Shown here in pieces: positions 1 to 64,000 of a DNA stretch of 64,000 nucleotides. Origin of the DNA: Kappaphycus alvarezii (Eukaryota > Rhodophyta > Florideophyceae > Gigartinales > Solieriaceae); NCBI GenBank assembly GCA_002205965.3, contig NADL03000045.1:248001-312000 (forward strand), given 5' to 3'. Each line of letters opens with the position of its first letter. The first letter of the stretch is position 1. The notes below the pieces were generated by a model. It saw only the letters and a program-made list of their open reading frames with translations. It was not told the origin of the DNA and did not search any database. The translations under genes were made by a program, and so were the position numbers.

Positions 1-430
1 TTCGAATGAGCCCTGAATTCGAAAATGAGAGGTTTTTTCCAATGAATTAAAGTTCTTGGGTGAACATCTGTATGTTTATTGTAAAATATTGGGCGCGACA
101 GCTTCGGTAAGGTGAAAATTCGTAAAGCTCGCTGTGATGGACTTTGACCTATACCTATTGCCATTTCCAATCTGGAGTGCAATAACCGACTAATTTCATC
201 TTCAAAGTTGACCAATACTGATGCTGACACACAACAGCTGACTTTACGAAGTAGGCGCGGCATATTCGAGATGGTTAGCAAATGAAATGTCAGAAAATGA
301 ACTAGGATAATGGGCCAGTGGGAGTGGAGAAGCACCGTAGTTCGACTTTTGACGACGTAATCATCCTTATAAATGTTGTGTCTTTGAGATTCTTTACATG
401 TTTGAAAAGGGGGAAAATTTTGGGTTTTTT
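1..430. other. no gene seen
   Basis: AT-rich sequence with stops in all frames. I see no recognisable gene, RNA or repeat structure here. Confidence 0.5.
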
Positions 431-790
431 AATGCGTGAAAGATGTGGTCGGTTATATCCACGCGGCTAATGCGTTGTGCGAGATAAGTCGTCGCTGGTG
501 GTTAACACTACAGTACATGACCTTCTTTACAGGGCCGGCTCAATGCCGGCGAGCAGGCATGCCGCGTTGAACATGACGGCCGAAGCAGCGTGCCTTTGGG
601 TTAATAACCCCTCTTACCATCTGATAGGTCTCCATCGCTCGAACGGCCACGTTCCGCGCGATATCGGTTAGCACCGCGTACGCGTCTGGGTGCCAGCCTC
701 CAAGGGTGGATATTGGATAGGCACAAGCCTTCCTCTAGTAGCCGTCGCGAGCAGTGGTTCATGCTTTCTACGTTTTGCGGAGATGGCTGC
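431..790 (-). mobile_element. LINE 3'-end fragment (copy 1)
   Basis: This stretch is a diverged copy of sequences at 34040-34270 and 34410-34630. Shared landmarks on the top strand are CATGACGGC, CGGCCACGTTCC and CTCCAAG.GTGGA, followed by a GTCGCGA near the right end. In the better-kept LINE at 23.0-25.7 kb the matching region codes the end of the protein (ISTLGGWH-type motif) on the minus strand. The fragment keeps no full reading frame and should be treated as a dead 5'-truncated insertion. Confidence 0.6.
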
Positions 791-3427
791 GTTGAAAGTG
801 AACGCCAGAACAGAATTAGGCAGCATAAGGCCTTTATTTTAAAGAAATGTCGCTAAATTTTGCGCTCTAAAGACAGCTGTCCTTACGTGAAAATAGTGGC
901 CAACACTACCGTACAGTACGGCACATACTGCACTTTATTCTCACCTTTACTTGATGATTTATGAAGGGCACACAACGCCAAGCTGACAGTGTAAGCTATG
1001 ATATTGCCCATATACATCCACTTGAGTCTCCTTATGAAGTCAAAGATCAATGTCCTTTTTCCGGTATTCCCACATGGAGTAGCACTAGTGTAAATTTACT
1101 GTAGGTCTCGAGATCCTCCCTCTAATCAGGCCCATCTTATTAATGATCATATCGTAGTCTATCTCTTTGAGTTCAATCATTAGCAGCAAGCAGCATGATT
1201 AGCTTTCTTCTGTAAGATGTGATTGACATGAAAGTCGTCACCGTCTCGAAACTGTAGCCAACACTTTCAAATCTACAAGACGGCAAAATCTGTCAGTCCG
1301 AAAGCACTTTGTTTCCCCCAGCGATTGAGATGTACGAATCGCCTCGAATCGCTGCAAATTATCACTCTTTCGTCTCTGTTTGACGGAAATTTGAAAGAGA
1401 CGCATATGTGAACGCCCTCTGAGCGGAAGGGAAAGTGGAAAGAAGCGTTGCTAAAAGCGGTCCGCAGGATCGACCCTGCAGCATGTTAAATGACCAGAGA
1501 CTTGAGTGAAATGAGGTCAAGTCCCGTCTCTTACATCACGCATGTGCAGCTCTATGATGTAGGGTGCCAAGCTCAAGTTGGTGCTCGCGCCACCGACCTT
1601 GGGGAGCAATTCCACACCGTAATAGGGGTCACTTGTCTTGCATTAGACAAATTATCTTTGCGGCAGTCAGATATAACTAAGTTTCGGGATACACAGTTAT
1701 CTAGCCTTGGTGCTCAGCATCTCTTGTGATTTGTATCACCAGAAAAAGAGACAACTCGTGGTGGCATTGCGCAGTACCTTCGATACTTCCGCCAAACTTT
1801 CGAGAAGTTGTGGCCACTTTTGGTTTATACATCGTTACACGATTGGAGTTAAAAGATCATTCGCACTCGTAACGTCTCAATCTGCAGACTTGAATGTCCT
1901 GAGAGGCTGTAGTGGCCAATAGTTTGTGAGATTTGGGCCGTATTTATTCTTACCTGCGATTCTTCATATCGGAACGTGTCTATCGACAACGACATACACA
2001 CTCTGCAAGTAGTGCACATGCACAACACCTGCTTCCGCAAAGGCCGCCTCCGTCGCAGCACGTCGTCGCCCGCTCCCTCCTCCCAGTGCCTGCGTTTAAT
2101 CACCACCCTTACATCCCTCACCCGCCCGCCAGCTTACAACCAACACCGTATCTCGTCGCGCCCTATCTCTCTCATAACAGAATGCTGTACGGGTCCATGG
2201 AGTGGCGACCATTTTCTTCATGAAAGATCGTTAGCGATTTCTGAAGGTGTGCTCCACGATTTTGGCAAGTACATGTTCTGCTGCAGCTGACCAGAGGCGG
2301 GACGAAGGCTTCTGTACACATGAAGGCTGTTGTCGAGGACTTTCAAACCCTAAGCTGGTGGTAACTTTATGGCATCAGTAAAACGGCTGGAAATGACAGC
2401 AATACTGTACAGTAGCAGTACTGTACTTGAGCAAAGCCCTGAAAGCACATTTACCGACCACACGACAGCTCTTCACTGCCCAAACTTTGATGATGTATCC
2501 AACAGCACAGGACATATTCAGACTTTTGTAGTCGCGTCCCACGGCCATACTTGCGAGTGATGACTCGACGCGAGGTTACCACACACTAGTTTCTCGCCTT
2601 ACTCGTTTCATTAGCTGCAGTGGGACAAGGTGCACTCCTGAGTCAAAGACAGTGGCCTGGATTTGGAGGTGCGGGCCATGACGTTCTCGGCAATGAAGAT
2701 TCGAAATGTTACGGGCAGGTCTACGGTCGAGCTCAGGTCTGGCCCAAGTGGACAATCTCCGCAGCGCTCATTCCGATCTGCGTAGCCTCATGAGTGCCTT
2801 GACTTTGAAGGTTAGTACGATCGTGGAGTCGCAGGCGAGTGGGTGAGTGCTCGAGTCAGGGTGGTGTGCATTGGGGACGATTACATATCCGCGGGGCCGA
2901 GTTTGGTATTCGGGACGGACACAGGAGATCACCTGAGTTTCCAGAGCTGTCCGGATGAGTTGTGGCGCTGCCGTTATATTCGCGGTCCTGCCGTCGAGGT
3001 TTACCTAGGCGTTAGGCCTGTTGTGTTTACTCTATGCACTGCAGAATGGCACTGCTTTCACTTTCAGTCCCAACGAATGCATTCTGTCTCTTGCAGAGTA
3101 TGGCATTTCATCGTTCTGCATGAAACCCAGCTGCGATGCACGGGAGGTGGCAACCTAAACGTGCGACTAAATGTTCCACCGCTTACTGCAGGGAAGTTGC
3201 GGCCTGTAACAACAAATGATCTTTCATGGCCGTTATGGTGTTCTATATCACGGCGTCCTATTAGTAACAGAGTTATTAACGTGCAGAAGAGAAAGACGGA
3301 TTTCGCCAAGACAAACATCGAATATGTACAAAGTCGCTCTCCACGAATCTCTCCTGAGCTTGCATTCCATGGAACTTGTTCAAATTCAATACTGATGGCG
3401 AAGCTCAGTGTTGCCTACAAGCCCGTT
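791..3427. other. long stretch without a recognised gene
   Basis: Mostly AT-balanced sequence with short accidental frames. An open frame of 199 codons (2843-3442, GTG start) has no recognisable motif and overlaps the 3' end of the next gene, so I do not call it. Small GTAC-type palindromic repeats occur near 905-925 and 2404-2428. Nothing else is supported. Confidence 0.5.
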
Positions 3428-4950
3428 TCAGTGCCAAGATAAGCTTTTTTCGTCAATCAAGATCCTCCCGCCACGTAAAGGATTTCCCGACCGGAAATGC
3501 CGCGCTCTTACGTAATGGCAAAATTTACGAGGCCAACCCACTCGGTTCCCTGCCATCAATCCCCATTTCCTGCGCTCTTCCAGCTTCTTCGTTTGGAATC
3601 CCAATTGACTCTCTACATTCTGCCTTGGCCACACGAGCAATCCCCATCCAATTCTAACGCCCCATAGGGAAAGGAACACAGCAATTGTCAGAGCAATAGA
3701 CATGCCTAGGAAAGCCACCCAGAGATCAAACACAGCTTGAATTGCACTTTTCCCCTCTCGGCCACATCCAATAAACTCTAGCTGGCCACTAAATCGGATC
3801 AACTGGGTGCAATCGGTGTAGCCGCCCACTCGATCCCTGGTCCAGTCTGTGGTTGCTGCAATTCGCTCTGCCGTAGTAGACAAGACATTCTGAATAATGA
3901 TGCTTGCAAATTCATTCTGCAGCACTGCAGCCATGGTACCTGAAAATTGGTCATTAATTTCGGAAGCGTCGACACTCGGACACAGCACATCGCCTCTGAC
4001 AAACACATTGGCCGGAACAGCGGCAGGGTCCAGGTGCCGAGTAAAACAGCACGATAATCATGCAACGAGACACAAATATCACTCAGCGTTGCGCCGACGG
4101 CGGACGTGACGCCGAAAAACGACCATGCGAGTAAGGTAGGGAACAGAACGATGAGGACATGAAAAATGATTCTTGAGAATCGAAAACGCCTGGACAGCGG
4201 CAAGGCGTCGACAAAAACATGCAAGGCGGGAGCGGAGAGCATCAACAAGACGATAGCCAAAAGGCCCGCCGAGACGAGAGAGACGGCACGACGGGTGACA
4301 CGGAGGACGTTGGTGACCTGTTCGAAGCGCAGATGGATGGCGTCATCCAGGGGGCGAAAGTCTGGGTAGCGGTCCAAGATGTAGGTCGTTGCGGAGGACA
4401 GGGCGGGTGAGGAGAGGTTTCCGACGTCGATGGAGGCGGGGAGGATGGGGAGGGAGGGAAAGGTGGGTTGGAACTGACGGATGCGGTCTTGGAATAGAAT
4501 ACCGACGTCTACGATGCCCGTGGCGACGAGAAAGAGGTCCGAGGCGACGGCGTGGATCATGTCTAGGCCATCGTTGAATGAAAAGTTGAGGGCGACGACG
4601 GAGATTAAGGCGAGTGCGACAAAGGCGGTGATGGGGAGTGTGAGAAGGACGGCGAGGGATATTTGTAGGACCGAGTAGTTTCGGGAGGTATGCATGCGAT
4701 AGATTCGGGCGTTGACTTTGGATTCGCGGAGTGTGTAACGGAAAGTGAGTTGGAGGAAGAACAGGGAGATGAGGATGACGGCGACGAAGAGGGGGATAAG
4801 GGCAGTTAGAGCGACGGGAGTGAGATAGTTGAGGGAAAAGTCGAATTGGGTGGAGGCGGTGGGCCAACGAGGGGTGCGACGGAAGAAGTGGACGGCATAG
4901 GATTGGAGTATGGGGATGTCAAAATCTGCATTGAGTTGAGCGGTGGCCAT
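3428..4950 (-). CDS. tweety-like / plant transmembrane protein-like membrane protein, one frame break
   Basis: Polytopic membrane protein of about 500 residues. Seen: an N-terminal segment, then two long hydrophobic helices in the first 130 residues (around LTALIPLFVAVILISLFF and LAVLLTLPITAFVALALI), a soluble loop of about 100 residues, two more helices (LLAIVLLMLSAPALHVFV and FHVLIVLFPTLLAWSFF), a short motif SDICVSLHDY followed by a cysteine-bearing outer domain (CPSVD), and a last helix near the C-terminus. This order and the CPxxD-type loop resemble tweety-homologue and plant tweety-like transmembrane proteins, some of which are anion or volume-regulated channels. The reading frame changes by one base just after SLHDYRAV, near 4030-4060. 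The start at 4950 (MATAQL) opens a C-rich 5' half. Channel function is inferred only. Confidence 0.55.
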
Positions 4951-5547
4951 TGCGGGTGAAAAGGAGAGGGAAGTGGGCAGTAAAAGTAAGAAGAGGTTGG
5001 GGAGTTAGTTGGTGAGTTAAAGTGGCAAAGTGGGGTTTGGGGGGAGTAGGGGAGGGTGAGGTGTGTGTGGTGTGGCAGCATAGCAGATTGGGGCAGGAAA
5101 GAGGCGAGGCTGAGCGTTGGAAACTGACAAAGACTGGTCGAGTTGTAACAGTAACAGTAACAGTAAGCGGAGAAATGCCACGGACCAACGGGGGCGGGTT
5201 GGATGATCGCATAGGCAACTAGCAAAGTTTCATCAATGCGAGACAAATGCAATGCTGTGCCCATCAAGAGGCGTGTGTCATGGTGGCCTCTTGATGGGAC
5301 ACCAAACGGGTTGGTCCACAATGCAATGCAACCCAACATTGAAATCAACACGTCACTCTTTCTTGCACAAATCAATCCACGAATGTACTGTACTGCCGCT
5401 GGTGCTGGTGCTGGTGCTGGTGCTGGCACTGGCACTGGCACTGGCACTGACTGGCACCTGCACCTGCATCGGCACCACCCGCACCTTACAGGTACCACAG
5501 CCACCCCTCCATACTTACAGTACATTACAGTTATGCACCATGGCTTC
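4951..5547. other. 5' flank of the tweety-like gene
   Basis: Holds the presumed promoter and leader of the minus-strand gene that starts at 4950 and the 3' flank of the minus-strand gene that ends at 5548. It contains three GTAACA units near 5147-5166 and the hexanucleotide tract at 5398-5448. No other gene is seen. Confidence 0.5.
5398..5448. repeat. compound hexanucleotide microsatellite
   Basis: Four units of GGTGCT (5401-5424) run directly into four units of GGCACT (5425-5448); the flanks continue with imperfect CTGGCACC and CACCTG units. Confidence 0.9.
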
Positions 5548-6718
5548 TTACACAACGGCCATCATCCTCTGTCTCATCCTCATCCTCCTTTGCTCAAACT
5601 CTTCTCGAAACTCGTCCCACCTCCCATCCCCCACAGCCCTTCTCACCCTTTCAAACCAAACCAAATAGTCCCACAGATTATGCATTGCCAACAAAGTCAC
5701 CCCCATCATCTCATGCACCTCCAACAAATGCCTCACATAACCTCTCGAAAACCTCTCACAAACCCAGCACTCGCAACCCTCCACCAACCCCGCCCCCAAC
5801 CCCTCCACTCCCCTCTCCCTACAATTCACCTTCCCCACGCCCCCCAAATCCGTCGCATACCCCTCCACCGCCATCTCAAACACCCATCCACCCTCAATCA
5901 CATCCACCCCACATTCCACCGCCCGCACCACCTCCCCCGGTCCCCCCCACCCCCACTCAACACTCTCATCCCCTCCGCCAACCCCTTCACCGCCTCCTCA
6001 ACTCCCTTCCACCTTTCCTCCACCCCTTCCCCACAATAAAACCCATCCAAACAATACCCCATCACATCCCCCGTGCCCCCTTCCCCGCCCTTGCCCTCAC
6101 CTCCACATCATCCCCTCCTTGCACACTAGCCAACACCTCTCCCCCACCTCCCAAACTCTCCACCAACTCATCCGTCTGTTTCTCCGCACGTGTCACACGT
6201 CTCATCAGCGCATTCCGTCGCCCGGGCAACACCGCATGGTCCCCGCCAGAGCATACAGTCCGTCTTTAACGCACGGTGCAGCATTCCCACCTCCTCCGGC
6301 CTCACCCTTCCGCACCCTTCCCATTGAATACTTGTCGATTTCCCGGGTGCATCCGTCACAAATTCCCCGCTCCCCGCACGTCGTGCACTCAGAAAACAGT
6401 ACCGCATCCTCCAGTCCACAATACCCTTTCAACCCATTGCTAAACACGTGTCCGAATCTCGTGTCCCCATTCTCTTCTGCCTTTTCGCAAAGTCTCGAAA
6501 ACAGGTTTGTTCCCATCAGCGGCCGTTTCGACCGAGTCAGCGTGTGCCAATCGAGCAGCCCGACCCCAAGTAACAATGGTCCATGGTTTGCCGGCAGTGC
6601 CAGCGGAGCAGGTCTGGTGGGATGTACGGTAGTTGCCCACGATGAGTAGGCAACAGAGGGCTGGTGTCGGTACCGCAGGTAGCGTTAGAGTCTGTATCCG
6701 GTTGGTACGCGGCGCCAT
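5548..6718 (-). CDS. queuine tRNA-ribosyltransferase accessory subunit 2-like, several frame breaks
   Basis: The clearest part is the C-terminal 127 residues (5931-5548). It holds ECGVDVIEGGWVFEMAVEGY followed by a zinc site CECWVC...H in the TGT pattern (C-x-C-x2-C, then H in LLAMHN), with FSRGYVRHLLEVHEMMG between. In eukaryotes this family pairs a catalytic subunit (QTRT1) with a non-catalytic partner (QTRT2) to put queuine into the anticodon wobble position of tRNAs on the outer mitochondrial face. The GVDVIEGG-type segment suits QTRT2 better. The N-terminus (MAPRTNRIQTLTL, from 6718) and middle (ALMRRVTRAEKQTDELVES) are in other frames, so at least three frame changes are needed, one in a G run near 5940-5955. 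An intron in the middle third is possible. The paralogue choice is uncertain. Confidence 0.6.
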
Positions 6719-7297
6719 GGCGCAGAGTGTGTCACCAGAGGGAGGCGAAGGCGGTGGTCGCAGGACGCCGGTCGGTGCCAACTGCCAATGAGCGCCATGT
6801 GCAATTGCTTTGGCTCGAATCCCCGCTACAAAGTGCAAAGTGCGTCCCTCCAAGATTTTACCAAATTTTTTCACCACTGCATGATGTCATGCGGGTAACA
6901 CTAATTTCGGACAGTGTACTGATCTGCCGCATTTTTTCAACGCTTAGCAATGCATTTTTCAAGCAGCCTTTCTAGCTCATTTCAGCCGTTGTCCAGGGCA
7001 GCACTCGACATTCCCGTACAAGTCGCAGAGACCTTTTGAGACGTATTGCAACTGGAATCAGACCAGCTCGTCTCCGACACGGTGACGCTTATCGCTGCGG
7101 GATTGCCTTGCCACTATCGTTTCCGATGCTCCCTTTCATCCAACCGACCCACGATGCCCTGATAACTTCTCTTGTTCAAACAAAGCTTTATCTGCGTCGA
7201 CTTCGCCGTCGCTACCTTCGTGCCCCCTCCAACTTTCCTCTTTATCAAGAACACGCACCTCCCCTTCCTTCTATTTCCAAAGAGCGCCGTCGTCATC
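6719..7297. promoter_or_regulatory. divergent intergenic region
   Basis: A gap of about 580 bases between the start of the minus-strand queuosine gene and the plus-strand O-mannosyltransferase gene, so it must hold both promoters. No TATA box or repeated site stands out. The last 100 bases before 7298 are C-rich, as in the leaders of the other genes here. Confidence 0.45.
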
Positions 7298-8853
7298 ATG
7301 CCCTTCTCCCCGCCATCCCCCCTGACAAGGCGCCCCGTTCCTGAATCCATTATATCTCTTCTCTTGTTCGTGACCGCTCTACTTGTTCGTGGTTGGGCAA
7401 TTTCCTATCCTGACTCTGTCGTGTTTGATGAGGTCCATTTTTTACGCTTCACAAAGGCGTACTATTACGGAGAGTACTTTTTTGATATTCATCCACCGCT
7501 TGGAAAGCTCATATTCTGGCTCGTCACCGTCCTCTTCTGCGGACCACCGACTTTGAAAAACGAAATCAACGGCGAATCATTTGGCGATCAGACCTACTCC
7601 ATTGCGATGGTGCAGTGCACTTATTGGTGCGGCCACTGCCCCTACCGTCTACTTGATTTCAAGGGAGATGGGTCTTTCCGTTTTTGCTGCCCTCGTGCCC
7701 GCCATTGCATATGTCTTTGAGCATTTGCATGTTGTCGAAAGCCGCCTAGTTTTGATGGATCCCATGTTGATCACTTTGATGGCCTTGTGCTTATTATTTG
7801 CGCTGCGATTATGGGGGGCGCGTAAGGGGACTGTGAGAAGAATGTGCTACTTGTTGGCCACGCCTTGTCAGGCGTGGCTGCCATTAGTGTGAAATGGACG
7901 GCGTTGGCGACTCCGGCCTTGGTGGCCTTGGTGTCATTGTTTGGCGTCCCATTTCCTCGGGAAGGGAGGTTGAAATGGGTCGAGATGGGAGTCGCCGGTG
8001 GCGTTGCTGTTGTTGTATACGTGCTGTTGTTTTGGGTCCATTTCAGGATGCTACCCAACTCTGGTGATGGTGACGCTTTTATGCCCCTGAATTTCCAAAT
8101 GGCAATGAAAGGGGGAAAGTTTTACGAGGAGGGCTATAAGGGACCAGGGTTCTTCAGTAGCTTTCTGTACTTGAATCGAGAGATGTATTCAGCCAATGCG
8201 AGGATCAAGGCCAGACATCATTGGGAAAGCAAGTGGTGGCAGTGGATTATTAACCAAAGAGGGATTTTATATTTCAATGAGTTGGCAAGGGCGAGATACA
8301 GGCAAGATGCGTCGGATTTATTTGATCATTAATCCTGCTGTGTCTGTCGTAACCGTGATCTCGCTTTTGGCTTTTGGTGATTGCCTGGCTATTTACATTC
8401 CGCGAAGGCCGGTCGGCTCGGGAAAAGAGCCGTCTTCCCGGGTTTGTGGCGAGAGGTACTTTTCTTTTTGCGGGTTACTTTGTCAACATTTTACCTTTTT
8501 TAGGTAAGTCTGAATTTTCTCTGGCAGAGTATCGTTTTGCACCTTGCAACGTTGATTTCATACGTCTGACTCGTTCCCCATGCATCACATTGTCATTTGC
8601 CTCGAACTGCGGAAACGACAGAGGTTTCTAGGTGTACCTTTCTATATCACTACTTGCCACCTCTCTTTTATGCGCTGCTCAGCACAGCAAACCTGATCGA
8701 CCTTGTACCCAGAATGCGAGTCCAGAGAGTCTTAGCCGTAATCATGATTGCAATTGTCGCGCATATTGGGTGTGGAAGCCATGGATATATGCAGAACCGC
8801 TCAGCAGGGAACAGGACCGATGGAGACAGCTCTATGGAGAGCATTGGCAGTGA
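7298..8853 (+). CDS. dolichyl-phosphate-mannose-protein mannosyltransferase (PMT family)
   Basis: Moves mannose from dolichyl phosphate to Ser/Thr of proteins in the ER lumen. The start ATG at 7298 is followed by a first membrane helix and the PMT hallmark loop: acidic DEVHF, then YYYGEYFFDIHPPLGKL. Later segments also fit the family: APTVYLISREMG, EHLHVVESRLVLMDPM, AISVKWTAL, the KWWQWIINQRG loop, RIYLIINP, a FLYHYLPP motif and the C-terminal WIYAEPLSREQ. Many hydrophobic helices are present. Length (about 480 residues) is short for PMTs (about 700-800), mainly because the lumenal MIR region seems absent or very reduced. Three or four one-base frame changes (near 7610, 7845, 8310 and 8760) break the frame, plus one intron. 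Its 3' end faces the aminotransferase gene 184 bases away. Confidence 0.75.
8504..8621 (+). other. spliceosomal intron in the PMT gene
   Basis: The donor G|GTAAGT at 8504 and acceptor GACAG at 8621 join the exon ending NILPFL to VSRCTFLYHYLP through a split GAG codon, restoring the family sequence. The length is 118 bases. It is the only intron I could place with confidence. Confidence 0.75.
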
Positions 8854-9037
8854 ATACAGCAGGAACTTTGAGACAGGCCCCTAAAGTTTAACACGACTGG
8901 GAGGTGAGTCCATTTTAGATCAGATTTCAGGGGGCGTAAATAGCCAGTTAACTTTGGCGTGGTAGTTTAATGGGATTGAGCAATGTACATACCAAGTAAA
9001 CAGATCTAGAGCTCAGGCAGCCCGTAGTCATATTTCT

Positions 9038-10675
9038 TCAACTTTGAGCATTGGCGGCATACTTCTTCATGAATCTGCTGTGGAAGGATCGCATCTTTTC
9101 AATAACATCACTGATTTGGTCCTCTGGTGGGAGGAACGTTGTTCGAAAGTGGTACGTTCCTTCCTTTTGGCCAAACCCTGAGCCAGGGACCACACAGATC
9201 CCTGTCTCTTCGAGCAGTTCTATGCAATAGAGGACATCAGGGCAGGCCATTCCACGATCTCTTGCAGCGGCTTTGGCTGCCTCTGGTATGGTTATTCTGG
9301 GAAAAAGATACATGGCGCCCTCAGATGGATTACACGACACTCCCTCAAAGGTGTTGACGCCGATAAAGCCAATGCTTTCCGCCGCAGTGACTCGAAGATT
9401 TCGGTGACTTCCGCATTGTACAGCTCATGCGAGGGGTCCCCAGGCTTTGGCGGGTCATCATTAGATCGACGGCAAGCTGGCCGACAATATTGGAGCAAAG
9501 TGAGACAGACAGGACCTTGTAAATAAGCTCTATTACATCGTGGTTCATGTTGACAACCTCCATGTATCCCCCCCTCAGACCGCACTCGCCTAAAACGCCT
9601 TTGGAAACCGAGTGAAATGAGGCCAGCTCAACCTTGGAGTGCAAGTCTGTGACAACCTTTTTGAAAGATATAAAAGGCTTGTGGGAAACGTAAACGTTGC
9701 GCTGATAGACCTCGTCTGCCAGAATGACGAGGCCCTCCCTCTCACAAAACCTGATAACGTCCTCCATATTCTGCCTGGTTAAGACCTGGCCAGTAGGATT
9801 GCCAGGGTTAATAATGACAATAGCCCTCACATCAACGCCGCGTCCTCTGCCTCCTCCAACCTCTCCTGCAATTCATTCATGCTCAAACTCCATCCCTTTT
9901 CCTCATCCAAATAATAGCCAACCTGGACTCCCCTCATCGACGTCATAGACGCCGAGTACAACGGATACTGGGGTATAGGAATCATAACACCGTCGCCAGT
10001 ACCCCGAACAATCAAAGACAACATTGCCTTGACCGCGTCACTGGCGCCGTTGGTAAGAAAAACGTTATCGGGATCGCAAGGGATACCGCCATCCCTCCTC
10101 TGAATAGCATCTGCGACACGACGCCTGACAATCTCCAAGCCACGACTCTCACTATAAGCACCGACGCCGTGCGAGGCGTGCAACACTTGGCGCACCCTTT
10201 CCTCGACATCAGCAGGAAACACCGGTGGAGATTTGGCAGGTGCACCAGGACCCATTCCAATCAATGCAGGACATACCGCGGCTGCTAAAGCCTGTCTAAT
10301 AAACGTAATAGGAAGTTGTCCTACACTCTGCGGATTGCCTATATTACAGTAGGTGACATGATCAAAGGGGAGAGAGGGTGCGGATTGGGGCGGTAGCTTG
10401 AGTTTCTTGGCGAGGTCCTCTGCGCGCAGGACGAGTTCACCTCGGACTGCATACTCCATGTCTTGGAGATGACGATTGACACCCGTGCCCTTTGTCAGGA
10501 CCTTTCTTGGTGTGGAGGTTGTTTGGGGATTGGAGTTGGAAGGGGCGGGGATGCCGTTTGACAGGGGGGCATGGTGGGTGGTGTAAATGGCGGTTGAAGA
10601 GGAGGTGGGGGAGATGGGGAATCTTTGGCTCATTGAACGTAGGGGGAGAAGACGGTTTGTGAAGATACGGAACAT
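9038..10675 (-). CDS. alanine aminotransferase (PLP-dependent, class I/II)
   Basis: Transfers the amino group between alanine and 2-oxoglutarate. Landmarks in order: [14 protein letters not shown] near residue 100, [63 protein letters not shown] and [14 protein letters not shown], in which K should carry PLP, then [20 protein letters not shown] near the end. About 545 residues, the usual size plus a presequence. I chose the start at 10675 ([19 protein letters not shown]) because it gives a basic, non-acidic mitochondrial-type leader; another ATG lies at 10792. Three one-base frame changes interrupt it, near 9828 (just before RAIVIINPG), near 9460 and near 9340. The function call is firm; the intactness of the gene is not. 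Confidence 0.85.
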
Positions 10676-11919
10676 TGTGGGATGGAAATGAGTGGTGTGG
10701 TGAGGGTTGGGTGTATATATACAGTGAGTAGATTTGGGGTGGGGGGGGAGGAGACGGATGAGGTTGGGGCAGGGGAGGGTGGAGAGGGGCAATGCCTATA
10801 AAAGTGAGGAGTAAGGAGAATGAGCAGATGAGGATGGGTTGGGCCCTGACGATGGCTCAGTTGTTGTGGTGCGTGAGAGGAGCGCATGTGTCCCATGAAA
10901 AATGAAATGGGTTTCTTAAAAGGCACAGTCTTATTGGAGGCCTGCTTTGCTCTTTTTTCGTTACATCGAGTAAGTAGGGTTTTGGGATTCATTTTTTTTT
11001 TTTTGGTCTTGCAGATAAACCAGAATCAAAATTTTAAAAATGGTGACATTGTGGAAACAAGCACTCCGGAAAGGCAGGCAGGCAGGTAGGCTATTAAGGG
11101 GGGGGGGGGGGGCGGGGGGCACCCACAAAAAGTGAGCAAAGATCGGCCGTTACATTCTTTTTGCAACCTCCGAATGGCGCCAAAAAAAAACCAAATTCAG
11201 ACCGTGCGATTCATCATTCCATTCGCAAACGTGTTTCTTTCCCAAGATCCCACCATTTACCGTTCCAGTCAGAGGGGCTTGACGTAGGGCGCCACGCCAA
11301 TAACATGCTCATTGGCAAGTTTGGTTGCATCACGTCAGATGCATTTACTTTTCCGCACGTTACGATGCCTCGTATAGTGGAAGCTAAGTGGAAGCCACAC
11401 CATCACGCCACAACCGTCGCATGCAAAAGTACACCCACGCTGCGACAAACCTCTCCTACAAAACCCTTACTCTTATACTTTCAAAGGGCAATATTGCATC
11501 TAAAACGAATACGACGATTTATCAAAGTTGCACTGCTTGTACACTACAACACCATGTCCCCCCAATACACACCGATACATCCACCAAGTCTCTCCTCGGC
11601 GCACCAGCCACGCCCTCCCCCTTCACGCCATTCCGCCAACCACGCCGCATCTCCACTTGTCTCCCATCAATTGCAAAAACCAGTCAACCGCAGTTTCGTA
11701 TTGTTTCCCTCTCAATAAAGTAACATACTCCACGCCCTTGCCGCACACATCTCTCCCCATACACCGTACGCTATACACACCTGAGCGCCTCCCACCCCAA
11801 CTCGCCTCTCGCTCACAACGTATCCCACCCCAACCCCCCCCTGTCCTCCAACCCCACCCCAACCACCGAATTTCACAATCCCGACAACAAACATCCAACC
11901 CAAATCACACAACCCACCC
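10676..11919. other. intergenic: promoter of the aminotransferase and 3' flank of the SNARE gene
   Basis: The right-hand flank of the aminotransferase gene is strongly G-rich on the top strand. A run of 12 T lies at 10991-11002, GGCA units at 11073-11088 and a G15-C-G6 tract at 11098-11119. Beyond 11500 the top strand becomes C-rich. No gene is recognised; several overlapping open frames at 11161-12163 look like products of this low-complexity composition. Confidence 0.5.
11098..11119. repeat. G-homopolymer tract
   Basis: Fifteen G, one C, then six G. It could form a G-quadruplex or be a sequencing trouble spot. Confidence 0.9.
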
Positions 11920-12264
11920 TCAAAAGATCCAATGTATAACCAACTCAACAAGCATAACGATCAGCAAAACAAGCGGCCACAACAGCATACAAAACGTACG
12001 CAAGTTGTACGGCGAAGGCGACGCGGCAAACTGCACCGTGTTACGCAACGTATGTTGCGCGCGATGTTGCGCATGTGAAAGGTGCGAGTCGAGGGAGTCG
12101 AGCAGGTGGTTTTGCGAATCCAGCTCGGTGGCAAGTGCAGTGGCAATGGCTTTTGTATTGTGACAGAGGTGGAGAGGTGGGTTAGGTCGGGGTCTTCGTG
12201 TGTGGGGAGGGTGGAGGGGGGGTGGCGGGAGGTTGCGGGGGGGGAGGAGGGGTGTGGATGACAT
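11920..12264 (-). CDS. Bet1/Sft1-like Qc-SNARE
   Basis: Small tail-anchored protein of about 114 residues. The middle has a SNARE-type heptad helix, TELDSQNHLLDSLDSHL, with a glutamine at the expected zero layer, continuing AQHRAQHTLRNTVQF. It is followed by about ten residues and one C-terminal hydrophobic anchor (LLWPLVLLIVMLVELVI) that ends two or three residues before the stop. Bet1 and Sft1 are Qc-SNAREs of this size and layout that act in ER-Golgi and intra-Golgi vesicle fusion. The first 40 residues are proline-rich in this frame, but a neighbouring frame gives HEDPDLTHLSTSV, which fits a Bet1 N-terminus better, so one base is probably missing or extra near 12190. Confidence 0.6.
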   Translation of the reverse strand: MSSTPLLPPRNLPPPPLHPPHTRRPRPNPPLHLCHNTKAIATALATELDSQNHLLDSLDSHLSHAQHRAQHTLRNTVQFAASPSPYNLRTFCMLLWPLVLLIVMLVELVIHWIF

Positions 12265-12517
12265 TTGGACTTTGTTTCGGGTTATGGTAGTGTTTGGGTT
12301 TGGGATGATGGCGGTTTTGGGAGTGGGGGGGGTTGGTTACGAGGGATGATGGAGGGTAGGAATTTATGGACAGAATGGAATTACAGTAGGATGCAGCGGT
12401 TACAGTATTCTAGAAATGGCGTTTGGGTATTACAGTTGTATATACGGGCTTACAGTTTTTGAGTTTCTGAGAGGTGAGGTGAGGGAGAGGGACAGCGGCG
12501 CTATACGATCGAGTCAC

Positions 12518-12556
12518 GATCGAGTCACACCTCAACGGTTGAGGTGTGATTCGATC
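12518..12556. repeat. near-perfect 19-bp palindrome
   Basis: The left arm 12518-12536 (GATCGAGTCACACCTCAAC) pairs with the right arm 12538-12556 with one mismatch and a one-base centre. An extra GATCGAGTCAC unit directly precedes it. It could be a hairpin, a terminator-like element or a fold-back repeat. Confidence 0.85.
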
Positions 12557-13128
12557 AGCCACGACAGCATCCAGCCGCCACTCTGACAAACACCACTAGT
12601 CCTACACCTGCCCATCTGCGCCAAAACAAGCAATCCGCCCAATCCACACTACAAACAAAACCATACATACCACACCATACCGTACCATACACAACACAAC
12701 TCTGCCAACAAAATAGCCGCAAAATCCACACCCACCACCAATTCCACATCCGCGCACACAACCCACAAATAAAAAAAACCCCAAACCCCTCCCCCTCCCC
12801 TCAAAGCACAACACAGTATCCGCCCCAATGTCCCGCAATCTCTTCCCGCGTCGGACATGCCGCGCCGTTTATAACGCCGCATGCGACGGTGGTAACTGAA
12901 AAAACGCACCAGTGGACACGCGACATTTGCCCGCGTTTTGCTGGAATGCATCTTGGATGCATGCAGTGCATGCGACGGACAGTGGTGCAGATAGTGGTGA
13001 GGTATTTTTGGAGGGCTATGGGCCCGCCGTTTTTATGCGCTGCGCTGTTCGGTCGGGGGTTTTGCAAGTTGGAGAAAAACGGTATCCTACGGCGCTTTGG
13101 TTTGCTTTGGTGTGGCAATGATGTCATG

Positions 13129-13176
13129 TACAGTACAGTACAGTACAGTACTGTACTGTACGTCAGTACTGTACAG
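13129..13176. repeat. palindromic TACAG/TACTG microsatellite
   Basis: Five-base units TACAG repeated four times switch to TACTG units, so the whole tract is its own reverse complement. This is the strongest of many such tracts in the window. Confidence 0.9.
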
Positions 13177-13584
13177 CATTATATGTTGTTTCCGTTTGCC
13201 CCATGTGCCATTTGTGTTGCTGTTGCCGTTATGCGATGCTGCAGACGCTGCGGGGCAGTTTTGGAGGCCACAAGACCACAATTCACGTTGATACTGTACC
13301 AATTTAGTATCAACAGTCCATAATTCGGTAACTGTAAGTAACTGTCAGCCGCATGGAAACCAATTTTGCCAGGTACAGTTTTGGTGCCGTACTGTACAGT
13401 ATCATATATGGCCTTGCCTTTTTAAATCACCTCCCATCAATCAATCCAATCGCTAGACGCCACCACACCGCACCACCGATCCCCATCCTCGGAGAAAAAA
13501 AAAAAAAAAGTCTCATCTCAACGCCGCCACTTCCTCCCCACCCCCCGCTGTGCATTTCTGCATTTGTCCATCTCCCCCCCCCCA

Positions 13585-14488
13585 ATGTCAACGCTACCCG
13601 AATCACCCCCACCCCCTCCACCAGACAATGAGGACCCCTATCAAGTATACATGCTGCGTCCTGCAGAACGCTCCTCCTCTGTAGTTCCTCAATTACCCAA
13701 ACAACCCGAAATGGCCGACACTCGCCTCCGGTACCGTCGCATCCCCCCGAAGCACGCAGCGGTTCCCTGGGTAGTCTGGGCAACCATTTCCCACCTCGTT
13801 TCGAATTCCCGCACCGTCCCTCACTCTTGGAATCTTTAACATCCGATGACGAAACACTGTCGTTTGGCGTCACTTTGAAAAAGGAAAAAAAAAAGAAAAA
13901 GAGGAAACGAAAGGGAAAATCGTCTACGGATGTTTCCATCCCCTCCGCTGAGGAAACGGCAGACGGTGATGATGTGTCCACCTCACTCACCACTCAGGGG
14001 GGAGCGGTGAATTTGCACCGGATGATCTACCAGTGCCAAGAGTGCACGGGGGTCCAATGGCGCAAAGCGGGCATGTGAACAAGGTAGCGGTACGTGGAAA
14101 GGGTCCAGCGGGGAAAAGGCAAGGCAGGAGGAACAAGGCAGAAGGGAGGAGTGTGACCATCAAGGATTCAGGTATCACAATGTCGGCGGATGGACGCCCG
14201 ATTTCCGCACCCGCGGCAATGAGCCCCGCGATGAGAGCGGCGTTTGTACTGGTGGCTGAGGAACCGGTGGTGTATCGTGCGGGGGAGGAGAAAAGGGACA
14301 GGGGGAGCAAGGGCAGGAAAGAGGAGGACCAGGTGTTTGTCGGGGAGAGGGAACTTTCGGTGTCGTTTGCGCAGAGACGGTATACGGCGGAGGAGGCGGC
14401 CGCGGTTAAGCCGTTGAATGCGATACAGAGGTTGCTCAAGGCTATTGCCTTGGCAAAGGTGACGGGGTTGAGAGGAGGGAGGCGGTGA
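13585..14488 (+). CDS. hypothetical basic protein, frame-broken
   Basis: I do not recognise a family. From ATG 13585 the product is proline-rich (residues 8-14 are all P), then PYQVYMLRP and a stretch with many charged residues. A lysine-rich block (KKEKKKKKRKRKGK, about 13876-13918) looks like a nuclear or nucleolar localisation signal. After two frame changes a basic C-terminal part of about 150 residues follows (to 14488) with KPLNAIQRLLKAIALAKV near the end. The C-rich left and G-rich right composition matches the known genes and is the main support for one gene here. The start and the joins are uncertain. Confidence 0.35.
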
Positions 14489-14830
14489 CTGCATGTGGCA
14501 ATGACCGTGGTGGTATGGGGTGTGGGGTTGGATGTGAGGGTCGAGGCACAAACATTACAGTATTTACTGTAAATTATTTGTGATGTACAGTACGATACAG
14601 TCTCGCTGTGCTGACGATCCTGAATCCCGTCGAAGCGCACCTTTTCAACTTTTGATCTTCTTCCCCACCCCGTAGTCCCCATTGCGCAAACACCACCCCC
14701 TGACACAACACATGTCCCCATCTCTTCTCTCAACGCCTGCCTCACCCACACACTCCCACCACCCTCGAAACCCTTCTTAACACTTCCCTCCCTCAATGCC
14801 CCCCAAACCCTCCATCCCCGCCATTCCAAA

Positions 14831-15243
14831 ATGCCCACCCCCTCCCTCTCCCCCCTGCAAAACGTCTCTCCCATCTCCCCCTCCACGACGACTGCTCCTC
14901 CCCCACAAAGCCCTTCCCATCCCCCCCTAGCCCACCACGAAGCGCAGCACACCAAAGGCATCCTCCACACCCTCGGCCACTACACGCCGTCCCTCCTCTC
15001 CGGCTTTCAAACCATCCACGACTCGATGCTCCGTCACCGCCAGCACAATGCACGCCAAAACTATCTCGCCTCTTCCCGCACGCGACAAAGTGTCATTTGT
15101 TATGGCTTGACGCAGAGGTCGCTGCAAGGGTTTATAAACTGTATTTGGACTGCTTTGTCGTGTGGAGGGAGAGGGAACGCGCGGGGTTTGTGAATGGCGC
15201 CACGGAGACTGAGGAACGGGCGAGGGGGGCGCCAGCGGCATAG
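14831..15243 (+). CDS. hypothetical protein, one frame break
   Basis: No family recognised. After a proline/serine-rich start of about 40 residues there is a helix-prone segment (LGHYTPSLLSGFQTIHDSML and QSVICYGLTQRSLQGFINCI), then a charged tail (ERAGFVNGATETEER) that lies in another frame and stops at 15243. The surrounding C-to-G composition change supports a transcribed unit. It may be a small alpha-helical or peripheral membrane protein; this is a guess. Confidence 0.3.
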
Positions 15244-18090
15244 CCCTGCTGTTGTCTGATGGTTTGTGTCATTTCCGGGTTGCGATGGAAGGGCGTGGAG
15301 GCTGGAATGGTGTGCCACCGTGTGATGGTGTGGTGCTTGGGGCACGTTTCTTCACCGGCGGAGACTGGCGTCCGCCGCGCGGTTTGGGGTCAGTATGTCT
15401 AGTTTTGGGGGGGGGTGTTTGTGTTCCGTGGTCGGGTTGCAGGGGGTGAGGGTGTTGTGGGGAGTGGCGGTTGAATGAGGCGGGGATGACGATTCGTGCG
15501 CGGCTTGCTGTCGAGCACGGTATGCATGTTTCCACCATGTCGCCTTTATTGCGTTGTCCGGTTTGCGCTGGGTGTTTCAGTAAATGTTCATCCTCGATTG
15601 ATCGCTGGATCGGAACGCTTGCCGGTTAGGTTGGCGCTGTGTTTTGGCAGGATGGTGGTTTCCGACTGGGCTGGGCGAGGCTTGTTGTGCAGCTGTTACG
15701 CTTCCTTCTGGGCTAGGGCGACACTGCAGGGCGACAAGGTGTTTTAGTACAACACGGATTCTGTAGACGCGCGATCGATTTCATGGATATTACCATTCAT
15801 GCACATGCTCAGGCTACACATGCGAGAGGGAGCAGCCAAATTGGCGCTGCGCACGAATATCTTTGTTTACGGCGAGAGTGGCGTGTTGATCGACGGGAAA
15901 TTTTGCAGATATTTCAAACCGTACTTGTGATGTAAGCCGTTTACGCTTGGTCGAGCAACTTTGTCCGTAACAAACGAAAGCGTGTATACTGTTCGATGTG
16001 ATTGTGAAGACCATTCATCTCACGACTGCGCATGCTGGCCTCACTGTTATGACTCCAATAAATGCTATCGGGGTGAGCAGTACTCGAAAGTACGGTATTC
16101 TTTAAAAATACCGTGCACATGTATTGCTCTGTACAGTACTGTACAGTACGTAGAGTCAATCGAATTGCCCATCTCGACCGCACAAGGAAAAATGCCGACA
16201 TCGCCACGCGCAAATGCGCAAAAATATTCATCCTACATTCGGCACATGATCTTGTAAACGACTAGGTAAAAGACAGTCAAGCCTGCGCATGCTTGCGTCA
16301 GGTGACGCATCAGCAATGTGCACTTTGCTACACCAGCATGTGCATCTGCAAACTCTTCGCAAGAGCGATTTTGTCAGGAAACAGTCTGTGAGACTCGCTT
16401 GTTTGACGGCATAGTCTGCAAATCCGACACTCTTACAGAGCACGCGGTTTGGAGAGACGCAGGGCAGTGTCGATGTGGGGATCGGTTTATTGCTTGTTGC
16501 AGGTGCTGCGATAGGAGAAACTAGTGGCGGTACCACTATGAGTGTCCTTGGTGTGGTAAACATTTGTCAATCTCGTTGGTGGATTGCGGGTATGGTGCTT
16601 ATGATGGTCACTTTGACTTGCCAGCCGTCAAACATCTGAGGGATAACCGCGTCTTGTGATGTTGATCTTACAGGGTACATGTACTGTATGTATTTGCAAA
16701 TAGCGCAACTAGGCACCACCGAATCAGCATGCATACCAGCACAAGCTAACCTCACAACACACTCTATGCCACATAAACTACGGTAAAGCCTCCATTGCAG
16801 CATAGCTTGCAAATGAACATTGCGCCAATTGATGGTACCCTTTGACACTTTATGCACTCTCAAAACTAGTCAAGCACACATCAATCCTGCGCTACAGACA
16901 CCCCATGCATCGGCTGCCTCTACACTGCCGTATGATTCCGCCGAGTCGCAAGGCACTCCCCAAGCTTGACTCGCGCCGTGCGGTTAGTTTGTAACCCCCA
17001 ATCTTGCACAGAGGTGTTGCTGCCTCCTCACGGAAAACGCCTGTTGATGAAGCGCCTCTCAACATGGCGGTGAAGGTTTGCAACGCTCCTACAGTACCTT
17101 TGCCGTGATGTTTGGAAATGGCTTTTTTTCACATTCAGTCAAATCGTGCATGGTGCTTGATGCCGTACTTTGTGATTATATGTTTGCAATGAGATGGTGA
17201 GAAACTGCCGCTTTGTGCTAGCTTGCCATGGCTATGCCGTGGCAACGTGGAAGTAGCAGCGGTTGATGCGGACAGTGAATACAGTGTTTCAGTTTTGCAC
17301 TGGTTGAAACGACCTGCAAGTTGTTCTTCTCGGCGTTTAGGCTGCTATGGAGATGGGTCAACTGTGAAGATGTTGCAAATGTTGTGCTTTGCAGACAGGA
17401 AAACGTGTGGAGTTTTCAACCTAGAATGGATGGTTTCTATTGGGCAGGGATTCTGATTTTTTACGAAACGACACAGGCGATCAAATTTCAAGACAGGTGA
17501 TTGGTGCGGAAGCAATCATGTTTGCAGTGAGTAGGCCAAAACTCGGGCCTCTTAAATCGCGCGAGGTTGACATTGGGGCAGGCGACAGAGTGCATCTCTC
17601 GGATATCTATGTTGTTTATGAATTTTACAAAGTAGCAATGAGCAGTAGACAAATGATAGTGTTTCCGTCCAAAAGGATAGAATGCTTCAAGATGGCCCTC
17701 TAGTGTATTAAGATTATATCTTCCTGATGCAAGCACAACGTACGTACATCTCGATGGGTTTAGATTCGAACCTCTAACAACCCCCGCCGCATGATATTAA
17801 TGAGCAGCCATGTTGCTTAAAAAGGGCATAGCGACATGAAAGAAGTTTAATGCGTTCAGTATCTACATTGACGGAAAATAGGCAAGTAGTACATAGTCAG
17901 TTGTCCCTAGCATGCAATGCAGTTGATTTGTTGCACTTGAAAATGAAACAAGCAAACTGTATGTGCACAGTGGCACCGTTTTCAATGGCAGGGCTTCTGT
18001 AATCTAATTCAACAGAAAACGCATCATATGCCTTCCTGTACTGTACAAATAAAACAAAAGTCGATTACCATGCTTCAACAAGCTTCCTGT
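15244..18090. other. gene-poor stretch
   Basis: No recognised gene in nearly 2.9 kb. Frames longer than 90 codons exist on both strands but carry no motif and overlap one another. A palindromic GTAC tract lies at 16131-16150. A G-rich part up to 15500 may be the 3' end of the preceding unit. Confidence 0.45.
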
Positions 18091-18560
18091 TCAACTTCTG
18101 CACCCTAGTTTACACTTTGACCCTTCAAAACAAGCCGCGAAAACTGTGGCACCCGTTGCGAAACTCACCCCCACAGCATAATAACGCATCATATCCCTCC
18201 AAGCAAAAGCAAGTCCTCGTAGACTCCCGCCATGCCTGACATGAAACCGTGCATGATTCGAACAGGGCCGCAAAATCACAGGCAGGATGCAAAAACTTTA
18301 TCACTGCCCGCAACAGATGCTCCTCAATGTCACGTGCGGGTGAGTCCGCGGTGAAGACAACGTCAAGCGGTGAGTGTTTCCGAGAGAGACAAATTCCTTC
18401 CTGCGTGTGGATGGATGGGGAAATGTGGTAGCAATGGTGGTGCAGTGGGTTTGGCGGATGTGATTGGCGGAACAATGGGTGTCTCGGATTGACAGACACA
18501 CGCGGGAGGGTGTATGCTTGGGTACAGTGGAGCTGAGGCGCTTATTGTGGCTGTTGAGAG
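18091..18560 (-). CDS. possible small hypothetical gene
   Basis: Two overlapping minus-strand frames read together give DIEEHLLRAVIKFLHPACDF followed, after a frame change, by GSLRGLAFAWRDMMRYYAVG and a hydrophobic GVSFATGATVFAACF segment before a stop at 18091. Composition goes from C-rich to G-rich across it as in the recognised genes. I cannot name a family, and it could be chance. Confidence 0.2.
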
Positions 18561-18640
18561 GGTGCAGTAAGTGCTTCAGGTGAACAGGTGGCCGGATGGG
18601 CTCACTACAGAATCTCAGCAAATCTCATCGGCATTGCTGT

Positions 18641-21258
18641 GTGTGGTGCAGTGATGGATGGCGCCAATGCTTTCATGCTATGACACGTGGGAGTGAAAGC
18701 GGCAAGTAAATATTTTGTTTTACTGTACAGTACTGTACAGTACGTTGCTTCTACAGTGATATCTTCACGCCGAGTTGCCTAGGTCGGTCACCGAAAATTT
18801 CTCTCCTGCTACGATATTTTCCGGCGCAGTCGCTTGCAGGCAACAATAATACCAGAGCGATCAGAGTTGAATACTGTCGGTTCGGTTGCGCATCCACTTC
18901 CATTTTGGGAGTTGAGTATGACGTCTCTGGCAGGTAGGGGGCGAAGAGGCTGTGGCATGGGTTAGCGGGGTTGTTGTAGCAGAGAATACTTTTCCGAGTC
19001 GCGCAAATACTGTAAGAAGAGATTGCTACCGCGGATGAGGGTGCGACAAGTATTCGAGACGGTTGTGCAGTGTTGTGTTGCGAGATTGGCCTGGAGATGA
19101 ACGGAATGTTGCAAAGATTGTTGCACAGCAGTTAAGCTTTCGGATAGTGTTGTTAGATTAGATGGTTTGTGGGTTGACCGCACTCTGCTCGCACCCCATC
19201 AGTGATACAAGCAGAGTGCTCAACAAACATAGCGTGCAGTGCAGTGCAGTATGTACGGTAGCGAGTTGTGGCTTGGGCGCGAGCGGTGCGGTGCAAAAGG
19301 TTACAATAAAGTAGTGTGCAATTTAGAGTCGGCAAGGGGCTTACAGCAGTTGCTTGTTAAATTTGTGAGCAAACCGATCTCGCAGGATAAATATTTTTTC
19401 TTCGACTGTCGCCATTGTTTTGTGTGTTTGTATGGATCCAAGCTTGAATTAGACAAGCTATTGTCCAGAAATGCTGTAAGCTATACATCTATAATGTACT
19501 GTACTATACTGTACTGCACTTGACAGTATGACACGGAATTTGAGATTCCTGTACAGTGTACAGCATGTGAATCGCGTTGGAAGTAGAGTAAATTGCAGAA
19601 TGATGAAAGGGTTAATCTCGACACAACAATAGTTGCTATACCTTTGTGTAAAGACTTTTACTATCCTGCAAGGTCTGACACTGTCAAAGTCAAACAGCAG
19701 GTTTCCGCGACAAGGGTACGAATTGCAATGCTACAATGAGATGAAACGCACAGTGACGGCAGTTTTCAATAGACATTAGCTACTCCGTCCAGGGTACATC
19801 GAGGCATCGAGAGGGGTTGCAAGAGATGGGAAATGAAAAAGTTACGGTGGCATGTGCGCACCAACACCAACTTTGCCCAATGTACGGCAGAGGACAGTCG
19901 GCACTTGAACCAGTGTCGTTTCGAAACAACCAGGCGGGTGTTGACCGTTGGCGAAAAATCTACAGGCTCCTGTTTGCAGAATCTTCAAGATGAATTGTCC
20001 AATGGAATTGCTTGATCAAGAGATGTATCCACTTGGAGTGTGCTAGGCGACGCACGGAGAAATATCTTTGATATGATAAAACCACATGCATTTTAGGGGA
20101 GGTAATGTCTCGCTGCTGGAGCGAATGGCTTGCTGTCGGTAGATTATCCCGTATAATCATGATAGATGATTGGTGCGATAATTCTCAATTCCACCGTTCC
20201 ACTGGGTTGAGGTAGTTATCAAAGTGACGGTCCAACTCAATTTCAACTGTCGTATGTTGTTGGGTAAAAACAAAATGTAATCGACAGAAATGATTGGGAC
20301 AATGTAGGGCGTTCAAGAGAATGGAAGACATTTCCAAATTACTGCCAAATTAAATTTCGAATAAAAAATTTGCTGAAGGCTTTACAAAACGAGCCAATGA
20401 CAGCATAGTGTGCAAGCTGCCTTCATAGTTTCAACCGAAAATAAGGCGGTCAGCAGTTTTCAAGGAGGCGAAACACCGCCAACTGCTGGACCAAAAAATA
20501 TTTTGAAAAAACAACACTTTCCTCAAACAAACTTTGGGGTACAAGCCCTTTGAGAAATCCTAGAGCCGTCTCCAGTCAAAAAGCACCCACAACAATGAGT
20601 GCAACTCATTTAAATTTAGAAAAAAAAAACAAAATCCATTCCCTTGTGGAACGGTAGGAACTATCTCCCCTCAAATTTGCAAAAAGCAGAAAAAAACAGC
20701 CTACGGGAGAAACCCTTATCGCTCTCGCTACAGTCACACCGAGGATTACCTCGAAAACAGCCCAAAACACACCCCCCTTTGAAACATTGAGCCCTTTCAC
20801 CGCGACACCAACCTCCCCAAAAAACCTCGATCTGCACCCCACCCCGATGTCGCTTCACAACTAAAAAAGCCCGTCGTTTCTCCGCTCACCCCATCGCACC
20901 GGCACGTCGGCTCCCCCCCCCCTGCCGAGACCGTCCAGCCCGGCATCCGCTTCAAGCTCATTGTACCACCCACTCTCCATCACTCACAGCATCCTTCAAG
21001 CCCCACTCCAGGCCCGCACTCCCGCCACTCCACCACCCCATCCCCCATCACAAGCACCACAGCAACCCTCCACCCATCCCATTTCACCCCGTCCACCACT
21101 CACAACCGCCACCCACCCACCCCACCGACACTCACCTCCACACTCCCCCCCACTTTTTAATAGTTTGTCACACACATACACACACCACCCCCGCAAATCA
21201 CCCACACATCCACATCCACCCTCCCCCCCCCGCCCCGACAACCACACAACCCCTCGCA
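18641..21258. other. gene-poor stretch and 5' leader of the B-box gene
   Basis: No recognised gene. GTAC-type palindromes lie at 18722-18743, 19496-19518 and 19550-19563. From about 20900 to 21258 the top strand is almost free of G and very rich in C, like the leaders of the other genes, and probably holds the promoter and 5' UTR of the gene starting at 21259. Confidence 0.45.
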
Positions 21259-22367
21259 ATGGGCCGCCTCTGTGAACTCTGCCCCCACGCAAAACAACAA
21301 CCCGCCACCGTCTTTTGTCCCGCCGACGAATGCTTCCTGTGCGCCGCATGTGACGATATCGTCCACTCTGCAAACCGTCTCGCACGTCGTCACGTCCGTC
21401 GTCCACTCCTCCTCAATGAGGATCCCGCCGACGGCTCCAGTATCAACGAAGATTCCGAACTCGCTCTTGTCCCCGATGTCACACCCTTGAGTCACGACAT
21501 TCACTCGGATCCGGATTCGTCCCAGGATTCCTTGCTGATGGGTTTGCCGCAGGGCGTGCCTGTGTCGTTTGAGGATGCCGCGAGTATGATTTTGTCGATT
21601 TTGGGGGGAGGGGCTTGAGGGACGTATGCCGGATTTGTGTGCTATTGATGATGGCGAGATGTTTGGCGATAGTGGAAAGGCTTTGGGTAGGAGTTTTGGG
21701 GGGGAGATGAGTTGGGAAAGTGTTGTCCCGGATACTATTGAGCATATTGTGCCGGATGTTGTCGAGGCTAGGGGGTTGCCGTTTTTGAAGAGGGAGCCGT
21801 TGGAGGTTGATGTTAAGACAAAGGTTTTGGTCACCAGTGGGATGAGGGGAGTGAGGGGCAGGCAGAGTTTCAAGCACAGGGAAAGCAGGTTTGTATCAAG
21901 GGGGAGGAAGTGGTTATGTCAACTGTGGACAATGTCAAGGAGAACAAGGAGGGTGTCGTGGGTGGGAAGAAGAGAGGGAGGGAAGGCTTTGGAACAGGGA
22001 GAAGCGGAGGAATCGGCGGGGCAACCAGGAGGAAGGAGGAAAGTCGGAGGGGGAGTTGGAGAAGGAGAGGCTGGAACGGACGGCCGAGCAAAGGAAGAAG
22101 CGACGGATGGAGGCGTTGGCTAGGTTCAGGAGTAAGAGGGCAAACCGCTCGTTTACGAAAAAGGTGAGGTATGAGTGCCGGAAGCAGTTGGCGGACTCGA
22201 GACCGAGGGTCAAGGGGAGGTTTGTCAGGAAAATTGAAATGGCGTTGTATAGAAAGTATGGGGCGCTCTACCGTGAGCATCTGGACGAATTGAAGAATCC
22301 CGAAAATGTCAAACTCGGAGCCGAGAACAGGTCGGGTGCAGGGGATCAATGCGTCCCGGCAATGTGA
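21259..22367 (+). CDS. B-box zinc finger protein with CCT domain (CONSTANS-like)
   Basis: The N-terminal 45 residues are a B-box: CELCPHAK, CPADECFLCAACD and a closing HSANRLARRH supply the Cys/Asp/His zinc ligands. A low-complexity acidic middle follows (EDPADGSSINEDSE, VSFEDAASMILSIL). Near the C-terminus (about 22108-22240) is a CCT domain: RMEALARFRSKRANRSFTKK then VRYECRKQLADSRPRVKGRF. In plants and algae such proteins are nuclear regulators tied to light, circadian and photoperiod control; the CCT can bind DNA with NF-Y partners. The three blocks lie in three frames, with changes near 21605 (G6/G4 run) and between 21870 and 22030. The start at 21259 is the first ATG after a C-rich leader. 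Confidence 0.8.
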
Positions 22368-22989
22368 AACGGGGACTCAGTAGGCCTTGCGTGAGGGGAT
22401 GCGCACTGCCGGACGAGTTTGGGGTTGAATCGTTGCGTTGATTACTGCAGTTTGTACTGTAGACATGAGATTGAGCCGCTCGCATAAAAATGCCAAAGCG
22501 GCAACAGTTTTTTCCTAGTGATGTCAAGCACAAAGCCTGCGAATCTCAGAGGGTGAGGTGCGAGGTAGGGACATGACATTGGGACTTCTCGTGCTTTCTT
22601 TCCGGGCAGGGGCGTTAGCTGCTTGCTACCCTTGTCTACTTGTCTGCTCAAGCGCAACGCTTGCAGAATACGACTTACCTTATCGCAACCCGTCAGCCCT
22701 TCTGGTACTGTCAAGAAGACACATTCACAGTCATCCAATAAGGACAGTTGAATAAAATAGGGATGAGTGGGGCGGTTTACTTCGTTTTCCTGAAAAAAGC
22801 AAAGCGCGGGACGAGAGCGGTTAAATGGGGTGGTGTACTTACTGTACTGTACAGTTCTGTACAGTACAATACAGTAAATGTTGGTTAAATGAGGCGGTAC
22901 CGTATTCTGTACTGTACGTACAACTTAGTTTTCCTGATCAAGGCACGAGAGGCCTAAAGAGAGTAGCCACTGAAATACCCTGCGAACGG
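22368..22989. other. repeat-bearing intergenic stretch
   Basis: Contains a GTAC palindrome cluster (22840-22876, 22907-22920) and several copies of a short GGGGTGGTTTACTT-like motif (22767, 22825, 22884), the same motif that reappears right of the LINE. No gene. Confidence 0.6.
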
Positions 22990-25700
22990 GGATTGCCTGG
23001 AACGGACACATTTTGAAGTTGTGGCCTTAGGTGTCGCTCGAAAGCCCCTCCAACAAACAATTGGCGTTATTCTGAACGAGTCTCGCCGCGTGACGAGCGA
23101 AAAATGTTTGCCGCGCATCAGAAATCGGAATGGCTGCCCGTGCCGCAATGCCAGTCGCAACCCGGTTGGCGACTTCCCGTGCAGTCCAGTGCCAGCCACC
23201 CAACGTGGAGAGTGGAAGGGCAATGAAGCGATACCCAGGACCCTTTGAACGTATAAAGTCGGCAAAGCAAGTGTCCTTGCCAAGGCGGGCATGGTTCAGG
23301 GGCTTGAGTGGACATCGTGCCAGGGAGAGGAGGCGGACGCGGGTCAAGGGATGGATGACGGTTACGTCATAATTGTCTGTGGCCCCTTTCTCTCCAGGCG
23401 CCTTGATGTCCGGCCGAACTGCATGGCCGCGTTCTGGGGATTCGAGGACAGGCTGTCGGGCGGCTTTGGAGAGGTCTGCGGCAAACAAACGTGTTTTCGA
23501 ATCGTGCCGCCATCCGCAGGTGGTTCCATAGGCGCAGCACAGCGCGTGGTCGCCGTAACGATCCATAAGTGTCGTACATCCCCTTGGCATTTTTGAAGCG
23601 GGAGGAAGCAATGGTACCCTGCAACAAACTGCAGCCACGTCTTGTACTTGCGGTCCGAGATGTGGGTACCCAAGCCCGGAGCCGGTTGGCATGAACACCA
23701 GTCTTTGCAACCATCGACTGACAACGAGGCTCGGAATGCCAGTCCCTCTCATTCCCCTTTGGCTTGGAGTCAAGGGCCTTTTCCTCAACTGGGCGAGCAA
23801 GTTGCCCTTGCCCAAACCGCCCTGGAGTCGATAGCCGTGAACTGGACAACCTTGTCGGTGCCACTTGTGTCTTCCACTCATCGTGCGCCCGAGCTGCGGA
23901 TGTGTAAGTTGGGAGAGCAGTGTTCGGTGGCACAGGGAGAAGGGTAGAGCACAGGGCACGCATGAGGGATACGGAGGAAGGAAGGCAGCCGCCGCAGAGA
24001 ACTTAGCGGAGCGGAGCCCGATGCCAAATGTTGGCTTGCGGGGCCCAAAGGGCGCAATAGGAAGTTATAATTCCCGAACAGCGTCTGCGTCCAGAACCCC
24101 GCCCATCATCCCCCGCAGCGTGTCTTTAACAGTGGTGTCGAATTCGGTTGCTCCCTTAAGGGTGGAATGAGGGGGAACCACACGTAAGAGGTAGTTGATC
24201 CGACATACGCCAAAGCTTGTCCGCAGTAGGTGGAAAGCTACATGAGTATCCTCCAGGGTTAACAGGGATTTGAGGAGAGGCTGTAACGAAGTGACGTGCT
24301 TTGAGAATTCGCGCTCCATGAATAGCTCCGAGCGTGGAGCGCTGTTGTCCCATCGTCATAGCTCTGGCGAAGCTCACATGGGAGGGACTGCTGAACAGGT
24401 GAGGGGGGACGGTTGGCCACCAGACAGCACATTATCCACGCGCAGGTGTAAACCCAAACTGCGCACCTCTGGGGACGAGAGGAACTGTGGTGCCGTTCGA
24501 ATGGGTGCCAACAAAGTACCCATCGCCCAAAAGCCACAGCTAAAGGAGTAGACAAGGCCTGCCTGTGGTGTTGGCCACATTTTCCAGGCGGGTTTTTGAG
24601 TTTTCGCATCACTTTTTGCAGCACAAGGGAGAATAAGAGTGGATCCAGCGGATCCCCCTGCTGCACGCTTACCACGCTCCACACGTACGCTGTAAACCTG
24701 GGTCATCTGTGGTGTGGATGTGGACCCAAGGTAAGAGCTCCGGGAATATCTGTTCGACCTCCGTCAAAAACGCACTGCAGCTGAGCAAGTTGAAAGCGTT
24801 TTGAAGGTCAACGGTTAACAGTGCATGCTCGTCGATGCGCCATGCTCCTCGCAATGTCGCCGTGTAGCGTAGACAATTGCCTCACATCTTCCTGACATTG
24901 ATAATCCCAACTGTCGTGGCTGAAAGTATTTGGAAGCCTTGTCGGAGATGCGAGTCAGCAAACATCTGCCCACCAAGCGACGTAAGGTCTTGCCCACGGC
25001 GATCGGTCTGATTCCTCCGTCCGTTTTCAGAAGAGCCGTAAGCGGCGCGCCAGCGATCCATGCAGATATAGCCGTAGGGCCCTTCCCGTTGGCTAGCAAG
25101 TTGACTACACTAGTCAGAGCAGCTAGTAAGCTTCGTCTAACATTGACAACTGGTGGGACCTGTAAGAGCTCAACAAGGTGGTTTGGGCACAGTCCGGATC
25201 CCCATGCGGCGCTACCCCTTGGAAAGCTCCGAACGCAATGGAGAACAAAGTTCTGGAGTGAAGTGGGGGCAGAGAGGCAGCGAGTCAGAGGAAGCGGGTT
25301 GGTACGACTCCGTAGTCGGAGAGCGCTGTGGGTGTTTCTCCCGAAGAATGGAAACCACCGCTGCAGAGGGGCATGCGATACCCGAAGATCGCAGCGAACG
25401 CGCTACCCTCCTTTGCGAGCCTGAGGGCGTGCCGCTTATTGATCCCCGTTTGCTCCTCTTCGGTTGCCTTGTGCAACGGGCGGGACTTTGCCGATACCTT
25501 TGCCCTTCGCATCAAAGTTTCGTATTGTCTATAACGCCAACGTTGAATGCGTTCAGCAAAATACGGGAATTTGATGCCGTGCCCGGGACGAGGGTTAAAA
25601 GGATGGACTTGGGATTGGCGAGGATCGCGGACAGGAATAGGAACAACTTGACGAGTGGGGTTAACTTGTGGGTTACTTAATTTTCCCGATAAGAGCAATC
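22990..25700 (-). mobile_element. LINE (non-LTR retrotransposon), inactive
   Basis: Pieces of one reverse-transcriptase polyprotein follow each other on the minus strand in several frames. Upstream are a conserved linker and the RT part: SAWIAGAPLTALLKTDGGIR with PIAVGKTLRRLVGRCL (25099 down), then ALLTVDLQNAFNLLS (motif A) and VQQGDPLDPLLFSL (motif B). Where the YxDD box should be the sequence reads LWLLGDGYFVG, so the first catalytic Asp is lost. The C-terminal 310 residues (23959-23027) hold a Cys/His motif (YGDHALCC), RPDIKAPG, DVTVIHPL and PLSTLGGWHW, typical of the end of such ORF2 proteins. No ORF1 or poly-A tail is evident. Frameshifts and the lost Asp make it inactive. Confidence 0.85.
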
Positions 25701-25722
25701 GCAGGAGAGGCGTAATTAGGGT

Positions 25723-25773
25723 GAAGAGGTTTACTTGAATGGGTTGGTATACTTGAGTAGGGTTGGTTTACTG
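25723..25773. repeat. short GGGTTGGTTTACTT-type repeats beside the LINE
   Basis: Three imperfect units (25723-25737, 25741-25755, 25760-25773). Similar units lie left of the LINE at 22767, 22825 and 22884, and one more lies at 27305-27324. Confidence 0.65.
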
Positions 25774-25849
25774 CGAGCGGTGTGAATATTAAGTCTTATG
25801 AAGTGCATTCAAGTCATGACTGACGACTTATAGAACCGAACGAATAACG

Positions 25850-26690
25850 GAGCCAACTAATAAGAGCTGGTAGCCTAGTCAACAAACAAGCAGCGTTGGA
25901 GGTGACCTTCAATGCTGTGTGTCGTTGAAGGAGATTGGCCGTCACCCTAGAGTATTGGTCCACGGCACCGTTGGCTACCGATCGTACCACTTCTTAGATT
26001 GTGGAGAACGCATCGGGGTGCCACCATCCTAGTGTAGAAGCAGGAGCCGGGACGATCCTGTTTTACCACGTAACCCAGCTATGAACCCGGGTTTTTTCGA
26101 AGCTCGTCAGCCTGGGCCTCGTTCAAGCCCGTGAGGGGGTGAAAAGGTTCTCATCCGCGGTGAGAAGAGGCCAATGAGTTCAAGAAAGTAATATCAAAAT
26201 AATCGGTGCCGCCAGCTGCTCTCGTTGCCTTGATGTTCGGCCTCGTCCAGTGTTACCCGTGCGGGCGGGGCTTGATGGCGGATGCCTTGCGCCGAGGCTG
26301 ACAACATCCTTACCTACAAACACGACCCCGTCATCCGGGCAGCCAATCCGCTAAGGGCCGTATCTGTAGTAGATCAGGGGGTCGCCATGGACGTCCAGGG
26401 TTTCGGGACATCCAGCCTTCAGGTATAGGGTTCCCAGTTCAAACAATGGGGCCTGACAGAAGTGTTGAGTGCTGATGGCGGCCTTGAAACCTGCTGTGGG
26501 AGGACAGTAGACCCGTTCCCTGGCCTCCGGGAGTTTCATTAAGGCCGGAAAGGCTTGAGTGCGGCAGTCGCCCAAGGGAAGCCTTTCGTTCACTGCGCCC
26601 TGGGATGGGTCATCCAATGTGTACCGACCGGGCGCAGCGGCTGCAGTTGCTAGCACGACTTTCCGTAATGTTTGCCGAACATGTTTCTCA
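25850..26690 (-). mobile_element. LINE 3' fragment (copy 2)
   Basis: Minus-strand frames read YTLDDPSQGAVNERLPLGDC, then CPETLDVHGDPLIYY (the Cys/His motif region, compare CPDTLDVHGDHLMHC at 34.8 kb), and after frame changes STLGWWHPDAFS. These are the same C-terminal landmarks as in the LINE at 23 kb but of a different subfamily. No RT domain remains. Confidence 0.65.
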
Positions 26691-27399
26691 ATAGATACCC
26701 CACACAGTTGACATTTCCACTACCGATGTGGTCAGACTACAAATGATGTTCCGTGGTGCTGCTCTGATGAATGGCCTTTATTTGTCATTACTAGCCCCTT
26801 TGACCGGCCATTTCCTAGTGCCTATATTACTTGTCCTCTTATGTTCACCATGCTTGTCGTGCACAACCTCGGTCGAACGCTATGAATGCTTGACACTCTG
26901 CACAAATCCTATGCATAAAGATGAGCGTGAAGCTTGTGTCTGAGGTCTATTGATTTACTATGCATCCTCACTTTTGGGGTTTCACTTGGAGTGGCGCCCT
27001 GATTTATTGTTAATTATAGGCTCAGGCTCATCAATTTCGCTACCAACCCGTCCGCGGTTTACCTGGGACGCAGAGTCCACCATGGACTGGACAACAAAGG
27101 GAACCAAGAAAGGTTCAAAAATGCCTTCAATGATTGGAAGGAGTACCATGATTCGCTTCCTGGCACCAGTTCTAACGAACCAACCAGGCAGATTCAGGCG
27201 ATTGTGCGCAAATCACATTTCTTCAGCCAGGCTGCTGACCTCTTTGCTGAGGCGAAAAACGATCTATCGAAGAGTGAAAATGGTGTCAAGCTGATAATGG
27301 CGGAATGATGGGGTAGTTTACTTTGTCGTCTGACACTTCTAGCGGGGGAATCTTAACGGAGTTTGGAGAGAAGCAAAGCTGATAATTGATGCTGTTTAC
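26691..27399. other. no gene recognised
   Basis: Transition from LINE remains to the AT-rich copia remains. Short frames only (for example 26728-26943 and 26950-27294) with no known motif. Confidence 0.4.
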
Positions 27400-30300
27400 C
27401 ACGGCGTGGGTTTATGTCTGTAATTATTAAAGCCTTTGGTGGCTTAAAAGCCATTATTAAGTACTCATCGATCCCAGGAGTCATTGAAGAGGTTCGGACG
27501 ATTTTCTCAGCCGCCGCTACTAATTTTAATTCCTTCTGAAATACAGCAAGACTCTTCAGTTCATTATTGCCTTATGGTCTTGAGCAATGCTAGCATCGAG
27601 AACTCTACATATAACTGTCTTAACAACATCAACTCCCAATGGAACTTTCTTTTCGGATCAGTCATCTAATGATGATTACCTTAAAGCTACCATATGTAAG
27701 TATATTGCCTCTATTGTGGAGCAATTTGGAAGAGCATCTATCTCTTCGACTTTATCCCTAGCTCCAAGTGCTACTGGTACTTCTAATCAAGGTCACCGTA
27801 GCCGTAACATGATATAGCGTTGCCTATGTAGGTCAGCGCTAAAACGTACCCGTTTTATGCATATAAAAGATATGGAAACTGAGAGGGTGGTCATAATGAA
27901 GATGGTTCGATAAGACTTGATGTGCAGTCGTATGATGCAGCTGCTGAATACTGCGCTTCAATTGAATCTGGTGATGGATCGACAACTCTAGGAATAATTA
28001 TACTACCGAGAGGAAAAAAATTCTTTTGATATGGATGTGTTGTTTAGCAACGATTTATCGACTGAAAAGTTCATTACTTCAATTTCTGATGAAACTATTG
28101 GCCACCAGCTGATGAAAGTGCCCCTAATCGCCATCAAAAACGTTGAGCTTCGTCTACTGCTCGATCACTTCAGGCATTAATACAACCTTGAAGCAGAACC
28201 TTTCCTCACATCACTGCACGGTCAGAATCACTTTCAGTATGGGGTAATCATTAAAGTTCTAGTCGATCCATTTTTGGTTCTGCTACCACCAATGGTGCAT
28301 TGGACAGTTGAGGAGTAGTTTTGATCTGTCACCTGGTCTAAAGTGACTCTACTCAATGGGCATTGGAGAAAGATTCCAAGACATTCGAAAATTCTTCACA
28401 TTGACGGCAATGTTTTGCCGATTTATGTTGATGGTGTACTGGACACACTTGAAATTATTCACAGTAGTTTTCAACTGGCTATGTATACCTTTTTAACTAA
28501 GAATTCTGATGTACCGGTGCTTTCCTGTTTGAATGGAGATATGTCAAGAGATCGTTCTTTGACTCAAGTTATGGAAATTATTGACTAATTGCATGGATAT
28601 ATTTGCGTTTATGCCAAAAGTTCCAAAATGAAGCTAGTACTTGAGCGAACGGCTTATGGAATCATGCTGCGTCAGAATATTTGTCACAGATTATACAAAA
28701 GTTGTATCTCCTTCTGTACCACTGCCCACCACAACCAACCCGCAAAGCATCAATATGTCTTTTTCTCGTGATTTTAAAGAGATATTATTTTTGACTACTT
28801 TTATCTTGATTCGCTGTGTTTATTTCACTATGTAGATTCCTCTCTGGCTTTATTTCAAGCAAAGACATCTACGTCACGATTTTCGATTAGTTATTGCAGC
28901 TCATTTTTCTCCTTCCCCTTTCCACGCTATAGAATTAGTCCTCAGCCTAACAAAACAACTCTGAAGGGATCTAGACATGTTGGCATACCTCGCAGAGTAG
29001 AAGGGCGGGAGAGAAATAGTCATGCCAAACTACAGAAGTTGCGTCGACGAAGTTCGTGCTACCCAAGTACCGTCGTCGTCCTCTTGTATCGTGTTGAAAC
29101 GTTCGGTTGCGCTCACTACTACCCAATCAAATCTTCACAAGTACACCAGTGTACTCGTATTCGTAAACAACATTACATTTCTCTGCTCCATATATTGTTA
29201 GGTCAACCTCACTTCATGAAACATTACTGGCTTTTGGAGCCAGTTTGATCTCTCAGTTACGGCCTCATGTTTCTCCAAAAGGTGGTAGTTCGCTCGCAAA
29301 AGTGGAATCATGAAAGTTTTTGGCTGAGCCTGAAATTTCAGTTCTGTCATCTACCGCCTCACGGCCATAGTAACAACCCGTTTTAAAGTACGTGTGGAGT
29401 GATTTGAACTATTTTACTGAAGCTACTCGCAAATGAACTTAAATATCATGGATTACAAGCAAACCGTGCAGTTTCCATATCGAATGACTCATACGGTAAT
29501 GCCGTGATGTCCCCATTCGTGTTTGCGAAAGCTTTTACCAAGTCTCTCTCTGATGGTTCTATTCGCTCAGTTCATTTTGTATACGCACATAATCGGCTAC
29601 ACGAAAAGCGCAAAATCAGGTTGATACTGAAGTCAAAGTCCACTACCGAACCCCATTTAATAGCTGGTTACATTCAATGTATATTGTAACACTGGATTTG
29701 CAACGAAAGGAAATATTACGCACCAAAAATTGTTTTGGCTGTTTAATTAGAATTTTGTACTAACATTGTACCCGCTGAAGGTGGTAGACGTGCTTTTGTA
29801 GCATTTGAAGACATTTAAAGTGCTCAACCTGAAGATTCTCTTACGAGTACTACACAGGCTGCTGTCGATACCTTCAAAGACTCCATCGATGGGGGTCGCA
29901 AATAAAATATTGTCATAAAAATGACAGTGAAAATTCAGTAAAAAATAGTGACAAAAATAAAACACCATATGAGAATGTTACTCATGAAGATGCCAAATGT
30001 TCTGACAATCACAATAGCCATATCCAAAATGAAAAATCGGATGCTTCTGTGGTAAATAGTGGTGATATTGTAATAATATATTGGAATCTTAATAAAATTT
30101 ACTATGCTGGTACAGTGAAGACACTCTGTCGCGATGATTTTTTAACTGCATTCTCTGACGATGTCTTAGCAGAGAAACTCAATCTAGACGAATAATTATG
30201 GCTTTATTATGCTACTAATGGCACTGAATTGGATGCGGAAACTTCCTCTTTGCCTATGTTGCCTACTGATATTAACGGTAAACCGCCTGTGCTTTAAAGC

Positions 30301-31830
30301 ATTTTTGAAAATATGGGAACAAAGCGTTTAAGATATACAAAGCACAAGTGTTTGAACATTTTTCGCTCTTTTAATCTTATAGCATTGAAGAGGAAACATT
30401 TTTAAGACTGTACGTCCTTCTCCGTGTATTGAAGTTCTTCGTAGTGCTAATGCTACTAAATGCAATTTCTTATACAAGTTGAAGCATAATGATGACCTGT
30501 CCTTCAAGTTAAAAGGCAAGAATAGCGCCTCATTGGAACGATGAAAACCTTAAGAACGTATTAGCGTCTGATTTACCACCTTTCCACCAACTATCCTCCG
30601 GGATGTGGAGTCTATTGCGTCTTTATTTTCCTAGACTGTGTATTGGGATGATGTCAAAGCTTCTTTCTTGCAGAACAGTGCAGCCGGTGGTAATATATGT
30701 GTGAAGCCCCAGAAGAGAGTAGGATGAGTTCGACTCACATGTGGCTACTGTTAACTGCTTCATATGGTCTCGTAACGCAAATGACAAGTGGTAAGTGCAG
30801 TCCGATTCCTTCTTTTAAATACCGGCTTGTCACAGGGTCCAGAAGTACTCTTAATGTTTTGAATGTGTAATAATGGCGAACTGGTGCCAATATAGCAGAT
30901 ATTGTTGAAAACATCAAAACAGCAAGTAGTCAGGACCACGAAAAAAGTTTTTGGAGAGTTTCAAGAAATAATTTAAAATTTGCGGTGTTTCAAAAGTTCC
31001 CGAACAGCTACTGCTCTTTGGCATAATATATTGAAAGTGACGACAGCACTGTATCGCAGGATCCAGATGATAAGCTCAATGTGCTAACATAGTATCCTCT
31101 TAGTCGCAATCGGATAAAATGAGTAGGAGAATTGCTCAATAAACTTAAGAAGTCGTAGTTTGCCTCCGAAACGGCCCAATAGGATGGATTAACACTACGG
31201 AATACCCCTTTTGCTCTTCTTAAACCTCTTTCCTGCAATTAAACTTGCAAGAAACCAAACTGTTTCATTAAGTGGAGTAATACACATCTTGAGGAAGCTG
31301 AAGAAGCTTAGTACTGTCATTAAGTATCCTAAATCAATTTTTCTAATCGATACGAGCTTTAACTACTATTTTTGCTGATATACCGAAAGTAGATGATAAT
31401 TGACAATTTGAAAATAAAAAGAGTAAACAGATTACATTAGGGACTCTACTTGATTTTGGATTACATTAGAGACTCTACTAGATTCTGTCACAGGTTGTAA
31501 CAATTTCTCTGTAACAGCTGTGTAATACAGACTTGTTCGCTTTTTTATTTCAGTTCTCTGTTACAAAGTGGTGGAACAGAGAAACTTCATCGTTTTGAAT
31601 GAATTTTGAAGCTTAATTTTCCTTCAATGTTTTATTTGATATAAAACCCCACGTCATCGTGTTATTTTCTTGTTATATTCTAGATAGTACAATTATATAG
31701 TTACAACCCTACTTTATAGTAAGTTCTACTTCGTTAACACAAATATAGAAGTTCTAGAGTAGAGCTATAGTACTTTCTATATAAATGGGGCTCATCTGGA
31801 TTCTTGTGGGAATCCGGGTACACTTCATTG
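27400..31830 (+). mobile_element. worn copia-type LTR retrotransposon
   Basis: AT-rich, low-G sequence riddled with stops. Reading across frames between about 30600 and 31400 gives a copia-style reverse transcriptase tail: a NICVKPQK segment, a CNNGELVPI segment, TSKQQVVRTTKKVFGEFQ, and then the RT-RNase H linker SVSLSGVIHILRKLKKL. Earlier blocks (28343-28588 and 29039-29248) keep frames of 60-80 codons that I cannot assign. Near 31440-31800 a stretch with repeated ACATTAG.GACTCTACT and CTGTAACAG words looks LTR-like, but I found no second copy. The element is dead. Confidence 0.5.
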
Positions 31831-32156
31831 AACCTTTGCACCCAACTTTCTGAAACCCACTACCATCGTCTTTACTGTTCTTTTAGCAGCGCCCCGGTTG
31901 TCTTCATCTCTGTTTTACAAGTAGGCTTCCATCACATGCTTCCCCACTTCCCAAAGAAAACGCCGCTCTTCCTCTGTTCGATTGAAGCTTCAATTTCTAT
32001 TGACCAGCTAGCTTGGGATTGTACCATCATGTGACCGCCGACGCAAGATCTATCAAAAGACACTTTCTCGGATCAGGTCTAAATAGCACGCCATCTTCGG
32101 GCACTAGCATAAAAAGCCTGCGAAACCCTTCCTCAATCTTTTATTCGCTCACATTC

Positions 32157-32801
32157 TCATCTGGTAGCATCACAAAAATCTCGCATGGAATTTTGCAAGC
32201 AATATACTGAAAAGATATTTTCCTGGACTACTAGATCCTGTCTACCGTGATATATCGGAGGGTGAAAGCCGTAATAGGAGTCAGCTGAAACCTGATCCAG
32301 TGAACATTTCGATTTCTCCATGTCTTCTGATTGAACATAACTGTGATAAAAACAGGTAAGAAGACGAAGAGGCTTGATGCGTTGCAAGATATTTTGAGTA
32401 CTTGCCGTGCAGAGCTTTATACAGAAGCAATCTGGCACTACTGTCACAAGTTGCGACTTACCACTCAGGATCTCTATGTTGGCGTCGCCAAACAAGTTCC
32501 AGTGGAATAAGAGGAGAGGTGTGGGTTCAAAAAGTTTTACTCTCTTCTGACTCTCAGCAAGCTTTTCTTCTCCCGTAGTAGGTTCACTGATCTGCAATGG
32601 GAGCGAAGAACCTTTCTCGTTCTGTGTAACTGTCGCCAGAACAAGTAATTCATTCTCAGTGAGCATTAAGGTGGTTAGTAAATTCAATGCTTTCCTCAAT
32701 TGTAAAAAGACTTTTAGCACTGCTCGAGACAAGCGTAAGATCCGACGCGATTCAATAGAAGAATAAAATCCTTCTTTCGAATGATAAATGAGAGTTTTCA
32801 A
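32157..32801 (-). CDS. unrecognised open reading frame of 214 codons
   Basis: The longest uninterrupted frame in this AT-rich block. It begins MKTLIYHSKEGFYSSIESRR, has a leucine-rich helical part (LRLSRAVLKVFLQLRKALNL), a serine/acidic middle and several cysteines in the last third (DCFCIKLC). I recognise no family. Its surroundings are transposon remains, so a transposon-borne or leftover frame is as likely as a host gene. Confidence 0.25.
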   Translation of the reverse strand: MKTLIYHSKEGFYSSIESRRILRLSRAVLKVFLQLRKALNLLTTLMLTENELLVLATVTQNEKGSSLPLQISEPTTGEEKLAESQKRVKLFEPTPLLLFHWNLFGDANIEILSGKSQLVTVVPDCFCIKLCTASTQNILQRIKPLRLLTCFYHSYVQSEDMEKSKCSLDQVSADSYYGFHPPIYHGRQDLVVQENIFSVYCLQNSMRDFCDATR

Positions 32802-33440
32802 ATGCCTCTCCTGATTTAATCCTGACTCTCTGATTTTTGCCCGGCCCCACCGAAAACCTTGTGCCCTCCATCCATTCCCTTAACAATAACAGAGTGTTGT
32901 GGACTTTTGGCCCATGTACAACACAATTGCTTGCCGAGAAAGCTGGTACTGAATTGTTTACATCATAGAGATTTGTGTCTCACCAATACGAGCTAACCGA
33001 TCACACAGACGGCGTGTACTCTCCGCAACGCGTGAAATGCATGATGTACAATACTTTGTTCTTTACTAGTGATGGTTACTGGAAGGCCTTCGTTACCATT
33101 CAGATCAAGTTTTGACTCATTGATGCACGTAAACACCATGGCCAGGATGTTGAACTTTTTGTAATTGTAATGCTCCTTGCAGCTCAGTATGCAGTTCTAC
33201 GGGCTCATCTGGAAGTGTATCGAGTTTTCTTCACCAGTTTACATTTAACATTATCCATTGTGCCTTCGCCTTCCATGAACTGACGAGAAACATCCGCTCA
33301 AGTGCCGATGGAAGTTGCCCTACAGCTACATGCCACTCCCTACGATTTTCATTCATGCGACACATGTCATCCGAACGAAGGCGTAGTGTAAGCGCGATCT
33401 CTTGAATGTATGCAATCCAGGCTATGAATGGCAGTGTGCA
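32802..33440. other. no gene recognised
   Basis: Mixed AT-rich sequence without a supported gene or repeat. Confidence 0.4.
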
Positions 33441-34353
33441 AGTTGATTGCGGTTGTCTGGAAAACCATGGGATAGATCGGATATATCTTCCAAGAGTAAA
33501 ACACCCAAACCTTTCCCCGTTGACGAAATGACGAGTTTGACGGAGAGATGTGAGATCCGGAGGTCGGCTTCAGGAAGACGCCCAACATGGCGACGGTTAC
33601 ACGAGCGGGCAGTTGATTTACAAAGGTTTTCAGGAATCGAACGAAAACCGGTGGTTGCACGGCTCGCTGGTCCGAAAACAGAAGCATTGGTGTGAACTCG
33701 TGAAAGTCGACAGTTTCGCAACAAAAGTTAGTCATTGCACTATGAGGTAATGATAGAGTCCAAACATATGCAACACTCCACCCCACTTTCAGCTATTGCA
33801 TATTACCTCATACGAGTCAACACAAAATCCATCACAGACGCTGGTAAGCGAATATAAATTGGCACTCGAACGTCGCCAGACCAAGACTGTTATGGATGCC
33901 ACCCGTCCCGTAACAGGGGGAGAGGGTTTGGGTGTTGTACTCTTGGAAGATACATCCGATCTATCCTAAAATGTTCCAGACAACCACTATCGACACAAAC
34001 GGGCACGCACATTAATGGGGGAGGAACTACGCCCCGGAAGACCACATAAGGGCTAGCCATAAAGCATGCCGCATTGGACATGACGGTTGCTGTAGAGTGC
34101 CTGTGCATCAAAGCCCCTCGAACTTTTACATATGTCTCCATTGCGCTCACGGCTACGTTCCCTGTTACGTCATTTAGCACCGCGCATGCACCCTGGTGCC
34201 AAACTCTGTGAGTCCAGATCGGCACAGGCAAGAGCCTACCTATGACGGAAGTCGCGATAAAAGATTGAATCTTCTCTGGTTTGGTTTGGGTGTTTTACTC
34301 TTGGAAGATATATCCGATCTATCCCATGGTTTTCCAGACAACCGCAATCAACT
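33441..34353. repeat. perfect 71-bp inverted repeat
   Basis: Bases 33441-33511 are the exact reverse complement of 34283-34353. A third, diverged copy in the direct orientation of the right arm begins near 33928 (GGGTTTGGGTGTTGTACTCT) and breaks down after about 60 bases. The arms bound about 770 bases that include a LINE fragment. Confidence 0.95.
33880..34270 (-). mobile_element. LINE 3' fragment (copy 3)
   Basis: Close relative of copies 1 and 4: shares GACATGACGG, CTGTGCATCAAA, CACGGCTACGTTCC and GTCGCGATAAA with 34410-34630 on the top strand. The minus-strand frame ending at 33890 keeps a GACAVLNDVTGNVAVSAMET segment matching the end of the LINE protein. Confidence 0.65.
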
Positions 34354-34354
34354 C

Positions 34355-35140
34355 AAAAAGGGTATACCGACACAGTAATTGGGAAGGAACTCGCTCCCTA
34401 AAATGCTACCTTCAGGCCAGCCATCAAGCAGGCCGCATTGGACATGACGGCTGCTGCGGCGTGCCTTTGCATCAAAACCCCCGAACCTTTCCATACGTCT
34501 CCAGTGCCCTCACGGCCACGTTCCTTGCCACGTCATTTAGCACTGCACATGCATCCGGGTGCCCCCTCCAAGAGTGGAGATTGGCACAGGCCCGAGCCTA
34601 CCTCTGGTGGAGGTCGCGATAAAGGATTGATATCTTCTCTGCTTTGCATTTCGCGCCGCATTCAGAGAGGATATCGGGTTGAATGCCCTCACTCTCCTGT
34701 TGGACGGAGCGAGGGGATTCACGAAGGTAACATCAAAAAAGTCGGTCCCTCCGCTGCTTCCCATTGCCTGGATGTCTGGTCTCGTGCGGTGGAGACCATG
34801 GCGTGGCTCTACGACAGGATGAGCAGCTCTTGCCAGGTCTTTCGGAAGAAGGTTTACCTGGCGATCATGTCGGTTGATCCTGTTGGCTCCATGCAAGCAG
34901 TGCATGAGATGATCGCCATGTACATCCAGTGTGTCCGGGCAATTCTCTGGTTGGTATTTCACGCCGCATTCAGAGAGGACATCGGGTGGAAGGCCCTCAC
35001 TCTCCTGCTGGAAACCTCTCATTCCCGGGAACTTGTTGCGATGCTGCAAGTGAGAGAAGAGAACGTGGTCCTTACTCCAGCAGAAAACCGATGCTCTTTT
35101 CTCTCATCAAGTTGGCATCAACTACTCAGGTAACCAGTTC
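34355..35140 (-). mobile_element. LINE 3' fragment (copy 4), longest
   Basis: The minus-strand frame 35049-34537 (170 codons) reads ENCPDTLDVHGDHLMHCLHG, then RTRPDIQAMG, FFDVTFVNPLAP and PVPISTLGG, the C-terminal Cys/His and endonuclease-like block of the LINE family. Continuation in another frame (34537-34410) reaches the end of the protein. No RT remains, so it is 5'-truncated. Confidence 0.75.
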
Positions 35141-36329
35141 TTTCAGTCTACACTGACCTACCGTCTCAGGACCCTTGAGCCCTTCAAGCCCTTTCAGGTG
35201 GAGACAAATTCACAATCGTCTAATACACTGTACAGCCTCCGAAGCCGTTGCTGCAACTGAGCACTAGTCGAAATTATAATGGTCGCCGAAGTTGTTTAGG
35301 GAAGCCTGTGTGCGGGAATGACATGGCATTGTTGGACTGTTGGGCCTTGGCCCTGTGAGAGAAAGCCTTTAGCACTGACAAGACCAGGAAAGATGCTCAT
35401 TGGGTCCAGGGTTATGGTGTTTACAGAGAATTAGTGTTTTTGTGTAAGCTGAGAGTGGCAACCTGCAGATGCAAAGTTTTGAAAACGTGATGAGAAACGT
35501 GGCGTAGGCCCCACAAGTGTCCAACTGCGGGCACACATCTGGTTGTTACACTTCAGTGGCATTCTTTCTCCAACGCGCCTATTGCACGGGCCTCCCGACG
35601 ACTGCGTGTCGCTTCAACTGGGCCCGTGCGAACAGTCATCTTCTGAAAGATGATGCGTTGTCTGATTGGGAGAAACAGAACGGCGGGCCCACCGGCATTG
35701 TTTTTCGGCCGCTGCCTTTTTCTCAAGAGAGTAAGGCGTTACCACCCCATCTGGCGCACTGCCATCCATGATTATTACTTGCTTGCGCTGGCGCTAGCTG
35801 GTGAGTTGGTTCAAGCTTGAGTTGATAGCACCTGTTAAAATTTGACGTCGACATGAATACATTGTTGGCAGCTTAGCATTGTCGTCAATCGGAAACTGCA
35901 CGCACTTGAGGGGTCGACGCCAACGTGTTACTTTTCCGCAGAATCGTACCCTCTCCGTTCTCCTCTCCCCTCTGCACGCATGCGGCATCTGTAGACAATT
36001 CAATCCCAATTCAATTCACTGTCCTCTCGAGGTTTTGCCCAAATCCTCTCCATTCCGTGTACAATTTCCCGCGAACATTTCACACCGACCTACCCCTCCA
36101 TTTTCCCTTCTCCCCGACATTTGCCCCTTCCCCGCACTGCAAACTCCGCCCGCCCTCCCACCCTGCCATCCACGCCGTCCCTCCCATTTGTCGGTTACGC
36201 ACCACCGCTAGGACATCGGACATCACAGCTGCTACCTAGCCTTGCACAGTATCACACATTGCTCCGCCATCTACCACCATCGCGCCCTTAGGAACTTTAT
36301 CGCCGCCCTCCCGGGCACCGCTGTCCGTC
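35141..36329. other. intergenic; leader of the dehydrogenase gene
   Basis: No gene recognised. The last 400 bases before 36330 are strongly C/T-rich and probably hold the promoter and 5' UTR. Confidence 0.5.
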
Positions 36330-37216
36330 ATGGGCAGTCTCCCAACACATCGTCTCAATGTCGTTATCACTGGCGGTTCCACAGGTATCGGCCGCACCAC
36401 CGTCGAACGTTTCGCCACCGCTGGTCATCGTGTACTCTTCACCTATCTCTCCTCCTTCACCGAAGCCACTGCCTTGCAATCCACGTGGAAGAATGTCACC
36501 ATGGCACGTCTGGATCAGGGAAATGTCGCCTCAGTCGCCAAGTTTGCAGCGCTTGTCAAGGAATGGGCGGGCAGTGCCGGTGTTCATGTACTTGTCAATA
36601 ATGCTGCTTTGGGAAGCGCTACTGTAAAGAAGTATGTTGAGGGAGCCGGCGAAGGGTTTGTAAAAACGGTCGAGGATGGTGGTGACAGAAATGCCACGGG
36701 TAGTGTGGCAAAGATGGTGGAGAGGGCAAAGTGGGACGAGGCATTGATGAGAGTCAACGCTCTGGGACCGTTGTGGGTCACCAATGCCTTGATGGACTTG
36801 ATTGAGAGGGGGCCGAGAGTGACGAGCGGTCATTGTGTTTATTGGCAGTGTCGGGGGGGCAGTGCTGCCGTGTTTCCAGAGTACTGTGCTGCGGATTTGA
36901 TGAGCAAGGCCGCCATGTCGTACTTGTCAAAGCATTTGGCCGCGATGCATGTCATGGACGGGATTGATGTGTGCTGTGTGGCGCCTGGGGCAACAGAAAC
37001 GGAGATGTTCCGGAAGAGCACTTTAGATGGGCTGGAAGATGTTGACAAGTTTGTCGGTGTATGCCAAAGAGAAGGTTGATCCAGCCGAGGGATGTGGCGG
37101 AGGTTGTTGTGTGGTTAGCGACAGAGTGTCCGCGGAGTCTGTTCCATGGAGCTGTGTTGGATGCGTCCATGGGGTTGGCGGTAAGGCCGGGGTTACAAAC
37201 AGAAAGTCAGCGGTAA
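36330..37216 (+). CDS. short-chain dehydrogenase/reductase (SDR), frame breaks
   Basis: NAD(P)-dependent oxidoreductase with a Rossmann fold. Seen: VVITGGSTGIG (cofactor TGxxxGIG) at residues 11-21, a parallel beta/alpha pattern, VLVNNAALG (NNA motif) near residue 89, RVNALGPLWVTNALM, then in a neighbouring frame IVFIGSVGG (the Ser strand) rejoining FPEYCAADLMSKAAMSYLSK, and VAPGATETEMF. The C-terminal RDVAEVVVWLATECP and HGAVLDASMGL lie in another frame, so the gene really ends at 37216 and not at 37079. Three frame changes are needed, one in a G7 run at 36848. The catalytic Tyr and Lys are eight residues apart instead of the classical four. The substrate is not predictable. Confidence 0.75.
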
Positions 37217-37591
37217 AGGAGTGGATCTCCTGTCGTGCGTCCCGTCGGAGCTCCGGTTCGAGGTTGCGAAGCAGACAATATTGGCCATTGGACAGCTGGT
37301 AGGCCTAGTTTTGTGTACAATAACGTTGTTGTTGAAGGTCCTGCCTTGAGATGAATCCTAGCAACTGGCTTTATATAGTACAAATGTGGAAAGAGCAAGA
37401 CGGGACTCGAGAAAGATCCGTTTCGAGGGAAAGCTTGACTCAGGATGTGGTCCCGACCAAAAGCCACCTATGCCGTGCGTTACGGCTGTCTCTTTTGAAC
37501 ATGATAATGTGCAAGCCCTAGCGCAAACAAATAGCCCACAAACGCAATAAACGCAGGCCGCGCACCTCGGCAGCCTACTTTGATACCGATA
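37217..37591. other. short convergent intergenic stretch
   Basis: Three-prime ends of the SDR and kinase genes face each other here. No other feature is visible. Confidence 0.5.
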
Positions 37592-38930
37592 CTACCTTTT
37601 TTCGATGAACCTGCCAAAGTCATCGGCAGTGCCAGTGAATGTTTTGCCTCCCGCAGTTGCATTGACTCCCTGAAAGTCCAGGCCGATTGACACTCGGGCT
37701 TTGGACGACCCACCGTTGACAACGACAGGTTTATATTCACCTGCATCCAAGTCGCGCCTCCGCGCGGATGCACTACGCTTGAATCCTCGTTGGATTCCCT
37801 TGTGCTTGCTATGGACCTTATCTGCCAACTTGCTTTCTGCATGGCGCACAAGCTGCGGATCGCAACCGCCACTATCGCTAGGCCGCGGTTCCAAACCAGG
37901 ACACAACGGGGGCTCGAGCTCAAAATTCACAACGCCTTTCCAGTCAATGCCATCAAAGAAAGGATGATTCTGAACATCCAATGCGTCATTACCGTCACTG
38001 CCGAGGCGGGTAGCCGGATTCTTGTCGAGCAGGCGATAAATAAGATCGCGACATTGTGGGGAAATGTGAGACAAACGGTCGTCATTTTCCAAGTCGAGTT
38101 TCTTATTCTGAATGCGATGATGGAGCATTTCGCGGATTCATCAGCAGCAAATGGAGGACGACCTGCCATGAGAACATAAGCAAGAACGCCCAGGGCCCCA
38201 GTCGACAACACGGCCGTGACCTTTACCCATGAGCATTTCGGGGGCTTGATAAATGGCTGTACCTGAGATGTCGAAAATGGCCTGCTCACCCGGTTCACCG
38301 GAAATAAACTTGCCGGCGAGACCAAAGTCAGTGAGACGGACATGGCCCTTTTCGTCAATGAGAATATTCTCGAGCTTCAAATCGCGAAAGACGAAATCAT
38401 GGCGATGCAATTCCTTGAGGGCGACGATAATCTCAGCGAGATAAAATCTTGCCTGAGCCTCTGTCAAACAACCATGCTTCTTCATAAGATCATACATATC
38501 GCCACCCGACACATACTCCAAAACAAGAACGACTGCATCATTTGTTTGAAAGCCAGAATGGCATTCAACAACAAAGGGATGCGGGCCTGCCTCACGCAGG
38601 ACGCGACGTTCCATGACGACGGAATCGAGGCTTTGAGCGGCGATGAGATGTGATTTGCTCATTACTTTTGCGGCGAATAATTCACCGGTGGCTCGTTCGC
38701 GGACGAGAACGACGGTGCCAAAGGTGCCTTCGCCGAGGTGACGGACGGGAGCGCATGAGGGAAGAACATTTGCTACTTTGGACCAGGTGGTGGGAGGGGG
38801 GGACGAGAGCTAGAGGGATTGGCGGAGTTTTTTCGAGAGAGTCTTGCGGAGGACTTTCTGGGAAGTTTTGTTGAGGGTTGTTGTGGGTTTGGAGAGGTTT
38901 CGGGGGGGATTTGCTGAAACAGTTGCCCAT
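37592..38930 (-). CDS. AGC-type Ser/Thr protein kinase with N-myristoylation signal
   Basis: The start at 38930 gives MGNCFSKS: Gly2 with Ser6-type context for N-myristoylation and Cys4 for palmitoylation, so membrane anchoring is likely. A proline/serine-rich linker of about 50 residues follows. The kinase domain then shows HLGEGTFGTVVLV (glycine loop), LFAAKVMSK (ATP-binding Lys), VFRDLKLENILID (catalytic loop with the FRDLK typical of AGC kinases), TDFGLAGKF (DFG), YQAPEML (APE), GVLAYVLMAGRPPF and LLDKNPATRLGS with HPFFDGIDW, a standard AGC lobe end. The C-terminal tail of about 100 residues is basic and lacks an obvious FxxF hydrophobic motif. Frame changes lie near 38790, 38200 and 38110. 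The subfamily is not clear. Confidence 0.8.
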
Positions 38931-39589
38931 TTTTTGCGGACTGGAGAGAGTGTGGAAATGGGATGTGGTTGGATGGGGATGGGTGCGGTGAGTAGAGTGT
39001 GAACGGAGGATTGAGTCGGATTGGGACTCGGTTGAGGAGGAGGATAAATGAGATGGGATTGGATTGGGAATGCTCGAAATCTTCAGGTGAGCAGCAAGGT
39101 GAGGTGATCGGATTGCGGATATCTTGCACAGGGCGGAACCGTAAGTACAGTACAGTACTGTACAGTACAGTTCTGTAATGTACAGTACAGTACAGTACTG
39201 TACATGTAGTGCATAAAAAGCATTATTCAAAAGATACTTTTTCCAAAAAAAGTTCTGGGAGGCACGTGGGGGCATCTATTTTTCTTGATGTCAACAAAGG
39301 AAAGAAGCCGAAGCAGGAGGTGCCTCCATGCACATACTCCAAAAACAATCCAATACACGTACGACAATTGTCTATAATCAAAAAATGAAGCAGGCAGCAC
39401 ACTTGATCCTTGAGATCATTTACTGTACACTACTGGACTGTAAAAAACATTTTACTGCATCGATTGCACCAGTGGTTGCGCAAGCGCTTCATGCCTTGGC
39501 GCAGCGCCTACAAATCGACACACTCCACCCTCACAATACGCACTGCACACCCATTGTATCTTCCTCAGTCGATCATTCCCTCACGAATA
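38931..39589. other. promoter side of the kinase and left flank of the retrotransposon
   Basis: The top strand is G-rich next to the kinase start (its sense leader is C-rich). Then comes a long GTAC palindrome tract (39145-39204) and host sequence up to the repeat array. No gene. Confidence 0.5.
39145..39204. repeat. long palindromic GTACAGTACTGTAC tract
   Basis: Sixty bases built from TACAG/TACTG units that read the same on both strands apart from a few interruptions. Confidence 0.9.
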
Positions 39590-40655
39590 CCCTTTCGCCT
39601 TTCCTTGGTTCATTTTCGATTTGGCCAGATTCCATCAATCTTCTTCTTCTTCAATCTTCTCTAACACTACTTACTTGGTGAATACAATGAATTCAATATT
39701 TTGACAATGGTTCAAAATTTATTTAAACTTCTCTTCGAAGCCGCGAGGCACTTCTAGGACCCAAGACTTTGGGCTTGGGTGGCAGTCCGGAGGATCCGGT
39801 GGCTTGACTATCCCTAAAAAGAAATACCTATAGTAGTGGGCAGTCGAAGGATTGGACTAAGATAAGAAATGTCGGGCGGGTAGAGCGGTGGGAGCCAGAA
39901 AAATTCCTCCATGTTTTCGTTTGATACCTCCTGATGCTTCATACTCTCGTCTCACTTCTCAGCTCACCAACATGCGAAAGACTATTTGGTTCAACGAGTT
40001 CACCAAATAACTTTTTCGCCTTTCCTTGGTTCATTTTCGATTTGGCCAGATTCCATCAATCTTCTTCTTCTTCAATCTTCTCTAACACTACTTACTTGGT
40101 GAATACAATGAATTCAATATTTTGACAATGGTTCAAAATTTATTTAAACTTCTCTTCGAAGCCGCGAGGCACTTCTAGGACCAAGACTTTGGCTTGGGTG
40201 GCAGTCCGGAGGATCCGGACTGGGCTTGACTATCCCTAAAAGAAATACCTATAGTAGTGGGCAGTCGAAGGATTGGACTAAGATAAGAAATGTCGGGCGG
40301 GTAGAGCGGTGGGAGCCAGAAAAATTCCTCCATGTTTTCGTTTGATACCTCCTGATGCTTCATACTCTCGTCTCACTTCTCAGCTCACCAACATGCGAAA
40401 GACTATTTGGTTCAACGAGTTCACCAAATAACTTTTTCGCCTTTCCTTGGTTCATTTTCGATTTGGCCAGATTCCATCAATCTTCTTCTTCTTCAATCTT
40501 CTCTAACACTACTTATTGGTGAATACAATGAATTCAATATTTGACAATGGTCCAAAATTTATTTAAACTTCTCTTCGAAGCCGCGAGGCACTTCTAGGAC
40601 CCAAGACTTTGGGCTTGGGTGGCAGTCCGGAGGATCCGGACTGGGCTTGACTATC
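39590..40655. repeat. tandem array of the element's terminal repeat (about 421 bp unit)
   Basis: Two full units (about 39596-40016 and 40017-40437) and a partial third (40438-40655) run head to tail. Units start TTTCGCCTTTCCTTGG and end ACCAAATAACTTTTTCG. Units 1 and 2 are nearly identical, differing by a few one-base indels and a small GACTG insertion near 40215. The partial unit fuses into the recombinase gene's 3' end at GGCTTGACTATCCC. The last 122 bases of each full unit (39895-40017 and 40316-40437) equal the right terminal repeat. Confidence 0.95.
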
Positions 40656-41672
40656 CCATCCCGCAATCATCCCGGAACGTTGAAGTAGTGCCCCGGGCGC
40701 CGCCGAGCCGATTGAGTTGCTCGCGGACCTTCTGAGGAAAATCCAACTTGATAAGGGCCATAGCACCGGCTCGAACGTAGTGGTCTGTTGTAGAGAAACG
40801 AGCCCAACGTCCTCGATGATGTATATCCAACATTGGTAAACGACCAGAATGGAAGTCGTGCGTTGCCCCCCGTAACGGAGGCAATGGGGCGTGACAGACA
40901 AATGGGACAGATGTAGCCCCGTCGGCTGCCGGACTACCTCTTGGATAGCCCGGCGAAAAACTTCTTGAGAGAACTTGAAAAGGCGATCATGAGGGGCCAA
41001 TTGTCGGACGAGGATGAGACGCCTCAGTAACGAAGAGACGAAAAGGGAGCGAACAGTTACAGACTGGGACTTTCCGGATTTGGTGAATGGAAGCAGGATC
41101 GTAGCAAAAGAAAAATCTGTGGGATGTTCATCAAATATGACTTGGTTTCTTTTCAACAAACGGCATTCATCATGCCGTAGATAACACTCATGGGAGACGA
41201 GGACCGCAACGGCCATCTCAAATTTGTTCTTCCTGAGGAGGTAGTATGCGATGCCAAGGGCGAGATCTTGCGGACACGGGATATACTGCTGGCTGGGGGC
41301 GCACCGATCCCAGCCGCGGAGAGCTCTGCTTGACATAAAGAGTTTCCCTGAAACTTCCGGCGCAAAGAACTTGATGGCGGATAGGGTCTTACCCGCGAGA
41401 CTCTTGTGTTGAAGTGGAGAATCCAAATAGAACAGGTAATTAATATATCGGAGTAGGCATTCGTCGAGTTGGTCAAAATCATCAAGGGAGCGTTTACTGT
41501 TTGCACAGTATACGAAGAACTCCCGTAAAGCGGATCGGTACTCTTTGGCTGTGTTCGGACTTACACTCGCTAGGAGCTTATACGCATCTTGAGGGGCCAT
41601 CTGCAGGGTTTTGCTCGGACGGGATCCAAATAGGTGTAAAACGGATAGCACACGAAAGGGAGAGGGCGGCAA
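40651..41672 (-). CDS. tyrosine recombinase of the DIRS/PAT-like element
   Basis: Cuts and joins the circular DNA copy into the genome. The frame starting at 41672 shows an N-terminal core-binding part (SPNTAKEYRSALREFFVYC), then VSHECYLRHDECRLLK with the first catalytic Arg, and SVTPHCLRYGG with the HxxR box. Directly after, in a G6 run near 40870, the frame changes by one base; the other frame (40884-40651) continues with HDFHSGRLPMLDIHHRGRW and FSTTDHYVRAG, supplying the Trp and the nucleophilic Tyr. All of the R-H-R-W-Y set is therefore visible. Without the shift the first frame runs on to 40563 into the terminal repeat, which looks like an artefact. Confidence 0.85.
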
Positions 41673-43530
41673 TCTTCTGAGCGAGACGCCGCAGCCGAGG
41701 AGAACTCGACCTGCCCTTGGCCAACATAAAATAAATTACCTGCGAATCTGTTAGAATCGCAGTTCTCCGAAAAACTGTTGCTCGCTGTCGCGCGAGCCAA
41801 CGTAAACCTGTCAATGTCGTATGACCTTCCAGCGCGTTTATGTGCTGGGCGAATTTCCATTTCTTAGCACTGATCATTTTCCAGTGAAAACGAGGGACCG
41901 GAACCTCTCGAGGCAAGATACCTCGAGAAAACTTAGACACAAGCTCCACCTGGTTGGGGTGCCAGGCGGAATAAGGTGCGTACATACTTGCCCCTCCTTT
42001 GGAGGAGGCATCGGATACCAACATGAAATCCCCGTTCTTTCCTCTTAAATCATAGTGAAGTAACGGGGCCAAAGCCACCAGCAGGCCTAGCTCGTGTCGT
42101 GCGCCGATACTGGGTTGTAGTACTGTTGAGGAAGAACGGAGACCTTCATACAGTTCTTGCAAAACCGAGAAAACAGGACGATTCAGCAGAATAAACCAAT
42201 TCCAGGAGCCGAGGAGCTTCTGGAGCTCGACCAGGCTCCAGTCCTTAGCCCTTTCTAGCTGCTTCGTCCTTTTTATCAATTCAGCCATCTTTGCATGATC
42301 AGGCTCCAAACATCCTTTTGAACACCACTTAATCCCCAAAATCGACTTTTCACTTGCACTTGGCCGCTCACATTTGGACGGCTTAGGGTCGAGTTTTGCA
42401 TCAGCAAACACTTTCCATACTTTCTCATATACTTGGTTCACCTTTTTCTTATTGTGTCCCACAACAAAGAAATCGTCAATATACCTTCCATAACGTACTG
42501 CACCGATAGATTTCCCGTTCGACGCCTTTATCTCTCTCTCGGATTAAGCCCGGCTCGTGCCAGCAGCTCGCCATGAATTGAGTGACCGACCAGCACTGAA
42601 TGCGACCATCCCATCGGGAGGACTCGATACCTGGGCCAAAACCGTTTTCCTCGATCACTACGCAAGGCAGACCGAAGTACACACGGAGGTGCTCAGGTAG
42701 TTCCAACCGATGATAGTGGTTATCAATGTCCAACTTTCCGGTGAAGATCAATTTGTCATCCACTGCTTCGAGTTGCGTGAACAACCCTGGGTGAGGCATG
42801 TCACCCTCTGCTGGGGGAATGAAGTGCAAATTCCCCCGCCGGGCGTCCAAGATCAAACGCTGCCGGCCTCCATCCTTTGGGACTGCAAAAAGCCCATTGA
42901 TCTCTTTCGGTCTTTCCGTCGTCAATTCCAGTATATGTTTTTCCAACAACCCGGCCACTAAGGCTGGATATGCCGTAGGAGTAACCATAAGGCATTTCTT
43001 TGTGTCTTTCAGTTCGGCTTCCGTAGGTTTTCGAAGAATACCTCGGTCACCTGGGTCTGTATACTGGGGTATCATTCCCTGTGGGAGCACATCTCGAAGA
43101 GATACACAACCTGCAACCTCTGCCGGAGGCAGGATAATTTCTTTAAGTCGATGAAGTTCGCATCCGCGACTCCAACATTCCCACCATATGTTTCTGCCGT
43201 AAACGAGAGCGGCGCGCGGAAATTTTTGTTCCGGCGCCAGAACTCGCGACATCTTAATTCCAAATAAACCAACACGTTGTCCTGGACCGCAGTGCCTCTC
43301 CCCCTCTTTGCCGTTGGAAGAGAGAGATCAGACATAGCCCTCAAGTAATAACTATCTCTGCAATACAAGAAATTCAAAGCACATACCAGTCGCCTGGTTT
43401 CTACTGCAATCTGTCTTCGCTTGGCCTGACGTTGACGCAATCTACTGCTGCGGGAAAATTTCTGAAAACAAACATAATTTATTGGGCAAAGCAAGGGGAA
43501 AAGGTCCCTACGGTCCTCTAATTGAACCAT
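41578..43530 (-). CDS. reverse transcriptase-RNase H of the DIRS/PAT-like element
   Basis: The RT part shows LFAVPKDGGRQRLILDARRG (motifs 1-2), TGKLDIDNHYHRLELP (motif A with its Asp pair) and, across a frame change near 42480, GRYIDDFFVVG (motif C, intact YIDD). Then comes SEKSILGIKWCSKGCLEP and the RNase H: FMLVSDASSKGGASMYAP, a Glu in LEGHTTLTGLRWLARQ, ILTDSQV and NPADGPSR, giving the four acidic residues. The N-terminal extension (43530-43252) is basic. The frame breaks at about 43200 and 42480 are single-base; apart from them the enzyme looks complete. It overlaps the start of the recombinase frame by about 95 bases. Confidence 0.85.
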
Positions 43531-43544
43531 TGTTCTTCTTCTTT

Positions 43545-44718
43545 CTACTTGCTCGAGCCTCCACGTTCGTCTCGATCCTCTTGCGAACGGTTAGAGGCTT
43601 TTCGGTAGGACTCGGCCACTTTTGCAGATCTCATCGCTCGCCCCAGCACATCATGGATCGTCGCATCATTTCCTACGGACGACTCCAAGACATGTTTGGC
43701 AAGCTCCCAAGATCCATGCTCCATGGCCAACTCCAAGGCAAGCAACCTTCTTACTGCAATTTCAAAGTCGGGTTCCCGACAAGTTTTCTTCCATCCATTG
43801 TACGCGATTCTCACATCGAGCATCCGCGCCCAAGCCAGCGCCTCATTCAAATTTCTCTTCTCCATCTTCTTCGACCCGTAGGGCAGACTGCGAAAATAAT
43901 TCGTTATGCTGTTTCCAGCCACGATCCAACGGTGCACAGTCGCCGCCCCAATTTCTTCTTCTGGCTCAACATTGATCCCGGCCACAGACACCCGAATGTC
44001 AGCCTTCTGCGCCCGTACCTTCTGGCGTTCCATTCGCGACAGCTTTTTCTTCCCTCTGGCATGTCGCTTCTCTTTGCGCGCCAATCGGGCTAAAAAATTA
44101 GCATCGTCATCCTCGGAGTCCATTTCAGACTCCGAGGATGACGATGCCTCACTTGAATCTCCGAGTTCTGCCCGGGACGCCAGTAAACGCTGCACGCTGC
44201 CCGCCTTGGCCGGACCAGCCACAGCACCACCAGCCTCCACCTTTTCCAGTCTTCGATTCATGTCTTGCACATTTTTGCCCAGATCCTTCAACATTGACCC
44301 ATTTCCCCCATCTGCTTCGCCAATAGCTGTAACGGGTCCTTCTTTTTATTCCTTTCCTGGACCCCGCAATTTTGACTCGTTTGCTCCTCTCACCTTCGTT
44401 CTCAGACGCCGATTTGACACCAACCTCATTTTCACTCTCGCTCTCGGACTCGTCATTGACCTTTTCCTTTTCTGTGTCCCCATCAGATCCACCACCCTCG
44501 TCTTCCACTCTGGGTACGGGCCACATTCCATTCCCGACCTCACTCAAGCACTCAAGCGCCGTCATGTTCTTGGAATATCCAGGTAGCTCTCCCAGCTTCT
44601 CAGCCTTAGGCCTCAAATACTTCCACAATTTCTTGGCGTTCGAATCGCGCAGGCTCGCAGCCTTGCCAAAGATACTGCTGCGATACACCTCCAACCAGTC
44701 CTCCCCGTGCCGGTCCAA
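43545..44718 (-). CDS. gag-like ORF of the DIRS/PAT-like element
   Basis: First product of the element, in two overlapping frames. The upper frame (from 44718) starts MDRHGEDWLEVYRSSIFGKA and has a long acidic-serine stretch (ESESESENEVGV), then a basic RRTRYSYWRSRWGK. The lower frame (44294-43545) has SSSSESEMDSEDDD, a basic KEKRHARGKKKLSRMERQKV and a helical C-terminal half (ALAWARMLDVRIAYNGWKK; ALELAMEHGSWELAKHVLES). No zinc knuckle is visible. The position ahead of RT and the alternation of acidic and basic blocks fit a DIRS gag, but sequence alone does not prove it. Confidence 0.6.
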
Positions 44719-45396
44719 TTCCTCGACCGCATCCTCCCACGAAAATTTTGTATTAGTAAGCCGAATACTTTAAGGTCAAGGGGCCAGCTCATTCCCCTCA
44801 CCCGAGTCAATGTCACTCCACAGACAGCGCGCGGTTGTGCGGGAGGGCTGCTCCCAGGCTGCCACGTGGTTGAAAAACCCAGCCTGTCAATCAACACCAA
44901 CAAGCGCCAACTCTCGTAAGGAGCGGGCCGCGTATACACGGGCGGGAGGTCCTCTCCTCCCCACGGTCACCGTCCTCCTTGGGCTACCGGCCCCACGGAG
45001 ACCTCTTACTTTCGCCCCTCAGTAAGAGTAAACTTTCCCACGCTGTTTGCGTCTGCGGGACAGACGACGGAGGGCCCGACGAGAACGGACAGCGTGCCTG
45101 CTACTTACACAAACCCCACTGGCAGAAAACAAAAAGGCGTAGCCTTGGTAATTCACGTTCCATGCAACCATTTATTTTGCCCCCACCTGCCATTAGGATT
45201 CTTCAGTCAATTTGCCAGCCAACCGCCCAAAATGAAACTTTCGCTCTACCCAAGATCACGGAAGATTAGCCACAGAGATTAACACTCTGCTCACGGAAAG
45301 GGCGACGGGAACGCTCTTCCATATGATCTTGCCCATTCGGCCTTTCCATATCTGATCACTAGAGGATAACCACTAGATCACTCACCCTTCCCCGGA

Positions 45397-45466
45397 GGCC
45401 GCCATCACTCCCGGGCGCCCGCCACAGTCTTGCGACTGCGGCAGACACCCAGGAGTGATAGCGGCC
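45397..45466 (-). ncRNA. candidate structured RNA in the element leader
   Basis: Two nested stems. Arms 45397-45411 and 45452-45466 pair over 15 positions with one mismatch. Inside, on the minus (element sense) strand, CCGCAGTC and GACTGTGG pair (one G-U) around a GCAA loop, a GNRA tetraloop. On the plus strand the loop would be TTGC, so the minus strand makes the better RNA. It lies between the right terminal repeat and the gag-like frame. Role unknown: translation control, packaging or a ribozyme are possible. Confidence 0.45.
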
Positions 45467-46320
45467 CCCGGTTCCAGGTGGAGTGGGGAAAAAGGCCTTT
45501 GCCAAGCCTACGGTTGAGAATTTCGTCACGGACCGGACTCAAATACCGGGAGCCTTAGGGTATGGCTGCCAACCCTGAGTAATAATTCCCAGATCCAATG
45601 GAGGTCAAACCGAACGAACGTTCAGCATCTCCCCACCTTCACACAAAGCCCCCTTAGAATCAAAGCTCCATTCTGCCTAACAGTCTCTTCGCTTAAGCAA
45701 GCTCCCACTACTAAGACCGGTTACAACACAAACTTCGCCAGACTCCGCGGAAGCCAAGGTTCCACCCTTCCTTTGCCAGCCTTTTTCACATAAAAAAAAT
45801 CTTTGCGGGGAGAGTCTGCCCCCACCTCAGACCTGAAGGCCCAAGGCAAGAACCAACCCTCAACCCACATCTCTCTTATACAAGCCAGGCCAGCTTGAGA
45901 AGGGCTTCCCGAAAATCGGACCCAAACACCGTTTCTGAGACTCTTCCGAACTCGCACCAGGTATTTTGCTGTATCTAATCACCAACTAGATCTGACACTG
46001 AAAATTTCGCTATATTCACTCACCAACCAATGGAGCTATTTTAGATCCGCCGAACACGAATCATAGGACCCCAACACCTTTGGCAAAGTTTTCCCCCCAC
46101 TCAGATATAAGATAAAACGAAGAGACATTTCACGACGGCGAGCCATTTACCAACCCCAGTTAGGCTGACACCATATGGAGGCTTTGGCCTTACACCCATG
46201 AGGGATCCATTCCCGGAAAAAGCGCCCCGCGCCCATAGCCGCTGTACAGCAGCATCCAAGAAATCGAAGACCAACAGCACTTACCCTGCCACCACCTGGT
46301 CAGGGTCAGTAAACTACTCA

Positions 46321-46446
46321 AAGCCAGAAAAATTCCTCCATGTTTTCGTTTGATACCTCCTGATGCTTCATACTCTCGTCTCACTTCTCAGCTCACCAAC
46401 ATGCGAAAGACTATTTGGTTCAACGAGTTCACCAAATAACTTTTTC
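46321..46446 (-). repeat. right terminal repeat (A) of the DIRS/PAT-like element
   Basis: About 125 bases beginning AGCCAGAAAAATTCCTCCAT and ending CCAAATAACTTTTTC, identical over their length to 39895-40018 and 40315-40438. The right neighbour (CTGCTTCCCGCAACC) is host sequence. Confidence 0.95.
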
Positions 46447-47186
46447 TGCTTCCCGCAACCATCCTTCTCCAAAGGGCATTCTCGCCCAAACAGCCCCTCT
46501 CCACCACCTCATCCAAACACAGAATAAACGTACAGAATCTACTGTACGCCATGCACTTGCCACGTTGCCCGCTCTTGAGAGTTGAGATCAGGGTTCTGCC
46601 GCTTGTACGCTACTGTCATTTTGCCATGTTACGACACAACGGCTCAAGTTGGATGCACTCGATGGCACACTACTCTCTCTCTGCCCGTTTGCACCAGGTG
46701 ATTGACGATTGCGCCATGCTCCGCGCATGCTGTTTTCGGGACCGCGCGCCAGTTGAATCATGCGGAAGGTCGGACTCGGTGGCGTCAAAGCTGCACATGC
46801 TGCTTCATTGTTGTCTTTGCCCACGCTGCTTGTATGCGGTGACACGGCGAGGGTGTTTCCCTTTCCGAGCAACTTTGTAACCCGAACTGTATGATATACT
46901 GTACTGTACTGTGCAGTACAGTACTAGACTTCAACGAAATACGAGGGATAATGCGAAAGAGCCAATACTACCAGATACTGAACGCATTAAGCTTCTTTCT
47001 TCTACTGTAGAACCAGGGCTGAGTACAGCAACACGCGTGATTTAAATAAAATATAAGGAGATTATAAATCTTATACAGCTTTACTATAAAGACTGTAAAC
47101 CACACAAAATTCAAATGCTGCTCCGTGATTACAGTAGAAACAAAAGTAGACCGCCTTTTTATTGAATGAGGCGATCAATTGCAGTA
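46447..47186. other. intergenic between two elements
   Basis: No gene recognised. GTAC palindrome at 46897-46924. The frame at 46551-46880 has no known motif. Confidence 0.5.
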
Positions 47187-47782
47187 CAGTACAGTGGGCC
47201 ACCCCGAGTAGTGCACCTACGTGCATGGCGGCGTAAAGGTGCGCTACATGTGTGGTGCACAAACCGGATTTCGCTTTACTGAGAAGCCCATAGCTCGGTC
47301 AGAAGAGCTTGCCTACGACGCGTTTGAGCTTAGAGGCGATATTACTCAAGAAACGCGCGCTTTGCCCCCTTCAAAAGAGCGTTAGCACGGTCATTACCAC
47401 AATCCTGAGCATAACTCGCCACTGTAGCAAACATATCTGCAATTCCTGCCGGATCCGGAGCACGTTTCACTGTCACCTTCTGAGGTACGTCCTTATTATC
47501 ATGTCTAGAACATTCTTCACCATTAGACTGGTTTTTCACTAATAATTCCTTCATCTGATAACTGCTCAAATACGTCATCTATCACAGCTCTTTGAATCTC
47601 TTCATTGCCCTCATGCAAACCTAGTTTTGCACATCACCATTTTGTAACCCCAGGAAATGTTTCGCAGTCGCCAGCAATTCCACTGGATGTCACTTTTAGC
47701 TCCGTAGACGAGGAACAAACTTGTGACAACACTCAAAAAAACCCATCGTCCTTGACCTTAGCATCCACTTTTCATGCAACTC

Positions 47783-47866
47783 TGTTGTAACACAGGAAAT
47801 GGTCCTCCCCTCGTGTAACACAGGAAATGGTCCTCCCCTCGTGTAATACAAAAAATGGTCCTCCCA
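47783..47866. repeat. three 28-base tandem repeats
   Basis: Units CTCGTGTAACACAGGAAATG plus GTCCTCCC, the first and third slightly diverged, inside the pogo-type element. Confidence 0.85.
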
Positions 47867-48339
47867 AAGGGACCAGCAATTTACAACGATCCCGCCCCTG
47901 ACTCCGTTTACCGTCCTTTCCAAATTTGTCTACCATCCTCCCTAGATATTTAATACTGTGTAATCTCCTCCAAATAAGCGTTTTACGTCTTTTTTTATCT
48001 ACCTTCTTCATCAAACTCACTCCTTATGTAGAAATTTCACGCAAATGCGCTACTGCAATTTCGATTTAACTTTTTAGTACCGACTCCAGTCCGCCTCTAA
48101 GGTGTATTTAAACCTATTTTACCCAACTTTTTTGAGATCCACCAACCCCTATACACACACTACCCTCCCCCTCGCACCCTTTATCCTCCACTCACAATCG
48201 CCCCACTCCATTTACAACCAAAAATAAACATCCTTCGCCCCTCCGCCCCCATCACCAAAAATCGCCACCCCCGCCTCTAAACTCCATTCCCGTACTCCCT
48301 TTCGAACCTATTGACCGTGACGACTACCTACGCCGACAA

Positions 48340-48620
48340 AAAAAAAGGTGATCGAATTCGTGCGTCGCTTGTTCGTCGAGGAGGAGGCGGAGGAGGTACC
48401 TGAGGGGCAGGAGTGGGAAGTCGAGGAGGGAGCTGGGGAGACCTTCGAGGAGTGGGCAGCCCCGGAATTGGTCTAAGAGGTTAACAAGGAGGAGGATGAG
48501 GACGAGGATGAGGAAGAGGACGAGGAGGATGAGAAAAAGGGAGGCATGGGAGTGTTGGAATGGTGTGGCCGGGACTGGAAAGTATGGAACAAGTGGTGCC
48601 GACGCTGGAACCGGATGGGG
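48340..48620 (+). other. acidic open stretch within the pogo-type element
   Basis: The plus strand reads IEFVRRLFVEEEAEEVPEG, EGAGETFEEWAAPELV and, after a stop, a run EEDEDEDEEEDEEDE, then GMGVLEWCGRDWKVWNKW. GAG/GAC purine repeats make this up, so it may be low-complexity DNA and not a gene. I do not recognise a family. Confidence 0.3.
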
Positions 48621-49101
48621 ATATCTTTAGTAGTTTAGATATCTCCCAGGAGGAAATAGAGACCTAGAGCCGTTCGCAGATATTTGTGGGGACTGCTTGG
48701 GCAGCATGGATATTTTGGAGGAGTGGTTTGGATCTGATGTAGAGAATGGGAAATAAGAGGACCATATCGATTGTTCGTTTCTTAAGTATCTTTTGTTTAG
48801 AATACATCATCCACACAAAGTGTTTTTATGAATTTCCTGGTATCTTCTGTAGTTTTGGTTGGACTTTAGTGGTAGCCAAATGTATCTATAAGCTGATTAA
48901 ACTCCTTCCTCATGGAGAGGTCAAGCAAGTTGGCAGACAACTTCGAGTCAAGTCCCGCGTTGTAGGAAGTTTAGAGTCAACTTCAGACCCAAGAAACATT
49001 TTTCCCACGCTGGTTGCAGAAAATCAGTGGTAGACCCTACCCCTTCTATACTTGCTTGTAGCCCTTTCAACTGTCTTCCTCACCCACTCCTTTTTGTTCG
49101 T

Positions 49102-50403
49102 TCAACTATACCACGGTAGCACTTTTTTCGCTTTCAACACCTCCTTCTTGGGGTAATTGGTTCTGAGTATCTCTTCTCCCGACGATTTACCCCTATCACC
49201 TTCCATGTCGGCGGTCATAGTAGCTGATAAAACGTTTGACTTTAACCAGCATAGTGCAATTGTCCGTTCGGTGAGAATTTTCCATGCTTGTGTAACTAAA
49301 ACCATGGAATCTAGCACATGCGGCTCAAACCCTTCAGCAATACCCTTTGTTTCATCATGCATACCCTTTGCTTTTTCACGTCTTGCGTCCCGGTCTTCAA
49401 AGGCGCTTATGATCTCAACCAAAAAAGCATGGCGATAACGAAACTCGAAAGCAGCAATTATTCCACAGTCTAAGGTTTGATGAACCGATGTGCAATTCGG
49501 TGGAGAGCAAAAATAGTTCTATGCTCTCCAGGGTCCTTCAACTCTTCATGCGCCGAGAAATTTTCCATAATAAGCACCACAGGTTTAGACGTATGACGTC
49601 TAACAAAAGGGCAGAATATGTTGTAAAAACATCGGCGGAAAGTCAATGCATCTGACCACGCGTTCTTCTGAGAAAAGTATGGGAGAGGTATTGGATGGTT
49701 TTGAAAGCAACGAGAATTCTTGGACTTACCTATTAGCGCAATGGGAAGCTTCTTTGTTCCATCTCCATTTGTGCAGACGTATGCAGTGAGCCGATCTTTG
49801 GCTTTCATATTCTTGGTGCCTCGAACAGTTTTACGACTTTCAGTTTTCCATGATGTAGGTTCTCTGTAGTAGCAATCTGATAAATAAAACGGTTTCATCC
49901 GCGTTAAAAATGTTACGGAGGTCGTAGTCAGGCAGTTGGTTTCGAAGTTCTTTCATTTTTGGAGATACCTTTTTAAGATCTACAGTACCTGCTTGACCAT
50001 GTAATGTAACTGAACGAAGATTGTGTCGCACAGTAAAAAGGTATGCCAAATGCTCTGAAGCTTTGAAATCAATAAGGAGTTCTTTCTGCTCCTCTGTGCC
50101 AGACGTTATGATTTTGTCGCGTATCATCTGTGCCTTTGTTTGTATAACACGGGATGTGATTTGCATTTTGGCGGAACGTGCATAGTTTAGGAACTGCAGC
50201 AATTGACGCTCAATAATAGGATACTTTCCATTACGATTTTTGATGCGATCCATTCGCTGTAGCTCTGGATTGATGTTGAGGATGTTGGAGCGTTGCCTCT
50301 TCATATTGAAAGTTGTGCGTCTGCTGATTTTGTTATTTCTGAGAGACACAGGTTGCTGAAATACCGTTTTGAAGATCACGGGCAAATGCATGACGCTCTG
50401 CAT
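49102..50403 (-). pseudogene. pogo/Tigger-like transposase (HTH + DDE), broken
   Basis: Frame 50403-49840 has a CENP-B/Tc5-type N-terminal helix-turn-helix region (NYARSAKMQITSRVIQTKAQ) and ends in IFNADETVLFIRLLLQRTYI, the first DDE motif. Frame 49898-49470 continues with NMKAKDRLTAYVCTNGDGTK, KLPIALIGKSKNSRCF and KPVVLIMENFSAHEE. In the family this second motif is LxxDNAxAH, so the Asp is here Glu. Another frame gives SPPNCTSVHQTLDCGIIAAF and VTQAWKILTERTIALCWLKS, the usual end of the DDE domain (49102). A further C-terminal piece may be 47578-47342. At least two frame changes and the D-to-E change make activity doubtful. Confidence 0.8.
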
Positions 50404-50883
50404 CGGTTATTTGCCGCCTTGTCTGTGGTTTGATCGTCATCGTCAGATGATGGATTATGTTGAAGTGTGCGGTTATGGTGTTATCGCACTATTTTGTGAA
50501 AGAGGTGGAGAGAGGGTCAGTGAAAGGGTGTGAATTGATTGATATGTGTCCACGTGTCTAGTGCGGTGTGAAGGAAGATAGGAGTGCATTACAAATGTTG
50601 TGCACTTCTAACAGGGTGCACTACAACGGAAGTACTCCTCTGTACTGTATTAATGTACTCAGTCTTTAAATGCTTGAGCGATCTCTTGTCCTGCAAACAA
50701 ACAACAGTTGCCCCGTGCGCACCGTTTCTCTGTCTTTACTGCTACAAACTGACCAAAAAGCCCGAAATCCCCCATTCTCAACCTGCAACCACTGATAAAG
50801 ATTCATTCCAGAACTATGCACCGCAGAATTCTCCATAAGAGCCCAGACCTCCCCGACATTAAGACGGATTCTGATCGAGAAGA

Positions 50884-51990
50884 GTGAGCATTATCCCCGC
50901 ACCAGCCAAATTACGCGCTTTTGATTTTAGCGGATACGACAGCAGAGCGACAGTGGCAAATTACAGCGCGATATCGGCTTCTGAAACGATGAGGAAATGG
51001 GGCCCCATGCCCGTTTTTGACACACTCTGTAAGATTGGCGGTGCAAAGGCTGTTTTGAGCATGGCAAATTAAGTGTCGAGGATTTTCTAAAACTATGAGA
51101 TCCTTTTGGAGCTTTCTTCGCACGCAGCTTTTCATACTAGAATGGGGAGAAAAGCGATATCAAAGGTAAGGATGCCTTTTTTATGGTTTTGGATACCTTG
51201 AATGCTAGTGGTCAATGGGACTGGACAGCACGAAGTTTTCGGATAAAAAAAGTTTCTTTGAATCATTTATGAATGTTGTTGTTGCTTTAATTTCCGATTT
51301 TATATTTGAAGCTGCAATCACAGCTGTTGTTGCGCAGTATACAAGGAAAAATTGCTTTAGACGAAATGTAGTTTCAGTCTTTTCTGTACCTGAAGTGTTT
51401 TTTTAGCTATCGTACCGGCCAAGCAGAAACGTACAGGAAGGTAAGAAATATTCAAGTCGGAATTATAAATTTTGTGGATATAAAGTTGAAGTAGCACTGC
51501 TTTCCAATGGTCTTCCTATTGGTTGCTCTCTACACTATCGAAGGTCTAATTCGGATTTAAAAATGTTTCAGGAAAATATCGATTTTCATTATTTTGAACT
51601 CAAGAAGGAAACAGAACAGACTAAATCTCATGATACGAGATGATTGGCCACTCACTTCCCAAATATGTGGACAGTACTAACGGATAAGGGTTACAACGGA
51701 GCAGCGGAGATTTGCTGGGAAATTATTATCAAGAAGACCCCACGTAATTGAAATCTATCGAGAATAGATGAAAACAGAAATCTCACGATTTCTAGCGACC
51801 AAATAACTGTTTAGAAGGTGTTTTGGACCGCTCAGAGGTCTCTGAAACGTTGTACACGGGAATTAGAAATAGGAAGAGAAGAATCATCACCATTATTTTA
51901 ATCTTTTTTGGCACTTACAAATCCTAACATCTGTAGGCATATGTTGCGCCCTGAGGATCATAGTCGCTTTCACTGTATGCGCAATCGCGT
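50884..51990 (+). pseudogene. PIF/Harbinger-like (DDE_4) transposase relic
   Basis: Read across frames: SGQWDWTARSFRIKK near 51210, then NYKFCGYKVEVALLSNGLPI and GCSLHYRRSNSDLKMF (51480-51570) and WTVLTDKGYNGAAE (51668-51710), followed by an LTISSDQITV remnant. These match the order in DDE-superfamily endonucleases of the Harbinger type (GLKVEVSV.P.G.A, S.SD...F, DKGY.G). Several stops and shifts; dead. The frame at 50884-51072 may be the N-terminal part. Confidence 0.65.
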
Positions 51991-52409
51991 ACAAGAAATT
52001 GGCTCAGGCCAGAACCTGCTGCGGCGCTGCATGTAGGTGAAGTACAGAAAGAGGCGTAAGACACGTATAAATATGCAGTTATGGACGTTGATGCTGTTAG
52101 AGGCAGTCATGTGATTATTTTGAAGGTTATTTATGGGTTACAATGTTTATAGTAATAGCTATGTAAATTTTATTTATGTTTGTTTTTAAGACCGTAAATT
52201 TTGTGTATGAGAATTCTGCTGCGTACTTTAGTAAATCCATGATGTGTTTTTATAATATTTTGTCGTTTGCAATATTCGTTGCTCACTCGAGAATAACTTC
52301 GTATTTGATGAGAATGACACTATCTGCTTTAGAGACTTTCTGTATTACACAGTACAGGACTGTATGGTACAGCCATTTCTAGTGTCGTGCCTGATTCACA
52401 CTAAAAATA

Positions 52410-52700
52410 AGTGCAGTCTTGCAAAGATTTGTACCCCTAAAGTGTCTTGGAGCTCACCTTTCCCTGGCCGACACAACAGGTGAATTATTGAGGAGAAAAA
52501 AAACTATAGCTACGTTTGATTCTAGGAATCCGTAGCATTACCGATACCATAGCTTCGGCAGCTCTATTTCTAGAAAAATTTTGTTACTCCGCCATCTACT
52601 TTGCCGTTCATTTATAGGGGTGATCGTTTAGTCCTAAAAAGCAGCCAGTGGAGGCGTAAAGCATGAAAATACGGATGCGTTTACTGCTCTATACTGTATC
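52410..52700 (+). repeat. direct repeat, left copy
   Basis: Shares CTTGGAGCTCACCTTTCCCT, GGCC(G/A)GCACAACAGGTGAAT-type sequence, CCATCT.CTTTG and CAGTGGAGGCG.AAA with 59310-59560, same orientation, about 75-80% alike over some 250 bases. It could be an LTR of the copia remains between or a separate repeat family. Confidence 0.75.
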
Positions 52701-53199
52701 GATCTCGCTTTGAAGTATCGAAAGTTCAGTATCTTATCCGTGAAAGCAGCACTTGGAATATCGATAATCGCGTCTAGGGAAGAAGAAAGCACCATTCCCT
52801 CACTTTTACAGGATCAGTTAAAGTTAAAGTGCGACCATATACTGACGATGACATCCACTTCGTCTTTGAGTGATGATATACTGATGAAAATGATGAATAC
52901 CATCAAGTCAAACACTAAGTACTTTACGCTTACCATTACTCCTCTTGGTTTGATTCAGAAGCGTCTTTTGTCTTACCAGATGCGTACGACCTTGCAGAAT
53001 ACATGGAAGACCTTTCTCCCGCCCCACAAAGCATATTTGTTGAGGAATACTTTCCATGCATTTGTTGCCTATAAGAGTTTTACTCAAAGTTGCAGAGTTG
53101 TACGGCTTTCAGGCGATTCTGAAAGATTACTTGGAAATTTTGAGGATTATTAAACTGATAAAAAACGATAGGAGTATAAGTTCGAACGTGTACCTTTGC

Positions 53200-56100
53200 A
53201 ACCTTGTAAATTGAAGTCTCGAACGAACCCAGACTGTTACTATGAAGTTTTAAGTATCACCTTGATTTCAGCAATAGATTTTGAACACCCATACACCGAC
53301 AGATGTCAATCATGTGCCGAAGTGTATCGCCGACAGCACTGAGTACGGTCACCATCGCTCTTTCGGTATTCCTCCTATCGACGGGGTCAAAATGCTCGCG
53401 TCAAGTCCGTCTGGAGACCAATTTTGCATCCGCAGTGCTGATAAAGGCAACATTGTTGGAGATATTTCTCCAACAAAACGCCGACAGATGGTAATGGACG
53501 TCATCTAAAAGGGTCTATTGAATCTTAAAAGGGAAATAAGTGCACCACATGTTTAACGAGAGCAGACATACTGGAGACATATCACGGGAAATGAAGAAAC
53601 TCTTCGGTTGTATGGTATTTGTGCTAAGGAGCACAAATTTTGGCAATCTCAGGAGGCATCTTTTTTCGTCTACATTCTTGATGGTTCAGCTCGACGATTC
53701 TTCCAGAGGAATTGTACTAGCCTATTTAACTACGCGGAAATTTTCAAGGTAATTAATGACTATTGATTATCTCAGTGATGCAAGCCAGATTAAATTGAAG
53801 GCCTCGTTTGAGACGCTTCGTCCTAGGTCTTTCATGCACGGAAAGTAAATCAGAATAGTCTCCGATGGACTCACGGAGCATATTGAGTAAATAATTGAGC
53901 TTACTACGCAGTGCACTCTGACTTTCATACATATGCCTATAAGACTTACTTCTTGCAGAAGGCAGTGACGGAGTTTCAGAAGTGGTACATGATACCTATA
54001 CAGAGTATCGATTCTGTCAGTACTGTTTTAACAAATCCGTAACAAACTTACATGAATCCATCCAGAACCCTCTCCAGCTAAAGCAACTCAGCGGCGATAG
54101 CCGCAGTTTCGAGACTAGAATAGCTTAAGGAGAAGAAGAGGGTATGCATGTTTTCAGGTACGGTCGCGATCCACAACGCTCCCACCGGGACTGTGGCGCA
54201 AATAAAAGGCTAAAGTTTGCTGGAAATCGTAATAGAAGGAGCTCTTTTAAGGCCTTTGAGGAGGCCCGATGGCGTATGAGGACCCGATGGCGTACTTAAT
54301 GCGCTAAGTGTGGCGCTTCGGGATTCTCAAGCACTGTTTCACAAGAGAAGACCTCGCCGCTCATATTCGCAGTCGACTTTAGAAAAAAGACTCTTCTGTT
54401 CAAATCCTACTGATATTGTCATGAGTCAGGATAGAAGTTACCCGCGGTCCGACTCAGATGGGCAAGAAGAACAGTCTATTGAGCTATAGGAATTTGATGC
54501 GCATTTTCAGGTACCAGAGGTCCCAATTGTAACGATATTGATTCTGTTGAAAGATTTATTTTCCTTAAGCAACTCTCGTCTTCAATAGTTTCACAATGAA
54601 AAGACATCAGAAGTTCCACAGAGGATTTTTTTCCAGGTTGCAGGGCTCAAAAATACATCCAAAAATGTGTTTTGCTCCCCCGCGTCGCCAGAATATACAT
54701 ACCGGTGACCGCAGTTGGAAGAAATGGTAAGACTTTTGGACGGTAGATATTTCCCTTGGAAGATTAAAAGCTGAGGGACATAGTGGACGGCATTTGGGAA
54801 TCTCTGTGATACTTGAGCACCCTCATTAGTGATGGCTCGCAAGTAGTAACGATAAGATATGAAAATTGCTGAAAATTATCCATAAAATTACTTTACCGTT
54901 TCAAAATCGATTCTGATTTGCGGATGCCTCGTACACATCTCATGACAATAATATAATATCTACAGATACTCCACCCAGTATTACAAGAATCCCGGTAACG
55001 CCGGAAATTGTAGTGGGGAACATCGCAGCACTACTTGCCTGGATGCTGTGGACAGGGAGTCCGTCACTCCCTTTTACGTTTCGAACATACTACTGAAAAG
55101 GTCCATCAGGTTATCACGGAAGGAAATAAAGTATATTATGACGTATGAGCTATAAACATGATTCCGTCTCGTAGCTCACATATATACGTCCGATTTGAGC
55201 ATTCAAAGAGATTTAATTCACTGATTAGCAGTTATAGAGACTTCATATACAGTTCTCCTATCCCAAAGCACAGAAGTTTTACGGCCTTATCAAAATATCA
55301 TGACCTGAGGAAGAAAAAACAGAATCAATAAGGGCATTGCAAGAAATATCAGAGCACTGTGACCCTTTTCAAATATTCAGCGTGCCCTGATATTGTTCTG
55401 AGCTACCCTAGGTGCGATTGAGAATTTCAAGCTTAATCAATTGATCATTATTGACATTATGTACATTAAAAAACGATCCAGTACTCTACATTTTTGATGA
55501 AGTTGCAAGGTTCTGCGCTACATGCTGCTTGCAGAGCGTGCCCACTGAAGATATCTGGACAGTCATTACTGAATGTAGGGCAGCTGTATTCGCGGGACTA
55601 CGAAGGAACATCCTCACCGAACAGGTTATATATATATATGTTTCTGCACTTGGAAAAAGTATCCGATGTTTCTGTCGGTCAGACAGGTGTTGAAGCTCAT
55701 TCATGTTTAGGCTTGGGAGAAAGGTATCATGAACCACCCGAGCTACAATCCGGAAGATAAATTCATCGCAGCCAGATGTCAAAAAGAGGCTCACGTTAGC
55801 TTGCGCAATAACAAGAGGCTCGCGTTATCTTATGCCGAAAAGGCGGCGAATGAAACCCAGGGACCCGAATGAATCGTCCCTTCTGTCCTTGTGCTCGGTG
55901 AATTCCTCCAAATATCCACGTCCCCTGACCCGCCTCACCCGTCGAGGTCATTTCAAGCTAGCAAAAATCGCGCATATTTCTCACAAGAAGATGGAGAGCC
56001 AGATCGTTGGCTTAAAAAATCTACGTGCTCTGTGCCATGCATTGCCACCCCCAGTGATCGAAGCTATCAACCACAAACAAGGTGCTAGTGTGGCGGGAGA

Positions 56101-57850
56101 AGTAAGTGAATAACCAAATATGTCAATGACTGGACCCTTTAAAGTAGAAGAAATCGACTATCAAAGAAAATTCGTCTTTATTGGAGATCAGCCAAATAGT
56201 TTTGCTCTTTCTTTTCTTGTCGACCAGGTAAAGCCATACACCGCCCCTGAGCATCTTTCGCATGGGTTAATGACGGATCTCGATGAATTCTGGCCCAATT
56301 ACGGTCGCTGTATGCCTTTGATATTATGGAAAATTAGGTAATTGAAGAGCAAGACGACCAAGCTTATCAGTACAGAGATGAAGAGGCCGAGAAAATGGAA
56401 ATTCGCGGACTGTTGTAACGTGTGACTTTAAAAGTCCCTCGCAAAGAAGAGATACGTACAGATGTAAATTTACTTCCTGGACGTTTTGCTGGCTAAAAAT
56501 TCAGCCGTTGACTGAAAGGTGAAGCATAAGGGGTGGTATGTTATTGGAGGGCATATCGATAAGCTGAAAGACATAATGTTCCACTCCTTAGCTATTCTGA
56601 AAATGCAATCTCTTCGACTGTTACTTCTCTCGGCGCTGTTTCTTGATGGGATGTTTGGACAGCGGACACAACCTAGGCTTGCTTTCAATTATCTGAGCCA
56701 CTCAACCGTCAGGTTTTTTTCGAAAAAAGCGTCCCTGAATGTGAACTTGATCCAGATCTCTGCCTTCAGCTCCTCCTTCCCCTTTTACAGTCTCTGCGAT
56801 GCTGGTGATTTATAACACACGACTTTAGACAAGCACCATCTTCAGGTGCTTGCAATGAATCTATTCAAGACAGATCCAGCATTGTTCTACTTCCTTGCAG
56901 ATGGAATACTAGGGAGACTCAATGGTAACTAAGTTGATGGTTTTTAAAAGATGGTAGCAACGAATCCAAATTTTCGAATTCGAAGAAAAAAAGAATCTCT
57001 TCGAGATGGCAGACGAAATTAAACCACAGACCGAGTTAAAAGAATTTATTATAGACTGAAGTAAGGATAATGACTTCATTATAGACCAAAATGCGTATTA
57101 CGGGATGTTACAGTGCTTGATAGCAGAAGCTTCATTCAAAAACTTTTGGTAAATGCGGATAAAGCTCTCTTGATTATCCAACTCCCGTCCGGGCTGCGTT
57201 TCGAAACGTCGCAACTGGCGAAAGTCACTGGGATCATGTTAGATGCTCGGAAGCGTGTTTTTATTCGGGGGCTAGAAAAGGCTATCAAATATTGTATCGA
57301 CCAGATCGTGCGGCTTACGATGCATAAGCTCGACAGAAAAATCTCAAGATCGTTGGATTTTAGACTCATCGTTCGCGAAAAGTGTTGATTTGTCGTCGCA
57401 GCTAGGATACATTGTATTTCTTGGAGATTATTTAGGGAATTTAGCACCGTTTTTCTTTAAGTTCATGCAACTCGAGGGTTTACAAAATGGTCAGAAATGT
57501 CCGGAAAAGTCATATATTTCAATGACATGTTTGATGTCGCTGTTCTCTTTCCCTGGAACTCAAGACTGTTTTAGATAAGCTCTTCTAAGTTCTACTATTC
57601 ACGAACAGAAAATTTCTAATTGATGTTAAATAGAAGTGATTTAGCACTTCAGAGAAGCTCACGGTGCTCGATATTGCTGCAGCGAGAGAAGGTTTTCGGG
57701 ACAGAGTTATATCAGAGATCGTTTTTGTTCGGAATAACAAGAATTTTTCCAATAATTTGACCAAGGTGATGATCCAAGCTGTTCTTTGAAGTGTTGTTGT
57801 AGCTATGGAACTCAATGAGGCACAGGATCAGTGTATATTCAGACAGGAAG
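53200..57850 (+). pseudogene. copia-type retrotransposon pol, badly worn
   Basis: Segments appear in Ty1/copia order. Integrase: DPVLYIFDEVARFCATCCLQ and VPTEDIWTVITECRAAVFAG (55460-55620), GLGERYHEP, LALSYAEKAANETQGPE and PSVLVLGEF (55700-55910), C-terminal TGPFKVEEIDYQRKFVFIGD with VDQVKPYTAPEHL (56120-56260). Reverse transcriptase: DVWTADTT then LSEPLNRQVFFEK and a worn YVDD region (56640-56960). RNase H: DLSSQLGYIVFLGD (57385-57430) and EKLTVLDIAAAREGF with NLTKVMIQAVL (57650-57790). Upstream frames (52710-53153, 53281-53752) may be gag remains. Stops throughout. Confidence 0.7.
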
Positions 57851-58136
57851 AGATAACATGATGGTTTTCTTTATTTTACATCTTATTTTGCTCTATCAAC
57901 TCTCTAACCTCTGCTAATTCGAGCTAAGAAGTTTACTTTCCACCGCGTATACACAAGCCACCACTACAAACACGGATAGAAAATTTCTCGGCAGGATCTA
58001 TGATGATCCTCATGCTCGCGCTGACAAGAAAGAAATGGTAAACAGGATGACCCGAGTTGCGCAGAAGTCGAACCAACCACACGACATGTTTCAGACTGCC
58101 GATAATTTCTAAGAAACGCCCTGTCCTATCTTGGTA

Positions 58137-59137
58137 CTAATCACCTCGGAACTTCGGTTTGCGTAGTACTAGTTTCAGACCGAGTATTTGAGCCATCCGT
58201 CTCGCCTGCCCAAGGTTGGCTGGCTTCTCAGTTGATTTAAGCTTTTTTTTGCCATAATAACCTTGATTCACCAAAGGAGTGGAGAAAGACATGCAAATGG
58301 AGAATGGAACCCAGTCTAATCTCTCCAATTGTGTAGTTATATTGCAGCAATGTGGAACAATGTACTGCAAAAGAGCCAGGTTGGGCTCTCACTTTCCTGG
58401 CCCCCTGCCAGTGATGACTGCCACGCCGGTATATCAGTTGCAGAATTCGGTTATTTTCTCAAGCAAAAAGTACTTTTACCACAGCCCAGGGCACCCTTCC
58501 TTAATGATCTTCGGATACCGAAAAAAAACTCAAAATTTGCCTCATCTACTGATTCATCGACTACCCTCATGGGAAAGGAGAGCTTTCTGTCTCCACAATC
58601 AGGCGCCGCCAAATACCTATGAGTAATCTCAAAGTAACCCATGGCATCGTTGACGGAAATCTGGAATCCGTACCATATTCGCTTTCTAACTCTTGGTTCT
58701 CAGTGTGCTTACCTTGTCCCGATTACAACCCCGTCGATTTCATACTGTGTCCTGTCAATAATATGCCCGAATTTCTTCCCAGCAATAGCCTGACCAGACT
58801 GTGGTTTTTTCAATTTGAAGATGTGCCAGCGGCATGCGAACGCTCATCGCCATCCCTTGGGCTGGGTACCACCACATTCTTTGTTAGGTGTTATCGACGT
58901 GCCGACTACAATCGGAGGGGCGGATGTTTGTGCAGAATTTGGCAGGTCTTCATGCACAATTATTGAGAACTGAGACTTTTTACGGAGGCGCACGGTGGAA
59001 GGGACAGGAGCAACGCGGCGTGTTTTGTAATCATGCGCTTGCTGGGAAAGCCGCCTTTTCATCGCGCGAACCATAATAAAAAGGAAACAACAAAACAAAT
59101 ACAACAGACAGAAATGTCCGTACGACCGCACAAGCAT
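58137..59137 (-). pseudogene. possible transposase relic, unassigned
   Basis: Minus-strand pieces in several frames: RRLSQQAHDYKTRRVAPVPS, then YEIDGVVIGTRQA, KRIWYGFQISVNDAMGYFEI and RYLAAPDCGDRKLSFPM. The IDG...WYGF.I.VNDAMGYF...RYLAAP order loosely recalls the catalytic core of Harbinger-type transposases, but I am not sure. Confidence 0.3.
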
Positions 59138-59309
59138 CCACCGTATAATAAGCCGCCGATCGTAGGAGGATGGAGATGGGTCGCTACCTTTCTACCGACA
59201 ATTTCTTATATCCATTTTTATAGGTCATGCAATGGGTGTGTTTGGCATTTGGATGGCCTGTCTTTTACAGTGTAATGCATACTAACACTAAAACTCAAGT
59301 TCAATGTTG

Positions 59310-59560
59310 CACACCTTTGCACCCCTGAAATATCTTGGAGCTCACCTTTCCCTGGCCGGCACAACAGGTGAATGATGAGATAGGGAGAGAATTACAGCTA
59401 CATTAGGTTTTAGGAGTATGTAGCACTGCCTACCCCTCACTGCCGGCCCCTCTCTTTCAGTAAAATGTTATTACCCCACCATCTGTTTTGAATTTGAATT
59501 GTAGGCTTGTCCTCCAGTTTTACCACAGCAGAAAGTGGAGGCGGAAAATACGAAAAGTAT
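59310..59560 (+). repeat. direct repeat, right copy
   Basis: Partner of 52410-52700. The best-kept part is TCTTGGAGCTCACCTTTCCC followed by a GGCCGGCACAACAGGTGAAT stretch. Confidence 0.75.
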
Positions 59561-59630
59561 TATTGCTTGATGCACACAATCTCAATTGTGGATACCCCTG
59601 TGTGAGGCGCTGCAGTACTGGACTGCATGT

Positions 59631-62600
59631 ACTAAAGTGTCATAACCAGGGTTGCCGGGTACGTGTCACTAAGCGGTACATGAACAAATACATGAACAAG
59701 TAAATTGCACATGTACTTGAACCACAGTAATGAATGCAAGATACCGTAATTGTACTGCAGTACCTGCGAGAGAAATATTTTAATGCCCGGACTTGTACCC
59801 TTACTTTGGACCACATATACCACATAATTTAGAAACTACACATGTAGTAATACACCAATCACGAATGGCTACAGGTCGATGGCGCCGTTGAGAAAAGTAT
59901 ACACATATGTACTCCTACGGGTATTGTTTCACTTTCCCACGAACGTGTGGAAGAAGACGCGCTACTCTCCATACAGCAACCCGCACCCAGACCAAAAAGG
60001 AACTTGGTCAATTTCATCAACGAAGTAGAGTCAACAACCTTAGGGAGGCAAGCCAAAAACAAAGATGATGTAGTTGAAGTAACGCATGACTCATCAAGAA
60101 CAACCGATAATATGAGAATTGCAACAGATACATGGAACGACAACAAAAAGAATGAAAAAGGCATTGCTTTGGGGATTCTACAAGCCTTTGAGAGACTCTA
60201 AATTTGAATGTATTGTTTGTTCCCACAAGCTGATGCATTTGAATCTCTAAACAAAAGAGAAAGGAAGGGAATATTGACGTTAAAGAACAGTGCAGAAACT
60301 AATTCTTTTCGACGCCACTTGAAAGATCACCATTCAAGTTTAATGGAAAAATTCGAGACATTTCATAACAATAATCCAGAGCCAGCAAGGAAAAAGCAAA
60401 AGAATTTCCAGGCCATATCGCCAATGCATCAGAAGTATTCATCAGGTTTAAATACAACAACGGAAGTTTACAAGAATCTCGTCTTGCTTGTGACTAGCGC
60501 TTCTCTTCCATTTTCATTCGTGGACATCCGGATTTTCTCCGATTTGTTCACAGCATCAACTCAAGAGTAATTACACCGAAGAGAACGACGTTACGAGAGA
60601 ATATTATTACTGCTTTCAGTAAGTAATTTGAAGAGAATTTTTTAAGCATACGCTTTCTTCTCTAGATTCGGTGAGTATATCTTTTGAATTGTAGATGAAC
60701 AGAGGATTTCAAGTCATTTTAGACCTTACTGCACATGGCGTTGATTAGGACTCTCAGAATGTGCGAGTTCATGTTGCTGTCATTTAATGTGATTACATAT
60801 GTGTTCAGGAGTTGGGTATGATCCTTTTGGAGCAACTTAAAAAGTATGAATTAACGAATAAGGTTAACGCGTGCTTCAAAGACGGTGGTGCCAATCTCAA
60901 GGCATGCAAAAACTTACTCTAGATGGTATCGTCGTTTGAAGCGGCCGACATCAAAGTTTGTTTTAGTGCAACCTTTTTTGCACATATTTTGTCCGGCGCC
61001 TGCAACGTAGCATTATCGAAAAGAGGTTTTGAAGGACTCCCATTGATATTTTTTGACGCGGTTAGAAGTGCTCTACAAAAATGCATCACATGGTCGAAGA
61101 AGTCTTCAAAAGGTAAGAAAGCATGGTATGAGGCCCGTAAGCAAGAAGGTATGCGGCAACGAATGATTCCCACTCCCATCAAAAGGAGATTTTGCAGCGT
61201 TTTTGTGTCCATGAGGATAATGTTGAAGTACGAGAATGTTGTCGCGATGCTTTTTGGTTATTAGCAAGATCTAAGTCTAAGAAAACGGGTTCCAACTCAA
61301 CAGAAGTGGGATGTTGTCCAATGCGTTGTGTAAACGTTGGAGCCGATGATTTTCTTACCTCAAAAAGCCAGGAGAAGTTCTTGTGTTTCAGTGAGGCATT
61401 TGATGAGATTATGTCAGTGTATCAAGCTTTCAAGGAGAACTGCAGAACCATTATTCCGGTTTCAAGTGACGATCTTGATCAGAAAATTGATATGTTGCAA
61501 TCAATGATGTCTTCAGCAGTTTGCGAATCATATGGAGAAGTTTTGTATCCTTTCTTCGAATTAAAGGAGCTGCAAGGAATGTAAGCTCATCATTACACAG
61601 CTGTCGTCTTTGATCCGCTTTAAATAACATGAATCAACATTGATGACTCTTCACATATCAGATAAATCCCTAGCAAGGAGGATAACAGAGCAGTACTACG
61701 ATCAAGTAATCATTCCGCTCCTAATTAGCGCGAAGAAAGCTTGTATTGTTCCAATTTAAATGGGCATTTCAATTGAGAATTCAGAGGATCGAACTGTCGA
61801 CAGGGATCAAATTGAGGATTGCTTTATTAAAAATTAGTCAGAAGTTGAGGAAAAACATAGCAGAAGGAGTTAATGCCGAGCTTCGAATTTTTAAGAAAGA
61901 TATATATTCAAGTGTGGATGACAGGAAGTTGCAATGGATTCAAAAGAGGAAGTCGATGTTCCCGGAAGTCGCAAGAATGTGCCGCTTTTTCTCTGGAATT
62001 CCTGCTACTCAGAATTAAAAAGACGGGTATTTAGTCTGGCTGGAAGAATTTCTAATTCGATCAGAAATCGCATATCAGCAACTTCAATCAGCAACGCGCT
62101 CACAATTACAAAACTATAACCTTCTTTTGATAAGGAGGTGAACAAAATTAGGACTGCTGATGATTTTAGCGATTTCTCTTTGTCGACCGAAGAGGATTTG
62201 GACTCCTCAAGCACTTTGGTTGAAGAATTAAAAAAATGTGCTTATCTGTCAGAGGGATCCCTATTGCATAGTTCTCGATACTGTCGATTGGTCATTAAAT
62301 CCAATGAATGGCGTCTTGTTTCCAGCCCTTGCCTAGTAAAATCTTGGCTACGAAAGCTATTCCCATTGCCAGGGTGGAGAAGATATACCTCCAAGTAAAG
62401 CCAAGGTGGGTCATCAGACTAGAAACAGACTCCAAACGACAGTCACTTGTTTCCTCTGACCCACACGAACATTCGTGTGGTTTTAGCGTGCACGCTCCGG
62501 AATACAACCAGCGGTCTGATCCGTGTGATACCACTTGTTCCCCCACTAGGCCACAGGGTCTTGTGGTTTGGTACAAGTAAATGTCTGTTTTTTAATACTT

Positions 62601-62868
62601 TTACATTGTACTAGGTACATGTCATTTTTATGCATTGTACTTGCCCGCTTTTTTTACATCACCCATAGTACAACTTAATTTTTCATTATTCATGCCCAGA
62701 TTTTAACTTTTTTGTGTACGACACGTGTCGAGTTACGCATTTAAAATTGTTTTACATGTACCAATTCCCTGCCGTAATTTAGGTCAAGCCCAGACCCCTT
62801 GTTGCTTGTGCCTGGTACAAGTGTTTTGCACATTCCCGTGGCAACACTGGTTATGAACCTTTAGAGGA
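59631..62868 (+). mobile_element. hAT-family DNA transposon with inverted ends
   Basis: The left end CTAAAGTGTCATAACCAGGG (59632 on) matches the reverse complement of the right end up to about 62866 (CTAAAGGTTCATAACCAGTG), and both continue GTTGCC. The core CAG(G/T)GTTGCC is the classic hAT end. Just inside both ends lie many copies of TGTACTTG/GTACAAG-like words (59674-59800 left; 62571-62830 right), the usual place for transposase-binding subterminal repeats. I find no clean 8-base target duplication. Length about 3.2 kb. Confidence 0.7.
59940..62119 (+). pseudogene. hAT transposase, broken
   Basis: The N-terminal BED-type zinc finger is split between frames: SKFECIVCSHKLMH and ETNSFRRHLKDHH (60190-60335). 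The middle follows with LPFSFVDIRIFSDLF (60505-60550), NVITYVFRSW-type core, NKVNACFKDGGANLKACKNL, FFAHILSGACNVALS (60980-61015) and WSKKSSKGKKAWYEARKQEG. The C-terminus has FPEVARMCRFFSGIPATQ (61955-62015) and, in the next frame, SELKRRVFSLAGRISNSIRN (62010-62070), the hAT dimerisation region. At least five frame changes or stops, so it cannot make a full transposase. Confidence 0.75.
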
Positions 62869-64000
62869 CACCTCTTGGTCCGGCTAAACGGACTGTAAGT
62901 ATTACTGTGCTGTACACCTCTGCGATGTGAGTAACGTACTTTATTGTTAGTCCAAACATATTGTTAAATACAATTCTTCACTGTCGTAAATTTCTTTTTC
63001 ATAAATAGGAGTAATGACTTTAGTTTCTGTTCAAAAATAACAATTGTTACTGGTTGCGACAATTCAGAAATTATCGCTCATGTTCCGCGCCCATGTCCTG
63101 CCGAAAACGTGTCCAAAACCTCATACTGTCATCATCTTTGCGATTGATCCCCCAAAAAGCCGACCTAGTTGTCAGATTCTGTGGTACTATTTCCCTTCTC
63201 TTTATTCTACTTCAATACCATGCCTCTTTCCGGGTTTCTAATCGTTAATTTACTTCAACACGGCTTGGTCCAGCAGAGAAATAAACTAACTTCGTTTGAG
63301 CTTAAATCAGCAAGCGAGCCCGCAGTTTGCAACTCAGCTTCTGAAAATAGTACAATAGAAGTGGAAGATTCACCAGATAAGGCCTCAAAAATTCGAAAAA
63401 CGACTAATTTGGCAATATATATGCGATTTAAAATCGTGAAATGTATACAGAAACAGTTAATTTTTCAGGAACGACGAAAAAGTTGGCCACGGGAACAATA
63501 AGACTCTTTTCTTAATTCTTCAGAAGCTGTGAAGTGGAAGAGTGCAGGCTAGCAAAACCTTTTCGGAATCGGAAAGATGAGTATGTCATTCAGATGGCTG
63601 TTCGAGAAATGTTTCGAAATTTGAACACAATTTCTGTGTCTACATTGACCAAGAATGTAATGAGGGGGAATCATCAAAGCTTGAACCGGCCGCGGAAGGA
63701 AACTTGCACCCAGGGTGATTGAACTTCAGAAAGAACACACGAGTGGGTTTAATAGACCATGAAAATTGGGGATGGAGCTCAGAGAAATGACGCTCCGTGC
63801 CTTGGCAATAGATAGTTTGAATTACTCAGAAATGGCTGCTTACTATTCACATATGTTATCAGAACAATCCGTTAAGAAACTGTGGATTTGATCACACGGC
63901 GATGAACAAAGGTTTTTTTCTGAAACTTCATTACATGTTTGGGCATTATCAGAGCGGAAACACCCAACTTCACAGCGAAGGGAAACTTGTTTTCGAGAAA
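62869..64000. other. AT-rich end of window, possible start of another relic
   Basis: Plus-strand frames 63169-63501 (a charged segment DSPDKASKIRKTTNLAIYMR) and 63534-63722 (DEYVIQMAVREMFRNLNTIS) suggest the DNA-binding start of another transposase running off the window, but I cannot name it. Confidence 0.3.

What the first reader, a model, noticed from the sequence alone, without database searches (positions are those of the whole stretch)
39590..46446. Tyrosine-recombinase retrotransposon with split direct repeats in a likely algal genome
Gag-like, RT (YIDD intact), RNase H and a tyrosine recombinase with the full R-HxxR-W-Y set are all visible in one orientation, and the ends are direct split repeats. 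DIRS-order elements of the PAT/Ngaro kind are uncommon and little described outside animals, fungi and green algae. Long frames and near-identical repeats suggest recent activity.
Basis: partly seen in the sequence, partly recalled or inferred. Interest (0 to 1): 0.75.

Follow-up and report, generated by a model that had tools for sequence, protein, structure and literature searches.

The report
Ngaro-type tyrosine-recombinase retrotransposon
A 6.9 kb jumping gene that copies itself through RNA and inserts with a tyrosine recombinase, of a type already known from many eukaryotes; here it carries one extra copy of its end repeat and lies in a eukaryotic genome that could not be named.

Summary
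On the minus strand, 46446 to 39593 is a 6.85 kb tyrosine-recombinase (YR) retrotransposon: A1, an ORF1 in the Gag position, reverse transcriptase (YIDD)-RNase H, YR (R, HxxR, W, Y), then B1-A2-B-A2-B2. A1 and both A2 copies are identical over 125 bp. The ends overlap the internal B1|A2 junction by exactly four bases (GAAA), as expected if a circle joined at B|A recombined with a GAAA in the target. By structure (split direct repeats downstream of YR, no methyltransferase found) it is Ngaro-type. No labelled Ngaro, PAT, VIPER or DIRS sequences were at hand, so clade membership was not tested. Conserved genes nearby are broken likewise, so assembly indels are likely. "Gag" rests on position. 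Such elements are already described in dinoflagellates, brown algae and Cafeteria. The host may be an alga but is unproven. Unusual points: an extra 421-bp A-B unit, and an RT on a lone long branch. Copy number, empty sites and activity could not be checked: the genome search was busy in ten of ten tries.

The parts
46322..46446 (-). A1, 125-bp 5' split direct repeat; begins with the GAAA core (+ strand 46443-46446)
   Evidence: identical to 40314-40438 and 39893-40017
44801..46321 (-). 5' leader, about 1.5 kb; longest minus-strand stop-to-stop frame wholly inside it 85 aa (a 117-aa frame from 44966 runs into ORF1); lower limit set by eye
43545..44800 (-). ORF1, in the Gag position; two frames (44769-44152, 44345-43548), stop TAG at 43545-43547; start set by eye
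   Evidence: Gag identity is by position only; the zinc-knuckle pattern matched once, across stop codons
41578..43530 (-). ORF2: reverse transcriptase (LPMGWSHS, YIDD) and RNase H (ends NPADGPSRCV), stop TAA at 41578-41580; frame changes near 42640 and 42531 by homology, another near 43140 by eye
   Evidence: RVT_1 E=0.00099, below its cut-off
40654..41600 (-). ORF3: tyrosine recombinase; Met at 41600, 23 nt inside the end of ORF2; frame change near 40867; C-terminal end uncertain (homology reaches 40705; one frame stops at 40654, another at 40563)
   Evidence: P0012 47% identity over 61% of the query, E 2.7e-60; tblastn pieces; catalytic residues aligned
40439..40657 (-). B1 (219 bp), joined directly to A2
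40314..40438 (-). A2; the B1|A2 junction carries GAAA
40237..40313 (-). middle 77 bp of the A-B unit, not found next to A1 or B1
40018..40236 (-). extra B copy
39893..40017 (-). extra A2 copy, identical to A1 and A2
39815..39892 (-). second copy of the middle, 78 bp
39593..39814 (-). B2, 3' end of the element, ending in the GAAA core (+ strand 39593-39596)

Best explanation
A Ngaro-type YR retrotransposon. Inferred cycle: RNA is transcribed from A1 towards B2 and copied by its own RT-RNase H. The internal B1-A2 segment serves as a template that restores the ends and closes the cDNA into a circle with one B|A junction. The YR then recombines the GAAA in that junction with a GAAA in the chromosome, leaving A1 at one end, B2 at the other and no target-site duplication beyond the shared core. 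Shown here: the domains, the repeat order and the four-base core at both ends and at the two internal junctions. Inferred from the published model: the RNA, the circle and the recombination. The extra A-B unit is most simply a further YR crossover, or a slippage, between B|A junctions. The broken frames are more likely assembly indels than decay, so the copy may be young.
For: Repeat order and identical A copies. GAAA is shared by the 5' end (GCA|GAAAAAGTT), B1|A2 (GGC|GAAAAAGTT) and the 3' end (GGC|GAAA|GGG); an overlap of four bases by chance is about 1 in 256 (own estimate). RT-RH: 11 homologues, 89 by profile; Ty3 RT is the best PDB match of the profile (E 0.013) and of a low-confidence fold of P0004 (E 1.1e-5 but TM-score only 0.20). 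YR: P0012 and P0013, PF00589 above cut-off in P0013 and below it in P0012, XerC-like chain in PDB at E 0.0032 by profile. No methyltransferase match at E<=1 in five frame pieces covering most of ORF2-ORF3 (the short RT piece 42692-42531 was not scanned), and ORF2 and ORF3 overlap. Assembly indels: Aminotran_1_2 lies in three pieces that alternate between two frames, DDE_1 in two pieces in two frames.
Against: No second copy in the window, and the genome search did not complete, so no empty site or copy number. Frames are broken, so this copy may be dead. ORF1 has no recognised domain. The window's own RT and YR frames stay below Pfam cut-offs. The window row sits on a long branch with no supported group. 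Without an empty site the GAAA pair could be read as a 4-bp target-site duplication.
Confidence: 0.86

Rival explanations
1. A PAT-like element that has lost its methyltransferase, or a VIPER-like one: same split direct repeats and mechanism, different ancestry.
For: PAT elements have split direct repeats, an MT-less Pat1-like lineage exists in C. briggsae, and Toc elements lack a zinc finger (PMC4157794, passages). VIPER has A1 and B1, A2, B2 in the same order (PMC6681497, passages) and no MT.
Against: Internal repeats downstream of YR and no MT fit Ngaro; VIPER is called known only from Kinetoplastida (PMC3783388, passages and abstract).
Confidence: 0.13
2. An LTR (Gypsy-like) retrotransposon whose recombinase is a foreign insertion.
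For: Best PDB match of the RT profile and fold is Ty3; RT is only distantly related to anything labelled.
Against: YR lies inside the repeat-bounded unit, its start overlaps the RH stop by 23 nt, the repeats are A1...B1-A2-B2 and not LTR-LTR; no integrase domain in the seven frame pieces scanned.
Confidence: 0.02
3. A decayed, immobile copy: the frame changes are true mutations and not assembly errors.
For: Three frame changes by homology, about three more by eye.
Against: A copies are identical; blastn counts one mismatch and nine gap openings over 649 columns between the overlapping units, so indels dominate; an aminotransferase and a DDE transposase in the window change frame likewise. That those two genes are themselves intact in the organism is assumed.
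Confidence: 0.25
4. The extra 421-bp A-B unit is an assembly artefact.
For: Tandem repeats of this length are prone to miscounting; the sequence shows signs of indel errors.
Against: The copies differ at a few positions (one mismatch, several gaps), though most of these could be sequencing errors.
Confidence: 0.2

Closest known systems
Ngaro elements of Cafeteria burkhardae (PMC8547959, passages read)
   Same: A1-[ORFs]-B1A2B2, ORF1 gag-like, ORF2 RT-RH, ORF3 YR with HxxR and Tyr, typical length about 6 kb
   Different: here one additional A-B unit; sequences not compared (not at hand)
SymbioDIRS elements of Symbiodinium (PMC5890265, passages read)
   Same: A-coding-B-A-B repeats, divergent RT, separate YR ORF; proteins named Symbiodinium are among the RT-RH profile hits (P0058, P0060, P0091, P0096)
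   Different: the SymbioDIRS-Dnmt3 ones carry a cytosine methyltransferase; the four Symbiodinium rows sit in a branch of 27 apart from the window; that they are SymbioDIRS was not tested
Ectocarpus Ngaro and PAT-like families (PMC12477816, passages read)
   Same: YR retrotransposons in an alga, 15 Ngaro and 5 PAT-like families
   Different: sequences not compared
PAT/Toc elements of green algae (PMC4157794, PMC3266345, passages read)
   Same: split direct repeats, no zinc finger in Toc
   Different: PAT belongs to the DIRS group, defined there by a methyltransferase, which was not found here
P0012 (315-aa YR from a 7344-base public contig)
   Same: 47% identity over 61% of the query frame, same catalytic residues
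   Different: source organism and the rest of its element unknown

Membership tests
Ngaro-type YR retrotransposon | split direct repeats ordered A1 ... B1-A2-B2, internal pair downstream of YR | tested here: met
   one extra A2-B unit; VIPER shares this order
Ngaro-type YR retrotransposon | RT and RNase H followed by a tyrosine recombinase, same orientation | tested here: met
   spread over several frames
Ngaro-type YR retrotransposon | no methyltransferase domain | tested here: met
   no Pfam match at E<=1 in the frame pieces scanned; ORF2 stop and ORF3 Met overlap by 23 nt
Ngaro-type YR retrotransposon | RT-RH and YR fall in the Ngaro clade of a reference tree | not testable with these tools
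   no labelled Ngaro/PAT/VIPER/DIRS sequences at hand; among unlabelled relatives the window is a long branch without a supported group
Ngaro-type YR retrotransposon | Gag ORF | tested here: inconclusive
   ORF1 in the right place, no domain above cut-off
PAT-like element | methyltransferase after RNase H | tested here: not met
VIPER-like element | placement with kinetoplastid VIPER/TATE in an RT tree | not tested
   no labelled sequences at hand
DIRS1-like element | inverted terminal repeats and internal complementary regions | tested here: not met
   seven inverted pairs of 20-34 nt in 38500-47500, none at the element's ends; four of them pair GTAC-rich stretches that lie about 390-460 bases outside the two ends, a motif also present at 13127-13176
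LTR retrotransposon | two full direct terminal repeats and a DDE integrase | tested here: not met
   5' end carries A only; no integrase domain in the seven frame pieces scanned
YR integration | short core shared by both ends and the internal junction, no target-site duplication | tested here: inconclusive
   GAAA at both ends and at both internal junctions fits; no empty site to prove it

The most novel reading that the evidence does not exclude
The 3' end is a recombinase-addressed array: every B|A junction is itself a YR site (GAAA), so whole 421-bp A-B units are gained and lost by the element's own recombinase, and copies in this genome differ in unit number. If so, YR retrotransposons would have a cis-acting cassette array at one end, and unit number would record past circle recombination.
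Probability: 0.2. Interest if true: 0.45.

Novelty: new member of a known kind. Interest (0 to 1): 0.28.

Why it matters
It adds a well-bounded, near-complete Ngaro-type element with a visible candidate integration core, from a divergent RT lineage. The extra A-B unit gives a testable view of how split direct repeats are renewed. Otherwise it is an ordinary transposon insertion.

Tried and rejected
LTR element with an inserted recombinase: rejected because of the repeat order and the ORF2/ORF3 overlap. DIRS1-like: rejected, no inverted repeats at the ends. Other copies in the window: none by tblastn (E<=0.1) or blastn (E<=1e-3) with the element masked. Relatives with genomic context: four scans of viral contigs (1, 7, 23 and 3 candidate stretches) and one of genome contigs (19 stretches), none confirmed as a relative. 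PDB search with the YR frame alone: nothing relevant. Structure of YR (3-row alignment, P0012 modelled): mean pLDDT 52, residues 223-315 under 50, not used. RT-RH model (P0004): mean pLDDT 57, TM-scores near 0.2, used only as weak support. tRNA scan and Rfam scan at gathering scores: nothing. Bacterial promoter/terminator scan of 39500-40700: consensus hits only, not used. Naming the host: not achieved; I found no tool here with eukaryotic genomes to compare it with.
Full report
What is there. Read on the minus strand, the unit runs from 46446 to 39593 (6,854 bp). Its 5' end is A1 (46446-46322). Its 3' part is B1 (40657-40439), A2 (40438-40314), a 77-bp middle, B (40236-40018), A2 again (40017-39893), the middle again (78 bp), and B2 (39814-39593). 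The tandem part is a 421-bp unit in 2.5 copies with 98% matches. A1 and the two A2 copies are identical over 125 bp across 6 kb. Between the overlapping units blastn counts one mismatch and nine gap openings over 649 columns. Seen as an LTR, the full unit is A-middle-B; the 5' end has only A, and B1 only the B part.

Ends and integration core. The ends read GCA|GAAAAAGTT at the 5' end, GGC|GAAAAAGTT at B1|A2 and at the extra B|A2, and GGC|GAAA|GGG at the 3' end. The start of A and the end of B therefore overlap by exactly GAAA. In the published DIRS1 model the circle junction recombines with an identical 3-bp sequence in the genome and leaves no target-site duplication (PMC3266345, passages read). 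The four-base overlap fits that model with a slightly longer core. Without an empty site the same bases could be called a 4-bp duplication, but that would not explain GAAA at the internal junctions.

Proteins. ORF2: the frame 42543-41581 has YIDD and the RNase H residues D, E, D, D, ending NPADGPSRCV. Eleven proteins match at E<=1e-3; a profile of 12 rows finds 89 at E<=1e-3 among the 7,996 candidates scored. Of 80 relatives of at least 390 aa, 71 have a PMG[FW]S motif, 59 have NPADxPSR, and 50 have both; the window has both, in two frames. Pfam RVT_1 reaches 0.00099 in the window frame, below its curated cut-off. By profile the best PDB chain is Ty3 RT (E 0.013); by fold, from a low-confidence model of P0004 with TM-scores near 0.2, Ty3, HIV and CaMV RT. 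ORF3: two homologues at E<=0.01, only the 7,992 candidates sharing most words being scored. Both align with the window at the YR residues R (CYLR), HxxR, RGRW and the final Y. P0013 passes the cut-off of PF00589, P0012 does not; the window's own YR frames match a SAM-like domain, below cut-off, and no PF00589; a profile of the three finds a XerC-like recombinase at E 0.0032, while the window frame alone found none. ORF1: position of Gag, no domain above cut-off; the zinc-knuckle pattern matched once, across stop codons. ORF2 stops at 41578-41580 and ORF3 has a Met at 41600, so there is no room for a methyltransferase between them.

Broken frames. tblastn with relatives covers RT in frames -1, -3, -2 (changes near 42640 and 42531) and YR in frames -3, -2 (change near 40867). 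By eye there are further changes near 44340, near 43140 and at the end of YR. In the same window Pfam Aminotran_1_2 is matched in three successive pieces at 10795-9038 that alternate between two frames (the third piece below cut-off, E 0.0023), and DDE_1 in two pieces in two frames at 49952-49102. The simplest reading is an assembly with indel errors, but true decay of this copy is not excluded.

Relatives. A tree of 81 rows (the window and all 80 RT-type database proteins of at least 390 aa, of 96 held; quick method, SH-aLRT only) puts the window on an end branch of 1.57 with no supported group; the program flags it as long. A branch of 27 rows with support 100, holding the four rows named Symbiodinium, lies apart from it; the row named Prorocentrum (P0095) lies elsewhere. 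The best match of the first search, P0001 (45% identity over 53% of the query), was too short for the tree. None of the ten relatives scanned, 730-829 aa, showed an accessory domain in Pfam at E<=0.01.

Comparison with what is known. [quoted passage not shown] PMC3783388 gives Ngaro the order A-pol-B-A-B and the methyltransferase to DIRS (passages). VIPER has the same repeat order (PMC6681497, passages) but is called known only from Kinetoplastida in PMC3783388 (abstract start and passages). Ngaro elements with A1-[ORFs]-B1A2B2 are described in Cafeteria (PMC8547959), Ngaro families in Ectocarpus (PMC12477816) and DIRS-type elements with A-coding-B-A-B in Symbiodinium (PMC5890265) (passages). 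So the kind is known and not restricted to animals, fungi and green algae. I saw no report of an extra A-B unit in the listings of two searches (2 of 2 papers listed, 12 of 20 listed); that is a thin basis, and most subscription papers are not held.

What could not be done. The genome search was busy in ten of ten tries, so copy number, empty sites and unit-number variation are open. A B-box protein resembling plant CONSTANS-like ones (resemblance recalled; Pfam zf-B_box E 5.2e-5, just below cut-off) hints at an alga, no more.

Verdict. A real, well-bounded YR retrotransposon, Ngaro-type by structure, in a divergent RT lineage, with one extra A-B unit. New member of a known kind; modest interest.

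Noticed in passing
window 49102-50406, minus strand: Tc5/pogo-like DNA transposon: HTH_Tnp_Tc5 and DDE_1 in three pieces over two frames.
   Followed up: partly
window 23027-25402 and 33890-35103, minus strand: Frames that look like parts of non-LTR retrotransposons (resemblance recalled; no Pfam match in the three frames scanned, 23027-24064, 24815-25402 and 24259-24702; 33890-35103 not scanned); 33925-34646 holds a 363-bp unit twice.
   Followed up: no
window 9038-10795, minus strand: Aminotransferase gene matched in three successive pieces alternating between two frames, a sign of assembly indels.
   Followed up: yes
window 39144-39204, 13127-13176, 46896-46930: Self-complementary GTACAGTACTGTAC-type short repeats; two such stretches lie on either side of the element, about 390-460 bases outside its ends.
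   Followed up: no
window 44801-46321: Leader of about 1.5 kb without long frames before ORF1; G exceeds C on the element strand (skew 0.21; ORF1 0.31; the flank 46447-48000 also 0.17).
   Followed up: partly
window 20791-21618, plus strand: B-box zinc-finger frame resembling plant CONSTANS-like proteins, a weak hint of an algal host (resemblance recalled).
   Followed up: no
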